Shown piece after piece: positions 1 to 64,000 of a stretch of 64,000 nt of DNA (within the stretch, counting starts at the first letter, position 1; the number at the start of each line of letters is the position of its first letter). A program made the translations under genes and the position numbers. The stretch is from Pseudomonas sp. Root562 (GTDB lineage: Bacteria; Pseudomonadota; Gammaproteobacteria; Pseudomonadales; Pseudomonadaceae): assembly GCF_001427125.1 (NCBI RefSeq), contig NZ_LMGK01000003.1, positions 87,659 to 151,658 of the forward strand, given 5' to 3'. The notes beneath the pieces are model-generated. The model had not been told where the DNA came from and did no database searches. It saw nothing but the letters and a program-made list of their open reading frames with translations.

Positions 1-906
1 CTCGGCCAGTTGCAGCACGCCGCTGATCATCACCCGCTCGCGGCGATCGAACAGCGCTTCGCTGGGCGCCTCGCCGTTGTCGAGCATGTCGGCAATTTCC
101 TCGCCGACTTCTTCCACCGCCAGTTTGCGCCCGCCCAGCAGGCGCATCACCGCGTGGGCGGTGCGCTCACGCATCGGTCGCAGGCCCATCATCGATCGTT
201 TGCGGCGAGCCCGGGCGATCTGGTTGAACACTTCGATCAGGATCGAGAAACCGATGGCTGCATACAGATAGCCCTTCGGAATATGGAAGCCCAGGCCTTC
301 GGCAGTCAGCGCAAAGCCGATCATCATCAAAAAGCCCAGGCACAGCATGATCACCGTCGGATGCGCGTTGACGAACCGGGTCAGCGGTTTGCTGGCGACG
401 ATCATCAAACCGATGGAAATGATCACGGCGATCATCATCACCGCCAACTCATCAACCATGCCCACTGCGGTAATCACCGCATCGAGGGAGAACACCGCAT
501 CCAGCACCACGATTTGCGCGACGATTGGCCAAAACAGCGCATAGGCGGCGTTGGAGGAACGCTCACCGACGTGTCCTTCGAGCCGTTCGTGCAATTCCAT
601 GGTGGCCTTGAACAACAGGAACACACCACCGAACAGCATGATCAGGTCGCGCCCGGAGAAGCTCTTGTCGAATACCTCGAACAGCGGTTGGGTCAGGGTC
701 ACCAGCCAGGAAATACTCGCCAGCAAGCCAAGACGCATCAGCAACGCCAGGGACAAACCGATGATCCGCGCACGATCGCGCTGGTGCGGCGGTAGTTTGT
801 CCGCGAGGATCGCGATAAACACCAGGTTGTCGATGCCCAGTACCAGTTCCAGCACAATCAGCGTCAACAGGCCCAGCCATGCGGTGGGGTCAGCTAACCA
901 TTCCAT
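1..906 (-). CDS. TerC-family integral membrane protein, likely with C-terminal CBS/CorC domains (3' end outside window)
   Basis: The reading frame opens with ATG at 906 and stays open for 302 codons to the window edge, so the gene is partial at its 3' end. The translation starts [24 protein letters not shown] and continues with several hydrophobic stretches carrying TerC hallmarks: [12 protein letters not shown] near residue 25 and [17 protein letters not shown] near residue 135, with Asp residues inside membrane segments. Residues from about 235 leave the membrane region ([22 protein letters not shown]), and the last visible residues ([19 protein letters not shown]) resemble the start of the CBS-pair/transporter-associated region of the YoaE/YegH group, which would make the full protein about 515 aa. 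TerC-like proteins are inner-membrane proteins linked to metal ion, often manganese, export or homeostasis. The substrate cannot be told from sequence. Confidence 0.85.
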
Positions 907-1218
907 AAAAACGTCTCGATCTCTTCAGTGGATTCAGAATGCCGGGCACGGCAAGGCACGGCACAGACGCCGAGGAACTGCAATGTCATGGGAAAACGCA
1001 AGCCAAAAGACCGGGTGCTTCGCGTGCATCAAGACCGCGCGATGGCGCGTGGGGAAAGGATAACTGGGAGGCTCCGTGAGGGTGTTCATGCAAGTCCTGA
1101 AAGGAAAAAGAACTTGGATCGTACAAGCAATAGCGACTGTTCCTACAGCCGGAAATCATTTCAAGATCTGTAGCGGCTATGAATCTTCGGTATTTCGAAC
1201 AACGCGATGCTTGCGCAC
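907..1218. other. Intergenic region without a convincing gene
   Basis: These 312 bases lie between the TerC gene and the LysR gene, both read leftwards from their own starts. Small open frames here have no recognisable protein content. I looked on the minus strand for a yybP-ykoY manganese riboswitch, often found before TerC genes, and could not find its conserved loops. At the right edge there is a plus-oriented intrinsic terminator-like structure, listed separately. Confidence 0.5.
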
Positions 1219-1231
1219 TCAAGCATTTTTT
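1207..1231 (+). terminator. Intrinsic terminator-like hairpin with T-run, plus orientation
   Basis: ATGCTTG (1207-1213) pairs with CAAGCAT (1220-1226) around a 6-base loop and is followed by five T. It overlaps the last codons of the LysR gene, which is on the opposite strand, and no plus-strand protein gene precedes it. It could end a short non-coding transcript from 907-1206, or be fortuitous. Confidence 0.35.
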
Positions 1232-2085
1232 ACGCGATCGATGTACTTGATCACCGCCGGCGACCTCTCGAACCGCCGATGAACCAAGGCCAACCAGGAA
1301 ATCACCTGGCAATCCGCAATCTGCCGATACACCACGTTCGGCAAACTGACATGGCCGACCACGGACTCCGGCACCACCGCCACGCCCTGCCCCAGCGAAA
1401 CCAGGGCAATCACCGCGACCAACCCACCCGGCTGCGCCCCCAGCCTGGGTACAAACCCACCCTGCGCGGCGACTTGCAAGGTGCCGACCACTTGCTCGGG
1501 AAGAATGAAGTTTTCGTTCTGCAGATGCACTGAATTGATCATCGGCAAACGGTTGAGCCATGAATCGACCGGTAGCGCCAACACAAAGCCTTCCTCGTTG
1601 AGCCGCACACTTTCGATACCGTCGGGCAACGTCAACGGGCAGCGGATGTAGCCGAGGTCGAAACGTCCCTCGAGGATCATGTTCGGCAGGCTGGCCATCG
1701 GGCTCTCCCGCACATTGAGGCTGACGTCCGGGAATTGGCAAGCAAACCCCTGCACTTGTTTTTGCAGCACTCCTGAGTACACCGCCGACGCCACATAACC
1801 GAGTTCGATGTGTCCGACTTCACCGCGACCGGCACGTTGTGCATTACGTTGGGCAGACTCGAATTGCCGGACCGTGGCTTCAGCCTCGATTACCAGCGCC
1901 GCGCCGGCTTCGGTCAGGCTGACGTCCCGCGACTGACGAAAAAACAAGCGCGCGCCCAACTCCGCTTCCATGTCTTGAATCTGCCGGGTCAGGGTCGGCG
2001 GCGCGATGCCTAATTGCTCGGCGGCGCGGGTGAAATTGCGATGGCGAGCGACGGCGAGGAAATAGCGGAAGTGGCGGATGTCCAT
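1219..2085 (-). CDS. LysR-family transcriptional regulator
   Basis: A protein of 288 aa if started at the ATG at 2085 (MDIRHFRYFLAVARHRNFTRAAEQLG), the usual LysR beginning. The open frame extends upstream to 2133, with another ATG at 2094, but the extra residues do not belong to the fold. The winged helix-turn-helix occupies about residues 1-60 (RAAEQLGIAPPTLTRQIQDMEAELGARLF), followed by the effector-binding domain from about residue 90 with the typical FDLGYI and VALVSLGQGVAVVPESV segments. It is divergent from an MFS exporter 105 bases away, the classic arrangement of a LysR regulator controlling a neighbouring pump. The inducer is unknown. Confidence 0.9.
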   Translation of the reverse strand: MDIRHFRYFLAVARHRNFTRAAEQLGIAPPTLTRQIQDMEAELGARLFFRQSRDVSLTEAGAALVIEAEATVRQFESAQRNAQRAGRGEVGHIELGYVASAVYSGVLQKQVQGFACQFPDVSLNVRESPMASLPNMILEGRFDLGYIRCPLTLPDGIESVRLNEEGFVLALPVDSWLNRLPMINSVHLQNENFILPEQVVGTLQVAAQGGFVPRLGAQPGGLVAVIALVSLGQGVAVVPESVVGHVSLPNVVYRQIADCQVISWLALVHRRFERSPAVIKYIDRVKNA

Positions 2086-2189
2086 GGGGGGCATTAGCTC
2101 AAAGGTAATGAAGTGATGAGGCGCGCCTAACAACTACACTGTCAGCCAGGGATAAGCTGCTCGAACCGTCACAGTAGAGAACCCTTGCC

Positions 2190-3734
2190 ATGCCCGTCAA
2201 ACCCACGCCAAGTGCACGTCAGACCTTACTGACCGCATCCGCCGTGTGCTCGCTGATCGTGCTCGACACCAACATTGTCGCCGTTACCTTGCCCAGCATT
2301 GCGCGTGACCTGGGGGCCAATTTCGCCGACATCGAGTGGGTGGTCAGCGCCTACATGTTGGCGTTCGCCGCGTTGCTGTTGCCGGCCGGTAGCCTGGCCG
2401 ACCGTTTTGGTCGCCAGAAGACCCTGATGTGGGGCCTGGGAATTTTCATCGTTGCTTCACTGGGCTGCGGTGCGGCTCCGAACGCCCTGTTTCTCGACAT
2501 CGCACGCGCGATCAAAGGCGTCGGCGCCGCACTGCTGTTGACCTCGGCGCTCGCAGCCATCGGCCACACCTTTCATGATGAAGCCGAACGGGCCAAGGCC
2601 TGGACATTCTGGGGTGGCTGCATGGGCGTTGCGATGACCGCCGCGCCGACCCTCGGCGGACTGATCACCGAATTCGTGGGCTGGCGCTGGATTTTCTACC
2701 TCAACCTGCCAGTGGGCTTGTTCCTGATGTACAGGGTCTGGCGCGCGGTGCCGGAATCACGCGATGCGCAAGCAGCGCGCCTTGATCCCTGGGGCAGCCT
2801 CGCCTTCAGCGCCAGCCTGCTGTGCCTGATCTGGGGCCTGATCGAAGCCAATCGGATCGGTTGGAGCAACCCGGTCACTTATGCGCGCCTGATCGGTGGA
2901 GCAGCGTTGTTGGGACTGTTCGTGGTGATCGAACGTCTGCAACAGCGCCCGATGATCGACCTGCAGTTGTTCCGTCATCCGCGTTTCATCGGTGCGCTGC
3001 TCGGCATGTTCGCGTACGCCGCGTGTGCTCAGGTCATGATGACCATGCTGCCGTTCTACTTGCAGAACGGGCTGGGGTTCACCGCGATTTCGGCGGGCTT
3101 GGGCATGTTGCCGTTCGCCGTCACCCTGCTGATTTTCCCGCGCATCGGTGCTCGGCTGACGGGGCGGATCACGCCGGCAAACATGATGGCCATCGGGCTC
3201 ACCCTGGTAGGCTGCGGCAACTTGCTCAGTGCCTGGGCGGTCAACAGTGGCGGTTATCTGCCGTTCGCCCTGGCGATTGCCGTCACCGGTGCCGGCGCAG
3301 GTCTGCTCAACGGCGATACGCAGAAAAACATCATGGCCTGCGTCCCGCGGCAACGCACCGGCATGGCCTCGGGCATGAGCACGACCATGCGCTTCAGTGC
3401 GGTGATGCTGGCCATCGGCGTGTATGGCGCGCTGCTCGCTGGCCACACTGAACAACAGCTGCACTTCGGTTTGTCGAGTCTGGCGCCGGAGTTGCTCGAA
3501 CAGTCAAAGGATGTCGCCTCGCGGGTGGTCGCCGGTGATATGAACGCGGCGATGAGTCTGTTGCCCGAAATCGCGCGGCCGCTGGTCGAAGCCTTGGCCC
3601 GGCAGGCATTCGTCGCGGGGTTCAGTCTGTTGTTGTGGGTGGCAGGACTCGCGGCTTTGCTCGGTGCGCTGGTGGTGGGGACGTTGATGCGCAAGCCGAT
3701 TCCAACCCCTCAGACTGCTTTAGTGCCTGAATGA
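2190..3734 (+). CDS. MFS transporter, DHA2 (EmrB/QacA-like) drug:H+ antiporter
   Basis: A 514-aa inner-membrane protein. The N-terminal part has the MFS motifs expected of the 14-helix DHA2 family: LDTNIVAVTLPSIARDL in helix 1 (motif D1 region), WVVSAYMLAFAALLLPAGSLADRFGRQK (motif A, GxLaDrxGrkk, about residues 50-77), and GWRWIFYLNLPVGLFL (about 165-180), a signature of EmrB-like pumps. Such proteins export drugs or metabolites using the proton gradient. No periplasmic adaptor (EmrA-like) gene is adjacent, so it may work alone. The ATG at 2190 follows a weak AGAGAA ribosome site. The 3' end overlaps the convergent MerR gene by 15 bases. Control by the divergent LysR is inferred from position. 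Confidence 0.9.
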   Translation: MPVKPTPSARQTLLTASAVCSLIVLDTNIVAVTLPSIARDLGANFADIEWVVSAYMLAFAALLLPAGSLADRFGRQKTLMWGLGIFIVASLGCGAAPNALFLDIARAIKGVGAALLLTSALAAIGHTFHDEAERAKAWTFWGGCMGVAMTAAPTLGGLITEFVGWRWIFYLNLPVGLFLMYRVWRAVPESRDAQAARLDPWGSLAFSASLLCLIWGLIEANRIGWSNPVTYARLIGGAALLGLFVVIERLQQRPMIDLQLFRHPRFIGALLGMFAYAACAQVMMTMLPFYLQNGLGFTAISAGLGMLPFAVTLLIFPRIGARLTGRITPANMMAIGLTLVGCGNLLSAWAVNSGGYLPFALAIAVTGAGAGLLNGDTQKNIMACVPRQRTGMASGMSTTMRFSAVMLAIGVYGALLAGHTEQQLHFGLSSLAPELLEQSKDVASRVVAGDMNAAMSLLPEIARPLVEALARQAFVAGFSLLLWVAGLAALLGALVVGTLMRKPIPTPQTALVPE

Positions 3735-4124
3735 CCCGAGCACCCGCTCGGCATTCGCGTCACAAGCCATGCCTTCCGGCCGGGCCTGAATGTTTTCGAT
3801 CAAACCCTGCAACTGCGCCTTGCTTTGCGCCAGGTGCCGTTGCATGGCTTCGATCTGTTCGATTTTGCGATGCAGGCCGACCATCAACTCATCATGCTTG
3901 AACGCCCCCGTCACCGTGTCCGGTAACAGTTGCTTGAGTTCTTCGAGGCTGAACCCGGCCTGCTGGGCGCACTGGATGATTTGCAGGGTTTGCAGGACCT
4001 GTTGCGGGTATTGTCGATAGCCGTTCGCCGAGCGCTGAACCTGTTGAATCAAACCTTGAGCCTCATAAAAGCGAATGCGCGAGGCGCTCAATCCGCTCAG
4101 CAGTGCCAATTCACCGATTTTCAT
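3720..4124 (-). CDS. MerR-family transcriptional regulator
   Basis: A 134-aa protein with the MerR DNA-binding domain at the N-terminus (MKIGELALLSGLSASRIRFYEAQGLI, residues 1-26, then the wing NGYRQYPQQVLQTLQII) and a coiled-coil dimerisation helix from about residue 75. The C-terminus (EGMACDANAERVLGSFRH) has one Cys and lacks the Cys-rich metal-binding loop of mercury or copper regulators, so it more likely senses an organic or oxidative signal. It is divergent from the flavin oxidoreductase gene. The 77-base gap holds a promoter with the long 19-base spacer and central palindrome typical of MerR activation, which strongly suggests it controls that gene. Confidence 0.9.
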   Translation of the reverse strand: MKIGELALLSGLSASRIRFYEAQGLIQQVQRSANGYRQYPQQVLQTLQIIQCAQQAGFSLEELKQLLPDTVTGAFKHDELMVGLHRKIEQIEAMQRHLAQSKAQLQGLIENIQARPEGMACDANAERVLGSFRH

Positions 4125-4143
4125 TGCGACCTCATTTGCCTGC

Positions 4144-4174
4144 TTGACATTAAAGTTAACTTTAAGCTTAGCCT
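4144..4174 (+). promoter_or_regulatory. MerR-type promoter with palindromic operator in a 19-bp spacer
   Basis: A perfect -35 TTGACA lies at 4144-4149 and a -10-like TAGCCT at 4169-4174, separated by 19 bases rather than 17. The spacer contains the perfect 16-base palindrome TTAAAGTTAACTTTAA at 4150-4165. Over-long spacers with a central dyad are the hallmark of promoters that MerR proteins activate by underwinding DNA. It directs transcription into the oxidoreductase gene at 4202. Confidence 0.75.
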
Positions 4175-4201
4175 CTACTCTTCACTGATGAGGAGTCAAG
4201 C

Positions 4202-5425
4202 ATGTCGCCCTTTCAAGCGTTGAATCTGCCCAACGGCCAGACCATCGGCAACCGCATCGCCAAAGCCGCGATGGAAGAAAACCTCGCCGACATCGATCAG
4301 GCACCCGATGGTGGGCTGTTTCGCTTGTACCAGGCCTGGGCAGATGGCGGAGCCGGGCTGCTATTGACCGGCAACGTGATGATTGACCGGCGCGCCATGA
4401 CTGGCCCAGGCGGTGTAGTACTCGAAGATGAGCGGCATCTGCAACGCTTCCGTCAGTGGGCCGACATTGGGCGCAGCGGTGGTGCGCAGTTCTGGGTGCA
4501 ATTGAATCACCCCGGCCGCCAGACCATGGCCAACCTTGGCCAGCAAGCGTTGGCGCCTTCGGCGGTAGCACTGGATCTGGGACAGTTTTCGAAGATGTTC
4601 GCCGAACCGAAACCCATGAGCGAAGCCGACATCGACGAGGTGATCCAGCGCTTTGCCGCCAGTGCCGCGCTGGCTGAAAAGGCCGGTTTTACCGGCGTGC
4701 AGATACATGCCGCTCATGGCTACCTGATCAGCCAGTTCCTTTCACCACTGACCAATCGCCGAACCGATCGCTGGGGCGGCTCATTGGAAAACCGTGCCCG
4801 CTTGCTGCTTGCAGTGGTCGATGCCGTGCGCCAAGCGGTATCACCGCAGTTTTGCGTAGCGGTGAAGCTCAACTCGGCAGATTTCCAGCGCGGCGGCTTC
4901 GATGCCGACGACGCCCGGCAGGTTATCCAGTGGCTGAACGAGCTGCAGATCGATTTGCTCGAACTCTCGGGCGGCAGCTACGAAGCACCGGCCATGCAAG
5001 GCGAGGCCCGTGACGGGCGGACGTTGGCGCGCGAGGCTTATTTTCTGGAAATGGCCGGTGAGTTGGCCGCAGTGGCATGCATGCCGGTAATGGTCACCGG
5101 CGGAATTCGACGCCTGACAGTTGTCGAACAAGTGCTCGCCAGCGGCATCGCCATGGCTGGAATAGGCACGGCCCTCGCCGTTGAGCCCGGCTTGGTCAAG
5201 CATTGGCGAGAAGGTCTGAACAGTCACCCGCAACTGCCGCCAGTTCGCTGGAAACGCAAACCGCTGGCAGCATTGGCAAACATGGCGGTCGTGAAATTCC
5301 AGCTGCATCGATTGAGTCGTGGGCGTAAGACCCGACCTGGAGTGTCGGCGCTGTGGGCGTTGATTGTCGACCAGTTGTACCTGGGCAAGCGTACCCGGCA
5401 GTATCGGCGGGCGATGGCGAAGTAA
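4202..5425 (+). CDS. NADH:flavin oxidoreductase, Old Yellow Enzyme family
   Basis: A 407-aa TIM-barrel flavoprotein. Family signatures visible are the FMN-binding start (LPNGQTIGNRIAKAAMEENLA, residues 8-28), WVQLNHPGRQ around residue 100, IHAAHGYLISQFLSPLTNRRTDRWGGS around 168-194 with the His-x-x-His substrate-binding pair, and VMVTGGIRR near 297-305. It is only the reductase barrel, without the C-terminal iron-sulfur/FAD domains of 2,4-dienoyl-CoA reductase. Such enzymes use FMN and NAD(P)H to reduce electrophilic alkenes, quinones or nitro compounds in the cytoplasm. The ribosome site AGGAG (4191-4195) sits 6 bases before ATG. The divergent MerR gene and operator indicate inducible expression by the stress compound, which remains unknown. 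Confidence 0.9.
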   Translation: MSPFQALNLPNGQTIGNRIAKAAMEENLADIDQAPDGGLFRLYQAWADGGAGLLLTGNVMIDRRAMTGPGGVVLEDERHLQRFRQWADIGRSGGAQFWVQLNHPGRQTMANLGQQALAPSAVALDLGQFSKMFAEPKPMSEADIDEVIQRFAASAALAEKAGFTGVQIHAAHGYLISQFLSPLTNRRTDRWGGSLENRARLLLAVVDAVRQAVSPQFCVAVKLNSADFQRGGFDADDARQVIQWLNELQIDLLELSGGSYEAPAMQGEARDGRTLAREAYFLEMAGELAAVACMPVMVTGGIRRLTVVEQVLASGIAMAGIGTALAVEPGLVKHWREGLNSHPQLPPVRWKRKPLAALANMAVVKFQLHRLSRGRKTRPGVSALWALIVDQLYLGKRTRQYRRAMAK

Positions 5426-5497
5426 TTCGATTGAGGCTGGCGGGTACACCGCTATCGCGAGCAGGCTCGCCGTGATCGGCGCGCAGCACAGGAAAAA

Positions 5498-6169
5498 TCA
5501 CCCCGGCAACAACTCATCGATATGCCGATACTCCGACTGCAACTGCTCCGCCATCACCTTGCAGCGACCCAGCCTGATCGGCCCACGCTCGATATCGATC
5601 AGCAGCCCGGGACAATTGAATGGCTGCAATGTCGCCCCGTCCTTGATCCGCCCATCCGTGATCACCAGCAAGCGTTGCTGCTCGGCCGGAAAGCGCTTTC
5701 GCCGGGCCGCAAGCCACTGCCCCGCTTCGCTCAAGGCCGCCAGCAACGGCGTGCCGCCACCGGCGCCCAGTCCATCAAGCCAGTGACGCAAACCGCTGGA
5801 CGCTTTCAACCCTTGAACCTGCCACTTCGGCGCAGCGCCACTGGCAGACAGCAAGGCCAGCCGGGCGCGTTGGCGATAGGCGTCATCGAACAACTGCGCG
5901 AGCAAACCCTTGGCATCGCTCAAGGCATGGTGCCGACGGGTCGAAGCCGACGCATCGACAATCACCAGCCACAATTGATTAGCCGAACGTGTGCGCACGT
6001 GGAACAACAGATCCGCACGCACACGTGGCCGACCAATGAGCAAGGTCCCCGGCCAGTTGATCGAACCGCTGCAGGCAGCGTGACGCTTGCCCTGTCGGCC
6101 ATGGTCCAGTCGTCCGGCGCGGGGCCTGGCATTCGCCCCCGCGTCGGATCGGGGGCGAATGCCTAGGGC
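5498..6169 (-). CDS. VWA-domain half of a ChlD/CobT-like chelatase subunit, read by -1 frameshift from the upstream AAA+ gene
   Basis: This frame encodes about 223 aa and continues the AAA+ gene after a -1 slip at 6169-6175. It cannot start on its own convincingly: the frame has no ATG, GTG or TTG between an upstream TGA inside the AAA+ gene and the TTG at 6043, yet conserved sequence (GRQGKRHA and NWPGTLLIG) lies upstream of that TTG. The VWA domain carries a complete MIDAS: DASAS (VIVDASAST), the Thr in GGGTPL, and the Asp in ITDGRIKDG. With the AAA+ part the fused product would be about 557 aa, the size of ChlD-type medium subunits, which assemble with the small AAA+ subunit and CobN to insert cobalt into the corrin ring. 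An alternative is independent initiation at the TTG at 6043 (181 aa), which loses conserved residues. Confidence 0.75.
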   Translation of the reverse strand, partial: ALGIRPRSDAGANARPRAGRLDHGRQGKRHAACSGSINWPGTLLIGRPRVRADLLFHVRTRSANQLWLVIVDASASTRRHHALSDAKGLLAQLFDDAYRQRARLALLSASGAAPKWQVQGLKASSGLRHWLDGLGAGGGTPLLAALSEAGQWLAARRKRFPAEQQRLLVITDGRIKDGATLQPFNCPGLLIDIERGPIRLGRCKVMAEQLQSEYRHIDELLPG

Positions 6170-6175
6170 TTTTTT
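6128..6175 (-). promoter_or_regulatory. Programmed -1 ribosomal frameshift signal: slippery heptamer plus hairpin
   Basis: On the minus strand the zero-frame codons CCA AAA AAG CCC TAG contain the heptamer A_AAA_AAG (6175 to 6169), the most efficient known bacterial -1 slip site. Five bases later begins a perfect 14-bp stem (6150-6163 pairing with 6128-6141, 8-base loop). The zero frame stops at TAG (6163-6165) directly after the slip site, while the -1 frame runs on into the VWA domain. Heptamer phase, spacing and stem strength all fit a stimulated -1 frameshift. Confidence 0.8.
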
Positions 6176-7170
6176 GGCCAGCTCGGCACTTCCCGGCGGG
6201 CGCCGACAGGCGATGCCTGAGGAGCCATTTCACCCCACTGCCCCTGGCCTTCACCCGGATTGGTCGTTTGCGGCGAAGACGACTGTGGCGCTTGCGCCGG
6301 TTGTGGCGCCGATGCGGCAAGCTCACGGCGACGATGGCGCAAGGCGAACTCGGCGACCGCGTCGATATCTTCGACGCTGATGGCACGAGCGCCACGCCAG
6401 GCTGCGTGGGCACGAGCCGCGCGCAGCCAGACCAGATCGGCGCGCATGCCGTCGACTCCGGCGGCGAAGCAGCGTTCAGTGATCTGCGCCAGCGCGTCGT
6501 CGTCCAGCGGGATGCTCGTCAACGCAACGCGTGCCTGCTGGCAACGCTCGCGCAGGCTCGCTTGTTGGCTCTCCCACGCGGCGCAAAAGCGCTGGGGATC
6601 GCTGTCGAAATCCAGGCGCCGACGGATGATCTGGCCGCGCTCTGCCGGTGCGGTGTGGCCGCTGAGGGCGACATTCAAGCCAAAGCGGTCCAGCAGCTGC
6701 GGCCGCAATTCGCCCTCTTCCGGGTTCATGGTGCCGATCAACACGAATTTCGCCGAATGCCGATGGGAGATGCCATCCCGCTCGATCAGATTGGTACCGC
6801 TGGCGGCGACGTCGAGTAGCAGATCGACCAGATGATCCGGCAGCAGGTTGACCTCATCGACGTAGAGCACGCCGCCATCAGCCTTGGCCAGCACACCCGG
6901 TGAAAATTGCGCCCGGCCTTCACTCAGCGCGGCATCCAGATCGAGGGTACCGACCAACCGCTCCTCAGTCGCGCCCAACGGCAAGGTAACGAACTGACCG
7001 CTGGCGAGCAGGTCCGCGAGGCCTCGGGCCAATGTCGACTTGGCCATGCCACGCGGACCTTCGATCAGCACACCGCCGATCTTCGGGTCAATGGCGGTCA
7101 GGTACAGCGCGAGCTTCAAATCGTCGGCGCCGACCACGGCGGACAGGGGGAAATGCGGAGTGTCGGTCAT
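6163..7170 (-). CDS. AAA+ ATPase subunit of cobaltochelatase, ChlI/CobS-like (zero-frame product)
   Basis: A product of 335 aa from ATG at 7170 (MTDTPHFPLSAVVGADDLKLALYL). An in-frame ATG at 7197 is an alternative start, and the open frame runs to 7314 through repeat DNA. The AAA+ module shows Walker A GPRGMAKST (about residues 38-46), Walker B VLYVDEVNLL (about 106), and GTMNPEEGELRPQLLDRFGLNV (about 150), the Mg-chelatase I signature. A Pro/Gln-rich linker (QPAQAPQSSSPQTTNPGEGQGQ) leads to the stop at 6163. Mg- and Co-chelatases need a hexameric ATPase, a VWA-bearing partner and the large CobN/ChlH subunit. Here cobN lies just upstream on the same strand, and the partner seems to be made by frameshifting from this gene. 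The linker after the AAA+ domain is what one expects in a ChlD rather than a stand-alone ChlI. Confidence 0.88.
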   Translation of the reverse strand: MTDTPHFPLSAVVGADDLKLALYLTAIDPKIGGVLIEGPRGMAKSTLARGLADLLASGQFVTLPLGATEERLVGTLDLDAALSEGRAQFSPGVLAKADGGVLYVDEVNLLPDHLVDLLLDVAASGTNLIERDGISHRHSAKFVLIGTMNPEEGELRPQLLDRFGLNVALSGHTAPAERGQIIRRRLDFDSDPQRFCAAWESQQASLRERCQQARVALTSIPLDDDALAQITERCFAAGVDGMRADLVWLRAARAHAAWRGARAISVEDIDAVAEFALRHRRRELAASAPQPAQAPQSSSPQTTNPGEGQGQWGEMAPQASPVGARREVPSWPKKP

Positions 7171-7201
7171 GTCGGGTTTCTCATCATGGTCGGTCATTAC
7201 T

Positions 7202-7461
7202 CTGTGGCGAGGGAGCTTGCTCCCGCTGGGCTGCGCAACGGCCCCAAAAATCAGATACACCACGGTTTCGGGTTTTTTGTGATCGTTCCCACGCTCTGCG
7301 TGGGAATGCCTCAACGGACGCTCCGCGTTCGGCTCTGGGTGGGACGCGGAGCGTCCCGGGCTGCATTCCCACGCGGAGCGTGGGAACGATCAGCTATACG
7401 CCACGGTTTCGGGTTTTACGACTGCTTCGCAGCCGAGCGGGAGCAAGCTCCCTCGCCACAG
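7202..7461. repeat. REPIN-like inverted repeat with a second palindromic element nested inside
   Basis: Perfect 26-bp inverted arms CTGTGGCGAGGGAGCTTGCT.. (7202-7227) and its complement (7436-7461) enclose 208 bases. The same arms recur at 15499-15631. Nested between them is the 111-bp element 7281-7391, flanked by 22-bp direct repeats with one mismatch (7255-7276 and 7396-7417, containing CCACGGTTTCGGGTTTT). It occupies most of the 309-base gap between cobN and the chelatase ATPase gene. Confidence 0.8.
7281..7391. repeat. 111-bp palindromic intergenic repeat, copy A
   Basis: Begins GATCGTTCCCACGCTCTGCG and ends with the near-complement CGTGGGAACGATC, with an internal inverted pair (GGACGCTCCGCG / CGCGGAGCGTCC). 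A copy of identical length stands at 12758-12868. Two copies flank the cobN-cobW segment. Confidence 0.8.
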
Positions 7462-7479
7462 GTGTCCACTGTTCTCTAG

Positions 7480-10400
7480 TCAACTGTCTTCTTCTATGTC
7501 CAGCAGCAGGTTTTCCAGCGCCTCGCGATACTCGCCCGGCGCTTTCCACATGCCTCGCTGTTGCGCTTCGAGCATGCGTTCGGTCATGTCGCGCAACGCG
7601 TGGGGATTGTGCTCGCGGACAAAATCCCGGGTGTCCGGATCGAGCAAATAGGCATCTGCCAGCAAGGCGTACTGATGATCGTCGATCAGCTGTGTGGTGG
7701 CGTCGAAGGCGAACAGGTTGTCGACAGTCGCAGCCATTTCGAAGGCGCCTTTATAGCCATGTCGCTTTACCCCGTCGAGCCACTTGGGATTGGCTGCCCG
7801 CGAGCGGATGACCCGGTTCAGCTCTTCCTTGAGCGTGCGGATTTTCGGCAAGTCCGGCTGGCTATGATCGCCGTGGTAACTCGCCGCCGCGGTTCCGCTG
7901 AGGCTTTCCACCGCCGCGAGCATACCGCCCTGGAACTGATAGTAGTCATTGGAATCGAGCAGATCGTGCTCACGGTTATCCTGATTTTGCACAACGGCCT
8001 GCACTTGACTCAGGCGTCGACTGAAGGGTTCTCGGGCCAGGGTGCCCTCGTCAGATCCGCCATAGGCGTAACCGCCCCAATTCAGATAGACCTCGGCCAG
8101 ATCCTCACGGCTTTGCCACAGCCGACCGTCGATAGCGCCCTGCACTCCTGCGCCATACGCGCCGGGTTTGGCACCGAAAATTCGCCAACCGGCCTGGCGT
8201 CGGGCCGATTCCTCATCAACCCCCGATTGCAGCAACGCTGCCCGCTCGGCACGGACCTTGGCCGCCAACGGATTGAGATCGTCAGGTTCATCCAGCGCAG
8301 CCACCGCTTGTACAGCGGCGTCGAACAAGCGGATCAGATTGGCGAAGGCGTCGCGGAAGAACCCGGAAACGCGCAAGGTCACGTCCACTCGCGGCCGATC
8401 GAGCAAGCTCAGCGGCAGGATCTCAAAATCGTCGACGCGCTGACTGCCGGTAGCCCATACCGGGCGCACGCCCATCAACGCCATGGCCTGTGCGATATCG
8501 TCGCCACCGGTGCGCATGGTCGCGGTGCCCCACACTGACAGGCCGAGCTGACGCAGATGATCGCCATGATCTTGCAGGTGGCGTTCAAGAATCAGGTTGG
8601 CCGATTGAAAACCGATGCGCCAGGCGGTTGTGGTCGGCAGGTTGCGCACGTCCACCGAATAAAAATTGCGCCCGGTGGGCAGCACGTCCAGCCGTCCGCG
8701 ACTCGGCGCGCCGCTGGGGCCGGCTGGCACGAAGCGGCCGCCCAAGGCATCGAGCAGGCCGCGCATTTCTGCCGGGCCGCAGGCGTCCAGGCGTGGTGCG
8801 ACCACTTCGCGCAGATTGTCGAGGATGGCCTGGACCTCGGACCAACCCGGCCCCTGCAGGAGCGAGCCTGCTGGCGAGGGTGTGTCAGCTGCGTTGGCGT
8901 CGACTGACACGCCATCGCCAGCCGGCTCGCGCCTACACGGATCGGTCAACGCCTGCGAGATCAGTTGTGCGGCGAACAACTCAAGGCGTTCGCGGGTATC
9001 GCCAGCGGTGCGCCAAGCTTCTTGGGTGAGGTTGTGCAGTTCAATTGGTCGCGGCCCAGTCCATGGTTCGGCCAACACGCAATCCAGCGGATCGAAACCC
9101 AGCGAGAATGCCTTGGCCAAAGCGCGCAGCAAGCTCGATTGCGCACCACGCCCGTCACCCCGGGGGATTCGCAGCAATGCCAGCAACGTATCGATACGCA
9201 AGCGCCCGACCGGCGACTCGCCGAAAACATGCAAGCCGTCGCGGATCTGCGATTCCTTCAAGTCACACAGGTAAGTGTCCAGGCGCGGCAACCAGATCGC
9301 CGCATCGACATCGCTGTCGAGTTGTTCGTCCAGTTGCAGTTCGCGGTCGATGTGGGTGTCGCGCACCAGTTGCAGGATGTCGCGCTGCAACTCGCGGGCG
9401 CGACGCGGATCGAGCAATTGCGCTTCGTAGTATTCGTCGGCGAGCAACTCGAGATTGCGCAGCGGGCCGTAGGTTTCGGCACGGGTCAGCGGTGGCATCA
9501 AGTGATCGATGATCACTGCCTGGGTCCGTCGCTTGGCCTGGGCGCCCTCGCCCGGATCGTTGACGATGAATGGATAGATGTTGGGCAGCGGCCCGAGCAA
9601 TGCATCCGGCCAACAGTGTTCCGACAGGCCTACCCCTTTGCCCGGCAGCCATTCGAGGTTGCCGTGCTTGCCGACGTGGATCAGCGCGTGGGCGCCATAG
9701 GTGTTGCGCAGCCAGAAGTAAAACGCCAGATAGCCGTGGGGCGGCACCAGGTCCGGGTCGTGATACACCGCGCTCGGGTCCACCTGATAGCCGCGCGCCG
9801 GTTGAATGCCGACGAAGGTCAGGCCGAAACGCAGCCCGGCGATCATCATTCGGCCGTTGCGGCACATCGGATCGTTTTCCGGCGCCCCCCAGCGAGCCAG
9901 CACCGCGGCGCGATTAGCTGCGGGCAGTGCGTTGAACATTTTCAGGTAATCATCCATTGCCAGACTTTGCTGGCAGGGACGCTGGTCGAGAGTGGCCAGG
10001 TCATTACTGACACCGCCAAGCAATTGCTCGATCAGCGCGGTGCCGCTGGCCGGCAATTCGACGTGTAGCGGATAGCCTTCTTTATGCAGCGCACGCAGAA
10101 TGTTCAGGGCAGCGGCCGGCGTGTCGAGGCCCACACCGTTGCCGATGCGGCCGTCGCGGGTCGGGTAATTGGCGAGGATCAGCGCCACGCGCTTTTCAGC
10201 ATTGGGCAGGTGTGCCAGGTCGGTCCAGCGCCGTGCGAGCTCGGCGACGAAGTCCATGCGTTCGGGTTGCGGGCGGTAGCAGACAACATCCGATTGGCTG
10301 CGCTCACTGCGCCACGCCAGATCCTTGAAGCTGATCGGTCGGCTGATAATCCGCCCATCCAGCTCTGGCAGGGCAATGTGCATCGCCAGATCACGCGGGC

Positions 10401-11322
10401 CGAGGCCTTGTTCGCTGGCGCGCCAGCCCGGCTCGTTGTCCTGGGCACAAATCGCCTGGATCACCGGGATATTGCGGCGAAATGGTCGCAGGTGCGGCGC
10501 TTCAGGGCTGGACTGGGCGAAACCGGTGGTGTTGAGAATCACCGCCGCTTCAGCCTCGTCCAGCAGGTCCTCGACCACCGTCAGGCAGCCGGGCTCTTTC
10601 AAACTGGCCAGCGCGATGGGCAACGGATTCAACCCGGCAGCCTGCAAACGCTGGCAAAAAACATCGATGAAACCGGTGTTCGCCGCTTGCAAATGCGAGC
10701 GGTAAAACAGCACGGCCGCCACCGGTTGACCCGCCTGCCATTCAGCCTGCCAGTCATTCAATTGAACGGTGTTTTTTTGCGGATGGTAAATCGCCGTGCG
10801 CGGCAACGCTTGCGGTTCGGCCCAGGCGTAATCCCGCGCCAACCAACGATTGGCCAGGCAACGGAAAAAATCCAGGGCATTGCCCATGCCGCCCTGACGA
10901 AGAAACTGCCAGAGCCGATCACGATCCTCGGCACCGACGGTGCTCAGGTCACTGAGTTCCGGGTCCGGGCGATCGTCACCCGGCACCAGAATCAACTGCA
11001 CTCCACGCTGCGACAATTGCACCAGCCGCTCGACGCCGTAACGCCAATAGGCAATGCCGCCGTGCAGCGAGATCAGAATGACCTTGGCGTGGCGCAAGAC
11101 TTCATCGACATACAGATCAACCGAGGCATGATTCTGCACCTGCATCGGGTTCGCCAGGCGCACGCTCGGATAATCGTCGGGCAACTGCTGCGCCGCTTCG
11201 GCAAGCAACGCGAGGCTGGAATCGCCGCTGCACAGGATCACCAGCTCGGCGGGGGTTTGTCCAAGGTCGGCAATGTTGTCATCCGACACGAAACCGCCGG
11301 GCTGGGTCCTGAGCAGGTGCAT
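7480..11322 (-). CDS. cobN: Cobaltochelatase large subunit CobN
   Basis: A 1280-aa protein of the size and character of CobN, the subunit that binds hydrogenobyrinic acid a,c-diamide and receives cobalt in the aerobic B12 pathway. Recognisable CobN/BchH segments are HVGKHGNLEWLPGKGVGLSEHCWPDALLGPLPNIYPFIVNDPGEGAQAKRR (mid-protein), GRFVPAGPSGAPSRGRLDVLPTGRNFYSVDVR, and YGSDEG-type YAYGGSDEGTLAREPFSRRL near the C-terminus. The ATG at 11322 lies 3 bases after the cobW stop, indicating co-translation. Residues about 793-821 (RREPAGDGVS...SLLQG) are encoded by an in-frame REPIN-like palindrome, a probable late insertion in a surface linker. Upstream control by the B12 riboswitch before cobW is inferred. 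Confidence 0.95.
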   Translation of the reverse strand: MHLLRTQPGGFVSDDNIADLGQTPAELVILCSGDSSLALLAEAAQQLPDDYPSVRLANPMQVQNHASVDLYVDEVLRHAKVILISLHGGIAYWRYGVERLVQLSQRGVQLILVPGDDRPDPELSDLSTVGAEDRDRLWQFLRQGGMGNALDFFRCLANRWLARDYAWAEPQALPRTAIYHPQKNTVQLNDWQAEWQAGQPVAAVLFYRSHLQAANTGFIDVFCQRLQAAGLNPLPIALASLKEPGCLTVVEDLLDEAEAAVILNTTGFAQSSPEAPHLRPFRRNIPVIQAICAQDNEPGWRASEQGLGPRDLAMHIALPELDGRIISRPISFKDLAWRSERSQSDVVCYRPQPERMDFVAELARRWTDLAHLPNAEKRVALILANYPTRDGRIGNGVGLDTPAAALNILRALHKEGYPLHVELPASGTALIEQLLGGVSNDLATLDQRPCQQSLAMDDYLKMFNALPAANRAAVLARWGAPENDPMCRNGRMMIAGLRFGLTFVGIQPARGYQVDPSAVYHDPDLVPPHGYLAFYFWLRNTYGAHALIHVGKHGNLEWLPGKGVGLSEHCWPDALLGPLPNIYPFIVNDPGEGAQAKRRTQAVIIDHLMPPLTRAETYGPLRNLELLADEYYEAQLLDPRRARELQRDILQLVRDTHIDRELQLDEQLDSDVDAAIWLPRLDTYLCDLKESQIRDGLHVFGESPVGRLRIDTLLALLRIPRGDGRGAQSSLLRALAKAFSLGFDPLDCVLAEPWTGPRPIELHNLTQEAWRTAGDTRERLELFAAQLISQALTDPCRREPAGDGVSVDANAADTPSPAGSLLQGPGWSEVQAILDNLREVVAPRLDACGPAEMRGLLDALGGRFVPAGPSGAPSRGRLDVLPTGRNFYSVDVRNLPTTTAWRIGFQSANLILERHLQDHGDHLRQLGLSVWGTATMRTGGDDIAQAMALMGVRPVWATGSQRVDDFEILPLSLLDRPRVDVTLRVSGFFRDAFANLIRLFDAAVQAVAALDEPDDLNPLAAKVRAERAALLQSGVDEESARRQAGWRIFGAKPGAYGAGVQGAIDGRLWQSREDLAEVYLNWGGYAYGGSDEGTLAREPFSRRLSQVQAVVQNQDNREHDLLDSNDYYQFQGGMLAAVESLSGTAAASYHGDHSQPDLPKIRTLKEELNRVIRSRAANPKWLDGVKRHGYKGAFEMAATVDNLFAFDATTQLIDDHQYALLADAYLLDPDTRDFVREHNPHALRDMTERMLEAQQRGMWKAPGEYREALENLLLDIEEDS
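8853..8939. repeat. REPIN-like inverted repeat inside the cobN reading frame
   Basis: Arms 8860-8888 (GAGCGAGCCTGCTGGCGAGG..) and 8904-8932 are inverted copies of each other with only a few mismatches, and match the REP family seen at 56149-56249 and 16337-16430. Such elements normally sit between genes, but here one is read through as about 29 codons of cobN. Confidence 0.75.
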
Positions 11323-11325
11323 GGC

Positions 11326-12387
11326 TTACACGCTGAGCGCGGCGCGCAATTGCGCTTCGAGCAGGCTGGCGTCCAGTGCCTGGCCGATCAGCACCAGACG
11401 AGTGACGCGTGGTTCCTCAAGGCTCCATTGACGATCGAAGTGCTTGTCAAAACGTGTGCCCACGCCCTGAATCAACAGGCGCATCGGTTTGTTCGGGATT
11501 GCAGCGAAGCCTTTGACACGCAGGATGCCGTGCTGGACCACCAGTTGGGTCAGCGCGTCCATCAGCAGGCTTTCGTCGGCTTGCGGCAGCTCGATGGAGA
11601 TGGAATCGAAAGCATCGTGATCGTGATCGTCTTCGCCTTCATGGTGGTGATCATGATGGCTATGACGGCTGTCGATGTGCTCTTCAGAGCCGGCACCCAG
11701 GCCGATCAACACGTCCAGCGGCAAGCGCCCGCTGCTGGCTTCGATGACTTTTACCGCAGGCGGCAGTTCTTCGGCGACTTCCAGGCGCACGCGCGCCAGG
11801 TCTTCAGGGCTGATCAGGTCGGCCTTGTTGAGGATCACCAGGTCAGCGCTGGACAGTTGATCGGCGAACAGTTCGTGCAGTGGCGATTCGTGGTCCAGGT
11901 TTGGGTCGAGTTTACGCTGGGCGTCGACCTGATCCGGGAATGCGGCGAAGGTGCCGGCCGCCACGGCCGGGCTGTCGACCACGGTGATCACCGCATCAAC
12001 GGTGCAGGCACTGCGGATTTCCGGCCACTGGAAGGCTTGTACCAAAGGTTTTGGCAGGGCCAGGCCCGAGGTTTCGATAAGAATGTGATCGAGATCACCG
12101 CGCCGGGCGACCAGTTCGCGCATCACCGGGAAGAACTCTTCCTGAACGGTGCAGCACAGGCAGCCGTTGGCCAGCTCATAGACACGGCCACTGGCTTCTT
12201 CTTCAGTGCAACCGATTGAACACTGCTTGAGGATCTCGCCATCGATGCCCAGCTCACCGAATTCGTTGACGATCACTGCGATGCGGCGACCCTGAGCGTT
12301 GTCGAGCATGTGTCGCAGCAAGGTGGTTTTACCCGAGCCGAGGAAGCCGGTAACGATGGTGACGGGGAGTTTGGCCAGTGTTTTCAT
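11326..12387 (-). CDS. cobW: CobW, GTP-dependent metallochaperone of cobalamin synthesis
   Basis: A 353-aa G3E-family GTPase from ATG at 12387 (MKTLAKLPVTIVTGFLGSGKTT). The open frame reaches 12435, but those residues precede the conserved start. Motifs: Walker A GFLGSGKTT (residues 14-22), the metal-binding CxCC in NGCLCCTVQEEF (about 72-83), LIETSGLA (about 100), and the guanine-specificity NKAD (about 193). A His/Asp-rich loop (HSHHDHHHEGEDDHDHD, about 248-264) is a typical metal-binding insert. CobW proteins are thought to deliver Co(II) to the chelatase. Its place just upstream of cobN and below a B12 riboswitch fits that. It is the first gene of the leftward operon. Confidence 0.93.
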   Translation of the reverse strand: MKTLAKLPVTIVTGFLGSGKTTLLRHMLDNAQGRRIAVIVNEFGELGIDGEILKQCSIGCTEEEASGRVYELANGCLCCTVQEEFFPVMRELVARRGDLDHILIETSGLALPKPLVQAFQWPEIRSACTVDAVITVVDSPAVAAGTFAAFPDQVDAQRKLDPNLDHESPLHELFADQLSSADLVILNKADLISPEDLARVRLEVAEELPPAVKVIEASSGRLPLDVLIGLGAGSEEHIDSRHSHHDHHHEGEDDHDHDAFDSISIELPQADESLLMDALTQLVVQHGILRVKGFAAIPNKPMRLLIQGVGTRFDKHFDRQWSLEEPRVTRLVLIGQALDASLLEAQLRAALSV

Positions 12388-12497
12388 CGGATGCCCTTTG
12401 GCAAGGTGGCGGGCATACGGGACGAGAACCGGCAACGCCTGTGCGCGCCGGAAGCGTTCGCCACCGGATCACCCCGCCCGGTTGTAGTGAGAATCTG

Positions 12498-12695
12498 TAT
12501 CGAGGCAGGTCTCCTGGCTGACGGTGTCCCAGTCGCTTGACTGGCGTTGGCTGCGCCTTCCCGCGGGCTCAGGACTTGAGCGTGCAGTGGCGTGGCAGCG
12601 AACATCACCGTTCACAGTTGCGGGGGCAGCCGCGGCATTGACCGCGTTCCCTTCTTAGCTTCGACAAACGCCGAAGAACCTCGAAAGCGCAAGGC
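12498..12695 (-). ncRNA. Cobalamin riboswitch controlling cobW-cobN-chelatase operon
   Basis: Reading the minus strand, the B12 box AGCCAGGAGACCTGCC lies at 12519-12504. Upstream are the core elements AAGGGAACGCGGT (around 12655) and GCTGCCCCCGCAACTGTGA (around 12620). These are the conserved blocks of AdoCbl riboswitches. The aptamer ends about 110 bases before the cobW ATG at 12387. Such leaders repress expression when cobalamin is plentiful. End points are approximate. Confidence 0.92.
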
Positions 12696-12757
12696 TACGC
12701 ATGGTATTGGGGCGGGTCAATGATCAAGCCAAATCGATCGTTCCCGCGCTTTGCGTC

Positions 12758-12868
12758 GATCGTTCCCACGCTCTGCGTGGGAATGCCTCAACGGACGCTC
12801 CGCGTTCGGCTGTGAAAGGGACGCAGAGCGTCCCGGGCTGCATTCCCACGCAGAGCGTGGGAACGATC
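12758..12868. repeat. 111-bp palindromic intergenic repeat, copy B
   Basis: Same length and ends as the copy at 7281-7391 (GATCGTTCCCACGCTCTGCG to GGGAACGATC). A shorter degenerate start (GATCGTTCCCGCGCTTTGCG) precedes it at 12736. It sits between the two divergent B12 riboswitches. Confidence 0.8.
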
Positions 12869-12936
12869 TAACGAATGATCAACGCAGAGCGTGGGAACGA
12901 TCAAACGAATGATCAACGCAGCGCGTGGGAACGATC
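12869..12936. repeat. Two tandem 34-bp copies of the right end of the 111-bp repeat
   Basis: 12869-12902 and 12903-12936 are 34-base units (ACGAATGATCAACGCAG.GC then GTGGGAACGATC) differing at two positions, directly after copy B. They look like local tandem amplification of the element end. Confidence 0.75.
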
Positions 12937-12984
12937 AACTCAAACGAGAACCCTTGCCAATTGACGCCCAACCTCCGCCCATGC

Positions 12985-13205
12985 TCTCCTATGCATCTTG
13001 TTACGGGTGCCCTTCACAGGGTGAAACGGGAAACCGGTGAATCATGTGCTTTACTCCAAGCCATGTCAGTCCGGTGCTGCCCCCGCAACGGTAAGCGAGC
13101 GAAGCGTCAGATCCACTGTGCCGATGAGGCATGGGAAGGTGATGCTTGCAGGAACAGGCTCAGGCCTGCGCCCCTCGTGAGCCCGGAGACCGGCCCGCAA
13201 CACAA
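12985..13205 (+). ncRNA. Cobalamin riboswitch controlling cbtB-cbtA-cobE-cobM
   Basis: Plus-strand leader with GGTGCCCTTCACAGGGTGAAACGGGAAACCGGTG (13007-13039), GGTGCTGCCCCCGCAACGGTAAG (13073-13095) and the B12 box AGCCCGGAGACCGGCC (13180-13195), the diagnostic AdoCbl riboswitch blocks in correct order. It ends about 130 bases before the cbtB start. Aptamer boundaries are approximate. Confidence 0.93.
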
Positions 13206-13228
13206 GGTGAATACACCATCACTGAATG

Positions 13229-13293
13229 ACAAACCCGCGGTGGGCGGGCGCTGTTCGAAGCTCTGCGCGCCCGTTCGTGCGGGCTTTCTGCAT
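13229..13293 (+). terminator. Possible riboswitch expression-platform terminator
   Basis: Between aptamer and cbtB, AAACCCGC (13229-13236) can pair with GCGGGCTTT (around 13278-13286), with an inner GCGGGCGC/GCGCGCCCG pair, followed by a short pyrimidine tract. This may be the cobalamin-dependent terminator, but the T-run is weak. Confidence 0.45.
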
Positions 13294-13333
13294 GCGCTTC
13301 TGATTCCCCGCTGACAGACCAGAGGGAAACGCC

Positions 13334-13528
13334 ATGTCGATCACCAGCAGCACCGCTCATAGCAACACTGCCAGCGCCACCAATACCCTGACTCAACGTC
13401 TGACCGCCGCTGTCTGCGCGTCGATTCTCGGCGCATGCCTGGTGTACTTCGCCGGTTTCTCGCACATCGAAGCCGTGCACAACGCCGCGCACGATACCCG
13501 TCACAGCGCCGCGTTCCCGTGCCATTGA
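13334..13528 (+). CDS. cbtB: CbtB, small subunit of predicted cobalt transporter
   Basis: A 64-aa protein with one membrane segment (LTAAVCASILGACLVYFAGF, about residues 23-42) and a short His-bearing C-terminus (HIEAVHNAAHDTRHSAAFPCH), the standard CbtB form with the presumed metal-binding tail. The ribosome site AGAGGGAAA precedes ATG at 13334. It follows a B12 riboswitch and is followed 11 bases later by cbtA. CbtAB are predicted cobalt uptake proteins identified by their riboswitch association, and biochemical proof is limited. Confidence 0.92.
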   Translation: MSITSSTAHSNTASATNTLTQRLTAAVCASILGACLVYFAGFSHIEAVHNAAHDTRHSAAFPCH

Positions 13529-13539
13529 GACCTTCAGAC

Positions 13540-14253
13540 ATGATCAAGCGTATTGCGCAAACCGCAGGTTTCAGCGGGCTGCTCGCCGCCCTGCTGCTCA
13601 CTCTGCTGCAAAGCTTCTGGGTCTCACCGCTGATCCTGCAGGCCGAGACCTACGAGAAATCCGAACCCGCCGCTGTTGAAGCCCACGAACACACCCACTC
13701 CGAAGGCGCCGTTGCCGCGCACACCCACGATGGCGAAGCCTGGGAACCGCAAGACGGTTGGCAGCGTGTGCTTTCGACCACTGGCGGCAATCTGGTGGTA
13801 GCCGTCGGCTTCGCCCTGATGCTCGCCGGGCTCTACACCTTGCGCGCACCGACCAAAACCTCCCAGGGCCTGTTCTGGGGCCTGGCGGGCTACGCAACCT
13901 TCGTGCTGGCGCCAACCCTGGGCCTGCCGCCTGAATTGCCGGGCACCGCTGCCGCCGATCTGGCGCAACGGCAGTTCTGGTGGATTGGCACCGCGGCCTC
14001 CACCGCGGTGGGTATCGCCCTGATCGTGTTCAGCCGTCACTGGCTGATGAAAGTCCTCGGCGCGGCGATCCTTGCGGTTCCCCACGTGATCGGCGCGCCG
14101 CAACCGGAAGTGCATTCGATGCTGGCACCCGAAGCACTGGAGACCCGTTTCAAAATCGCTTCGCAGCTGACCAACGTGGCGTTCTGGCTGGCCCTGGGCC
14201 TGATCAGCGCCTGGTTGTTCCGCCGCAAAAACGATGGCCAATACCGCGCATGA
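13540..14253 (+). CDS. cbtA: CbtA, membrane subunit of predicted cobalt transporter
   Basis: A 237-aa integral membrane protein from ATG at 13540 (MIKRIAQTAGFSGLLAALLL). The longer open frame from 13435 overlaps cbtB and is not used. Hydrophobic segments occur near residues 9-30, 85-103, 115-135, 150-170 and 215-230. Between the first and second lies a His-rich loop (AHEHTHSEGAVAAHTHDGEA, about 47-66), a likely cobalt-binding site. It partners with CbtB in importing cobalt for the chelatase encoded on the other side of the divergent control region. Its stop overlaps the next ATG (ATGA at 14250-14253), showing translational coupling. Confidence 0.92.
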   Translation: MIKRIAQTAGFSGLLAALLLTLLQSFWVSPLILQAETYEKSEPAAVEAHEHTHSEGAVAAHTHDGEAWEPQDGWQRVLSTTGGNLVVAVGFALMLAGLYTLRAPTKTSQGLFWGLAGYATFVLAPTLGLPPELPGTAAADLAQRQFWWIGTAASTAVGIALIVFSRHWLMKVLGAAILAVPHVIGAPQPEVHSMLAPEALETRFKIASQLTNVAFWLALGLISAWLFRRKNDGQYRA

Positions 14254-14663
14254 CTGAAGTCAGCACAGTGCCGACCCTGGTGGTCGGCCTGGGCTGCCAA
14301 CGCGGCTGCCCGGTGAGCACGTTGCGCGCACTGCTCGATCAGGCGCTGCAAGCACACCGGATCGAGCTTCATGACATCAAGGCCCTGGCCAGCATCGACT
14401 TGAAGCGCGACGAACCGGCTCTGATCGAATTGGCCACGCAACTGGCGTTGCCGTTGATGTTTTTCAGTAGCGAACAACTGGCTGGTTATCAGCCACACCT
14501 CAGTCACCATTCACAGATCGCCTTCGAGCGCACGGGTTGCTACGGCGTGGCGGAAAGTGCCGCCCTGGCCTTGGCCGAACAACTGGGCCATGCACCGGCA
14601 AAACTGCTGATCCGGCGACAAAAATATGCCCAGGCCACTCTGGCATTGGCCTGCGCTGCGTAA
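14250..14663 (+). CDS. cobE: CobE/GbiG C-terminal-like cobalamin biosynthesis protein
   Basis: A 137-aa protein beginning MTEVSTVPTLVVGLGCQRGCP, with the glycine/cysteine-rich start and the CYGVAESAALALAE segment (about 103-116) characteristic of CobE and the C-terminal domain of CbiG. CbiG-type domains open the delta-lactone of cobalt-precorrin-5A. CobE is a small protein required in the aerobic pathway, of less clear function. The gene overlaps cbtA by 4 bases and precedes cobM by 83 bases, so the four rightward genes form one riboswitch-controlled operon. Confidence 0.88.
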   Translation: MTEVSTVPTLVVGLGCQRGCPVSTLRALLDQALQAHRIELHDIKALASIDLKRDEPALIELATQLALPLMFFSSEQLAGYQPHLSHHSQIAFERTGCYGVAESAALALAEQLGHAPAKLLIRRQKYAQATLALACAA

Positions 14664-14746
14664 AATCCCCGATAATCCGCGCAATCGATCATGAGCAATC
14701 TTCATTTGAAGCCTTGCCCAGCCCCTTTTTTCCACAGGAACCGACG

Positions 14747-15493
14747 ATGACCGTCTATTTCATTGGCGCAGGTCCCGGCGACCCGGAACTGATTACCGTC
14801 AAAGGCCAGCGCCTGATTCGCAGCTGTCCGGTGATCATTTATGCCGGCTCATTGGTACCCGCCGCTGTTCTTGAAGGCCATCACGCCGAGACGCTGGTCA
14901 ACAGCGCCGAACTGCATCTGGAACAGATCATCGAGCTGATCAAGCGCGCCCACGCCAACAACCAGGATGTGGCGCGGGTGCACTCGGGCGATCCGAGTCT
15001 GTATGGTGCCATCGGCGAGCAGATTCGCCACTTGCGCGAACTCGGCATTCCTTTCGAGATCATCCCCGGCGTCACTGCGACCGCCGCCTGTGCCGCGCTG
15101 CTTGGGGCGGAACTGACGTTGCCGGACGTGTCACAGAGCGTGATCCTGACCCGCTATGCCGACAAAACCGCGATGCCGACGGGCGAAGAGTTCTCCAGCC
15201 TGGCGCAGCACGGGGCGACCATGGCGATTCATTTGGGGGTTAATCACCTGACGAAGATTGTCGAAGAGCTTGTGCCGCATTACGGCGCAGATTGCCCGAT
15301 TGCGGTGGTTCATCGAGCGACCTGGCCGGATCAGGATTGGGTGCTCGGAACGCTTGAGGACATTGCCGACAAGGTTGCCGCCAAAGGGTTTCGTCGTACG
15401 GCGTTGATTCTGGTGGGGCGCGTGCTGGGCAGTGACCAGTTCAGCGAATCGTCGCTGTATCGCGCCGGGCATGCGCATTTGTACAGGCCCTGA
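14747..15493 (+). CDS. cobM: Precorrin-4 C11-methyltransferase
   Basis: A 248-aa tetrapyrrole methylase starting MTVYFIGAGPGDPELITVKGQR, the signature SAM-binding N-terminus of the family. Further motifs are YAGSLVPAAVLE (about 29-40), VARVHSGDPSLYGAIGEQ (about 76-93, the CobM-typical HSGDPS) and IPFEIIPGVTATAA (about 101-114). It methylates C-11 of precorrin-4 with S-adenosylmethionine to give precorrin-5 in cytoplasmic corrin ring synthesis. An AGGA ribosome site lies about 8 bases before ATG at 14747. It is the last gene of the cbtB operon, and a REPIN follows 5 bases after the stop. Confidence 0.94.
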   Translation: MTVYFIGAGPGDPELITVKGQRLIRSCPVIIYAGSLVPAAVLEGHHAETLVNSAELHLEQIIELIKRAHANNQDVARVHSGDPSLYGAIGEQIRHLRELGIPFEIIPGVTATAACAALLGAELTLPDVSQSVILTRYADKTAMPTGEEFSSLAQHGATMAIHLGVNHLTKIVEELVPHYGADCPIAVVHRATWPDQDWVLGTLEDIADKVAAKGFRRTALILVGRVLGSDQFSESSLYRAGHAHLYRP

Positions 15494-15498
15494 AACAC

Positions 15499-15631
15499 CT
15501 GTGGCGAGGGAGCTTGCTCCCGCTGGACCGCTAAGCGGTCCCTCCATCAGCCATTGCACTCATCACGGGAAATGCATCGGCTGACAGGCGACTGCTTCGC
15601 AGTCGAGCGGGAGCAAGCTCCCTCGCCACAG
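15499..15631. repeat. REPIN-like inverted repeat between cobM and nfuA
   Basis: 26-bp perfect inverted arms (15499-15524 and 15606-15631), identical in sequence to those at 7202-7461, enclose 81 bases. It lies between the 3' ends of two convergent genes and may also stop transcription or protect transcript ends. Confidence 0.82.
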
Positions 15632-15656
15632 TGTTTTTCATGTCGCAGCGAACACC

Positions 15657-16298
<642 letters not shown>

Positions 16299-16336
16299 CT
16301 AGTATTTTTGTCGGGAAAGATTCCGACGCTACTCCT

Positions 16337-16430
16337 CTGTAGGAGCAAAGCTTGCTCGCGATAGCGTCAGGCCAGCCAGCGTTGAGTCTGAATGTGCCGA
16401 CGTCATCGCGAGCAAGCTTTGCTCCTACAG
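16337..16430. repeat. REPIN-like inverted repeat upstream of nfuA, downstream of cti
   Basis: Arms CTGTAGGAGCAAAGCTTGCT.. (16337-16362) and its exact complement (16405-16430) enclose 42 bases. This is the CTGTAGGAGC family of pseudomonad REP sequences. Confidence 0.85.
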
Positions 16431-16440
16431 AATGGGTGTT

Positions 16441-18750
16441 TCAGAGGTTTTCGTAGCGGTTCATGTCGAGTACGCCCTCTTCCAACGGTTCGGTCTCGTG
16501 GATGTAGCGGCTCAAATCATGGAAGTACTGCCAGAATTGCGGGTGACTGCGGCGGATTCCCCAACGCTCGACGATTTTCTCGAAACGATCGGCGTCCTTG
16601 GCGTTCTCCATGGCTTCGACGAACGCAGGCACCTGCCCGGCGGGAATGTTGAACATGAAGTTCGGATAGCTGCTGAGTACTCCAGGAAAAATAGTCAACG
16701 TGTCCAGGCCTGGCTGATAGCGCAACGACTCGCCGAGCATGAACGCCACATTACTATGGGCTCGATTGCGCAACATGCTGTAGACCACGCGTTGGCCGCT
16801 GGCCGTTTCGATACGCAGCATGGTCGCTTCCGGCAGTTGATCGATAACCTTGAGCCCCGCGGCGGGTCGTGCCGTGAGCGTGCTCAGGGCTTGTTCGGCG
16901 TTTTGCAAGTCAGGGTCGATGTTCGGCCGGGAACAATAGGCTCCGTTACAGCGGTTGATCGGATCAGGGTTGGCATTGAGGTCGCCATAGCGTGCCAGCA
17001 ACTGCAGGGCAAAGTCGCGCTTGGGGTCTTTTTCGTCGAGTTTCAGCGCGGTGGGCGTATCGTCGTCGATGGCTTCATAGTTCAACCACATCTTGAATTT
17101 GCCGCCGCTCTGATACCAGTCGCTGAGGTAATCGTCCCGCGAATCCGCAGGCATCAGGCGCAGGAAGTTCTGCTCGGCACCATTGCGAATCAGATCGAAA
17201 TACAGGCGTGTCTGAGCCTGATGGGAAACGTTGCCGAACACGTCAAAATTCACCGCCAGCTGATAGTAAGTACGTTCCAGCAGCGGGAAATCGAACAACC
17301 ACATGGTTTGCGGCACATCGCCAATCAGGCCTTTGGTCACGGCAGCACTGTCGAAATGACGGAAAATGCTCAGCAGCGCATTGTCGTTACCCGCCCACAG
17401 GGTCGACCAGCTCGGTGCCGGCATTTCGGCGTAGTTGTCCCGGCGCAAGGCCTCGTATTCGTTGCGTTTGTCGCGGTAGTCACGCCACAGACTCAAGACA
17501 CTGCCGACATCGTCGTTCTGCCCCGGCATCGCCAGCAGCGGCGTGGCCTGGCCGCGATAGTTCGGGTCTGTAATGTAAAGGTCATGTTCCGGTGCCTGGA
17601 ACAGCGCCCAGAAGTTGTCCCGGATCACGTCGGTAGCGATCTGCCCCCGACAAACCGGGCCGCGAATGAAGGTGCGCACGAAATACTCGGCGTTATCGAG
17701 CATGAACTGGTAACGCGCCTGGGCCGGGATTGCCTCGAAGGTGGCAAACGGGTTGGCCCGGCTCTGCGGTCCATAGCCGGGCAGCGCATTGGCCTGCCAG
17801 TTGCCGCTGTAGAACAGGCTTTTGACCCGCGCCATTTTCGCGGCACTCAAGGGGTAAGTGATGTGGGTCTTGTGGACGATCACACCCTGTACCGGCCACA
17901 GCCGGTAATAAAACTGGTTACCTGGGTCATCGTTCGGGCGACGGGTATTGATCAAATCGATGGGCTGGCCAGTCGGTGTGCGCGAGCGCACCCACTGAAA
18001 GAAATGACCCGCTTCACCGTCCTTGAAATAGAGGTGCGCGAGAAACCAGTGCTCATACAACCAGCGCCCCACCAGGCTTTGCCGGGCGCCCGCCGAGTTG
18101 AGCAGGTTCTCCCACTGCACCACCTGCAACGCTTCTTTGGCGCTCGGCACCAGGCCCTGTTCATCGATCGGCGCACCGGAAGCCAGCCAACGTTGCAGCG
18201 TCTGGTACTGCTGATCGGTCAGGCCGGTGACTGCCAACGGCATGCCTTCCTTTGGATGGGCGCTGGCGTACCCATCAAATTCGCCGGGCATCGCGCACAT
18301 GTTGTCCCGGTTCAAGCCCAGGACGATCTCTGCAGGCAATTTGGCGTTGGGCTGCAGTGGCGTTCGATGACCCAACTCCAGCATCCGCGCCATCAAGGCA
18401 GCCTGATTGCTCTGGGCATCGAGCACCGAGTAAAAACCCAGTTCCTGCCAGGCCTGTTTGCCGCTCGCGTCATAAAACAAACGGGTTGGAGTTACCGCCT
18501 GGCCACGATCACCGTCATACACCGGGACTTTGGTCGCGCCGCGTGCCGCACCTTCGCCGCTGCCGAGGTTGAGCTGGCAGGCCGCGTCATTACAGGCGTG
18601 GCAGGCCACACACTTTTCAGTGAAGATCGGTTGAATGTCACGGGTGTAGGAAATGGAAGAGGAACTGCCAGCAGTAACCGCCGGGTCTTGCGCCGTTGCG
18701 CCCCAGCTTAAAAACAGCAAAACACTGCTGATGACGACGCGATACGACAT
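16441..18750 (-). CDS. cti: Periplasmic fatty acid cis/trans isomerase
   Basis: A 769-aa protein with a signal peptide (MSYRVVISSVLLFLSWGATA, cleavage near residue 20) and a cytochrome c-type heme-binding motif CVACH (about residues 48-52, in IFTEKCVACHACND), the known hallmark of Cti. The enzyme converts cis-unsaturated phospholipid acyl chains to trans in the membrane, giving a rapid rigidity response to solvents and heat in Pseudomonas and Vibrio. The length agrees with the family. It is divergent from metH, the conserved pseudomonad arrangement. No dedicated regulator is adjacent, consistent with activity being controlled mainly by access of the enzyme to the membrane. Confidence 0.95.
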   Translation of the reverse strand: MSYRVVISSVLLFLSWGATAQDPAVTAGSSSSISYTRDIQPIFTEKCVACHACNDAACQLNLGSGEGAARGATKVPVYDGDRGQAVTPTRLFYDASGKQAWQELGFYSVLDAQSNQAALMARMLELGHRTPLQPNAKLPAEIVLGLNRDNMCAMPGEFDGYASAHPKEGMPLAVTGLTDQQYQTLQRWLASGAPIDEQGLVPSAKEALQVVQWENLLNSAGARQSLVGRWLYEHWFLAHLYFKDGEAGHFFQWVRSRTPTGQPIDLINTRRPNDDPGNQFYYRLWPVQGVIVHKTHITYPLSAAKMARVKSLFYSGNWQANALPGYGPQSRANPFATFEAIPAQARYQFMLDNAEYFVRTFIRGPVCRGQIATDVIRDNFWALFQAPEHDLYITDPNYRGQATPLLAMPGQNDDVGSVLSLWRDYRDKRNEYEALRRDNYAEMPAPSWSTLWAGNDNALLSIFRHFDSAAVTKGLIGDVPQTMWLFDFPLLERTYYQLAVNFDVFGNVSHQAQTRLYFDLIRNGAEQNFLRLMPADSRDDYLSDWYQSGGKFKMWLNYEAIDDDTPTALKLDEKDPKRDFALQLLARYGDLNANPDPINRCNGAYCSRPNIDPDLQNAEQALSTLTARPAAGLKVIDQLPEATMLRIETASGQRVVYSMLRNRAHSNVAFMLGESLRYQPGLDTLTIFPGVLSSYPNFMFNIPAGQVPAFVEAMENAKDADRFEKIVERWGIRRSHPQFWQYFHDLSRYIHETEPLEEGVLDMNRYENL

Positions 18751-18905
18751 GTCCCTGGTCCCGATCCTTTAAAAAACGCCGCGATTCTACCGGTCCGGCG
18801 CCCTCTCCAACATGAACGATATTCATGCAAAACCCGAACATGCTCTAAAAGCGCACAGGTTTGCTATTATCCGGCCCTTCGTCATGGTCTTTCCGAGTAG
18901 TCCCA

Positions 18906-22616
<3,711 letters not shown>

Positions 22617-22623
22617 GGCTGAT

Positions 22624-22660
22624 CCCGGGAGTCGACTCGTGCGACTCCCGGGGTTGTTTC
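22624..22660 (+). terminator. Intrinsic terminator after metH
   Basis: CCCGGGAGTCG (22624-22634) pairs perfectly with CGACTCCCGGG (22642-22652) around a 7-base loop, followed by GTTGTTTC. It lies 8 bases after the metH stop and between convergent genes. Confidence 0.8.
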
Positions 22661-22677
22661 AACGCTGCGGGTTTACG

Positions 22678-25600
22678 TTACAACCCCACCAGCGTCCGCT
22701 CTATTTCAGACAGTTCGCGCAACAGCTTTCCTTGCTCGAAGACAAGGTCTGCCTCGATCGCCTGCATGGCGATCTTGTACTGCTCCTGCGCGCCTTCGCC
22801 GTAATTCGGAAACTGCTCATCCACATCGTGCTCTCTGCCTGCGAAACCCTCACGCAACTGGGCAAACCGTTCAGGGTATTTTTCTTTCAAATAATCGCTC
22901 CAATATTGGCGGCCGACCAACTCATCAATCAATGCCGGTGATTGTTCTGCCGCGATCACTTCAGCATGGGCCGCCTCCAGCATGGCAGACGAAACGTTGC
23001 CGCTGTAGCGCATGCCTCTGGGTTGTCCCGGCAGTTCAAGTCGCTCGGCAAGGCCGATACGATAAGCCAGACGCACTTCAGCCGGATCAGTCGAGCGGCG
23101 CTGTGCCCGGCGCTGGGCAATATCGCGGTTGGCGATCTCCTCGACCTTGCCAAGTCGAAACAGATTCCTGCCGAGCCGGAACAAGACTTGGCCATGCTGC
23201 CCCGGTGCAATTGACTTCGAGGTTTCGAACTCGAAAACCTTGACCTCTATATTGCTGAACAACAGGATTTGGCCATCGACGCAGGTTGCGCCGGCTCTCG
23301 CCAATTCGAAAATCGTATCCCTCAGACCTGCGTCGCTATCGGCCACCCTCAATACGGTGTGGACCCGCCGCACAAGATCAGCACGTCCTGTCATGAAGTC
23401 TGTCGTACCTTCCAGCCGGGTCAGCAGATTGAAAAAGAACTGATTGTTTTGCGCTTGCTCAAAATCATTCCAGATCCGTATCAACTCCTCGGCATCTGCA
23501 GCTGACGAATCGATCCAACGTTCACGAGCCTCGGCACCCGTCACCTCATCCATATCCACTTCAACGTCACTCACGATCGAGTCATCGCTATCGCTGTCGT
23601 CAACACTGCTGCTTTCGCTACTGCTGTCAAACCGCTCCAGTGCCTCGTCAATCTCTGTTGAACGCCATCCCACTATCTGCTCGCCTTCCTGCACTTGATT
23701 ATGCAACATCAGCAAGCTTGTACCATCGAGGGTCTCGTTGCCGGCCAGATTGGTGCCCGCACGCAATACCCTGTGCGCGTCGGCCATCAGGGCTGGCGGA
23801 ATGAACTCGATCATGTTGTCGCGCAAATCCAGGGTGCTGAGTGAAGGGAGCTCAAGTGCACCCTGCGGCCAGATGACCAGACGATTGCCACTCAGATCGA
23901 GGGTTTGCAAACTTCCAAGGCCGCTGACATCCAGTGACTCGAGCCAGTTTTCTGAGAGGCTCAACGACTCCAGGTTGCTCAACCCGGCAAGCTGACGCTC
24001 AAGCTCAGCTGCATTGGAGAAACGGTTATTGGCCGCCGAAAGTCGCTTGAGGCGGCGCAAAGAGGTCACTGACGCTGGCAAGGCATCCATCGCGTTGGCA
24101 TCCAGCGCCACGGTATGAAGGTGAGTAAACGCGCCAAGAAATTCGCTTAGCCCGTCTTCACTCAGATACACATTATTGAGGTTCAACTCACCGACATGAG
24201 CGAAGTCGGCAGTTAGCGTCGGGAGATGGCCCAATGGGATATCGGACAAATCAAGGGTAATGCCTGCCGATGTACCACGCAGGTTCTGCCTCCAGCACGC
24301 CATTATCCGGTCAGCTGCCTGGCGGCGTTCGGTGGCGGCGATCCACACAGGAGGTGACGATTCAACGCGGTGCTGTGGCGGGGTATCGATCCATGTGTTC
24401 AGGGACTTCGTCAATGCCTGGTGTTGGCTGTCCCACTTGGCCAATTGCTCGTACAGAGGGCCAGCCCCGCCATGGCGCGTGGCGAGCACATCGATGATCC
24501 GTATCGCCTCGGCCGCCGGCAAATCCGGATCAAGCCTTTGCAGGCGGGCTTGCGGGGTCAAGCGTGTCAGGTCATTGCCAGGTACAACGGGCAGCGGCAA
24601 CAACAACTCCGGATTCTGCGCGACCAGCACCGGAAAATACTCGGGTTCGCCCTCTGTAAAGCCTGTCTGCAAGCTGGCCCTGGAAATGCCCATAGGGTTT
24701 TCCGACGAACTGCTTGCCAGCAAATCGCTGCGGGCCTTTGCCGTCAATCGGCAACCCTGCAAATCGATTTTTGAAAGGTGTTGAGCGGTCAGAGCCGTCT
24801 CGGGAATCGTCGTGATAGCGCTGTTGTTCAGCTCGATCCTGTCGAGGCTGGACAAGCCCCACAAACCCGATGGCCAGTCTTTGATGGCGGTATGCCCCAC
24901 ACGCAAAGTCTGTAAGCGGGACATGGCACTCACGTCCAGCGAATCGACCCGGTTATAGCGCAAGTCCAGGCTTTCCAGGGCAGATAACCGGTTCAGGCGC
25001 TGCTGCATGCTCGGGGTGATGGTCAGGTGATTGCGGCTCAGATTCAGCTCACTGAGTTTTGTCAGGTTGCCCAGTGTCGTCGGCAGACTCTGCAGCTGAT
25101 TGCTACTCAGGTCCAACCGGCGAATGTCGGTGAAGCCGCGCAAAAATCCACTGACATCTTCGGATGAGGCCATGACCCCCGACATTTGCAAGGTTTGCAC
25201 ATGAGCAAAATCTGTTGCCGACAACGTCGGCAGTTCAGGCAGGTCGCCCAGCGCCCAGCCTGACAAATCCAGATTCGATGAAATGATTTGTCCGGGCATG
25301 AGGGGCCATGAACGCACCGTCGAAGGGCCGAGCTCCGGTTGCGAAACCGGTACCTCCTGCGCGCCGCCATAACGTTTACGCAGGCCATCACGCCAGCACT
25401 CGCGGATTCGCCGGGCAATGACCTCCCGCTCCCGAAGGTTGACTTGCCGGCCATTGGCTTTTGTCGTTTGCTGCTGCCACCGCTCCAGTTGCAGGCGCAG
25501 CGCCTGTCCATCCTCGCGCAGCCCATTGATCCGTGCCAGCAATGCCCGCCCTGCCAACCCTTCTGCCTTCATTCGCCCAAGGGCAGCCTTTGAAAGCTCT

Positions 25601-28600
25601 TCGCTGGTTTCCAAGGCATCATTCAGCGTGCCTCGGCAATATCGATCGAGCATGTGCCCGCTATCCTGCAAATGCGCAGGATGCTCGTGCACATACTCGT
25701 ACGCCCTCACGAAGTCCTCGGTACTCAGCCTGGCCCAATTGAGTTTCATGCCGGGCCACAGTGCTTCGTGACCGGCAAGCCATTGAGCGGGGAGTGTCTT
25801 GACGCTTGAGTGAGTGAGGTCCAGCGCTCTGAGCTGAGGCAATTGCTGGGCGCCCTTGGGCCAAACCTCTGTCGTTCCGTACACACTCAACGAATGCAGG
25901 CGAGTCAGACCACTCACATCCAGTTCGCCCGCCATGCCGATCACGTCCAATTGTTGCAGTTGCGGCATGGCGTCTATCGCCGCTTGGACAGTTGCGCTGT
26001 ACTCCTGCCCCAGCGGCCCGGCGATTCGCAAGTCATGTATGCCTGGCAATGCCTTCAGCTTCGCGGCCAACTGAACTCTGTCGACGCCATCCCGGACGCC
26101 CAACTTCAACGACCGGGCGTTGGGGAACTGACGTAAAAAGGCTTGCGGTGTCTGACTCAACATTGCACCCGCACTCATATGCAGTCGACTGACGTGAGGA
26201 AAGTTGCCAGTCAGTTCCGGCAAGCTGTCTGCAACACCGATATCCAGGTAAACACTGGCAGCGCCATCATAAATTCCCCGCTGCTGCCAGACGCCTTTGA
26301 TGTTGCGCGCGACCTGATGACGGAGAGTATGCGGACCGCCGCTTTCAACCCACTGGTCCAGTTGCGCCGACAGCGTCTCGTACTCCTGGGCGCGCAAGTT
26401 CAGTAAATGGGCAATTTGCGTTTCGGTCATACCATCAAGCGCAAGCTGAATGACCATCGATTCCGCCATCTCATCGGAGACGTTCGGATAGACATCCCGC
26501 AACCTGGAGACCAACGACGGATTGACCATTGCGCCGGCACCTCGCCCGCTCATCGGGTAGCCGACCCTGCCGTCCGCCAGGCGTCGCGGCGCACGGAATC
26601 GTGAAGTGCTGGCGCCAGGTGCGAGGGTTTGCATCATCTGCTCACGGTGGCCCATGGCATAGGTGGTCACTGCCTCCTGCAACCTGGCACCCTGCGCGAC
26701 ATTGGGCATGCCCAACCGGGCGCGGGCATCGTCTGGTAACGCATGCATGAGCGAAGAAAAAAAGTTGTCGCCTGCTTTCGGTACGCTATTCAACGAATTC
26801 TGGTGCTGGTCAAAGGCCTGGTACTGGTTGGCTTGATGGTGCTGAGAGCCGTCCCTCACCAGGTATTTGACCTGCTCGGCGGTTTCGCTACCGATGCTGT
26901 CGAGCAATTTTCCGTCGCAATGGCCCAGACGCACTTCCAGACGCAGGTTGTTCGGCCAGCCGGGGAGTCGTTCCAGGCTGTGCAGAGCCAAACGCTGGCT
27001 GTCCAATGACGCCATGCTTTCCAGATGCAGTCCGGCCAAGGCTTTGTTCAGCCGAGTCACCCGGGCGCGCGCCCTCCCCTTGAGTAACAAGCTTGTGGGG
27101 AGCCGGCCGGTTTGATTGATGTGCAGCCGCTCCTTGGCTGTGGCATTGGCCAGGACTTCTTGCGCCGCGTCCGTCGACAGGCTCGGGAAAGTGCTGCGCA
27201 GCGCCTGAGTTTCACGGTTCGTCGACTTGGCGCTCTGGCTGAGTTTGTCGAACAACGCGGTTTTGTTGCCTGCAAGGTGATCGCCCAGCTGTTGTCGAAA
27301 TACAGCTTCGCGCTCTGCCTCGACTCGCGCACCTTCACTCCCCAGCAAGCGAACGATTTCGCCCTCATCCAATGCTGCAAGTACGCGTTCAGGGAGTTTC
27401 CCGGCAGACACATCCTCGCGGGAAATCCTGATGCCCGGCTTCGCCGGTAGTGACGCCTTACCATAGCGGGACGAAGCTCCCGTCAGGCCTGGATTGTCGA
27501 ACACGTCGATTACACGTCCATGGGGCCAACGGGGCATTGTGATCACTTGCAGCAAAACGTCGTTGTAACGGCTGTCCGGCACCGGCTGATCGAGACGAAT
27601 CTGTTCAATCAGTTCATTGAGCTGCCGGTCAGTCTGAAACTGCCGCAACGTATCGGACAACGCAGAGGGCAAGCTCAGGTGATCCATATGGATCTTGCGC
27701 AACGCGTCGTCGTCAACGCCGCTGATATCGGCAATTTTCTCCAGCGTCGCTGCATCGATACCTTCGGTGACCGGGCCCAGACGTCGCAGTAATGTCGCTC
27801 GATCCCACTCCAGCGGTCGCTCGAAACGATGGCGCCACGCGCCCCCTGCGTAGTGTTCAAGCACCGGGGAGTAAGCATCCGAGACTCTCGGGTTTTTTAG
27901 TCGCCATTTGTTCAGCACGGGATCGAAGGTCTTCTCGTAGACGTTACCGTCAAGCCTGATATAGGTTTTGCCATCCACTTGATATTGCCCACGCTCGTTG
28001 GGCTTGAGGCCCACCGGCAAGACCCTGTCGCTCAAGTAAGGTCTCAAGCCAGGCCGCCACAACTGTTCGCTGCCAAACGGCAATTTGACTTTGACCAAGC
28101 CATCGGCGATGGGCGTCGACAGCACTTTCGGCACTTTACCGGCTACCGTACCTACCGCCGCCATGAAGGCAACGTTCACAGCCACCGACTTCAAGTAACT
28201 CCAGGCCTGATCCGTGTCGCCAATGCTCCACGCTTCAACGCCGTGATAAACATCCATGGTCAGTTGCACGGCCATCACGGCCATCATGACCTCGCCCAGG
28301 CCAGGGACGAAAAATGCTGCTGCGTTGAGTACGCTCAGCCCCCATTCGGCATACCGGGCGAGTCGTTCATACCAGGCCTCATGATCAACTTTGGCGGTCG
28401 GCACCGCCAATTGCTCGGCAGTCTCTTTCAGGCGCTTCTGATGCCGCCTGTACAGCTCGCCGAACAGTTCGGTATCAAAGAATTCTTCACTGATATCCAG
28501 AACCGGCTCGTCCCGATACACGTGTTCGTAGATGCCGTCGAGGTGCCCCAGCGCGGTTTGTTTGCGGTAAGGAAAATCCGGGTTCCATTTGAGCGTTTGC

Positions 28601-29739
28601 AGGGCGGTCTTGATCTTGCCGAGGAACTTCCCCGCATCACCGTGGGGAATCAGTCTGAGAAATGAGCGCTGATAATTGACATCGCGCAGCCTGTAGCACA
28701 GGTCATTTTCAAAGGACTTGAGCGAGGCATATTCCATGACCGGCGCCAACGGATCACCGGGAATACAGACGATGATCCGCGAGTCCTGATAACCCAGCAC
28801 GTCAAACAGATTGACTCCCGGATTGCTCCAACCGAAATCGATCTTTTTACCTTTGCGCCGACGTGCACCGATGACAAACAGCTCACTGACAGGCGACCCC
28901 AACACATGCAACTGACTGCAAGTGACGCGCTCGCCGTCCAGTGTTGGCGAGGGCTCGCCATTGAGCACGGCCAGCAAAGTACGGTAGGCCGAAGGCGTGA
29001 TCAGCGACTTGAGGTGAGCGATATCGGCGTGCACTCGCAGACTGGCCTTCCATGCATCGATGGTCTGGGTGCGCACGGTGGCCGCCCGGTGCCCCGCGTC
29101 AAACATCGCCGTCAGGTGTTCCTGATACTGTTTGCCGATATCCAGCTCCCGGCATAACGATGCAAAATCGGCAGGTTTTAGCGCTAGCGGCTTGATCCTG
29201 TAGCGCGTTGAAGGCCCCGTTTCCGGATAGTCCCAACCGTAAGGTCCTCCTTGAGTTTCCAGATGGGCTGCGCGCAGTCCCCGCTCAGCAATGACGTCAC
29301 CGGCATTGAATACCTGGTCTTCTTCAAAATTGCGCAGTGCCAGCTGCAGAAGTGACTGGTGCGTGATCAGAGAGTCTGCGAAAGGCTCGTAGAGCCATGT
29401 CTGCGTCACATTGACTTTGAGCCCGAACTTTTTTTGCAACGCCGCCTCAAGCAACGGTTGTGCGAATTCGGTGACGCCCTTGAGCCCGGTGAGGGTTTTT
29501 GCCAGGGTTTCGTTGCACGTTCGACTGCGTTTCTGCTGGTCTCGCACAGTGAGTCGTTGGTCACTGGCGGCCTTCTGAAACCATTGCGGCATGGCATCTT
29601 CGGCCAGCCCTCCGGGTGTTCTTGCCCGATCCAGAGCCCGGATGTTTGCCGGGGTCAAATGTCGTATGCGTTCGTGCAGCTTTTTTTTGATGAAATGGTT
29701 ATGAAGGCCCTTTTCCTGGGCTTTTGGAATTCCACTCAT
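22678..29739 (-). CDS. Giant LRR protein with N-terminal toxin-type domain and C-terminal NEL-type E3 ubiquitin ligase domain
   Basis: A 2353-aa protein. The N-terminal ~900 residues resemble the DUF6543 / dermonecrotic-toxin-N-terminal region common in large Pseudomonas toxins, with a hydrophobic stretch (LSVLNAAAFFVPGLGEVMMAV, about 464-495, and a second near 520) that may aid membrane insertion. Three leucine-rich-repeat blocks follow (about 1185-1310, 1500-1660 and 1845-1990, with LxxLxLxxNxLxxLP units). A Ser/Asp-rich linker (SSSESSSVDDSDSDDS, about 2035) precedes the tail. The tail holds the NEL pattern FFFNLLTRLEGTTDF... and a Cys-x-Asp motif in GATCVDG (Cys about 2152), the catalytic thioester site of IpaH/SspH-type bacterial E3 ligases. 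It is probably a secreted effector acting in host cells. No secretion or chaperone gene is adjacent. Confidence 0.85.
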   Translation of the reverse strand: MSGIPKAQEKGLHNHFIKKKLHERIRHLTPANIRALDRARTPGGLAEDAMPQWFQKAASDQRLTVRDQQKRSRTCNETLAKTLTGLKGVTEFAQPLLEAALQKKFGLKVNVTQTWLYEPFADSLITHQSLLQLALRNFEEDQVFNAGDVIAERGLRAAHLETQGGPYGWDYPETGPSTRYRIKPLALKPADFASLCRELDIGKQYQEHLTAMFDAGHRAATVRTQTIDAWKASLRVHADIAHLKSLITPSAYRTLLAVLNGEPSPTLDGERVTCSQLHVLGSPVSELFVIGARRRKGKKIDFGWSNPGVNLFDVLGYQDSRIIVCIPGDPLAPVMEYASLKSFENDLCYRLRDVNYQRSFLRLIPHGDAGKFLGKIKTALQTLKWNPDFPYRKQTALGHLDGIYEHVYRDEPVLDISEEFFDTELFGELYRRHQKRLKETAEQLAVPTAKVDHEAWYERLARYAEWGLSVLNAAAFFVPGLGEVMMAVMAVQLTMDVYHGVEAWSIGDTDQAWSYLKSVAVNVAFMAAVGTVAGKVPKVLSTPIADGLVKVKLPFGSEQLWRPGLRPYLSDRVLPVGLKPNERGQYQVDGKTYIRLDGNVYEKTFDPVLNKWRLKNPRVSDAYSPVLEHYAGGAWRHRFERPLEWDRATLLRRLGPVTEGIDAATLEKIADISGVDDDALRKIHMDHLSLPSALSDTLRQFQTDRQLNELIEQIRLDQPVPDSRYNDVLLQVITMPRWPHGRVIDVFDNPGLTGASSRYGKASLPAKPGIRISREDVSAGKLPERVLAALDEGEIVRLLGSEGARVEAEREAVFRQQLGDHLAGNKTALFDKLSQSAKSTNRETQALRSTFPSLSTDAAQEVLANATAKERLHINQTGRLPTSLLLKGRARARVTRLNKALAGLHLESMASLDSQRLALHSLERLPGWPNNLRLEVRLGHCDGKLLDSIGSETAEQVKYLVRDGSQHHQANQYQAFDQHQNSLNSVPKAGDNFFSSLMHALPDDARARLGMPNVAQGARLQEAVTTYAMGHREQMMQTLAPGASTSRFRAPRRLADGRVGYPMSGRGAGAMVNPSLVSRLRDVYPNVSDEMAESMVIQLALDGMTETQIAHLLNLRAQEYETLSAQLDQWVESGGPHTLRHQVARNIKGVWQQRGIYDGAASVYLDIGVADSLPELTGNFPHVSRLHMSAGAMLSQTPQAFLRQFPNARSLKLGVRDGVDRVQLAAKLKALPGIHDLRIAGPLGQEYSATVQAAIDAMPQLQQLDVIGMAGELDVSGLTRLHSLSVYGTTEVWPKGAQQLPQLRALDLTHSSVKTLPAQWLAGHEALWPGMKLNWARLSTEDFVRAYEYVHEHPAHLQDSGHMLDRYCRGTLNDALETSEELSKAALGRMKAEGLAGRALLARINGLREDGQALRLQLERWQQQTTKANGRQVNLREREVIARRIRECWRDGLRKRYGGAQEVPVSQPELGPSTVRSWPLMPGQIISSNLDLSGWALGDLPELPTLSATDFAHVQTLQMSGVMASSEDVSGFLRGFTDIRRLDLSSNQLQSLPTTLGNLTKLSELNLSRNHLTITPSMQQRLNRLSALESLDLRYNRVDSLDVSAMSRLQTLRVGHTAIKDWPSGLWGLSSLDRIELNNSAITTIPETALTAQHLSKIDLQGCRLTAKARSDLLASSSSENPMGISRASLQTGFTEGEPEYFPVLVAQNPELLLPLPVVPGNDLTRLTPQARLQRLDPDLPAAEAIRIIDVLATRHGGAGPLYEQLAKWDSQHQALTKSLNTWIDTPPQHRVESSPPVWIAATERRQAADRIMACWRQNLRGTSAGITLDLSDIPLGHLPTLTADFAHVGELNLNNVYLSEDGLSEFLGAFTHLHTVALDANAMDALPASVTSLRRLKRLSAANNRFSNAAELERQLAGLSNLESLSLSENWLESLDVSGLGSLQTLDLSGNRLVIWPQGALELPSLSTLDLRDNMIEFIPPALMADAHRVLRAGTNLAGNETLDGTSLLMLHNQVQEGEQIVGWRSTEIDEALERFDSSSESSSVDDSDSDDSIVSDVEVDMDEVTGAEARERWIDSSAADAEELIRIWNDFEQAQNNQFFFNLLTRLEGTTDFMTGRADLVRRVHTVLRVADSDAGLRDTIFELARAGATCVDGQILLFSNIEVKVFEFETSKSIAPGQHGQVLFRLGRNLFRLGKVEEIANRDIAQRRAQRRSTDPAEVRLAYRIGLAERLELPGQPRGMRYSGNVSSAMLEAAHAEVIAAEQSPALIDELVGRQYWSDYLKEKYPERFAQLREGFAGREHDVDEQFPNYGEGAQEQYKIAMQAIEADLVFEQGKLLRELSEIERTLVGL

Positions 29740-29891
29740 GTGGCACTACCTGATGCTGTTGTATGAAGCATCAGTCAATCAGCGGGCCTGTCGTCCAGGG
29801 CGGTACATATTTATACCGGGGTAGCTCCCGGCCGATCTTCTTTGGCGCGGGTTGTCTATGCTTGTTTTACTCAAACGGGAGACAAGGGTTT

Positions 29892-30110
29892 ATGGACGAT
29901 CCAGCCGATAACAAGCCGCCCACTTTCTGGCAGATGTTGCACAGCGTCATGGCGGCAGCGTTCGGGGTGCAGAGCGGCAAGAACCGGGCGCGGGACTTCA
30001 CCCATGGCAAGCCGAGTCATTTCGTGATCCTGGGGATTTTGTTCACCACGGTGTTTGCCCTGACGCTGTTCGGCATCGTCAAACTGGTGCTGCTGCTGGC
30101 AGGGATCTGA
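29892..30110 (+). CDS. DUF2970-family small membrane protein
   Basis: A 72-aa protein from ATG at 29892 (MDDPADNKPPTFWQMLHSVMAAAFGVQSGKN). The open frame starts at 29763, but the GGGTTT-ATG start matches the family. The middle motif SVMAAAFGVQSGKNRARDF followed by one strong C-terminal membrane helix (FVILGILFTTVFALTLFGIVKLVLLL, about 46-71) is the standard DUF2970 layout. Function is unknown. It is convergent with the periplasmic binding protein gene, with 6 bases between the stops. Confidence 0.85.
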   Translation: MDDPADNKPPTFWQMLHSVMAAAFGVQSGKNRARDFTHGKPSHFVILGILFTTVFALTLFGIVKLVLLLAGI

Positions 30111-30116
30111 AACGGG

Positions 30117-31202
30117 TCAGTGCATCAGGGTTTGCAGGCTGAACGGATAGCGGTATGACGCGGGTCGTCCCTTGGCCGAAAGCTTGTGGAAATCCACCCC
30201 GTAGTCCTGCGTGCGACTCATTGCCAACAGTCGTTTGGCTTGCGAACGGTTGATCAGTTGCAACAGTGGAATCTGTCGGTCGCGACCGCCGTACTGGCTG
30301 ATGTCGATCCCTTCGTCATAATCATGCAGTTCAACCAACGCCCAGCCGCCCAGGCTGAAATGCCCGCCAAGCAATACGCTCAAGCGATTGTCGAGCAGAG
30401 CCTGCAATGCCTCGGGTGAATTGTTGATGGCGCCGAACAACGCGTCCTTGCCCGGGACTCCCCCTGATTCGACATACGCCTGCATGACGCCAAACGCCAT
30501 TTCGTCGTTGGCCGCCCACACCAGTGAAGTCTGCGGATAGCGCTTGAACAACAGCTTGGCTTGCTCGTAGGCGCGCTGACGGGTCCAGCCGCCATACACC
30601 AGCTGGCGCAAACGCACTTGCGGGTGTTCCGCCAGCGCCCGACGCATGCCTTTTTCCCGCAACTGCGCCGAGGGCGTCACTTTCAGTCCGGAAAAAGCCA
30701 GCAGATCAATCATTTCGCCCGGCGCTACCGGGGGATGCGAGCGGATCAGTTCCTTGAGCATCAGGTAACCGCCCTCCTCGTCATTGGGCACCAGGCTGCC
30801 GATCCAGTCGGGATACTTGTTCGGTCGGGCGCCGAGCAGTTTTATCTGATCCACCGTCAGGGCATTGTTGACCATGAATAACTTCACCCCGCTGCCTTGA
30901 GCCAGGCGCAGTACTTCGGGGGCGACCGATTGCTCGTTGACGAACACCAGATAGTCGGGGCGATCGCTGCCCTGCAGGGCTTCGCGTGCCTGCTTGATAA
31001 TGTTTTCAGGAACCCGGTCGGAATACTGGATGCGCAGGTCCATGCCCAGATCAGCGGCGGCCGCCTGCATGAATTGCGAATAGCTGACCCAAAAGGCTTC
31101 CCTGGTGGTCCCCGGGTTGAGGAACAGCACTGACGCCGCTTGAGCACACGGTCCCGCGACCATGCCCAGCGCCAGCAATGCACCCCTTAGAAACTTCAAC
31201 AT
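30117..31202 (-). CDS. Periplasmic substrate-binding protein, sugar-binding (Peripla_BP) type, orphan
   Basis: A 361-aa exported protein from ATG at 31202 (MLKFLRGALLALGMVAGPCAQA, a clear signal peptide with cleavage after residue 22). The frame extends to 31232 without a better start. The mature part has the type I periplasmic binding fold: SVLFLNPGTTREAFW, DYLVFVNEQSVAPEVLRLAQGSGVKLFMVNN, and SLVWAANDEMAFGVMQAYVESGG, which echo ribose/AI-2-type binding proteins. No ABC permease or ATPase gene is nearby, so it more likely serves as a solute sensor for a membrane-bound kinase, cyclase or chemoreceptor elsewhere. The ligand is unknown. Confidence 0.82.
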   Translation of the reverse strand: MLKFLRGALLALGMVAGPCAQAASVLFLNPGTTREAFWVSYSQFMQAAAADLGMDLRIQYSDRVPENIIKQAREALQGSDRPDYLVFVNEQSVAPEVLRLAQGSGVKLFMVNNALTVDQIKLLGARPNKYPDWIGSLVPNDEEGGYLMLKELIRSHPPVAPGEMIDLLAFSGLKVTPSAQLREKGMRRALAEHPQVRLRQLVYGGWTRQRAYEQAKLLFKRYPQTSLVWAANDEMAFGVMQAYVESGGVPGKDALFGAINNSPEALQALLDNRLSVLLGGHFSLGGWALVELHDYDEGIDISQYGGRDRQIPLLQLINRSQAKRLLAMSRTQDYGVDFHKLSAKGRPASYRYPFSLQTLMH

Positions 31203-31317
31203 GTGTCGTCCGAGCCCCCGGAAATTCGCCACGCATTATAGCCAGCGAACGTCCGCAAAACGGCGTTTATTGCGGTTTTTGTCCGACAATCGTCGGAACG
31301 AGGCTCGGTCGGGTCGG

Positions 31318-31431
31318 TTATTGATGACTTACCCAGAATACGGCGGTGCCGACCACAAGAATGATCAGGAACAGAATCGCCCAGGCATCGACTGTGCTGT
31401 CGCTTTTCCTTGCTTTGGTTGGGTTGCTCAT
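31318..31431 (-). CDS. Small single-pass membrane protein (37 aa), uncharacterised
   Basis: A short frame: MSNPTKARKSDSTVDAWAI, followed by a hydrophobic helix (LFLIILVVGTAVFWV, about residues 19-34) and a stop after SHQ. A good ribosome site AAGAGGCG lies before the ATG at 31431. A charged N-terminus plus one helix gives an N-in membrane micro-protein. I recognise no function. It lies between the orphan binding protein and cysI, on the strand opposite cysI. Confidence 0.7.
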   Translation of the reverse strand: MSNPTKARKSDSTVDAWAILFLIILVVGTAVFWVSHQ

Positions 31432-31537
31432 TGCATCGCCTCTTGTCGGTTTTATCGGTGATTGCATAAGGACTCGACCACAGTTAAGACGATGATTGCC
31501 CGCACGACAAATGTGGGTTATCTAACAACCCTTCTCG

Positions 31538-31565
31538 TTAGGCGATTTGGTTCTTTATATATACT
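31538..31565 (+). promoter_or_regulatory. Probable promoter of cysI
   Basis: A strong -10 TATACT (31560-31565) is preceded at 16 bases by a poor -35 (TTAGGC, 31538-31543). A weak -35 suits an activator-dependent promoter, and CysB is the usual activator of cysI, though I cannot identify its site. The leader to the cysI ATG would be about 150 bases. Confidence 0.4.
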
Positions 31566-31721
31566 CAAACATCACTTTTGCGCATAACTGCAAACTGGTA
31601 TCTTGCCCCGGCTCCATTAGGAGTGCGCGGCCGTGCGCGCAGAATTGCAGAGGCTCTTGGACTGCGGCAAGCAAAAAACGCAGCTGCATCCGAGCGACCC
31701 AAGCCTGAGAACAGGACTTAT

Positions 31722-33380
31722 ATGTACGTATACGACGAATACGATCAGCGGATCATCGAGGACCGCGTCAAGCAGTTCCGTGATCAGACCCGACGCTATC
31801 TGGCAGGTGAGCTGAGCGAAGAAGAATTCCGCCCCCTGCGCCTGCAAAATGGCCTTTACATCCAGCGTTTCGCACCGATGTTGCGAGTCGCGGTGCCTTA
31901 CGGCCAGCTGACTTCGCGACAAATGCGAATGATGGCCAAGATCGCCCGGGACTACGACAAGGGCTACGCCCATATCAGTACCCGGCAGAACGTGCAGTTC
32001 AACTGGCCGGCCGTGGAAGATATCCCGGACATCCTCGCTGAACTGGCCACCGTGCAGATGCACGCGATCCAGACCAGCGGCAACTGCCTGCGCAACGTCA
32101 CCACCGACCAGTTCGCCGGTGTCGCCGCCGACGAACTCATCGACCCGCGCCCATGGTGCGAGATCGTCCGCCAGTGGACCACGTTCCACCCGGAATTCGC
32201 CTACCTGCCACGCAAATTCAAGATCGCCGTGAACGGTTCGACCTCCGACCGTGCCGCCATCGAAGTCCACGACATCGGCCTTGAGCCGGTGCACAACGCC
32301 GCTGGCGAACTGGGCTTCCGTGTGCTGGTCGGCGGTGGTTTGGGGCGTACCCCTGTGGTGGGCGCATTCATCAATGAATTCCTGCCGTGGCAAGACCTGT
32401 TGAGCTATCTCGACGCCATCCTGCGTGTCTACAACCGCTATGGCCGTCGCGACAACAAGTACAAGGCGCGGATCAAGATCCTGGTGAAAGCGCTGACGCC
32501 TGAAGTTTTCGCGCAGAAAGTCGATGCGGAAATGGAGCACCTGCGCGGTGGCCAGACCACGCTGACCGAAGCCGAGGTACATCGCGTCGCCAAACATTTC
32601 GTCGATCCAGACTACAAGTCCCTCGACAACCAGAACGCTGCCCTGGCCGAACTCGACCAGCAACACCCGGGCTTCGCCCGCTGGCGCGCGCGCAACACCC
32701 TGGCCCACAAGAAGCCGGGTTATGTTGCCGTGACCCTGTCGTTGAAGCCGACCGGCGTAGCACCGGGCGACATCACTGACAAGCAGCTGGACGCCGTGGC
32801 CGACCTGGCCGAGCGCTATAGCTTCGGTCAACTGCGCACCTCCCACGAACAGAACATCATTCTGGCCGACGTTGAACAGGACAAATTGTTCACGCTGTGG
32901 GGCGAGTTGCGCGAGAAAGGTTTCGCCACGCCGAACATCGGCCTGCTGACTGACATCATCTGCTGCCCGGGCGGCGATTTCTGCTCCCTGGCCAACGCCA
33001 AGTCGATCCCGATCGCCGAATCGATCCAGCGCCGTTTCGACGACCTGGACTACCTGTTCGATATCGGCGAACTGGACCTGAACATCTCCGGTTGCATGAA
33101 CGCCTGCGGTCACCACCACGTCGGCCACATCGGCATTCTCGGGGTGGACAAGAAAGGCGAAGAGTTCTATCAGGTTTCCCTCGGCGGCAGCGCCAGTCGC
33201 GACGCCAGCCTGGGCAAGATCCTTGGCCCGTCCTTCGCTCAGGAAGACATGCCTGACGTGATCGAGAAGCTGATCGACGTGTACATCGAACAACGTACCG
33301 AAGACGAGCGCTTCATCGACACCTATCAGCGTATTGGCATCGACCTCTTCAAGGAACGCGTCTATGCAGCGAATCATTAA
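31722..33380 (+). CDS. cysI: Sulfite reductase hemoprotein (siroheme / 4Fe-4S)
   Basis: A 552-aa protein from ATG at 31722 (MYVYDEYDQRIIEDRVKQFRDQTRRYLAG). The open frame runs back to 31578, but AGGA at 31713 and the family start favour 31722. The two ferredoxin-like nitrite/sulfite reductase halves are present, with HISTRQNVQFNW (about 86-97) and RTSHEQNIIL (about 372-381) in each, and the cluster/siroheme ligands in CCPGGDFC (about 414-421) and SGCMNACGHH (about 455-464). It reduces sulfite to sulfide with six electrons for cysteine synthesis. The gene overlaps the next one by 17 bases. Confidence 0.94.
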   Translation: MYVYDEYDQRIIEDRVKQFRDQTRRYLAGELSEEEFRPLRLQNGLYIQRFAPMLRVAVPYGQLTSRQMRMMAKIARDYDKGYAHISTRQNVQFNWPAVEDIPDILAELATVQMHAIQTSGNCLRNVTTDQFAGVAADELIDPRPWCEIVRQWTTFHPEFAYLPRKFKIAVNGSTSDRAAIEVHDIGLEPVHNAAGELGFRVLVGGGLGRTPVVGAFINEFLPWQDLLSYLDAILRVYNRYGRRDNKYKARIKILVKALTPEVFAQKVDAEMEHLRGGQTTLTEAEVHRVAKHFVDPDYKSLDNQNAALAELDQQHPGFARWRARNTLAHKKPGYVAVTLSLKPTGVAPGDITDKQLDAVADLAERYSFGQLRTSHEQNIILADVEQDKLFTLWGELREKGFATPNIGLLTDIICCPGGDFCSLANAKSIPIAESIQRRFDDLDYLFDIGELDLNISGCMNACGHHHVGHIGILGVDKKGEEFYQVSLGGSASRDASLGKILGPSFAQEDMPDVIEKLIDVYIEQRTEDERFIDTYQRIGIDLFKERVYAANH

Positions 33381-33858
33381 GAACAACGCCGTCGTCGACG
33401 AAACCTGGCACCTGCTGCCCAAGGATTTCAACATCGACGAGATCACCAACTGCGACGACTACATCGTCCCGCTGCAATTGTGGCGCGAACACAGCCGTAT
33501 GCTCCTGGCCCGCGACGGCGGCCTGGGTATCTGGCTGGATGCCGATGAAGAAGCCGAGGAAATCGGAGAGGATGTCGAGAGTTTCCAGGTCATCGCCTTG
33601 AACTTCCCGGCCTTCACCGATGGCCGCAACTACTCCAACGCCCGTCTGCTGCGTGACCGCTACGGTTTCAAAGGCGAATTGCGGGCGATTGGCGACGTGC
33701 TGCGCGATCAATTGTTCTACATGCACCGCTGCGGATTCGATGCATTCGCGATCCGTGCCGATAAAGACCCGTACGAAGCCCTGGAAGGTCTCAAGGACTT
33801 CTCGGTGACCTATCAGGCCGCCACCGACGAACCGCTGCCGCTGTTCCGTCGCCGTTGA
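33364..33858 (+). CDS. DUF934-family protein, sulfite reductase companion
   Basis: A 164-aa protein from ATG at 33364 (MQRIIKNNAVVDETWHLLPKD), overlapping the cysI 3' end by 17 bases. Central segments VIALNFPAFTDGRNYSNARLLRDRYGFKGELRAIGDVLRDQLFYMHRCGFDAF match the DUF934 family, which nearly always follows this type of cysI in proteobacteria and is sometimes annotated as an oxidoreductase or CysI-associated factor. The family often lacks known cofactors, and its role is probably support or electron supply for sulfite reduction. A terminator hairpin follows. Confidence 0.88.
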   Translation: MQRIIKNNAVVDETWHLLPKDFNIDEITNCDDYIVPLQLWREHSRMLLARDGGLGIWLDADEEAEEIGEDVESFQVIALNFPAFTDGRNYSNARLLRDRYGFKGELRAIGDVLRDQLFYMHRCGFDAFAIRADKDPYEALEGLKDFSVTYQAATDEPLPLFRRR

Positions 33859-33864
33859 CAGCTG

Positions 33865-33894
33865 TAGCCCTGCTCCCCATCGGCAGCAGGGCTA
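33865..33894. terminator. Bidirectional terminator-like hairpin
   Basis: TAGCCCTGCT (33865-33874) pairs perfectly with AGCAGGGCTA (33885-33894) around 10 bases. It lies between the convergent DUF934 and LRR-protein genes. T-tracts are poor on both sides. Confidence 0.6.
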
Positions 33895-33917
33895 TTGGCT
33901 ACCCGCCCTTGAAATCC

Positions 33918-36900
33918 TTATTGCTGGATGGGAATCGGTTGCCCCAACGCCGCCCAGTCCCGGTATAACTGCGCACGGCTTTCCAATGCCGTGAACACCG
34001 CGACAGGGTTATCCAGAGCGCCCGCCGGAATCGGCGTATTGCGGGTCAAGCGCTCCAGCAGTTCATCCGATGCATCCGCATCGACCAGCAGTCGCCAGAC
34101 CCGTGTTTGAAGATCCAGGTAATTGACCCGGAAATCCGCGGTGAGGGTCAGGGTATTCATCGTTCCTAAAAATCGCCCACCTCCCGGCCTGAGCGCCAGG
34201 CGCTGCCAGACCTCAAGCCGAGCGTTTCGCTGCGTTCCTTCAATCCCGTTCAACCAGGCCAGCGGATCCGAATACGCGGGGCCAGGCGCACCCAGCCACA
34301 AGTTGATGCCTGTTTGCTCCCGATGCGTGACCAACCGCCGCAAGGTGTCCTCATCATCCAGCGGGTTATTCCACAGCAGCACCCGATCCCTGGCGATGGC
34401 TTGATTCAGCACGGCCAGCGGCACTCGGCGAATGCCGTTGTTGCGCAGATCCAGGGTCGTCAGGTAGGGCTGATCCATGACCCCGATGGGGCACGTGGTA
34501 ATGCGGGTGTTGTTCAAATTGAGCGAACGTAGCTTGTCCATTCCCAGTATCACCGGTGGAACGCGCAACGGGTTTTCGCTCAAGTCCAGCGATTGCAGAT
34601 TGGTCAGCGAGCTCAACTGCGCTGCCGTGGTTTCCTCAAAGGTCAGTTGGGTGGCACGCAGATTCAAGGTTGTCAGATGCTGCAACTGGGCAACGGCCGG
34701 TGGCAACACAGATTCCAGTTCACCATCGAGGTTGAATAACCGCAGGTCAGTGTCTTGCAGATTGAGTGTCCGCAGGTTCGCAAAACACTCCAGAAAGCCA
34801 TTGAGCGTCTCTCCTTCCGTCAACTGCAACTGCTGCAGATTCAGCCCGATGACATCATTGAAACGCACGTTGAGCGCCGGCAGCCGATGGTAGTCTTCGT
34901 GGCTCATGTCCATCACGAAACCATCGACATGATTGCCTGAATAGTGGCTATGTTCCTGCGGTGCGCGTTTTTTCCAGATGGCGATCAACTCTTCGGCCAA
35001 CTCGTCACGAGTCGCCGTTTCCTGGCGCATGGTGTCCTGGACCATCTGTGCATTGCGCAAAGCAAGTTGCGCGTGGGTCAATCCTTCTGTTCCAGGATCG
35101 CCCATGTTCAGGAACGGGATATCCATTTCGTCGATATCCACTCCCACCTGATCGATCCAGGTATCGATGTCCATATGCAGTTGATGCATTTGCTGGCGCA
35201 ACGTGTCGATGTGGCGTTGCGCACCACTGCCCAGAGGTAGCAGAACGTCATCGGCCTCACTGTCGGTGAATTCAGGATAGATCTCCCTGAGCTGCAACCT
35301 CATGATTTCGTGGGTCAATTGCGCGGCGTGGGGCGTATCCGGAAAACCTCCGCCTTTCAAGCCCTGTGCTTCGAAGGGCAAACCGGAGTCCATCCTGCCC
35401 AACCCCAGCATGAGCTCTGAACGGGGCAACGGTTGGTCACCGATCTTGAGTTTAAGTTGTTTGCCCGGGTCACTGGATATCAGCCCTAAGGCCGAGCGCT
35501 CATCCTCTGACAACAGCTCTGCAACCGCTGAGTAGACATCGGTGGTTGAAGCCGCTTGCGTGGACGGCAGATATCCCGCCTCCACCCTGATCAGGATCCG
35601 GCAATCCGGCGCTTCGAGCGGTCCGCTGCGATCCAGCAGGCGTCCGCCGATGGAGGCGTCGCGCACTTCGATGCGCAAACCTTTGGGCCAACCTGGCAGA
35701 CGGCTCATTGAATGCAGGGCCAGGGTATCCGACGCAGGATTGGCGATTGACTGCAGATAAAGACCTTCATAGGCCCGGTTCAGGCGCACATGCTGCTGGT
35801 ATTGACGAGCCTTGCCATCGAGTTGTCTGAACAGCCACCGGGCCTGGGAAGCGTCCGGTGCCGCCGTCAAATCAACCCCATAGCGATCGAGCATTTGTTC
35901 CACAGCCGTTCTCGGCAATTCGGGATATTGGCGCTGGAACAGCTTCACCCATTCGTATTCGGACTGCTGCAGCGCCTGATACCGCTGATAGAAAAGGTCA
36001 CCTGGCGCGGTGGATGAACGAGTTTGTGCCATGACTTCCTGATCGATGCTGAAGCGCTCAATGGTGTCCGCCAGCAACGGGGTCGGCGGCCGGCCAGACT
36101 GCATCAGGCGCAGCATGTCATTGTCGACCGCACTGACCTTGCCGATCTGTGCCAGCACCTCGTCACTGAATGTGCCCGCAGGCGCGCCGACGCCCCGCAG
36201 CAGATCCACCCGTGAGGGCATTGGCCCAGGTGGCGGTGCAGGCAATGCGGTGGGTTCGGGATGGGGTCCGGCTGCGGGTTCGCGCGGTAAGTCTTGCGAC
36301 GGAATCAGCTTGCCAGCCTGAGCCTCTTCGCCAATGGCCGACGTGGCATCGGCAACCAGAGGCAGCGCGTTGAGCAACCCGAAGACCGTGCGGGTCACCC
36401 CCTCGGAACGCTGTTCGGCCGTTTCAGCACTTACTGCCTGATCCAGGCCATAGGCCGCATCGAGCAGCCCGGCCAGGGCCAGAAAACCCTCACCGCCCGG
36501 GACGAACAATGCCAGCGGACCGAATCGGTTGACCCATTGCACAATGGGTTCGATGACCGCGTTCAAATTATCGCGGTTGACCTGGGCGTCATCACGAATA
36601 GTATCGACGCTGGCCTGAGCGGCCTGCTTCATGCTCGATACCAGTTGCGCGAAAGGGTCGGTTCTCGGGGAAGCCAGGTCGAAGGCAATGTAATCATCGG
36701 GGTTCCAATAGCCATCGTCATTGAAGAAGCCGGCCTCCTTCGTCAACCGATGCTCCCTGGGGTATTGCGCCATGCCCTCCAGCGCGGTTAGTACACCGGC
36801 GTGAAAGGTGCCGTCGCTGCGATCCTCCTTGGCGAAGTGCGCAGCCAGCGCCTGCCTCGTTTCGGCGTCCTGCGCCTGGTCAACGACCCACCGGCGCAGC

Positions 36901-37769
36901 TGGGAGGTATCGGTAAACTCGTGCAAGGGTGAAGAGTTGCCCGGGACAAACATCAAAACTCTGCCGCTGGACCGCTCGCGGTAACACCAGATATCCGTTG
37001 CGGTGTATCGGTAAAGCCTGAGACGGTTTGCCTGCACATTCGAAGGCATTCGCGTCACGGCTTGCAGCTGCTCGATCGTCAATGTCCCCCAGGTCTGGCC
37101 GACAGGCAAACCCGCCGCCTGCATCGCCAGCTCCAGGCCCTCTGGAGACAGGCTGTTTTCTTGCCGTTGCAGCCAGGAGGACATGACAAACGCGGCTTTG
37201 GTGGATGTTCTCAGGGCAAAAGGTTCGGCAGCCGCAATCACCTCGTCAGTGGGCCACGCTTTGTCGACATAGTCCCTGTACAAATCCTTGAAAGACAGCT
37301 GCCAGACCCATTTCTTGAAATCTGCGGGCCGCACATTGATTTGGGTCTGCGGCCCGAAGGTTTGCGGCACTATCTGCCGATAAATACCTTCATAGGTTTT
37401 GTGATTACCGCTACCGTCATCGGCGAATTCATCGACATGCTCAACGACGCGAACGGCCGGCCCGATATCCGGCGGCGTATACAGACCGAAAGCCGTTTCA
37501 CCGAAATGCCCGTCGCCGACGGTCTGGTAATTGCTGAGCAGCACCTGAACCAGGCTTTGCGAATTCGCGACCTGTCCCTGGTAAATGCCGTCCTGTGCAG
37601 GATGGCCGCGGTAATCGTAATCGAGGGTGACAAGCAGGGCATCCTGCGGATCGATAGCCCATTTTTGCTTGATCAGATACTCGGCAAACTGGGTCGGGGT
37701 TTGTGGCAGCGTAGTGTCGACAGCGACCTTCAGCGCCTCGTACAGGGGTTGGAGAGGATACTCGTTCAT
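33918..37769 (-). CDS. Large toxin-type LRR protein related to NEL effectors but lacking the catalytic Cys segment
   Basis: A 1283-aa protein paralogous in layout to the 2353-aa protein at 22678-29739. Both share the DUF6543/dermonecrotic-toxin N-terminal character and phrases such as LALHSMSRLPGWPKGLRIEVR, here near residues 690-710. A hydrophobic segment FGPLALFVPGGEGFLALAGLLDAAYGL lies near 414-440, a Pro-rich stretch near 490-505, and an LRR block near 1000-1115 (LRTLNLQDTDL, LTTLNLRATQL, LQSLDLSENPL, LRSLNLNNTRI, LTTLDLRNNGI). After the LRRs the start of a NEL-like domain is visible (FLGTMNTLTLTADF...LQTRVWRLLVDADA), but the chain ends at residue 1283 without the Cys-x-Asp motif. It may be a pseudo-ligase, a decoy or a toxin acting through its N-terminal half. 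Confidence 0.82.
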   Translation of the reverse strand: MNEYPLQPLYEALKVAVDTTLPQTPTQFAEYLIKQKWAIDPQDALLVTLDYDYRGHPAQDGIYQGQVANSQSLVQVLLSNYQTVGDGHFGETAFGLYTPPDIGPAVRVVEHVDEFADDGSGNHKTYEGIYRQIVPQTFGPQTQINVRPADFKKWVWQLSFKDLYRDYVDKAWPTDEVIAAAEPFALRTSTKAAFVMSSWLQRQENSLSPEGLELAMQAAGLPVGQTWGTLTIEQLQAVTRMPSNVQANRLRLYRYTATDIWCYRERSSGRVLMFVPGNSSPLHEFTDTSQLRRWVVDQAQDAETRQALAAHFAKEDRSDGTFHAGVLTALEGMAQYPREHRLTKEAGFFNDDGYWNPDDYIAFDLASPRTDPFAQLVSSMKQAAQASVDTIRDDAQVNRDNLNAVIEPIVQWVNRFGPLALFVPGGEGFLALAGLLDAAYGLDQAVSAETAEQRSEGVTRTVFGLLNALPLVADATSAIGEEAQAGKLIPSQDLPREPAAGPHPEPTALPAPPPGPMPSRVDLLRGVGAPAGTFSDEVLAQIGKVSAVDNDMLRLMQSGRPPTPLLADTIERFSIDQEVMAQTRSSTAPGDLFYQRYQALQQSEYEWVKLFQRQYPELPRTAVEQMLDRYGVDLTAAPDASQARWLFRQLDGKARQYQQHVRLNRAYEGLYLQSIANPASDTLALHSMSRLPGWPKGLRIEVRDASIGGRLLDRSGPLEAPDCRILIRVEAGYLPSTQAASTTDVYSAVAELLSEDERSALGLISSDPGKQLKLKIGDQPLPRSELMLGLGRMDSGLPFEAQGLKGGGFPDTPHAAQLTHEIMRLQLREIYPEFTDSEADDVLLPLGSGAQRHIDTLRQQMHQLHMDIDTWIDQVGVDIDEMDIPFLNMGDPGTEGLTHAQLALRNAQMVQDTMRQETATRDELAEELIAIWKKRAPQEHSHYSGNHVDGFVMDMSHEDYHRLPALNVRFNDVIGLNLQQLQLTEGETLNGFLECFANLRTLNLQDTDLRLFNLDGELESVLPPAVAQLQHLTTLNLRATQLTFEETTAAQLSSLTNLQSLDLSENPLRVPPVILGMDKLRSLNLNNTRITTCPIGVMDQPYLTTLDLRNNGIRRVPLAVLNQAIARDRVLLWNNPLDDEDTLRRLVTHREQTGINLWLGAPGPAYSDPLAWLNGIEGTQRNARLEVWQRLALRPGGGRFLGTMNTLTLTADFRVNYLDLQTRVWRLLVDADASDELLERLTRNTPIPAGALDNPVAVFTALESRAQLYRDWAALGQPIPIQQ

Positions 37770-37890
37770 TGCGCAGTCCGTTGCAGTGGAAGGATTTCAC
37801 TCTAACCAATGTGAACGTTTTGCAATGTGGGAAGAAGCAGATAGCACTTGTAGGAGCGGGCTCGCCTTGTCCACCGTCACCCATAAATAA

Positions 37891-37916
37891 GTCTTGATGA
37901 TGTTGATCATCAAGAC
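37891..37916 (-). terminator. Hairpin downstream of the 101-aa gene
   Basis: GTCTTGATGAT (37891-37901) pairs perfectly with ATCATCAAGAC (37906-37916). On the minus strand it follows the stop at 37946 by about 30 bases and is followed by TTATTTATG, a weak U-rich tail. Confidence 0.5.
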
Positions 37917-37945
37917 CTTACTTGAACTTCGCTTCTAAAGAAGGG

Positions 37946-38251
37946 TTAAAACGCGACTTGCTGCAGTCCTCTTTTCTGAATGGCATATGCCAATGCAGCG
38001 ACATCTTCAAATAACGTACCGTTCAAACTTCCCCAGTTTGCACCTACGATGAAAACCTTGAAGTCCGGCTTCGACGGACTGGGCTGATGGCGCCTGATAA
38101 GGGTGAACAGGATTTCACCATTGGATCGATGGACAACCTTGTGATCCTTTTTGGGCCGTAGATCGATAAGAAACATGGACTCTTCGGGCAATAGCTTTAC
38201 AAAAAGAGCTAAGTCATCCGGATTACCATTGTATTGAGTGCTTATTTCCAT
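37946..38251 (-). CDS. Hypothetical protein (101 aa), possible partner of the downstream LRR protein
   Basis: A 101-aa protein starting MEISTQYNGNPDDLALFVKLLPEES, with a good AAGGAAG ribosome site before ATG at 38251. The content (MFLIDLRPKKDHKVVHRSNGEILFTLIRRH..., then FKVFIVGANWGSLNGTLFEDVAALAYAIQKRGL) suggests a small alpha/beta fold with no signal peptide or membrane helix. I do not recognise the family. It lies 176 bases upstream of the 1283-aa LRR protein on the same strand, and its own leader is markedly AT-rich compared with the rest of the window, a possible sign of transfer. A chaperone or immunity role is conceivable but unsupported. Confidence 0.6.
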   Translation of the reverse strand: MEISTQYNGNPDDLALFVKLLPEESMFLIDLRPKKDHKVVHRSNGEILFTLIRRHQPSPSKPDFKVFIVGANWGSLNGTLFEDVAALAYAIQKRGLQQVAF

Positions 38252-38393
38252 TGTGCAACTTCCTTGCTGCTGATTAGGGAAAGTCGATTCTAATCAATGC
38301 ACCTGACAAGTAAACGCCATTAATAAGCACAAAATATTTATTGGACTAGAGATTCTAATACTTAATTAACGCACTCAACTTTCCGCCCAAAAT

Positions 38394-38420
38394 AAAACCG
38401 CAGCTAATGCTGCGGTTTTA
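38394..38420. terminator. Intrinsic terminator downstream of sohB
   Basis: AAAACCGCAGC (38394-38404) pairs with GCTGCGGTTTTA (38408-38419), flanked by A- and T-rich ends on both strands. It begins 25 bases beyond the sohB stop and can work in both directions. Confidence 0.85.
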
Positions 38421-38444
38421 TTGAGTGCCGGTGTAGCTCATGCA

Positions 38445-39467
38445 TTACCAGAATCGATTTTGTGTCAGGCGTCCCCACACGTTCATCAGCACACGCTCAA
38501 CCGAACTGCTGGCTGCCATGCCAATGCGTTCCTGCAGGCTTTTGCGTTCGGCATAGTGCAGGTGATAGAGCTCGGACTGCTTGGCACGCTCGGCCAGGTA
38601 TTCGTCGCTGGTCTTGAGTTCGTCCACCAGTTGCTTGTCGAGCGCCGCGACACCCAGCCAGATTTCGCCAGTGGCGACTTCGTCAATGGCCAGTTGCGGG
38701 CGGTAGCGTGATACGAAGTTCTTGAACAATTGGTGTGTAATGTCCAGGTCTTCCTGGAACTTCTCCCGGCCCTTCTCGGTGTTTTCGCCGAACACCGTCA
38801 AGGTGCGCTTGTATTCACCGGCCGTCAGCACTTCGAAGTCGATGTCGTGTTTTTTCAGCAGGCGATTGACGTTGGGCAATTGTGCCACCACGCCGATCGA
38901 ACCGAGAATCGCGAACGGTGCGCTGATGATCTTCTCGCCTATGCACGCCATCATGTAGCCGCCGCTGGCTGCCACTTTGTCGATGCACACGGTCAATGGC
39001 ACGCCGGCTTCACGGATACGCGCCAGCTGCGAAGATGCCAGTCCGTAGCTATGGACCATACCGCCACCGCTTTCCAGACGCAGCACCACTTCGTCTTTCG
39101 GGGTGGCGAGGGTCAGCAGTGCGGTGATTTCATGGCGCAGGCTTTCCGTGGCCGACGCCTTGATGTCACCGTCGAAATCCAGCACGAACACCCGTGGTTT
39201 GGCCTCGGGCTTTTTCTTCTGTTTTTTCTCGGTCTTGGCTTCGACCTTGCGCAAGGCCTTGAGCTGATCCTTGTCGAGCAAGGTTTGCTCCAGGCGTTCA
39301 CGCAGCCCTTTGTAGAAATCATTGAGCTTGCTGACCTGTAACTGCCCGGCCGATTTACGTCGACCTTTGCTGCGCAAGGCCGCAAAACTGGCCAGGACCA
39401 CCAGAATGGCGATCACCAGGGTCACAGTCTTGGCCAGAAAAATGGCGTACTCGGAAAAAAACTCCAC
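38445..39467 (-). CDS. sohB: Inner-membrane serine protease SohB (S49 family)
   Basis: A 340-aa protein with an N-terminal membrane anchor (AIFLAKTVTLVIAILVVLASFAAL, about residues 8-31), a Lys-rich segment (KTEKKQKKKPEAK, about 78-90) and the S49 peptidase domain. Catalytic-site sequences are ESGGGMVHSYG (about 132-142) and the nucleophile region DKVAASGGYMMA (about 163-174). A later GSIGVVAQLPN and GEYKRTLTVFGENTEKGREKF (with the general-base Lys) fit the SppA/SohB scheme. It is a membrane-tethered periplasmic or signal peptide peptidase. It is monocistronic, with a strong terminator after it. Confidence 0.92.
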   Translation of the reverse strand: MEFFSEYAIFLAKTVTLVIAILVVLASFAALRSKGRRKSAGQLQVSKLNDFYKGLRERLEQTLLDKDQLKALRKVEAKTEKKQKKKPEAKPRVFVLDFDGDIKASATESLRHEITALLTLATPKDEVVLRLESGGGMVHSYGLASSQLARIREAGVPLTVCIDKVAASGGYMMACIGEKIISAPFAILGSIGVVAQLPNVNRLLKKHDIDFEVLTAGEYKRTLTVFGENTEKGREKFQEDLDITHQLFKNFVSRYRPQLAIDEVATGEIWLGVAALDKQLVDELKTSDEYLAERAKQSELYHLHYAERKSLQERIGMAASSSVERVLMNVWGRLTQNRFW

Positions 39468-39668
39468 AGGGACTCCTCAAACGATGCGCGACATCTACGC
39501 GCGCGGGATGCCTCCAGCATACCCATGCGCCAGCCTTGCGACCAGCCGTGAAACCTCTGGCAACACGGCTGGAACGAGCATTTCAAACAAGCGTATGTTT
39601 TTTCATTGACAGCTCACCGCCATCCTCATAACCTCGCCAAACCTTCAACGTACCGGGATGACGCGGAC

Positions 39669-40379
39669 GTGGGCAGCATCTATTTGATTCGACATGGCCA
39701 GGCCTCCTTTGGTGCAGACGACTATGACGTCCTGTCGCCGACCGGTATCCGTCAGGCAGAAATCCTCGGCCAACACCTGGCCGAACTCGGTATCAGCTTC
39801 GATCGCTGCATTGCAGGCGACCTGCGTCGCCAGCAGCACACGGCCAACAGCGCCCTGGAGCAATTTGCCGCCGTAGGGCTGCCGGTTCCCATTCTCGAAA
39901 CCGATTGCGCTTTCAACGAGTTCGATGCCGACGCAGTGATTCGCGCGCTGTTGCCCGCCATGCTGCCGGACGAACCCGAAGCCCTGAACATTTTGCGCAA
40001 CGCGGCGCAAAACCGCGGCGAATTTCAGCGCATCTTCGCCCTGATCATCGAGCGCTGGCTGGCGGGCACCTACGACACGGCGGGGCTGGAAAGCTGGCTG
40101 GGTTTTGTCGAGCGTGTACAGGCCGGCCTGCACCGGATCCTCGAACAGGCCGACAACACACAGAAAATCGCCGTGTTCACCTCCGGCGGCACCATCACTG
40201 CCCTGCTCCATCTCATTACGCAAATGCCTGCCAAACAGGCTTTTGAATTGAACTGGCAAATCGTCAACACCTCGCTCAACCATTTGAAGTTTCGTGGTCG
40301 CGAGGTGGCTCTGGCTTCCTTCAACAGTCATGCGCACCTGCAACTGCTGAAGGCCCCGGAACTCATCACGTTTCGCTGA
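39669..40379 (+). CDS. Histidine phosphatase family protein (phosphoglycerate mutase-like)
   Basis: A 236-aa protein with GTG start at 39669 (VGSIYLIRHGQASFGADDYDVLSPTG). The open frame extends to 39606 via TTG, but those residues precede the fold. The catalytic RHG is at residues 8-10 and the acid in DADAVIRALLP near 90. At the place where most relatives have a second His (tHGG) this protein reads FTSGGTI near residue 172, so that His is replaced by Ser. This variant occurs in a subgroup annotated simply as histidine phosphatase, and the substrate is unknown. Confidence 0.85.
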   Translation: MGSIYLIRHGQASFGADDYDVLSPTGIRQAEILGQHLAELGISFDRCIAGDLRRQQHTANSALEQFAAVGLPVPILETDCAFNEFDADAVIRALLPAMLPDEPEALNILRNAAQNRGEFQRIFALIIERWLAGTYDTAGLESWLGFVERVQAGLHRILEQADNTQKIAVFTSGGTITALLHLITQMPAKQAFELNWQIVNTSLNHLKFRGREVALASFNSHAHLQLLKAPELITFR

Positions 40380-40458
40380 GTCCGGACTATTGTGACCCTG
40401 GCTGTAATCACCCAGCTCTAATTACCCTGCTCTATCTATCAGAAAAAAGGATCAAACC

Positions 40459-40773
40459 ATGACCTCCGTAGCAGATGCAGTACAAGCAATGAAAGCCAAG
40501 TTCAACCCAGCCGCTGCTGCCGGTCTGGACCTGGTCTTCGGTTTCCGCATCGACGACACCAAGAACTTTTCGCTGATCGTCAAGGACCAGACCTGCGAAC
40601 TGCAGGAAGGCGAGAACCCGGACGCCCAGGTCACTCTGGTGATGGACGGCGAAACCCTGGAAGGCATCGTCAGCGGTGAAACCGACGGCATGCAAGCGTT
40701 CATGGGCGGCAAACTGCGCGCTGAAGGCGACATGATGCTGGCGATGAAACTGTCCGAGCTGTTCCCAAGCTAA
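40459..40773 (+). CDS. SCP2 sterol-binding domain protein
   Basis: A 104-aa protein consisting only of an SCP2 fold (MTSVADAVQAMKAKFNPAAAAGLDLVFGFRI, then VTLVMDGETLEGIVSGETDGMQAFMGGKLRAEGDMMLAMKLSELF). SCP2 domains bind fatty acyl or other lipid molecules in a hydrophobic tunnel. Single-domain bacterial forms are thought to be lipid carriers. It follows the phosphatase gene by 79 bases in the same direction, and hairpins follow its stop. Confidence 0.9.
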   Translation: MTSVADAVQAMKAKFNPAAAAGLDLVFGFRIDDTKNFSLIVKDQTCELQEGENPDAQVTLVMDGETLEGIVSGETDGMQAFMGGKLRAEGDMMLAMKLSELFPS

Positions 40774-40817
40774 GCAAGTCGCTCCCGGCTTTTCGGGAGC
40801 ACGCCTGGCTACAAACG

Positions 40818-40845
40818 AATCCCGCCCTGGTGGCGGGATTTGTCG
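40818..40845 (+). terminator. Terminator hairpin after the SCP2 gene
   Basis: AATCCCGCC pairs with GGCGGGATT around CTGGT and is followed by TGTCGTTTTC. Another hairpin (GCTCCCGGCTTTTCGGGAGC, 40782-40801) precedes it. Confidence 0.7.
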
Positions 40846-40914
40846 TTTTCGGTGCCTGTAGCCTGCGCACAATTACGCTCTTACAATGCCTGCACTCTTC
40901 GCACCGGCCGCCCC

Positions 40915-41778
40915 ATGGACATCGACCTAGCCCGCACCTTCCTGGAAATCGTCCGCCACGGCAGCCTTGCCGCAGCCGCCGAAAAACTTCACGTCACCCA
41001 GACCGCAATCACCGCCCGAGTGCAGAAACTCGAAAGCCAATTGGGCAGCACCCTGTTCGTGCGCAATCGCGCCGGCGCCCGGTTGACGCCCAATGGCGAA
41101 GCCTTCGTGGTGTACGCCAACCAGTTGGTGGAAACCTGGGCAGCGGCGCGGCGCGATCTACCATTGCCCGAGGGTTACCACGATGTGTTGCATATCGGCG
41201 GAGAGGTCAGCCTGTGCAACCCGCTGATGCTCAGTTGGGCCGCTGAACTGCGGGAAAAAATTCCTGGCCACGCCCTGCGCATGGAGATTCGTGACGGCGA
41301 AAACCTGCTGCGGCAGCTGGAACTCGGTGTGCTGGATGCGGCGCTGGTCTACCAACCCGAGTACTGGCCGCGTCTGCAAGTCGAGCAGATTCTCGAAGAA
41401 AAACTCATCCTCGTCCGCCATCCTGCGCGTCCTGACCCTTACGTGTATATCGATTGGGGCCCGGACTTCCGGCGCCAGCACGATGCGGCGTTACCGGAGA
41501 AAGCCAAGGCTGCGCTGAGCTTCAATCTTGGCCCGCTGGCCTTGCAATACATTCTGGAAAACGGCGGCAGTGGCTATTTCCGTACCCGCGTCGTGCAGAG
41601 CTATCTGGAAAGCGGCGTGCTGGAGTCCGTCGCGAAAGCCCCGGAATTCAGTTATCCCACCTACCTGGTCTACTCCCGCGATCGCGACTCGGAAACCCTG
41701 CAACAGGCTTTCGATCTACTGCGCGAAGTGATCAAGTCCGATGACGACTGGTCGCAACGCTGGAACCCGCTGACGTGA
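40915..41778 (+). CDS. LysR-family transcriptional regulator
   Basis: A 287-aa protein from ATG at 40915 (MDIDLARTFLEIVRHGSLAAAAEKLHVTQTAITARVQKLESQLG), the canonical LysR helix-turn-helix. The open frame reaches 40840 but the extra residues are not family-like. The C-terminal domain (about 90-287) is less typical, with PLMLSWAAELREKIPGHALRMEIRDGENLLRQLELGVLDAALVY and QYILENGGSGYFRTRVVQSYL, as in a subgroup of LysR proteins with an unusual effector pocket. It stands alone, with the next gene in the same direction 97 bases downstream. Target genes are not evident. Confidence 0.9.
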   Translation: MDIDLARTFLEIVRHGSLAAAAEKLHVTQTAITARVQKLESQLGSTLFVRNRAGARLTPNGEAFVVYANQLVETWAAARRDLPLPEGYHDVLHIGGEVSLCNPLMLSWAAELREKIPGHALRMEIRDGENLLRQLELGVLDAALVYQPEYWPRLQVEQILEEKLILVRHPARPDPYVYIDWGPDFRRQHDAALPEKAKAALSFNLGPLALQYILENGGSGYFRTRVVQSYLESGVLESVAKAPEFSYPTYLVYSRDRDSETLQQAFDLLREVIKSDDDWSQRWNPLT

Positions 41779-41875
41779 GTCCGGTTTGCACCGGATCATG
41801 GCCGTTGTGTCCTCAAGGTTCGGCGGGACAACCTGTCGAAATCGTCTAATCTGCTGGAGATAATAAAAACGACAG

Positions 41876-43030
41876 GTGATTGCAGTGAGGCAGACCACCG
41901 AAGCATTCCGCAGCCGCTACCGCGCCGACATCCACCCCCGCTACAACCCTTGGTTACATGGCATTTTTGTATTGTTGTTCGGCATGCTGGCCATCGCCAT
42001 GTTCTGGACTAGCGTGCACCAGGTGCGCCCGCTGCAATGGCTGGCGGTGCCGTTGACCCTGCTGGCGTTCAGCTTTGGTGTGTACATCGTGCATAGGCAC
42101 CTGGGGCATCACAAAAAAGCCTTCGCACGGATGTTCTATGCCCGCCATGCCGGCGACCATCACAGCTTCTTCGCCCCCGGGCATATGACTTACGACAACG
42201 CCCGCGACTGGCGGGTGATCCTGTTTCCCGCATGGCTGATCGTGTTACACACACTGGTGATCACCCTGCCCCTCTGGTGGCTGCTCAAGCAATTTGACGC
42301 CAACGTCGCCGGCCTGGTGGGCGGGTGCATGGTCCTCGGTTATCTCACCTATGAAGTGTTTCATGCCTGCGAACATTTGCCGCCGCACAATCCGCTGACA
42401 CGCCTGCCGTGGATTCGTCAGATGCGTCGCCTGCATGAACTGCACCATCGCCGCGAGATGATGCAGGAGCGCAATTTCAACATTGTATTTCCGTTGATGG
42501 ATTACCTGTTCGGCACCCTTTACTGGGAACCGGAGCAGGCCACCCCGTACCTGACGAGAACAGCCATGACCCGCATGCAGCACCAGATCGAGATTGCCGG
42601 CAACCCCATCGAGGTTCTCGCCTACGCCAGCACCGTGAGCCTCTGGCCGCAGTGGCATCCATCATCGTTGAAGATCAATGGCCAGAAAGGTTCGTTGCAT
42701 GCCGGCGCCCGGTTCGAAGAAGACATCCGTGCCGGTGGCCGCGACGGGCATTTGCGTTGGGTGGTCGACGAGTATCTGCCGGGACGGCGTTGGATTGCCC
42801 GGGCTGATGGCGACCATGGACTATCGCTGGTGGTGACTTACGAATGCGAGGCCCAAGGCGACAGCACACGATTTGTCCGCACGCTGGAGTATCAATTCAG
42901 TGGTCTGGCGATGCGCATTGCCAATCGGTTGCTGCTCAAGCGGCGAATAGATCACGAGTCGGCGGCGTCGATGCTGGCTTTGCGCGAGATGGCACAAAAG
43001 CACTTGGCACAATCAGGAGTCGGCGCGTGA
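41876..43030 (+). CDS. Fatty acid hydroxylase/sterol desaturase-type membrane protein with C-terminal SRPBCC-like domain
   Basis: A protein of 384 aa, or 381 aa if started at the GTG at 41885, which has AGGTGA 4-9 bases upstream. Both candidates are GTG codons. Two to four membrane helices occupy about 25-160. His clusters of the di-iron hydroxylase fold are visible: HRHLGHH (about 65-71), HAGDHHSF (about 83-90), HACEH (about 162-166) and HELHHRRE (about 185-192). From about residue 225 the sequence (QIEIAGNPIEVLAYASTVSLWPQWHPSSLKINGQ...) is soluble and resembles an SRPBCC lipid-binding domain. The fusion suggests a lipid-modifying oxygenase coupled to a hydrophobic-ligand module. The stop overlaps the next start (GTGA), so the two are co-translated. 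Confidence 0.8.
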   Translation: MIAVRQTTEAFRSRYRADIHPRYNPWLHGIFVLLFGMLAIAMFWTSVHQVRPLQWLAVPLTLLAFSFGVYIVHRHLGHHKKAFARMFYARHAGDHHSFFAPGHMTYDNARDWRVILFPAWLIVLHTLVITLPLWWLLKQFDANVAGLVGGCMVLGYLTYEVFHACEHLPPHNPLTRLPWIRQMRRLHELHHRREMMQERNFNIVFPLMDYLFGTLYWEPEQATPYLTRTAMTRMQHQIEIAGNPIEVLAYASTVSLWPQWHPSSLKINGQKGSLHAGARFEEDIRAGGRDGHLRWVVDEYLPGRRWIARADGDHGLSLVVTYECEAQGDSTRFVRTLEYQFSGLAMRIANRLLLKRRIDHESAASMLALREMAQKHLAQSGVGA

Positions 43031-44115
43031 GTCGATCGATCAGGTTCCACCATTGGGTGTTGCTGCTGATCGTTGCCATTGGCGGGTTCCTGCTGCTGAT
43101 GCCGACCAAGGTGCAACCGGTGGCCTGGACGCCGTCACCTGCTCCGCCCCTCACCACAGGTGTCTACGCCGACAATCAGCGCCTCAAAGGCATCGAGCGC
43201 GTGGGCGCAGTGGACATCGACGGCCCGGAAGCACTGCTGCTGGAAAATGATGCACTGATCAGCGGTTTGCATGACGGCCGCGTCATCCGCACCAGCCTGG
43301 ATGGCAAGATCACCAAAATGCTCGCCGATACCGGTGGCCGACCATTGGGGCTGGCCCGCCATCCAAATGGCTTGCTGGTCATCGCTGATGCGGTCAAAGG
43401 CTTGCTGTCGCTCGATGCGCAAGGTCGACTGGTGGCGTTGACCACCGAGGCCAACGGTGTGCCCTTTGGTTTCACTGACGACGTGGTCATCGACAAACCG
43501 GGGCACTTTGCTTATTTCAGCGATGCTTCCAGCCGCTTTGGCTATGGCAAGGATGGCGAGGCAATCATCGAGCATGGTGGCGACGGTCGATTGCTGCGTT
43601 ATGACTTTCAGACCGGTAAAACTTCGGTCCTGTTGGACAAACTGGAGTTCGCCAACGGCGTGACGTTGGGTCCCGAAGATGCCTACGTTCTGGTCAATGA
43701 AACGGGCGCCTATCGCATCAGCCGCTATTGGTTGACCGGACCGAACGCCGGTACCCACGAGATATTCATCGACAATCTGCCGGGCTTGCCGGACAACCTG
43801 TCATTCAATGGCCGCGACCGCTTCTGGGTGGCGCTGTATGCACCGCGCAACGCTCTGCTCGATGCCACCGCACCTCACCCGTATTTGCGCAAGATGATCG
43901 TGCGAGCCATGACTATACTGCCCAAACCCGTGGAAAAACGTGGTTTTGTGCTCGGTCTGGATCTGCAAGGCAAGGTCATCGCCAACCTGCAGGACGGCAG
44001 CAGCGGCAACTACTCCCCGATTACCACGGTGCGCGAGTATGGAGACTGGTTGTATTTCGGTTCGCTGAAGGCCAGGAACATGGCGCGTTTGCCCTTGAGC
44101 AGCGCACTGCAATAA
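43027..44115 (+). CDS. Strictosidine synthase / SMP-30-like beta-propeller protein, membrane-anchored
   Basis: A 362-aa protein with GTG start at 43027, overlapping the previous stop and with AGGAG at 43015-43019. An N-terminal membrane helix (WVLLLIVAIGGFLLLMP, about 10-26) anchors a six-bladed propeller. Family cues are GPEALLLENDALISGLHDGRVIR (about 68-90), PLGLARHPNGLLVIADAVKGLL, YFSDASSRFGYGKDG and FANGVTLGPEDAYVLVNETGAYRISRYWL, as in APMAP/strictosidine synthase-like proteins. These act as lactonases or esterases in some cases. Coupling to the lipid hydroxylase suggests processing of an oxidised lipid or sterol-like compound at the membrane. The substrate is not known. Confidence 0.82.
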   Translation: MSRSIRFHHWVLLLIVAIGGFLLLMPTKVQPVAWTPSPAPPLTTGVYADNQRLKGIERVGAVDIDGPEALLLENDALISGLHDGRVIRTSLDGKITKMLADTGGRPLGLARHPNGLLVIADAVKGLLSLDAQGRLVALTTEANGVPFGFTDDVVIDKPGHFAYFSDASSRFGYGKDGEAIIEHGGDGRLLRYDFQTGKTSVLLDKLEFANGVTLGPEDAYVLVNETGAYRISRYWLTGPNAGTHEIFIDNLPGLPDNLSFNGRDRFWVALYAPRNALLDATAPHPYLRKMIVRAMTILPKPVEKRGFVLGLDLQGKVIANLQDGSSGNYSPITTVREYGDWLYFGSLKARNMARLPLSSALQ

Positions 44116-44117
44116 CG

Positions 44118-44158
44118 CCGGAACAATGCGGGAGCGAGCAACCTCGCTCCTGCAACTC
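44118..44158. terminator. REP-like hairpin between convergent genes
   Basis: GGAGCGAG pairs with CTCGCTCC around CAAC (about 44131-44150) directly after the propeller gene. It resembles half of a REP element and may stop transcription. Confidence 0.5.
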
Positions 44159-44169
44159 TTAAATCGTGA

Positions 44170-44403
44170 TCAGGTCCGCGACTGCAGCTGTCTGACGATT
44201 TTGTCCTTGACCTCCAGGCGCTTGGCCTTGAGCTTCGTCACTGCATCATCGCTGGATTTGGCTTGCTCGGCCTTCACCACCTCGGCGTCTGCCAGGGAAT
44301 ACTTGTTGATCAGTGAATCCAGTAACGGATCCTTGGTGCGTTTCTGCTGGATTTCTTCCTTTGTGCAACTCAGATCCTGAAAAAGGTCGTGTGGCACCGG
44401 CAT
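44170..44403 (-). CDS. YdcH-like DUF465 protein
   Basis: A 77-aa protein (MPVPHDLFQDLSCTKEEIQQKRTKDPLLDSLINKYSLAD) with the DUF465 pattern: HDL near the start, a central LLDSLINKYSLADAEVVKAEQ and a basic coiled-coil end (KLKAKRLEVKDKIVRQL). These small helical-hairpin proteins are widespread and of unknown function. A GGAGGTGTTCC ribosome site precedes ATG at 44403. Confidence 0.88.
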   Translation of the reverse strand: MPVPHDLFQDLSCTKEEIQQKRTKDPLLDSLINKYSLADAEVVKAEQAKSSDDAVTKLKAKRLEVKDKIVRQLQSRT

Positions 44404-44645
44404 GGAACACCTCCGTTTGTTAATCGGCAGCGAACGCGACTGATTGCGCTCGCCAACTATCAGAATGGCCTTGCTTGGACGGTTCTGTCGACCACCTGTC
44501 AGACCAGCGGCGTCCGTTCGTCGTCCTGTCGCAAATGCGATAAAACCTTTGCCGGTAAATCCGCCTCCACAGCTTAACGATCACTGCGGATCGCCCATCA
44601 AACCTGCCCTTGAAACCTGACCTTGAAACCAAGCGGAGAAAACCA

Positions 44646-45164
44646 ATGGACGGATTCAAAATGCGCCACCTCGCCCTGGTCGTAGCCCTGAGCACCAGCA
44701 TGGGCGCAGCATTCGCTGCCACTTCCAATGATTTCGTCGACAAAGCCGCAGCGGGTGGTATTGCCGAAATCGAAACCAGCCGGCTGGCGCTGGAAAAAAG
44801 CCAATCGGCGGACGTCAAGGCATTCGCCAACATGATGATCACCGATCATGGCAAGGCCAATGACGAACTGGCGGCCATCGCGAAGAAAAACGACATTGAA
44901 GTGCCAGACGAAACCACCTTGGTAAAGCAGGCCAAGGAAAAAATCCTCGACATGCGCGATGAATCGTTCGATGCGGCCTACGCAAACAATCAGGTCAAAG
45001 CCCACGAAGAAACCATCGAACTATTCAAGAAAGAAGCAAATACGGTAACGGATGACAAAACCAAAGGCGCCGTCGAACTTAAAGGCTTCGCCCAGAAAAT
45101 GTTGCCGGGACTGCAAAAACACCTGGACATGGCGAAGAAACTGCAAGCTGCGCATGCCAAGTAA
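44646..45164 (+). CDS. DUF4142 ferritin-like periplasmic protein
   Basis: A 172-aa protein from ATG at 44646 (MDGFKMRHLALVVALSTSMGAAFA), with a signal peptide cleaved near residue 24 and GCGGAGAAAA just upstream. The mature four-helix sequence (NDFVDKAAAGGIAEIETSRLALEKSQSADVKAFANMMITDH, then KVLPGLQKHL-like KMLPGLQKHLDMAKKL) is the DUF4142 signature. Such proteins are often stress-induced and periplasmic, and the ferritin-like fold may or may not bind metal. A strong terminator follows. Confidence 0.9.
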   Translation: MDGFKMRHLALVVALSTSMGAAFAATSNDFVDKAAAGGIAEIETSRLALEKSQSADVKAFANMMITDHGKANDELAAIAKKNDIEVPDETTLVKQAKEKILDMRDESFDAAYANNQVKAHEETIELFKKEANTVTDDKTKGAVELKGFAQKMLPGLQKHLDMAKKLQAAHAK

Positions 45165-45181
45165 ATGATCGCAGCGCAAAA

Positions 45182-45213
45182 AAGAAAGCCGCACGTTAGA
45201 TGCGGCTTTCTTT
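45182..45213. terminator. Bidirectional intrinsic terminator
   Basis: AAGAAAGCCGCA pairs with TGCGGCTTTCTT around CGTTAGA, with A-rich and T-rich flanks. It serves the DUF4142 gene on plus and the acidic small gene on minus. Confidence 0.88.
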
Positions 45214-45224
45214 ATTTGCGGATT

Positions 45225-45449
45225 TCAGCCGCCATCGGTGTCGATATCGGCATCGGTGTCATCGCTGGGTTTTGGGCGGTCCGGGTTGGGTTTGAAGCCC
45301 GGGCTGAACTCATTGTCGTTATCGGTATGGCGGTTTTTCTGGTCAACCGCGTCATCGCCGCTTTGCGGCTGCGGGGTGTTTTCCACGGGTTCGCCAAGGT
45401 TGTCGCTTTGCGGTCGATCCTTTTGCGGCGTTATCGATTGCTCTTTCAT
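45225..45449 (-). CDS. Small acidic, disordered protein of unknown function
   Basis: A 74-aa protein (MKEQSITPQKDRPQSDNLGEPVENTPQPQSGDD, ending SDDTDADIDTDGG), extremely rich in Asp, Asn, Pro and Gln, with no Cys, Trp or hydrophobic core. It is likely intrinsically disordered. GAGGACG sits 6 bases before ATG at 45449, and a shared terminator follows. I do not recognise the family. Location beside DUF4142 and YdcH genes suggests a stress-related set. Confidence 0.65.
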   Translation of the reverse strand: MKEQSITPQKDRPQSDNLGEPVENTPQPQSGDDAVDQKNRHTDNDNEFSPGFKPNPDRPKPSDDTDADIDTDGG

Positions 45450-45711
45450 GGTTACGTCCTCGTCACTGCATCCGCGCGGCCTGACTCAATAGCCGAGCCT
45501 TGAAGTTTCGAAGTCGGCTGAGCTTCAGGGTTCCTTCGGAGCACTGATTCTCTGTGAAAAACTACCGAAACGGCCTTCGCCGACTAAAGTCCATGTGCCG
45601 AAATGAAAAAAAGCCCTGGAAAACCAACAACTATTTCATCCGGCAAAGGTCATTCAACTGCGCCGGTCATTTTTTGGGGAGTCGGCGCTTAAACTCAAGG
45701 AGTCAAGTCTC

Positions 45712-46563
45712 ATGGCGGCACTGCAATCCACCACGCTCGATGCAATGAAAAAGAACTCGGCACAATTGCTTGCCCAATGGACAAACGACCTCGAAACCAG
45801 TGGTGCCACACGCAATCTCAAAGTCCAGGACTTGCAGCAGCAAGCGTCGCAATTCCTCGAGCTGATCATCTCGGGCCTGCAGAGCGGCAACACCCAGAAT
45901 ATCGCCGCCCCGGGCTGGGACGACATTCGCCAGTTTCTCGAAAAACTCTCCCATAGCCGTGCCCTGCTGGGCCACGACTCTCAGCAGACCGCCAGTTTTA
46001 TCTTCGCCTTGAAAGGGCCGTTGTTTGCCCTGCTGCAAAACCACTATCAGGACAGTCCGGCGCTATTGGCCGAACAGCTTCTGGAAGTCTCCGAACTGCT
46101 CGACGCCCTGGGCCTGCACACTATCCGCACCTTCCAGAAATCCCGCGAGGCGGTGATCAAGCGTCAGCAGGAAGAACTGCTGGAACTGTCGACGCCGGTG
46201 GTCAAGCTCTGGGATGGCGTATTGGCGCTGCCGATGATCGGCACCCTGGATTCGCAACGCACTCAGGTGGTCATGGAATCGCTGTTGCAGCGAATCGTCG
46301 ACACTGGTTCGGAAATTGCCATTATCGACATCACGGGTGTGCCCACCGTCGATACGCTGGTGGCGCAACACCTGCTCAAAACTGTCACGGCGATTCGCCT
46401 GATGGGCGCCGATTGCATCATCAGTGGTGTGCGTCCGCAGATTGCCCAGACCATCGTGCACCTGGGCCTGGACCTGCAAGGCGTGGTGACCAAAGCCAAT
46501 CTGGCCGATGCCCTGAAACTGGCACTGACCCGGTTGGGAATGACCATCAGCAAGGCGGTGTGA
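45712..46563 (+). CDS. rsbR: RsbR-type stressosome sensor/scaffold protein
   Basis: A 283-aa protein. The N-terminal 150 residues are a helical non-heme globin-like sensor region (MKKNSAQLLAQWTNDLETSG... LLEVSELLDALGLHTIRTFQKSREAVIKRQQEELLELSTPVVKLW), ending in the J-helix that leads to the STAS domain (about 160-275). The STAS domain has WDGVLALPMIGTLDSQRT and IDITGVPTVDTLVAQHL, the segments that in Bacillus RsbR carry the RsbT phosphorylation sites (here Ser in LDS and Thr in VDT). RsbR and RsbS form the stressosome core that holds RsbT. AAGGAG precedes ATG at 45712. It is the first gene of a six-gene operon. Confidence 0.92.
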   Translation: MAALQSTTLDAMKKNSAQLLAQWTNDLETSGATRNLKVQDLQQQASQFLELIISGLQSGNTQNIAAPGWDDIRQFLEKLSHSRALLGHDSQQTASFIFALKGPLFALLQNHYQDSPALLAEQLLEVSELLDALGLHTIRTFQKSREAVIKRQQEELLELSTPVVKLWDGVLALPMIGTLDSQRTQVVMESLLQRIVDTGSEIAIIDITGVPTVDTLVAQHLLKTVTAIRLMGADCIISGVRPQIAQTIVHLGLDLQGVVTKANLADALKLALTRLGMTISKAV

Positions 46564-46567
46564 GCTT

Positions 46568-46930
46568 ATGGAGCGAATCCCGATATTACAGATGGGCGAC
46601 TTCTTGCTGGTGACCATTCAGGTCGACATGCACGACCAGTTGGCGCTGACGCTTCAGGACGACTTGTCCGAGCGGATCAGCCGCACTTCCGCCCGGGGCG
46701 TACTGATCGACATCTCCGCCCTGGACATGGTCGATTCCTTTATCGGCCGGATGATCGGGACGATTTCCGGTCTCTCGAAAATCATGGATGCCCAGACCGT
46801 GCTGGTCGGCATGCAACCGGCGGTGGCGATCACCCTGGTGGAACTGGGCCTGACCTTGCCCGGCGTCAGCACCGCGCTGAATGTCGAACGCGGGATGAAA
46901 CTGCTTCAGGAACGAGTACGTGAACAATGA
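46568..46930 (+). CDS. rsbS: RsbS-type stressosome STAS protein
   Basis: A 120-aa single STAS domain (MERIPILQMGDFLLVTIQVDMHDQLALTLQDDLSERI). The conserved DISALDMVDSFIGRMIG (about 49-65) contains the Ser that RsbT phosphorylates in Bacillus RsbS (DSF). It begins 5 bases after the rsbR stop and overlaps rsbT by 4 bases. With RsbR it forms the icosahedral stressosome. Confidence 0.92.
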   Translation: MERIPILQMGDFLLVTIQVDMHDQLALTLQDDLSERISRTSARGVLIDISALDMVDSFIGRMIGTISGLSKIMDAQTVLVGMQPAVAITLVELGLTLPGVSTALNVERGMKLLQERVREQ

Positions 46931-47331
46931 TCGTACGCAGCAGCGGCACTCATCCGATTCACATCGAGCAGGACGTGGTCCTGGCTCGGCAACTGACACG
47001 CAAGCTGGCCCAGGAATGCGGCATGCGCCTTATCGACCTGACCAAACTGGTGACCGCTGTCAGCGAACTGGCGCGTAACACCATGGTGTACGGCGGAGGC
47101 GGCGACATGGACTGGCAGATCCTCGACGACCAGGCCCGTTGCGGCCTGCGCCTGGTTTTTCGCGATGAAGGCCCCGGCATTCCCGACATCAAGCTGGCAA
47201 TGACCGATGGCTGGACCTCCGGCAGTGGTCTTGGACTGGGCCTGACCGGCGCCAAGCGGCTGGTCAACGAGTTCGAACTCGACACCGCGCCTGGTCAGGG
47301 CACTCGCGTGACGATCACGCGATGGACTTGA
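46927..47331 (+). CDS. rsbT: RsbT-type switch protein kinase
   Basis: A 134-aa GHKL kinase. Nucleotide-binding motifs: N-box SELARNTMVYGGGG (about 46-59), G1 RDEGPGIPDI (about 82-91) and G2 SGLGLGLTGAKRL (about 101-113). RsbT phosphorylates RsbR and RsbS on stress and is released to act on a downstream partner. It is coupled by overlap on both sides (ATGA with rsbS; stop overlaps the next ATG). Confidence 0.92.
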   Translation: MIVRSSGTHPIHIEQDVVLARQLTRKLAQECGMRLIDLTKLVTAVSELARNTMVYGGGGDMDWQILDDQARCGLRLVFRDEGPGIPDIKLAMTDGWTSGSGLGLGLTGAKRLVNEFELDTAPGQGTRVTITRWT

Positions 47332-48338
47332 ATATTGGCGGATCGATGACCCAGGTGCTGGTGATCGAAGACAGCAGTCAGATCGGGCACGCACGGCGCA
47401 CCGCCCAACAACTCGCCGAAAAACATGACTTCGACAGTACCGATGCAGGTCGTGTAGCACTGGTGGCGACCGAGCTTGCCAGCAACATTCTCAAACATGC
47501 CACCCATGGCGAACTGCACCTGCGGGTATTACCCCGCGGGAAGAGTACCGGCATTGAAATGATCGCAATAGACCGCGCCAGAGGCTTTGACCTGCAAGCG
47601 TGCCTGGCCGATGGTTTCTCCACCGGCGGCACTCAGGGCATCGGGCTGGGCGCCGTTTCGCGTCAGACAGAAGTCTTCGACGTGTATGCAGACTCACGCG
47701 GCACCGTGCTGCTGACGCGCTTGTATCCACGCCAGGACAAGACGGCTGATCGCCGCGTCGGCATCAGCCAGCACTCGTTGCACAACGATCCGGCCTGCGG
47801 CGATGTCTGGCACCTGGCCTTCGACGGGCCACGCATCAGCGCGCTGGTGATCGATGGTCTGGGCCATGGCGAAGAAGCCGAACGAGCCGCCCGCGCCGGC
47901 GAAAAAACCTTCGCACTGGCGCCATTTGCTTCGCCGGTACTGGCGCTGCAAGAGATGCATCTGGCCATGGTCGGTACTCGCGGCGGTGCAATGGCCATTG
48001 CGCAGTTCGATGCTGGCAACGATGCGTTGAAATTCGTCGGCATCGGCAATATCGGCGCCTGTCTGATTGCAGCGGACAAGTCTCGCGGACTGGCCTCTCA
48101 TCCCGGCATCGTCGGCGGCCAGTATCGAAAGGCACAAGCCTTTGACTATGCTCAGGTCAACGGACAGTTGCTGATCATGTACAGCGACGGCCTGCAGTCG
48201 CGCTGGAACCTGCAGGATTACCCCGGCCTGGTGCATCGCCATCCCGCCGTGATTGCCGCGATTTTGCACCGCGACTTCTGCCGTGGACGGGACGACGTCA
48301 CGGTATTGGTCATTGCTCTGGAGGCCGCTCATGCCTGA
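47322..48338 (+). CDS. RsbX-like fused ATP-binding / SpoIIE-type serine phosphatase
   Basis: A 338-aa protein. An RsbT/RsbW-like ATPase domain comes first (about 10-130: VALVATELASNILKHATHGE N-box, IDRARGFDL, GTQGIGLGAVSRQ G2), then a PP2C/SpoIIE phosphatase domain (about 145-338: LVIDGLGHGEEAERAARAGEK, IGNIGACLIA, YSDGLQSRW, GRDDVTVLVI) with the Asp residues that bind Mn. In Bacillus RsbX dephosphorylates RsbR/RsbS to reset the stressosome. The extra kinase domain here is shared by Gram-negative versions. ATG at 47322 overlaps rsbT by 10 bases, with an alternative start at 47346. Confidence 0.88.
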   Translation: MDLNIGGSMTQVLVIEDSSQIGHARRTAQQLAEKHDFDSTDAGRVALVATELASNILKHATHGELHLRVLPRGKSTGIEMIAIDRARGFDLQACLADGFSTGGTQGIGLGAVSRQTEVFDVYADSRGTVLLTRLYPRQDKTADRRVGISQHSLHNDPACGDVWHLAFDGPRISALVIDGLGHGEEAERAARAGEKTFALAPFASPVLALQEMHLAMVGTRGGAMAIAQFDAGNDALKFVGIGNIGACLIAADKSRGLASHPGIVGGQYRKAQAFDYAQVNGQLLIMYSDGLQSRWNLQDYPGLVHRHPAVIAAILHRDFCRGRDDVTVLVIALEAAHA

Positions 48339-49206
48339 CGCACCTGCGACTCAGATTGACGAACAAGCAGCACTGATCGCCCAGTTGCAGGGGGAAGCCG
48401 ATGCCCTGCGCGCCGAACTCGATGAAACCAACCAGGGTGTGTTGGCGCTGTACGCGGAACTCGACACCCAGGCCGAACAATTACGCCAGGCCTCGGACTT
48501 GAAAAGTCGCTTTCTGTCGTACATGAGCCATGAGTTTCGCACCCCATTGGGCTCGATCCTGAGCATCGCCAGTCTGTTGACCGATGAGCTTGATGGCCCG
48601 TTGAGCGCCGAGCAACACAAGCAAGTGGCATTCGTCAGCAATTCTGCGCGCGAGCTGAGCGATATGGTCGACGACCTGCTGGATCTGGCGAAGATAGAAG
48701 CCGGGCGCATCACCATATCGCCGGCCTGGTTCGATATGTTCGACCTGTTCGCCGCCCTGCGCGGCATGTTTCGACCGATTGTCGACGCGACCGCCGTGGA
48801 CCTGATATTCGAAGAACCGGTGGGACTGCCGCGCCTGTACACCGATGACAAGAAACTCGCGCAGATCCTGCGCAATTTTATCGCCAATTCGCTGAAATTC
48901 ACCACCCATGGTGAAGTCCGGGTCTCGGCACGCCTTGAAAACAGCTCCCACGTGCGTTTTGCCGTCAGCGACACCGGAATAGGTATCGCTCCGGAGCTAC
49001 ATGGCGCATTGTTCGAAGACTTCTCCCAGGTCGATTCACCGCTGCAAAAGCGCCTGCGCGGAACCGGGCTCGGGCTGTCCCTGTGCAAACGCTTCGCCGG
49101 TTTGCTGGGCGGCGAAGTCGGCGTCCAGAGTACGCCAGGCACGGGCTCGACCTTTTACGTGATCATCCCGCTGGCGATCGCCACGGAGTCCACCGATGAA
49201 ACGTGA
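48331..49206 (+). CDS. Soluble sensor histidine kinase of the stressosome operon
   Basis: A 291-aa kinase from ATG at 48331, overlapping the previous gene by 8 bases. A coiled coil (about 5-55: DEQAALIAQLQGEADALRAELDETNQGVLALYAELDTQAEQL) replaces any sensor or membrane domain. The H-box is LSYMSHEFRTPLGSI (about 66-80) and the HATPase has N-box ILRNFIANSLKFT, DTGIGIAPE and GTGLGLSLCKRF. Without a sensor it presumably takes its signal from the RsbT/SpoIIE output, with the next hybrid kinase as a phosphorelay partner. Confidence 0.9.
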   Translation: MPDAPATQIDEQAALIAQLQGEADALRAELDETNQGVLALYAELDTQAEQLRQASDLKSRFLSYMSHEFRTPLGSILSIASLLTDELDGPLSAEQHKQVAFVSNSARELSDMVDDLLDLAKIEAGRITISPAWFDMFDLFAALRGMFRPIVDATAVDLIFEEPVGLPRLYTDDKKLAQILRNFIANSLKFTTHGEVRVSARLENSSHVRFAVSDTGIGIAPELHGALFEDFSQVDSPLQKRLRGTGLGLSLCKRFAGLLGGEVGVQSTPGTGSTFYVIIPLAIATESTDET

Positions 49207-51139
49207 CCTTCGCTTATTGATTGTCGACGACAATGTCGCCACCCGCTACGCCCTGCGTCGACGCCTTGAGCGTCATGGCTATGAAGTGCTCGAAGCCGGC
49301 ACCGGCAACGAAGGCCTGGAGTTGATCGACAGCGTCAACTTCGATGCATTGATTCTCGACGTCAATCTGCCGGACATGAGCGGGTTCGACATCGTGCGCA
49401 AACTGCGCTCCGACCCCGCGACCGCCTTGCTTCCGGTGATCCACGTATCAGCCGCTTCGATCCAGACCGGGGACATCATCACCGGCCTCGACGCGGGCGC
49501 CGATGCCTACCTGATCCATCCAGTAGACCCGGACGTGCTGCTGGCGACGCTGCGCACCTTGTTGCGGGTGCGCGAAACCGAGAATGCGCTACGCGAAAGC
49601 GAGGCGCGTTTTCGCGAGATCTTCGTCAACGTGTCGGCGCCTATCGCGGTGCTGGATGCCGGGCTGAAGATCCATGAGTGCAACCATGCCTTTGCCCAAC
49701 TGACCGTGGACAACCTCGCGTCCGATACACTTCACGAGTGTTTCGCCGACGATCAGGCCTCGATCATCAACGAACTGCGTCTGCGGCTGTCATACGGCGA
49801 ACGCTGGAAAGGCACCCTGAACATGCGCGTGCAGGGCCAGATCCGTGAAACCGAGTGGCAGATTTCGCCGTATCGCACACCGCAACTGAGCCTGGTGTTT
49901 GTCGAGGATGTCACCGAGCACCGCCACCGCGAACGCTCACATCTGGCACGGCTGGACGACGCCACCACCCAGTTGGCCAAGGAAGTGGCGGAACGCGTGC
50001 GCACCGAGGCGCAGTTGTTGCAGGTGCAAAAAATGGATGCGCTGGGCAAATTGACCGGCGGTATTGCCCACGACTTCAACAACTTGCTCACCGGCATCAT
50101 CACCAGTCTGGAACTGATCCAGAAGCGTGTGGCCGATTCACGCACCGACAAGGTCCAGTTCTACACCGAAGCGGCGTTGAACTCGGCGATGAGTGCAGCT
50201 TCCCTGACCCATCGCCTGCTGGCATTTGCCCGGCAGCAACCGCTCGATACAAGGCCAGTGGACATCAACGAGCACATCCGCTCCCTTGAGGAACTGCTGG
50301 TGCGCACCATCGGCGAACGCATTGCCCTGAAGCTTGAGCTGACGAGCAAAGCGGCGATTGCCCTGGTCGACCCGATCCAGCTGGAAAGTGCCGTCCTCAA
50401 TCTGGTGATCAACGCGCGCGACGCTCTGCCACAGGGTGGCAACATTTGGGTCAATACGTATGCCGCGTATTCCCACGGAGATCCCAACCTCGCCGATGGC
50501 GCTTATGTCGCCTTGTCCGTGCGTGACGACGGCACCGGTATTGACCACAGCGTGATCGACAAGGTGTTCGATCCGTTCTTCACCACCAAACCGCTGGGCC
50601 AGGGGACCGGGCTCGGATTGTCGACCATCTACGGTTTCGCCAGGCAATCCGGTGGCGATGCACACATTCGCAGCGTGGCCCGGCGCGGCACCGAAGTGAC
50701 CATCATGCTGCCGGCCAGCTCCGACCCTACCTCCAATGAAATCCTGCCCACTACCGTCGACCCGCAAGGGGCGGGCGAACACATATTGATCGTCGAAGAC
50801 ACTCCGTCGGTGCGCATGTTCGTCGCCGAGGTTTTGGTGGACGCCGGTTATCGCTGCACGCAGGTCGCCGAGATCGAGGAAGCCCTGGAGCGCTTGCAGA
50901 ATGATCAATCCATTGACTTGTTGCTCACCGACGTCGGCCTGCCACGCATGACCGGTCGGGAGTTGGCCGATGTTGCCCGTGGATGGCGCAGTACCTTGCC
51001 GATCCTGTTCATGACCGGCTACGCCGAAACCGCAATCAACCGCCAGGTGTTCCTCGGTGACGGCATGGACATGCTGATCAAGCCGTTCCAGATCAAGGAA
51101 CTGCTGGACAAGGTGCGGCGTACGATCGACGGCACCTGA
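49196..51139 (+). CDS. Hybrid kinase: receiver - PAS - histidine kinase - receiver
   Basis: A 647-aa protein. The N-terminal receiver (1-122, phospho-acceptor Asp in ALILDVNLPDMSG near 54), a PAS-like domain (about 130-245), the kinase core with H-box LTGGIAHDFNNLLTGI (about 286-301), N-box LNLVINARDALPQGG, VRDDGTGID and GTGLGLSTIYGFARQSGG, and a C-terminal receiver (about 523-640, Asp in LLLTDVGLPRMTG). It overlaps the preceding kinase by 11 bases. It has no output domain such as GGDEF or DNA-binding, so the phosphate must go to another partner, or the first receiver is gated by the preceding kinase. Confidence 0.9.
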   Translation: MKRDLRLLIVDDNVATRYALRRRLERHGYEVLEAGTGNEGLELIDSVNFDALILDVNLPDMSGFDIVRKLRSDPATALLPVIHVSAASIQTGDIITGLDAGADAYLIHPVDPDVLLATLRTLLRVRETENALRESEARFREIFVNVSAPIAVLDAGLKIHECNHAFAQLTVDNLASDTLHECFADDQASIINELRLRLSYGERWKGTLNMRVQGQIRETEWQISPYRTPQLSLVFVEDVTEHRHRERSHLARLDDATTQLAKEVAERVRTEAQLLQVQKMDALGKLTGGIAHDFNNLLTGIITSLELIQKRVADSRTDKVQFYTEAALNSAMSAASLTHRLLAFARQQPLDTRPVDINEHIRSLEELLVRTIGERIALKLELTSKAAIALVDPIQLESAVLNLVINARDALPQGGNIWVNTYAAYSHGDPNLADGAYVALSVRDDGTGIDHSVIDKVFDPFFTTKPLGQGTGLGLSTIYGFARQSGGDAHIRSVARRGTEVTIMLPASSDPTSNEILPTTVDPQGAGEHILIVEDTPSVRMFVAEVLVDAGYRCTQVAEIEEALERLQNDQSIDLLLTDVGLPRMTGRELADVARGWRSTLPILFMTGYAETAINRQVFLGDGMDMLIKPFQIKELLDKVRRTIDGT

Positions 51140-51247
51140 TGACCTTCAAACCCTGTAGGCGATGGGCGTCAACGGTAACGTGCCCTGTCTGAATGATCGT
51201 GGTGTCGGGAGATTTTTCGCCGGCAGGCGGGCTGCCACAGGGATTGA

Positions 51248-53875
51248 TCACAAGGCACGACCCAAAAACGGCGCTGTCCGGCTCTTTTTGTTCTTCGCGA
51301 CTTTCTGCGGCGTCCCTGCCACGACAATCTTGCCGCCCTGATCTCCGGCTCCCGGTCCGATATCGATCACCCAGTCACTCTGCGCGACCACACGCATTTC
51401 ATGTTCGACAACGATCACCGTATGCCCGGCCGTCACCAGGTTGTTCAACTGTTCCAGCAGGCGATCGACGTCCCGCGGGTGCAGGCCGGTGGTCGGTTCA
51501 TCGAGCACGTACAGCGTCGCCCCGCGTTGATTGCGCTGCAACTCGGTGGCCAGTTTGATCCGCTGCGCTTCGCCGCCTGACAGTTCGGTGGCCGGTTGGC
51601 CGAGACGCAGATAACCGAGGCCGATGTCGCGCAGCACTTCCAGTGAGCGTCGAATTGCAGCTTGCTCGGCGAATACCTCCACGGCTTCGTCCACGGTCAA
51701 TTGCAGCACCTGGGCAATATTGCGCCCCTGCCAACTGATCGCCAGCGTCTGCGGGTTGTAGCGCGCACCGTGGCACGTCGGGCAAGGCGCATAGACGCTG
51801 GGCATGAACAGCAACTCAACGCTGACAAAACCTTCGCCTTCACAGGTTGGGCAACGGCCCTTGGCGACGTTGAACGAAAACTGCCCGGCGTCGTAACCCG
51901 CCGCCTGAGCCTCAGGTGTGGCGGCGAAGAGCTTGCGCACGTTGTCGAACAGCCCGGTGTAGGTCGCAAGGTTGGAGCGTGGTGTGCGCCCAATGGGTTT
52001 CTGATCGACTTGCACCAGTCGCTTGATCGAATCCAGGCCTGCGCTGACCTGCCCGCCACTGACTTGCGGCGCGTCGTCTTCCAGGCTCAGTTCTTGCGGA
52101 TCATGGTCGACCGTCGGGCGTCCCAGGTGCGCGCCGACCAGTTCCAGCAGCGCCTGGCTGACCAGACTGGATTTGCCAGACCCTGAGACACCGGTGACCG
52201 CGGTGAAGCAACCCAATGGAAACTCAACACTGAGGTCGTTGAGGTTATTGCGCGTGATGCCCTCCAGGCGCAGCCAGTCGCTGGGCTTGCGGCTGGCTTG
52301 CGATTGGCGGGTTTTGTCGGCGAACAGATACGCACGGGTTTGCGAGTCAGCAACATCGGCCAAGCCGGCCGGCGCGCCGCTGTACAGCACGCGACCGCCA
52401 AGCTCACCCGCGGCCGGGCCAACATCGATCAACCAGTCGGCGCGACGCATGGTTTCCAGATCGTGCTCGACCACAAATAACGTATTACCCGCCGCTTTCA
52501 AGCGTTGCAGCGCCTCGAACAGCGCCTCGCCATCCGCTGGATGCAGGCCCGCAGAGGGCTCATCCAGCACGTAGATCACACCGAACAGTTGTGAGCCCAG
52601 TTGCGTCGCCAGGCGCAAACGCTGCAATTCACCCGAAGACAGCGTCGGCGTACTGCGCTCCAGCGCCAGATAACCCAGGCCCAGGTCGGTCAGGGTGCTG
52701 ACCCGTTCCAGCAGATCCTGGGCGATCCTTTGTGCAGCCAGGCGTTTCTCCACCGACAGGTTTGGCGTGTGGCGCACATTCGGGGCGTTGGCATGGCCGC
52801 TGGCCCCGTGGGCCATGCGTTGTTCCCGGGCCTGGCGGGTCTGGTCGTGAGTCAGCACTTCCCCTGCCTCCTCGCCTTCTTCCAGGTAGTGTTGGGCCGC
52901 CACCGGCTTGAGCACTTCAGCGACTTGCAACAAGGGCATCTGCGACAGTTCGCCGATGTCGTAGCCGGCGAAGGTCACCGACAACGCCTCGCGCTTGAGG
53001 CGTTTGCCGTCACACAAAGGGCAAGGGCTGCCGAGCATGAATTGCGAAACACGCTTCTTCATCAGCGCACTTTGCGAGTGGGTAAACGTGTGCAGGATGT
53101 AGCGCCGCGCGCCGGTGAAGGTGCCCTGGTAACTCGGCTCCATTTTGCGCTTGAGGGCGACCCGGGTTTCTTCCGGCGTAAGCCCGGCATACACCGGCAC
53201 CGTAGGCGTTTCTTCAGTGAAGAGAATCCAGTCGCGCTGTTTTTTCGGCAGCTTGCGCCAGGGAATATCGACGTCATAGCCCATGGTCACCAGAATGTCC
53301 CGCAGGTTCTGGCCCTGCCATGCCAACGGCCAGGACGCCACGGCACGCTGGCGGATGGTCAGGTTCGGGTCCGGCACCATCAGCGCTTCGGTGACTTCAT
53401 AGACCCGGCCCAGCCCATGGCACTCAGGGCAGGCGCCTTGCGGTGTATTCGGGGAAAAGTCTTCGGCATACAGCATCGGTTGCCCCGCCGGGTAGCTGCC
53501 GGCACGGGAATACAACATGCGGATCAGGCTCGACAGTGTCGTTACGCTGCCCACAGAAGAACGTGTACTCGGCGTGCCCCGTTGCTGCTGCAAGGCGACG
53601 GCGGGCGGCAAGCCTTCGATAGAGTCCACGTCGGGCACGCCGACCTGATCGATCAACCGCCGCGCATAAGGCGCCACCGATTCGAAATAGCGCCGTTGCG
53701 CTTCCGCATACAGTGTCGAAAACGCCAGAGATGACTTGCCCGATCCGGACACGCCGGTGAACACGACCAAGGCATCGCGCGGGATATCGACGTCGACGTT
53801 CTTGAGATTGTGTTCCCGGGCGCCGCGCACCCTGACCATGCCGGAGGTTGGGTTGGAGGTGCGCGTTGAAGTCAT
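51248..53875 (-). CDS. UvrA-like excinuclease ATPase paralogue
   Basis: An 875-aa tandem ABC ATPase. First half: Walker [13 protein letters not shown] (about 40-51), zinc-finger cysteines CPECHGLGR and [10 protein letters not shown], and signature [16 protein letters not shown]. Second half: Walker [13 protein letters not shown] (about 557-568), [14 protein letters not shown]...[10 protein letters not shown], signature [16 protein letters not shown] and [15 protein letters not shown]. UvrA finds damaged DNA for nucleotide excision repair. This protein is about 65 aa shorter than canonical UvrA, with different spacing, so it is more likely a UvrA2-type paralogue, a class linked to drug resistance or special lesions. 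It lies next to a hybrid kinase reading in the same direction, 40 bases upstream. Confidence 0.88.
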
Positions 53876-53915
53876 CGGGTAGCCTTGAAAAGTAAGGTCG
53901 CGAAAAAATGGAGTG

Positions 53916-56027
53916 TCAGCCGTTGAGGACCATGCGAATCATCCGGGTCAACGCATCCGGGCTGTAGGGTTTGCTCAGCAGATGGGTATCGGGGCTGAGC
54001 TGGTGATTACGCGAGATGATGTCACGGGTATGCCCCGAGGTGAACAGCACGGCCACCGGAGGATTTTGCACCTTGGCCCAGGCGGCCAGGTCCGAGCTCT
54101 TGATCAGGCCAGGCATGACCACATCAGTGAAAATCAGGTCAACCGATACCCCTTCCAACAGCATTTGCATGGCGACATCGGCGTTCGCGGCGGTCAGCAC
54201 CTCATAGCCCTCCTCTCGCAGCAACTCCACCGACGAAGCACGCACCGCGTCGTTGTCCTCCACCACCAGCACCCGCTCGTGTCCGCCACGCTGCTGCACG
54301 TCCGGCGTGCTGCTTTCGCCGTCCATCGGACGCAGGCTGCGCGGAAAATAAAGGGCCACCCGCGTGCCCTGGCCGACGACGCTGGACATCTCGATGTGGC
54401 CGCCACTCTGCTTGACGAAACCGAACACCATGCTCAGCCCCAACCCCGTTCCCTGTCCATCGGGCTTGGTGGTGAAAAACGGTTCAAATGCCTGGGCGAG
54501 CACCTGCGGCGCCATGCCGCCCCCGGTGTCGGCCACGCTGACTTGTACATAGTCACCGGGCACGATGCCTTTGCCGGTACAGAACTCATGGTCCAGGCGA
54601 ATGTTGTCGGCGCTCAACTCGATCGTCCCCTCGCCTTTCATTGCGTCGCGGGCATTGATCACCAGGTTGAGAATGGCGTTTTCCAACTGATTGCGGTCGA
54701 CAAAAACCCGCCAGGGCTCAGCGGGCGCGGTCATATGCACCAGGATGGTTTCGCCCAACGCACGCTGCAACAATTCGCCGAGGCCGTCAAAAATCTGCTG
54801 CGGCGTACAAATCGCCGGGGAAAGCGGTTGACGACGGGCGAAGGCCAACAGCTGCGAAGACAATTTTGCACCGCGCTCGACAGCGGCAAGCGAGGAATTG
54901 ACCCGACGTTGCACGTTGACGTTGTCCGGTTCGTGGCGCGCCAGTAAATGCAGGTTGCCGGCGATCACCTGCAACAGGTTATTGAAGTCGTGGGCCACGC
55001 CACCGGTGAGACCGCCAATGGCTTCGAGCTTCTGCGACTGGCGCAACTGCTCCTCCGCCACCAGCCGCGCTTCGACTTCATAGGCCACGCGCTGCTCCAG
55101 ATCCCGGGTGAACTTGAGCAAGGATTCTTCGGCGATCTTGCGTTCGTGAATGTCGATCAGCACACCGGGAAAACGCAAGGGCTGATCCTGTTCATCGAAC
55201 TCGCAACAACCGCTGGCCAACACCCACAGGAAACTGCCGTCAGGACGCAACACCCGGTATTCGGCGTTGAAAGGCGAGCCGGTCTGCATCGATTGTTTGA
55301 CTTGTTCCTGAACCCAGGCGAGATCGTCGGGATGGATGCGCGCTTCGGCAATTTCCTGCGGCAGGTTGTCCAGGCTCTGCCCGGCAGGATAGGAAAAGGT
55401 GCGGGCAAAGCGATCATCGCCACTCAACACGTTGGACTTGATGTCCCAGACAAATGAGCCGAGCAAGGCTCCGGCATTGAGTGCCAGACGTACCCGTTCG
55501 TTGTCGGCGCGATAGGCATTTTCCGCGGCTTGGCGCAGACGCTCGGAAATCACCAACTCGGTGGTTTCCACCACCATGGCCATGACCCCGCCGGGGTAAC
55601 CGTCATCGTTGGCGACCGGGCTGTAATAGAGATCCAGCCAGACGTCTTCCGGCACACCGTCGCGCAGCAATACCAGTTCCTTGTTGCGATAGGACAAGGT
55701 GCCGCCCGCCAGGCAGGTATCGACCACGTGCCGATTGAATTCGGCAACTTCCGGCCAGCCCAGCTCAACCGGTGACCCCAACAGATACGGATGACGCCCG
55801 CCGGCAAACTGCGAATAGGCGTCGTTGTAGATCATGTAGCCTGGCCGGCCCCAGAGCATCACCATCGGCAACGGCGAAGCAAGCATCAACTGCACCGTGC
55901 CGCTCAGGCTTTTGGACCAGTTTTCGATCGCGCCCAACTCGGTCCCGCTCCAGTCGAACGTACGAATGCGCTCGGCCATTTCGCCGTTCCAGCCAGAACA
56001 CCCATGGCTATCTTCTAGAAATTGCAT
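53916..56027 (-). CDS. PAS-containing hybrid histidine kinase with C-terminal receiver
   Basis: A 703-aa soluble kinase. Two PAS-like regions (about 25-165: GAIENWSKSLSGTVQLMLASPLPMVMLWG..., and 185-315: LNAGALLGSFVWDIKSN... RVLRPDGSFLWVLASG with a PAC end) precede a short coiled coil, the H-box LTGGVAHDFNNLLQVIAGN (about 350-368), N-box LNLVINARDAMKGEG, DTGGGM, GTGLGLSMVFGFVKQSGGH, and a receiver (about 585-700) with the acceptor Asp in LIFTDVVMPGL. Lack of membrane segments suggests cytoplasmic sensing. Its kinase core closely resembles the hybrid kinase at 49196-51139. The cognate partner is not in view. Confidence 0.9.
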   Translation of the reverse strand: MQFLEDSHGCSGWNGEMAERIRTFDWSGTELGAIENWSKSLSGTVQLMLASPLPMVMLWGRPGYMIYNDAYSQFAGGRHPYLLGSPVELGWPEVAEFNRHVVDTCLAGGTLSYRNKELVLLRDGVPEDVWLDLYYSPVANDDGYPGGVMAMVVETTELVISERLRQAAENAYRADNERVRLALNAGALLGSFVWDIKSNVLSGDDRFARTFSYPAGQSLDNLPQEIAEARIHPDDLAWVQEQVKQSMQTGSPFNAEYRVLRPDGSFLWVLASGCCEFDEQDQPLRFPGVLIDIHERKIAEESLLKFTRDLEQRVAYEVEARLVAEEQLRQSQKLEAIGGLTGGVAHDFNNLLQVIAGNLHLLARHEPDNVNVQRRVNSSLAAVERGAKLSSQLLAFARRQPLSPAICTPQQIFDGLGELLQRALGETILVHMTAPAEPWRVFVDRNQLENAILNLVINARDAMKGEGTIELSADNIRLDHEFCTGKGIVPGDYVQVSVADTGGGMAPQVLAQAFEPFFTTKPDGQGTGLGLSMVFGFVKQSGGHIEMSSVVGQGTRVALYFPRSLRPMDGESSTPDVQQRGGHERVLVVEDNDAVRASSVELLREEGYEVLTAANADVAMQMLLEGVSVDLIFTDVVMPGLIKSSDLAAWAKVQNPPVAVLFTSGHTRDIISRNHQLSPDTHLLSKPYSPDALTRMIRMVLNG

Positions 56028-56148
56028 AGGCTGACTCTACGCCCCGGTTACTGCACCCGATTGTTTCGAGCATCGTGCGCGCCATTCGTTTCATAGAGGT
56101 ATAGCTGATTCTCACGGGCCAACCTCCGGCCCGCAAACGCCTCAATCC

Positions 56149-56249
56149 CTGTAGGAGCCAGCCTGCTGGCGAAAAATCTCAAGACACTGCGATCAATCAG
56201 TCAGGGAACGTTATCGTTGACGTCCATCGCGAGCAGGCTCGCTCCTGCA
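56149..56249. repeat. REPIN-like inverted repeat
   Basis: CTGTAGGAGCCAGCCTGCTG.. (from 56149) and ATCGCGAGCAGGCTCGCTCC.. (to 56249) are inverted copies with a few mismatches around about 50 bases. It lies between the hybrid kinase start and the 3' end of the GntR gene. Confidence 0.8.
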
Positions 56250-56265
56250 TCGATCTGCGTTGAAT

Positions 56266-56955
56266 TCAAACCTCTATTAAATGCTTGAGCGGGTTGTAGC
56301 TGCTCTTCAAGGTCGCGGCCACGTCGAGGATCGCTTTCTCGATGCCATTCAAATGCATGCAGGTCAGTTCGATAGCGGCGCTCTGGTTGCCGGCTTCGAT
56401 GTATTCGATCAGTCGCAGATGTTCATCGTCGCGGCAGGCTTCATGACTGTCGTCGTCCAGCGCTGCGGCGTACAGAGAAGCGCGGGATATCAGCTTCTGG
56501 AACCAATCGAGCAGCACCGGGTTGTTCAGGCTGCGAGCCAGTTTGATGTGGAACTCGCCGAGCAGATGAATCAGCCGTTCGTGATCGCCGCTCTGGTGCG
56601 CTTCATCTTCCAGCAACAAGTGATCGCGCAGGTCCTGTGTCACCGCTGTATCGCGCCGCCGACACAGTTCACTGACGATGCCGATTTCGATCAAGCGCCG
56701 GGTCTCGAACAGCGAACGGATCTCTTCGTCACTGGGCAGCGACACCGATGCACCTTTATTGGGTTCGGTGGTGACCAATCCGTCAGCCTCCAATTGCTTG
56801 AGCGCGGCTCGGACTGACGTACGGCTGACATTAAAAAGCTCGGCCAAGGAAGCCTCGCCGAGTTTCATTCCCGGACGCAACGAACGCTTGCTGATCGCTT
56901 CGTAAACCCCTTGGTAGACGCGGTCGACCGTGGTTTCCAGTTTCTTTTCAGTCAT
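56266..56955 (-). CDS. GntR-family (FadR/FCD) transcriptional regulator
   Basis: A 229-aa protein. The winged helix is at about 10-75 (VYQGVYEAISKRSLRPGMKLGEASLAELFNVSRTSVRAALKQLEADGLVTTEPNKGASV), followed by an FCD ligand-binding domain (about 90-220) with LRDHL..H.GDHERLIHLLGEFHIKLARSLNN and the metal-binding-type His in LGEFHIKLA and ...MHLNGIE. It is divergent from the transporter-amidohydrolase operon, with 141 bases between starts, and most likely represses it until its substrate or a breakdown product is present. Confidence 0.92.
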   Translation of the reverse strand: MTEKKLETTVDRVYQGVYEAISKRSLRPGMKLGEASLAELFNVSRTSVRAALKQLEADGLVTTEPNKGASVSLPSDEEIRSLFETRRLIEIGIVSELCRRRDTAVTQDLRDHLLLEDEAHQSGDHERLIHLLGEFHIKLARSLNNPVLLDWFQKLISRASLYAAALDDDSHEACRDDEHLRLIEYIEAGNQSAAIELTCMHLNGIEKAILDVAATLKSSYNPLKHLIEV

Positions 56956-57061
56956 TCATCAACTCCTGGCGCCCTGTGCAAACAGCCCTGGCGAAATAAT
57001 CAGCCATTGAAAAAGGGGCTTGCACCGGCAGGTTAATCCGGGTATTTCTAAATTGCATCCA

Positions 57062-57086
57062 GATTTTGCATACAATAATTAGAGGA
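57062..57086 (+). promoter_or_regulatory. Candidate promoter and GntR operator of the transporter operon
   Basis: TTGCATACAA (57066-57075) is a near-palindrome of the TTGTATACAA kind favoured by FCD regulators and overlaps a -10-like TACAAT (57071-57076). A second TTGCAT lies at about 57052. AGAGGA (57081-57086) is the ribosome site 10 bases before ATG. A good -35 is not visible. Confidence 0.45.
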
Positions 57087-57096
57087 ATGCACCATT

Positions 57097-58182
57097 ATGG
57101 GTCATCCAGTTGCAATTGAAGTGCGAAACGTTTCCAAGCGCTATTCCGACGATCCCGGGCTGGCTCCAGCCCTGGACAACGTCTCGGTCGATATCGCCGA
57201 CAACGAATTCTTTACCCTGCTTGGCCCTTCTGGCTGCGGCAAAACCACCTTGCTGCGCACCATTGCCGGTTTCGAGCACGTCAGCGACGGCGAGATCCGC
57301 CTGGCCGGCGAACCGGTGAATGACCTGCCGCCGTTCAAGCGTCGGGTCAACACGGTATTCCAGAGCTACGCGCTGTTTCCACACATGAGTGTTGCGCAGA
57401 ATATCGCCTTCGGCCTGGAGATGCAGGGCCTTGATCGCAAACTGATCCCGCAACGCGTCGATGAGATGCTGGCGCTGGTGCAAATGCAGCACCTGGCCAA
57501 ACGCAAACCGGCCGAACTGTCCGGCGGCCAGCAGCAACGGGTGGCTCTGGCTCGCGCTCTGGCGCCAAAACCCAAAGTGCTGTTGCTGGATGAACCGCTG
57601 TCGGCGCTGGATCTAAAGCTGCGCAAGGAAATGCAGGTCGAACTCAAGCGCGTGCAAAAAGAAGCCGGGATCACCTTCATTTTCGTCACCCACGATCAGG
57701 AAGAAGCACTGACCCTGTCCGATCGCATTGCGGTGATGTCGGCCGGGAAGATCTTGCAGATCGGCACACCGAATGACATCTACGAGCGTCCGCAGCACCA
57801 GTTCGTCGCGCAATTCATCGGTGACATCAACTTCCTTCCCGGCCACCTCAAGCGTGGCCAGCAAAATGAAAAACTCTTCGTGCCCAACGGCATGCCGGTT
57901 GAGATCCCCTGCCCGGCCCAAGGCTTCGACGGCTCCAGGGTGCAACTGGCGTTTCGCCCCGAGCGCTCGCAACTGGTCGATCCGGCGCAACCGCATCACC
58001 TGCGCGGCGTGATCGAGGCCGTGTTGTATGTCGGCACGGCAACCCTCTATCAGTGCCGCCTGAACAATGACATCAAAGTCATGCTGCGCGAGAACAACGA
58101 AGGCCTGAACCATGGCCGAGTGGTCGGCGATCGCGTCGCGGTCAACCTGCCGCCCCACGCCTGCCTGTTGATGGAGGCCTGA
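57097..58182 (+). CDS. Spermidine/putrescine-type ABC transporter ATP-binding protein (PotA-like)
   Basis: A 361-aa ABC ATPase with Walker A GPSGCGKTT (about 43-51), Q-loop NTVFQSYALFPHMSV, signature LSGGQQQRVALARAL (about 140-154), Walker B VLLLDEPLSALD (about 159-170) and H-switch FVTHDQEEAL, then a TOBE regulatory domain (about 285-361). PotA/FbpC-type importers carry polyamines, amines or ferric compounds. The adjoining permeases and binding protein are of polyamine type. The gene is separated by 1 base from the next. Confidence 0.92.
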   Translation: MGHPVAIEVRNVSKRYSDDPGLAPALDNVSVDIADNEFFTLLGPSGCGKTTLLRTIAGFEHVSDGEIRLAGEPVNDLPPFKRRVNTVFQSYALFPHMSVAQNIAFGLEMQGLDRKLIPQRVDEMLALVQMQHLAKRKPAELSGGQQQRVALARALAPKPKVLLLDEPLSALDLKLRKEMQVELKRVQKEAGITFIFVTHDQEEALTLSDRIAVMSAGKILQIGTPNDIYERPQHQFVAQFIGDINFLPGHLKRGQQNEKLFVPNGMPVEIPCPAQGFDGSRVQLAFRPERSQLVDPAQPHHLRGVIEAVLYVGTATLYQCRLNNDIKVMLRENNEGLNHGRVVGDRVAVNLPPHACLLMEA

Positions 58183-58183
58183 G

Positions 58184-59101
58184 ATGAGCGTCAGCAGTAC
58201 TTCTCCCGCCCTCAACCGTGCGCTATTGCTCAGCCCGGTGGTCCTGACCCTGCTGGCGCTGATCGCCATCCCGCTGGGCATCATGGGTTACATCAGCCTG
58301 TTGCCGCGCAACGTCTACGGTGGCGTTGACTGGCAGGCCGACTGGCAATTGCAAAGTTACGTGCAGCTGTTTTTCCAGGAGGGTTTCGATGGCGAACTGG
58401 AGCTGAACTGGGTCTATGCCCAGGCGCTGATCCGTTCGGTGTTCCAGGCCGGTGGCACCACCATCCTGTGTTTCCTGTTCGGCTTTCCGGTGGCGTTGTG
58501 GATGTCGAGCCTGACCCCGCGCCGACGCAACCTGATGGTGTTGCTGATCACCATCCCGTTCTGGACCAACCTGCTGATCCGCAACTACGCCTGGCTGATC
58601 ATCCTGCGCGAACACGGCTGGGTCGCCCAAGGCCTCAACGCGCTGTTGCCCCAGGCCGGTGGCATCACCCTGCTCTACAACGACTTCGCGGTCAGCGTCG
58701 GGCTGGTCTACAGCTTCCTGCCGTTCATGATTCTGCCGATCTACTCGACTCTGGAAAAACTCGACTGGCGCCTGGTGGAAGCCGCTTACGACCTTGGCGC
58801 CAATCGCTGGCACGCGTTGCGGCGGATCATCCTGCCACTGTCGATGCCGGGCGTGATAGCCGGCTCCCTGCTGGTGTTCGTGCCGAGCCTGGGCGCATTT
58901 ATCACCCCGGCGATTCTCGGCGGTGGCAAGACCTTGATGATCGGCAACCTGATCCAGCAGCAATTCGGCACCGCGCGCAATTGGCCGCTGGGCAGTTCGC
59001 TGTCGTTCCTGTTGCTGGGAATTCTGCTGCTGTCGCTGGTGCTGTACGCCTTGTATAGCCGCAGCGCCGCCAAAACCCTTCGTCGGGGAGCTACCGCATG
59101 A
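58184..59101 (+). CDS. ABC transporter permease (PotB-like)
   Basis: A 305-aa inner-membrane permease with a first helix near 15-40 (LLLSPVVLTLLALIAIPLGIMGYISL), a core of about five more helices, and the EAA motif VEAAYDLGANRWHALRRIILPLSMPGVIAGSLLVFVPSLGAF (about 200-240) that contacts the ATPase. It overlaps the next gene by 4 bases. It forms the heterodimeric membrane channel with the following permease. Confidence 0.92.
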   Translation: MSVSSTSPALNRALLLSPVVLTLLALIAIPLGIMGYISLLPRNVYGGVDWQADWQLQSYVQLFFQEGFDGELELNWVYAQALIRSVFQAGGTTILCFLFGFPVALWMSSLTPRRRNLMVLLITIPFWTNLLIRNYAWLIILREHGWVAQGLNALLPQAGGITLLYNDFAVSVGLVYSFLPFMILPIYSTLEKLDWRLVEAAYDLGANRWHALRRIILPLSMPGVIAGSLLVFVPSLGAFITPAILGGGKTLMIGNLIQQQFGTARNWPLGSSLSFLLLGILLLSLVLYALYSRSAAKTLRRGATA

Positions 59102-59886
59102 TTGCCTTGCACCTGAAAAAACTGCCACTGACCCGCGAAGTCAGCCTGTTGATCCTGGCCTACCTGTACCTGCCGATTTTCGTGTTGATCGCCTACAGCT
59201 TCAACGCCAATCGCTCGGCCACGGTCTGGACCGAATTTTCCTTCGCCTGGTACGGGCGCATCCTGGCCAACCCGTCGATCCAGACGGCGGCGCTGAACTC
59301 GATCATCGTCGCCAGCATCGCCACGGTCTGCGCCACCGCGATTGCACTGCTCGCGGCACTGGCGACTTACCGGCCGTTCTACGGACAGAAAATGGTCGAG
59401 GGTGGGATCAACCTGCCGTTGATCCTGCCGGAGATCGTCACCGCGGTCGCCACGCTGCTGCTGTTCATGGCCCTGGGGATCAAGCTCGGTTTGCTGACGG
59501 TGATCGTCGCGCACATCGGCTTCTGCATTCCCTTTGCCTATTTGCCGATCCGCGCACGCCTGAATGACCTGGACAAGAGTTTGCTGGAAGCGGCCAACGA
59601 CCTCTACGCCAACCCGTGGCAGGTGTTTCGCCGAGTGACGCTGCCGCTGTTATGGCCGGCGGTGTTGTCCGGAGCGGTGCTGGCGTTCGTAGTCAGCCTC
59701 GACGATTTCATCATGACGTTCTTCGTCGCAGGACCGGGTTCGACGACGCTGCCGGTGTACATCTTCTCGGCAATCAAGTCCGGGGTAACGCCGGAGATCA
59801 ATGCGATCTCGACCCTGATGCTGGTGATTTCCATCGTGCTGGTGGTTCTGGCTTTCTGGCTGGGACAGCGCGGCAAACAACAATGA
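59098..59886 (+). CDS. ABC transporter permease (PotC-like)
   Basis: A 262-aa permease with six predicted helices and the EAA loop LLEAANDLYANPWQVFRRVTLPLLWPAVLSGAVLAFVVSLDDFIMTFFVAGPG (about 162-213). The SLDDFIMTFF segment is typical of PotC. It starts by an ATGA overlap with the preceding permease and lies 17 bases from the binding-protein gene. Confidence 0.92.
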   Translation: MIALHLKKLPLTREVSLLILAYLYLPIFVLIAYSFNANRSATVWTEFSFAWYGRILANPSIQTAALNSIIVASIATVCATAIALLAALATYRPFYGQKMVEGGINLPLILPEIVTAVATLLLFMALGIKLGLLTVIVAHIGFCIPFAYLPIRARLNDLDKSLLEAANDLYANPWQVFRRVTLPLLWPAVLSGAVLAFVVSLDDFIMTFFVAGPGSTTLPVYIFSAIKSGVTPEINAISTLMLVISIVLVVLAFWLGQRGKQQ

Positions 59887-59903
59887 GCCTGGAGCCTTCT
59901 GAT

Positions 59904-60962
59904 ATGAGCAAGAAAGTCAAAAGCATGCGTTTCGCCGTTGCCGGTCTGGCCCTGAGTTGCCTCACGTCGTTCAGCGTCCAGGCCGCCGAGCCCAAAGAGC
60001 TGTTCTTCTACAACTGGACCGATTACTACCCGGTCGAGCTGCTGGCCAAGTTCGAAAAGGAAACCGGCATCAAAGTCACCATGGACGGCTACGACAGCAA
60101 CGAAACCCTGCTGGCGAAATTGCAGGCCGGTGGCGCGGCCTATGACGTGATCGTGCCGTCGCAATCGATCATGCGCACCCTGATCAACCAGGACTTGCTG
60201 CTGGAAATCGACGCCTCGACCCTGCCCAACTTCCAGTACGTCAAACCGGCGTTCCGTGATCCGAGCTTCGACCCTGGCCGCAAGTTCTCCGCGCCTTACC
60301 TGTGGGGCACCACCGGGTTTTCCTATGACAGCGCCCGGGTGCCTGGCGGCAAACTCGACGACTCGTGGAAAGAGTTCTTCGAACCGCGCAAGGAACTGCA
60401 AGGCCAACTCGCCGCCCTCGACACCTCCAGCAGCGTGATCAACGCCGCCAGCCACTACCTGAACGTCGACGAGTGCAGCGAAAACCCGCAGGACGCCAAA
60501 CGCATCCTCGAACTGCTGCAAAAGCAGAAACCCTTCCTGAAAATGTACAGCTCGGACAACACCGTCGACCGCATGGCCTCCGGTGAAGTGATCATGATGC
60601 AAAACTGGAACGGCTCCACCGCCCGGGCCACCTTGCAGAAGAGCACGATCAAGTACGTCTATCCGAAGGAAGGCCTGGCGATGTTCCAGGACAACTTCGC
60701 CGTGCCGAAAAGCGCACCGCATCCCGGCAACGCGAAAATCTTCATCGACTGGATGATGAAGCCGGAAAACGCCGCCGCCGTGTCCAACGCCATCGCCTAC
60801 GCCAACGGCATTCAGAGCGACAAGTTGATCGACGCCAAATGGCGGGTCATGGACGCCATCAACATGCCCGACGAATTCGCCTCGCGCCTGCGTCCCGAGA
60901 AGGAATGCAGCAACAAGGCGCGGGAACTGCAGGACCGGATCTGGGCCAAGCTCAAGGGCTGA
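59904..60962 (+). CDS. Extracellular polyamine-type substrate-binding protein (PotD-like)
   Basis: A 352-aa protein from ATG at 59904 with GGAG at 59891-59894. An in-frame ATG at 59883 overlaps the previous stop and is less likely. The signal peptide (MSKKVKSMRFAVAGLALSCLTSFSVQA, about 1-27) leads to the mature start ELFFYNWTDYYP, typical of PotD. Other family residues include YDVIVPSQSIMRTLINQDLL, APYLWGTTGFSYDS and NWNGSTARAT. It delivers the substrate to the permeases. The ligand may be a polyamine or another cationic nitrogen compound, judged only by family. Confidence 0.92.
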   Translation: MSKKVKSMRFAVAGLALSCLTSFSVQAAEPKELFFYNWTDYYPVELLAKFEKETGIKVTMDGYDSNETLLAKLQAGGAAYDVIVPSQSIMRTLINQDLLLEIDASTLPNFQYVKPAFRDPSFDPGRKFSAPYLWGTTGFSYDSARVPGGKLDDSWKEFFEPRKELQGQLAALDTSSSVINAASHYLNVDECSENPQDAKRILELLQKQKPFLKMYSSDNTVDRMASGEVIMMQNWNGSTARATLQKSTIKYVYPKEGLAMFQDNFAVPKSAPHPGNAKIFIDWMMKPENAAAVSNAIAYANGIQSDKLIDAKWRVMDAINMPDEFASRLRPEKECSNKARELQDRIWAKLKG

Positions 60963-60986
60963 TCGCCCGGTTTGAAACCGAGTCGC

Positions 60987-61087
60987 GGCCATCGCTGGGA
61001 AACCAGCTCCCACAGGGTTTGAAGGTGTTCACACGTTTTGTGATCAATGCAAATCACTGTGGGAGCTGGTTTGCCAGCGATGAGGCC
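60987..61087. repeat. REPIN-like inverted repeat between transporter and amidohydrolase genes
   Basis: GGCCATCGCTGGGAAACCAG.. (60987-61015) and CTGTGGGAGCTGGTTTGCCAGCGATGAGGCC (61057-61087) are inverted copies with small differences. It interrupts the operon and may differentially stabilise the transporter transcript. Confidence 0.85.
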
Positions 61088-61118
61088 CGCGCAAACACCA
61101 AAAATTTTGAGGTACGCA

Positions 61119-62315
61119 ATGACCCAACCTCGCTGGCTGCGCAACGTGCGGCCCTACGGTTCGACCGCCTTGGACCTGCTGATCGAAAACGGTCGGTTCA
61201 GCCAACGCCGCCCGGCCTCCTCCAGCGAACTGCTGGCGACCGACATCGATGGCCAGAACCAACTCCTGACCCCGGCACTGGTGGAAAGCCATGTGCACCT
61301 GGACAAAACCCTTTGGGGCCAACCCTGGCGTCCAAACAGCGCCGGTCCGACACTCAAGGACTACATCGCCAACGAACGGCGCATTCTGCGCGAGGTCACG
61401 ACACCCATCGCGCAACGGGCCGGCGCGCTGCTGGAAAACTGCATCGCCCGTGGCTCGCTGACGATGCGCTGCCACGTCGACATCGACCCGGAGTTCGGTT
61501 TGCGTCACGTCGAGGCCATGCAGCAATTGCGCGAAAAATACCGTGACCTGATCGACCTGCAACTGGTGGTATTCCCGCAAACCGGGCTGATCAGCCGCCC
61601 CGGTACGGCCGAACTGATGCGCGAAGCCATGGCCCTCGGCGTGGAAAACGTCGGCGGGCTCGACCCGTGTGGCATTGACAATGATCCCGTCGCGCAACTG
61701 GATTTCGTGTTCAAGCTGGCCAGCGATTTTGACCGCGGCGTGGACATTCACCTGCACGACAAGGGCGAATTGGGCCTGTGGCAGATTGCACTGATCGCTG
61801 ACTACACCGAGCGTTTCAACCGCCAGGGTCGAGTGATGATCAGCCACGCCTATTGCCTCGGCATGCTGCCGTGGAGTCAGGTCAAACCATTGGCCGAACG
61901 CTTGGCTGCCTTGCACATTTCACTGATGAGTTCGGCGCCTGCCGACTGCGCCGTGCCGCCGTTCCTTGCCTTGCGCGAAACCGGGGTGAATGTGTGCCTG
62001 GGGTCTGACGGCATCCGTGATGCCTGGTCGCCCATGGGTAATGGCGACATGCTCGAGCGCGCCATGTTGCTGGCGTTCCGTTTCGATTTGAACAAGGACG
62101 AAGAGTTGGCAGCGGCGTTTGAGGCCGCGACGTTGAATGGCGCCCAGGCTTTGGGTCGCGAAGCGAATCGCCTGGAGATCGGCCAGCCCGCGGACTTCCT
62201 GCTGATGCCGGTACAAACACTGGGTGAGGCGGTGGTTTCCCGGCCGCTGCGTCAGGTCTATCGCGCAGGTCGGTTGATCGCATCGGCTGGTCGCTTGCTG
62301 GAAAGCCGACTGTGA
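61119..62315 (+). CDS. Amidohydrolase, cytosine deaminase-like
   Basis: A 398-aa metal-dependent hydrolase from ATG at 61119 (MTQPRWLRNVRPYGSTALDLLIENGR), with GAGG 8 bases upstream. The open frame from 61047 passes through the REPIN and is rejected. The HxH motif VESHVHLDKTLWG (about 56-68), a third His in GVDIHLHDKGELG (about 207-219), SHAYCLG (about 244-250) and the catalytic Asp in VCLGSDGIRD (about 289-298) form the complete amidohydrolase set, with the cytosine deaminase pattern. It should deaminate or hydrolyse a cyclic nitrogen compound in the cytoplasm. The stop overlaps the next start by 4 bases. Confidence 0.88.
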   Translation: MTQPRWLRNVRPYGSTALDLLIENGRFSQRRPASSSELLATDIDGQNQLLTPALVESHVHLDKTLWGQPWRPNSAGPTLKDYIANERRILREVTTPIAQRAGALLENCIARGSLTMRCHVDIDPEFGLRHVEAMQQLREKYRDLIDLQLVVFPQTGLISRPGTAELMREAMALGVENVGGLDPCGIDNDPVAQLDFVFKLASDFDRGVDIHLHDKGELGLWQIALIADYTERFNRQGRVMISHAYCLGMLPWSQVKPLAERLAALHISLMSSAPADCAVPPFLALRETGVNVCLGSDGIRDAWSPMGNGDMLERAMLLAFRFDLNKDEELAAAFEAATLNGAQALGREANRLEIGQPADFLLMPVQTLGEAVVSRPLRQVYRAGRLIASAGRLLESRL

Positions 62316-63772
62316 AACGCATCGGTTTGCGAGCCGGTTGCGTGGTCGGCTTCGACGGTGTGCAGCATGTGCTGTGGCGCGACGGCGAAGTGGTCTTCAA
62401 CGGGTCACGCATTCCGGTGGATCAATGGATCGACTACGGCAACGCACTGATCGGCCCCGGCTTCATTGATCTGGACGCCCTTGGTGATCTCGATTCCACG
62501 GTGTTGACGCTGGACAACGGCGAAGAACGCGACATGGGTCGCATGTGGTCCGCGGAATATCTGGCGCGCGGCCCGCGGGAGAGTTACAGCCTTGAAGAAG
62601 AAGTGTCCAAGTATCGCTACGCCTTTACGCAACTGATCCGCAACGGCATCACCACCGCCATGCCGATCACCTCGATGTACTACCGCGAATGGGCGGAAAC
62701 CTACGACGAGTTCGCGGCCGTGGCCGGTGTGGCGGCCGAGTTGGGCCTGCGCACTTACCTCGGTCCTTGCTACATGAGCGGGATGAGTTACTGGCAGGCC
62801 GACGGCACCCTGGCGCATCACTGGGATGAACCCCGGGGCATGGCCGGACTCGATGCGGCCGAGCGCTTTTTCGCGGACTTCGACGGCGCGAACGGCGGCC
62901 TGATTCGCGGTGCGCTACTGCCTGATCGCATCCAGACCTGCACGCCCACCCTGTTGCAACGCACCGCCGCGCTGAGTCGGGAGCTGAACGCGCCGATGCG
63001 CTTGCATTGCTGTCAGGGCCTCGGCGAAGTGGCCATGGTTGAGCAACTGCGCGGCACGTCGCCACTGGGCTGGTTGCAGCAACTGGACTTGCTGACCCCA
63101 CGCAGCCTGTTGCCCCACGGCATCTATACCCGCGGCGATGCAGACCTGCAGCGAGTGGTGGACGGCGGCGCCAGCCTGGTGCATTGCCCGGTGGTGTTTG
63201 CCCGGGATGGCGAGGCGCTGAATTCGTTCGGCCGCTATCGGGCCAAAGGCATCAACTTCGCGTTGGGCACCGATACCTGGCCGGCGGACTTGCTGGACAA
63301 CATGCGTCAAGGCTTGAACATTGCGCGCCTGATGGAGGGCGGCAATCAACTGACCCGCGCGCTGGACCTGTACAACGCGGCGACCCTGGGCGGCGCCAAG
63401 GCACTGGGCCGCGACGATATCGGTCGCCTCGCGCCGGGCTGCAAGGCCGACATCACGGTGTTCAATCTGCGCGGAATGCACCTGGGGCCGTTATTCGATC
63501 CGCTGAAAAACCTGGTTCTGGCCGGGCGCGGTGACGACTGCATTGCCAGTTACATCGATGGCCGCTGCGTGATGCACGAAGGTCAGGTCCAAGGCGTCGA
63601 CTACCCCGCCCTGCAACGCCAGGCCCAACGACAATTCGAACAACTGATGCGCAGCCACAGCGATCGCGCCTTCGGCCAACCGGACTGGAAAGGTCTGTTC
63701 CAACCGGCCATCCCGTACGCCGACGACTACAGCGCACAGGCGCCACTGTGCGCCATTGACCCTCTCCTCTAG
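62312..63772 (+). CDS. Amidohydrolase family protein lacking the usual HxH motif
   Basis: A 486-aa protein with GTG start at 62312, overlapping the preceding stop. The barrel resembles the ATZ/TRZ/SsnA group (COG0402 type): HCPVVFARDGEALNSFGRYRAKGINFALGTDTWPADLLDNMRQGL (about 292-336) and a later His in MRLHCCQGL (about 228-236) and LLPHGIYT (about 268-275). Where the family has PGFxxxHxHL, this sequence reads PGFIDLDALGDLD (about 49-61), so the first two metal-binding His are missing. It could use a mononuclear site with altered ligands or a changed reaction. It is coupled to the first amidohydrolase, so the two probably act in one route. Confidence 0.85.
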   Translation: MKRIGLRAGCVVGFDGVQHVLWRDGEVVFNGSRIPVDQWIDYGNALIGPGFIDLDALGDLDSTVLTLDNGEERDMGRMWSAEYLARGPRESYSLEEEVSKYRYAFTQLIRNGITTAMPITSMYYREWAETYDEFAAVAGVAAELGLRTYLGPCYMSGMSYWQADGTLAHHWDEPRGMAGLDAAERFFADFDGANGGLIRGALLPDRIQTCTPTLLQRTAALSRELNAPMRLHCCQGLGEVAMVEQLRGTSPLGWLQQLDLLTPRSLLPHGIYTRGDADLQRVVDGGASLVHCPVVFARDGEALNSFGRYRAKGINFALGTDTWPADLLDNMRQGLNIARLMEGGNQLTRALDLYNAATLGGAKALGRDDIGRLAPGCKADITVFNLRGMHLGPLFDPLKNLVLAGRGDDCIASYIDGRCVMHEGQVQGVDYPALQRQAQRQFEQLMRSHSDRAFGQPDWKGLFQPAIPYADDYSAQAPLCAIDPLL

Positions 63773-63784
63773 AGACTTCTGACT

Positions 63785-64000
63785 ATGCAAAGCTTTGACT
63801 TCAGCCAACTGAGCCCACGGGACAAATACAAGATTCTGATCGGCAGTGTGGTGCCGCGCCCTATTGCGCTGGTCACCACGGTCGATGGCGAAGGCCGAGT
63901 CAATGCCGCGCCGTTCAGCTTTTTCAATGCGCTTTCCGCCGACCCGCCGATCCTCGCCCTGGGCGTGGAAAACTATGGCGATCAAAGCCCCAAGGACACC
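63785..64000 (+). CDS. Flavin reductase-like protein (5' part; runs off the window)
   Basis: The frame from ATG at 63785 is open to the window end (72 codons). The translation MQSFDFSQLSPRDKYKILIGSVVPRPIALVTTVDGEGRVNAAPFSFFNALSADPPILALG is the N-terminus of the flavin reductase-like (FMN-binding split-barrel) family, with the RPIALVTT and NAAPFSFFN segments that surround the flavin. It begins 12 bases after the previous stop, so it belongs to the same operon. It may provide reduced flavin or act directly on the substrate. Confidence 0.88.
   Translation, partial: MQSFDFSQLSPRDKYKILIGSVVPRPIALVTTVDGEGRVNAAPFSFFNALSADPPILALGVENYGDQSPKDT

Follow-up and report, generated by a model that had tools for sequence, protein, structure and literature searches.

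The analyzed window is a 64,000-nt stretch of Pseudomonas sp. Root562 (contig NZ_LMGK01000003.1), and its numbering is used throughout. Its reverse strand carries cobW (11326-12435), cobN (7480-11322) and, downstream of cobN on the same strand, chlD (7170-5498). TIGR02257 identifies the product of cobN as the cobalt chelatase large subunit (1733.4 bits, cut-off 822.05), and the score of this protein against BchH, 684.8 bits, is below the cut-off of 829 for the magnesium large subunit. CobW was recognized by TIGR02475 (527.6 bits, cut-off 332.1); its true start may lie inside the open reading frame, since the profile aligns from residue 21 onward. A cobalamin riboswitch (RF00174, 101.6 bits) is located upstream of cobW-cobN-chlD at 12487-12698 on the reverse strand. 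A second one, at 12988-13212 on the forward strand, precedes a divergent set of cobalamin genes encoding the cobalt transporter subunit CbtA, a CbiG_C protein, and a tetrapyrrole methylase (13435-15493, forward strand). Measured from match end to match start, cobN and chlD are separated by 313 nt here, the median being 30 nt (range 3-509) in the 105 of 113 Pseudomonas loci where the end of cobN falls within the compared upstream flank. REP-like inverted repeats occupy this gap in the window (7202-7461), with 49-nt arms at 7280-7328/7344-7392 and 48-nt arms at 7202-7249/7414-7461.

The zero frame of chlD starts at ATG 7170 and encodes a 335-aa AAA+ protein of the ChlI/CobS type (7170-6163). It ends as ...TGG CCA AAA AAG CCC TAG, so that the slippery heptamer A_AAA_AAG stands in zero-frame phase at 6175-6169 and the stop TAG, at 6165-6163, lies 3 nt past it. 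After the five-base spacer CCCTA (6168-6164) comes a predicted stimulatory hairpin (6163-6128) with a perfect 14-bp stem, 6163-6150 paired with 6141-6128, and an 8-nt loop; the last base of TAG is the first base of the stem. A ribosome slipping by -1 would enter an open frame (6169-5498) that adds 223 aa with a VWA domain, the MIDAS motif of which begins with DASAS at 5956-5942. This frame ends at TGA 5500-5498, giving a read-through total of 557 aa, and its earliest ATG, GTG, or TTG is TTG 6043. The initial annotation had described the heptamer and its phase, the stop three bases on, the 14-bp stem five bases downstream, and an open VWA frame with no start before 6043, and each of these agrees with the sequence to the base.

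The AAA+ part matched ChlI both by profile (NCBIfam) and by comparison with sequences of known structures (8osf, E 7.1e-84; 1g8p, E 2.4e-79), and the -1 part matched VWA_2 and the BchD chain 2x31 (E 1.3e-7). The two parts match opposite ends of TIGR02442 (putative cobaltochelatase), but here these ends lie in two frames, and the 557-aa read-through product scored 476.7 bits, below the curated cut-off of 779.45. The AAA+ part also remained below the magnesium chelatase cut-offs, with 336.3 of 466.95 bits for TIGR02030, a cut-off that says little in whole-genome searches because none of the 14 control genomes exceeded it, and 239.2 of 499.55 bits for TIGR02031. The likeness to ChlI and BchD of magnesium chelatase is one of sequence; unlike that enzyme, the Root562 locus has CobN and not BchH/ChlH as a neighbor and one gene instead of two.

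The AAA+ part was present in 113 of 119 Pseudomonas genomes (E ≤ 1.4e-99), and all 113 loci were compared, as the initial annotation had proposed. Taken alone, AAAAAAG is not rare: it occurs 10 times in the window with 5.66 expected, and 7 of 100 shuffled versions had at least 10. The chlD heptamer rises above chance because it is in phase in 109 of the 113 orthologous loci; within these 109 it is present by selection, so 109/113 is the fair count. AAAAAAG occurs once per gene in them (109 occurrences). The codon giving its first A is CCA in 79 loci, GCA in 24, ACA in three, CAA in two, and TCA in one, corresponding to five amino acids. Lysine elsewhere in the AAA+ part is encoded by AAG 324 times and by AAA 163 times, yet the site is AAA-AAG. 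The zero-frame stop follows the heptamer after 3 nt in 106 loci, 21 nt in two, and 0 nt in one, and it turns over in identity (TAG 69, TGA 37, TAA 3). The Walker A motif GPRGMAKST and the Walker B motif LYVDEVN are kept in 108 and 109 of the 109 loci, respectively, and the motif RPQLLDRF in all 109; the MIDAS begins with DASAS in 107.

The remaining loci do not have the in-phase heptamer. Three have other frames (L045 in G052, L113 in G034, and L114 in G080), and one (L111 in G076) stops short of the heptamer site. For the first three, an assembly error is likely, though unproved, because cobN is likewise fragmented in G052 and G034, and the completeness of G080 is 86%; in G080 the AAA+ part lies in two frames and cobN in one piece. 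Apart from the split frames themselves, only these three relatives could suggest that the Root562 gene is decayed or contains a sequencing error. The probability of this is negligible, since the identical split recurs in 109/113 loci of different genomes, and an error in this strain, the objection foreseen in the initial annotation, is not upheld. Moreover, judging from substitution ratios, both parts, the -1 frame included, are under purifying selection: the median dN/dS was 0.22 for the -1 frame and 0.11 for the AAA+ part (97 of 108 comparisons, dS < 1.5).

The predicted hairpin is supported by covariation across Pseudomonas. The region 6180-6090 folds with an energy of -46.9 kcal/mol (z -3.96), matched by none of 200 shuffles, and the 55 nt past the heptamer have energies from -17.2 to -38.0 kcal/mol across the 109 loci. 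For the stem count, a script placed 95 of these loci in one register, yielding 85 distinct rows. Stem cells are paired in 89.0% of cases in these rows, compared with 33.0-50.1% in slid versions of the stem, and 41 cells have changes in both bases (mean of the shuffles 15.6, none of 500 as high); one pair appears as CG in 47 rows, UA in 27, and UG in 11 and is broken in none. None of the 500 shuffles and none of the six slid versions reached the observed numbers of paired and doubly changed cells or the observed covariation score. Two weaker measures were the further pair types, matched by 8 of 500 shuffles, and the doubly changed pairs, of which six were observed and which were matched by 38 of 500. 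Of the 14 loci outside the count, 13 form a stem that starts at the stop, and the stem of L112 starts a few bases beyond it; two (L009 and L013) share the register and were missed by the pattern of the script. A looser rule, giving 87 rows, produced the same picture.

The VWA part could also be translated without frameshifting, through re-initiation or internal initiation at a start codon of its own. Some ATG, GTG, or TTG is present upstream of the heptamer in the open -1 frame in 58 of the 109 loci, which counts against frameshifting as the best explanation, and start codons also occur past the heptamer, at +210 in 83 loci and at +132 in 61. We consider this origin of the VWA part very unlikely. 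The other 51 loci, Root562 included, have no upstream start, and the commonest column, -63 (88/109), derives in Root562 from a Trp codon in the other frame and is cut off there by a -1 stop. Since no start column is common to all 109 loci and 51 have none upstream, an own start was rejected; it would also leave the heptamer and the hairpin unexplained. The initial annotation had reserved the case that homologous loci might have a normal VWA start and no conserved heptamer or hairpin, and this is not what the Pseudomonas loci contain.

Alternatively, the second frame could be created by transcriptional slippage at the A run, and runs longer than that of Root562 do occur outside the genus, namely, A10 in G309 and A7 in 5 of the 69 split genes among the best 80 of 594 matching stretches described below. 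A run of six As is short for slippage by the polymerase, the G that follows it and the hairpin agree with tandem tRNA slippage, and A7G is found at the site in only 2 of the 109 Pseudomonas loci, which makes this explanation hardly credible. The dnaX gene of Escherichia coli has a downstream hairpin, and its shift, aided by an upstream Shine-Dalgarno sequence, yields a short product. No conserved Shine-Dalgarno-like motif was found at positions -28 to -7 of the 109 chlD loci (AGGAG in none, GAGG in 23), so a dnaX-like upstream stimulator was rejected, and chlD differs from dnaX in this respect. The heptamer itself is the same in both genes, according to a passage on dnaX in the review of Atkins et al. 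(2016; PMC5009743).

Genome searches for partner genes pointed to CobN. Over the cut-off, cobN is present together with chlD in 113 of the 119 Pseudomonas genomes and absent together with it in six (G014, G041, G042, G060, G069, and G082). No match to CobS or CobT (TIGR01650 and TIGR01651, E ≤ 0.001) was found in the Root562 genome, and neither exceeded its cut-off in any of the 119 genomes. As a second ChlI-like gene, nothing above 28.4 bits was found in the Root562 genome besides chlD. CobS, CobT, or a second ChlI as a partner in this genome was therefore rejected. The proposal that one gene supplies both predicted subunits for CobN is in line with the upstream position of cobN, the absence of matches to CobS and CobT, and the one-to-one co-occurrence with cobN in the 119 Pseudomonas genomes. 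In 2020, Antonov reportedly described genomes holding cobN and chlD only. CobS/CobT-like pairs below the cut-offs were noted in seven genomes (G013, G015, G038, G041, G042, G054, and G060) and may be something else, because three of the seven have no cobN over the cut-off. G060 and G082 encode distant CobN/BchH-like proteins of 1447 and 1441 aa (L185, 5429-9772, and L186, 5179-9504), with an open reading frame for a ZIP transporter near the former gene and one for a TonB receptor near the latter. These proteins are possibly HmuS-like, a name used in PMC12583661.

A frameshifted chlD in Pseudomonas is already known, since passages of three publications (PMC3711429, PMC5009743, and PMC9227772) deal with it. 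The cluster of magnesium chelatase frameshifts described in the relevant part of Antonov et al. (2013; PMC3711429) includes Pseudomonas; 63, 40, and 10% frameshifting in E. coli is given there for three cassettes containing 11, 9, and 7 As, whereas the Root562 site is A_AAA_AAG. In its section on such genes, the review of Atkins et al. (PMC5009743) mentions both Pseudomonas and A_AAA_AAR and shows the hairpin of Pseudomonas protegens, from which Root562 differs in 8 of 42 bases. The passage of Kuznetsov et al. (2022; PMC9227772) on Pseudomonas aeruginosa states that the frameshifted chlD supplies both cobalt-chelatase subunits. As far as these passages go, the genus, the gene pair, the A_AAA_AAR shift site, and the hairpin at the stop are the same as in Root562. 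Compared with what they contain, nothing essential is different, and the Root562 gene is the ortholog from another strain.

Ribosomal frameshifting is the best reading of the locus because the heptamer is conserved, the stem covaries, the stop changes in identity and in three loci in position, and both parts are under purifying selection. With a probability of about 0.87, chlD is the frameshifted gene of a cobalt chelatase, with a 335-aa AAA+ and a 557-aa AAA+/VWA product both acting with CobN. Some ribosomes would likely terminate at TAG and release the shorter, ChlI/CobS-like subunit. Others are predicted to slip by -1 at A_AAA_AAG, probably with the help of the hairpin, and would produce the longer, ChlD/CobT-like subunit. 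Together with CobN, both products would insert cobalt in aerobic cobalamin synthesis, and the riboswitch at 12487-12698 would probably make cobW, cobN, and chlD responsive to B12. The two frames, the heptamer, the stem, their conservation, the neighboring genes, and the absence of matches to CobS and CobT are features of the sequences themselves. We infer that frameshifting operates in this strain, and also its rate and the stability of both products; both products may be needed, and the genes presumably form a single operon. As a predicted bacterial programmed -1 frameshift that likely sets the subunit stoichiometry of a metal-inserting enzyme, the locus offers a clean example on the scale of a whole genus.

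Beyond the genus, a class sample of 369 genomes contained 21, Root562 included, that match TIGR02442 at E ≤ 1e-50. Among the other 20, the gene is split in four, fused and of the same short type in eight, and fused but longer in two, and the last six have ChlI-/ChlD-like stretches; in G225, both such stretches lie within one 1020-aa open frame. One of the six, G440, also holds a fifth split gene (L173), which has A_AAA_AAG with TGA three bases on and occurs alongside separate ChlI- and ChlD-like genes. At the stop of each of the five split genes lies an A heptamer in phase. The ten fused relatives are G390, G483, G397, G311, G174, G169, G413, G136, G144, and G146, with G174 counted as fused although its VWA part spans two frames. 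An in-phase XXXYYYZ near the junction, with Y being A or T, is absent in nine of them. The exception, G136 (L136), has an AT-rich genome of 0.36 Mb in which A runs are numerous; it retains cobN, and its chlD, fused in frame, has A10 and A11 runs at the junction, where slippage could give a short form.

A second set consisted of the best 80 of 594 matching stretches and overlaps in part with the class and genus genomes. It contained 69 split genes, eight fused ones, and three ending before the site, fused being an open frame longer than 480 aa (in one of the eight, L262, a VWA match was not found). Among these best 80 of 594, the heptamer is present in 69/69 split and 0/8 fused genes: A_AAA_AAG lies 3 nt before the stop in 63 and directly before it in one, and A_AAA_AAA lies 3 nt before it in five. 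The split genes come from Pseudomonas, Caballeronia, Paraburkholderia, Cupriavidus, Denitromonas, and others, and the fused genes without the heptamer from Motiliproteus, Neptuniibacter, Marinomonas, Psychromonas, Litchfieldella, and Granulosicoccus. Three of the eight fused loci have other heptamers (CCCTTTT, CCCAAAC, and AAATTTA), none of which is shared. Leaving aside the error-prone assemblies, the heptamer accompanies the split in all split genes that are not cut. A tree of the AAA+ part with 29 rows, including 12 chosen from the 113 Pseudomonas loci and G136 on a long branch, requires three changes between split and fused forms (two to four over bootstraps), of which well-supported branches alone force only one.

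The fused relatives bear on the role of the short product. In the split, short-fused, and longer-fused groups, cobN is over the cut-off in 14/14 genomes, including all ten fused ones. A second ChlI-like stretch above 28.4 bits was not found in these 14 except for a 49-residue fragment in the fused genome G144, and CobS is over the cut-off in two, the fused genomes G169 and G413 of one genus. The requirement for a separate small subunit is weakened by this, because fused relatives have cobN and no second ChlI-like gene. In the open-access literature, we found no paper devoted to fused chlD without a separate small subunit. It is thus conceivable, if doubtful, that the 557-aa product is the sole working AAA+ partner of CobN and that the frameshift mainly sets its dose, the 335-aa product being a by-product or a minor ring member. 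However, Pseudomonas keeps the stop right past the heptamer in 106 of 109 loci instead of fusing the gene, and magnesium chelatases require separate I and D subunits. In addition, the searches of the fused genomes covered cobN, CobS, and ChlI-like genes, and fused genes might yield the short form in another way.

We tentatively suggest that frameshifted and fused chlD are interchangeable and that the frameshift sets the dose of AAA+ to AAA+/VWA chains and is not the sole route to an indispensable small subunit, unlike in magnesium chelatase, because the heptamer tracks the split, fused genes lack it, the tree needs three changes, and fused genes would serve CobN without a separate small subunit. 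The fused relatives are natural, built-in controls for the need of a small AAA+ subunit in cobalt versus magnesium chelatase.

Two divergent frameshifted chlD genes with 56-57% identity were found in G027 (L112) and Pseudomonas benzenivorans (L255), both having A_AAA_AAG with a stop three bases on. In the tree, L112 clusters with G263 of another family, apart from the other 11 Pseudomonas rows. L112 and L255 likely represent a second, transferred lineage of the frameshifted gene. The window also contains a gene for B12-dependent methionine synthase (18861-22616) and, on the reverse strand, a 2353-aa open reading frame (22678-29739) with ToxA_N, leucine-rich repeats, and an NEL E3-ligase domain, the predicted product of which looks like an injected effector.
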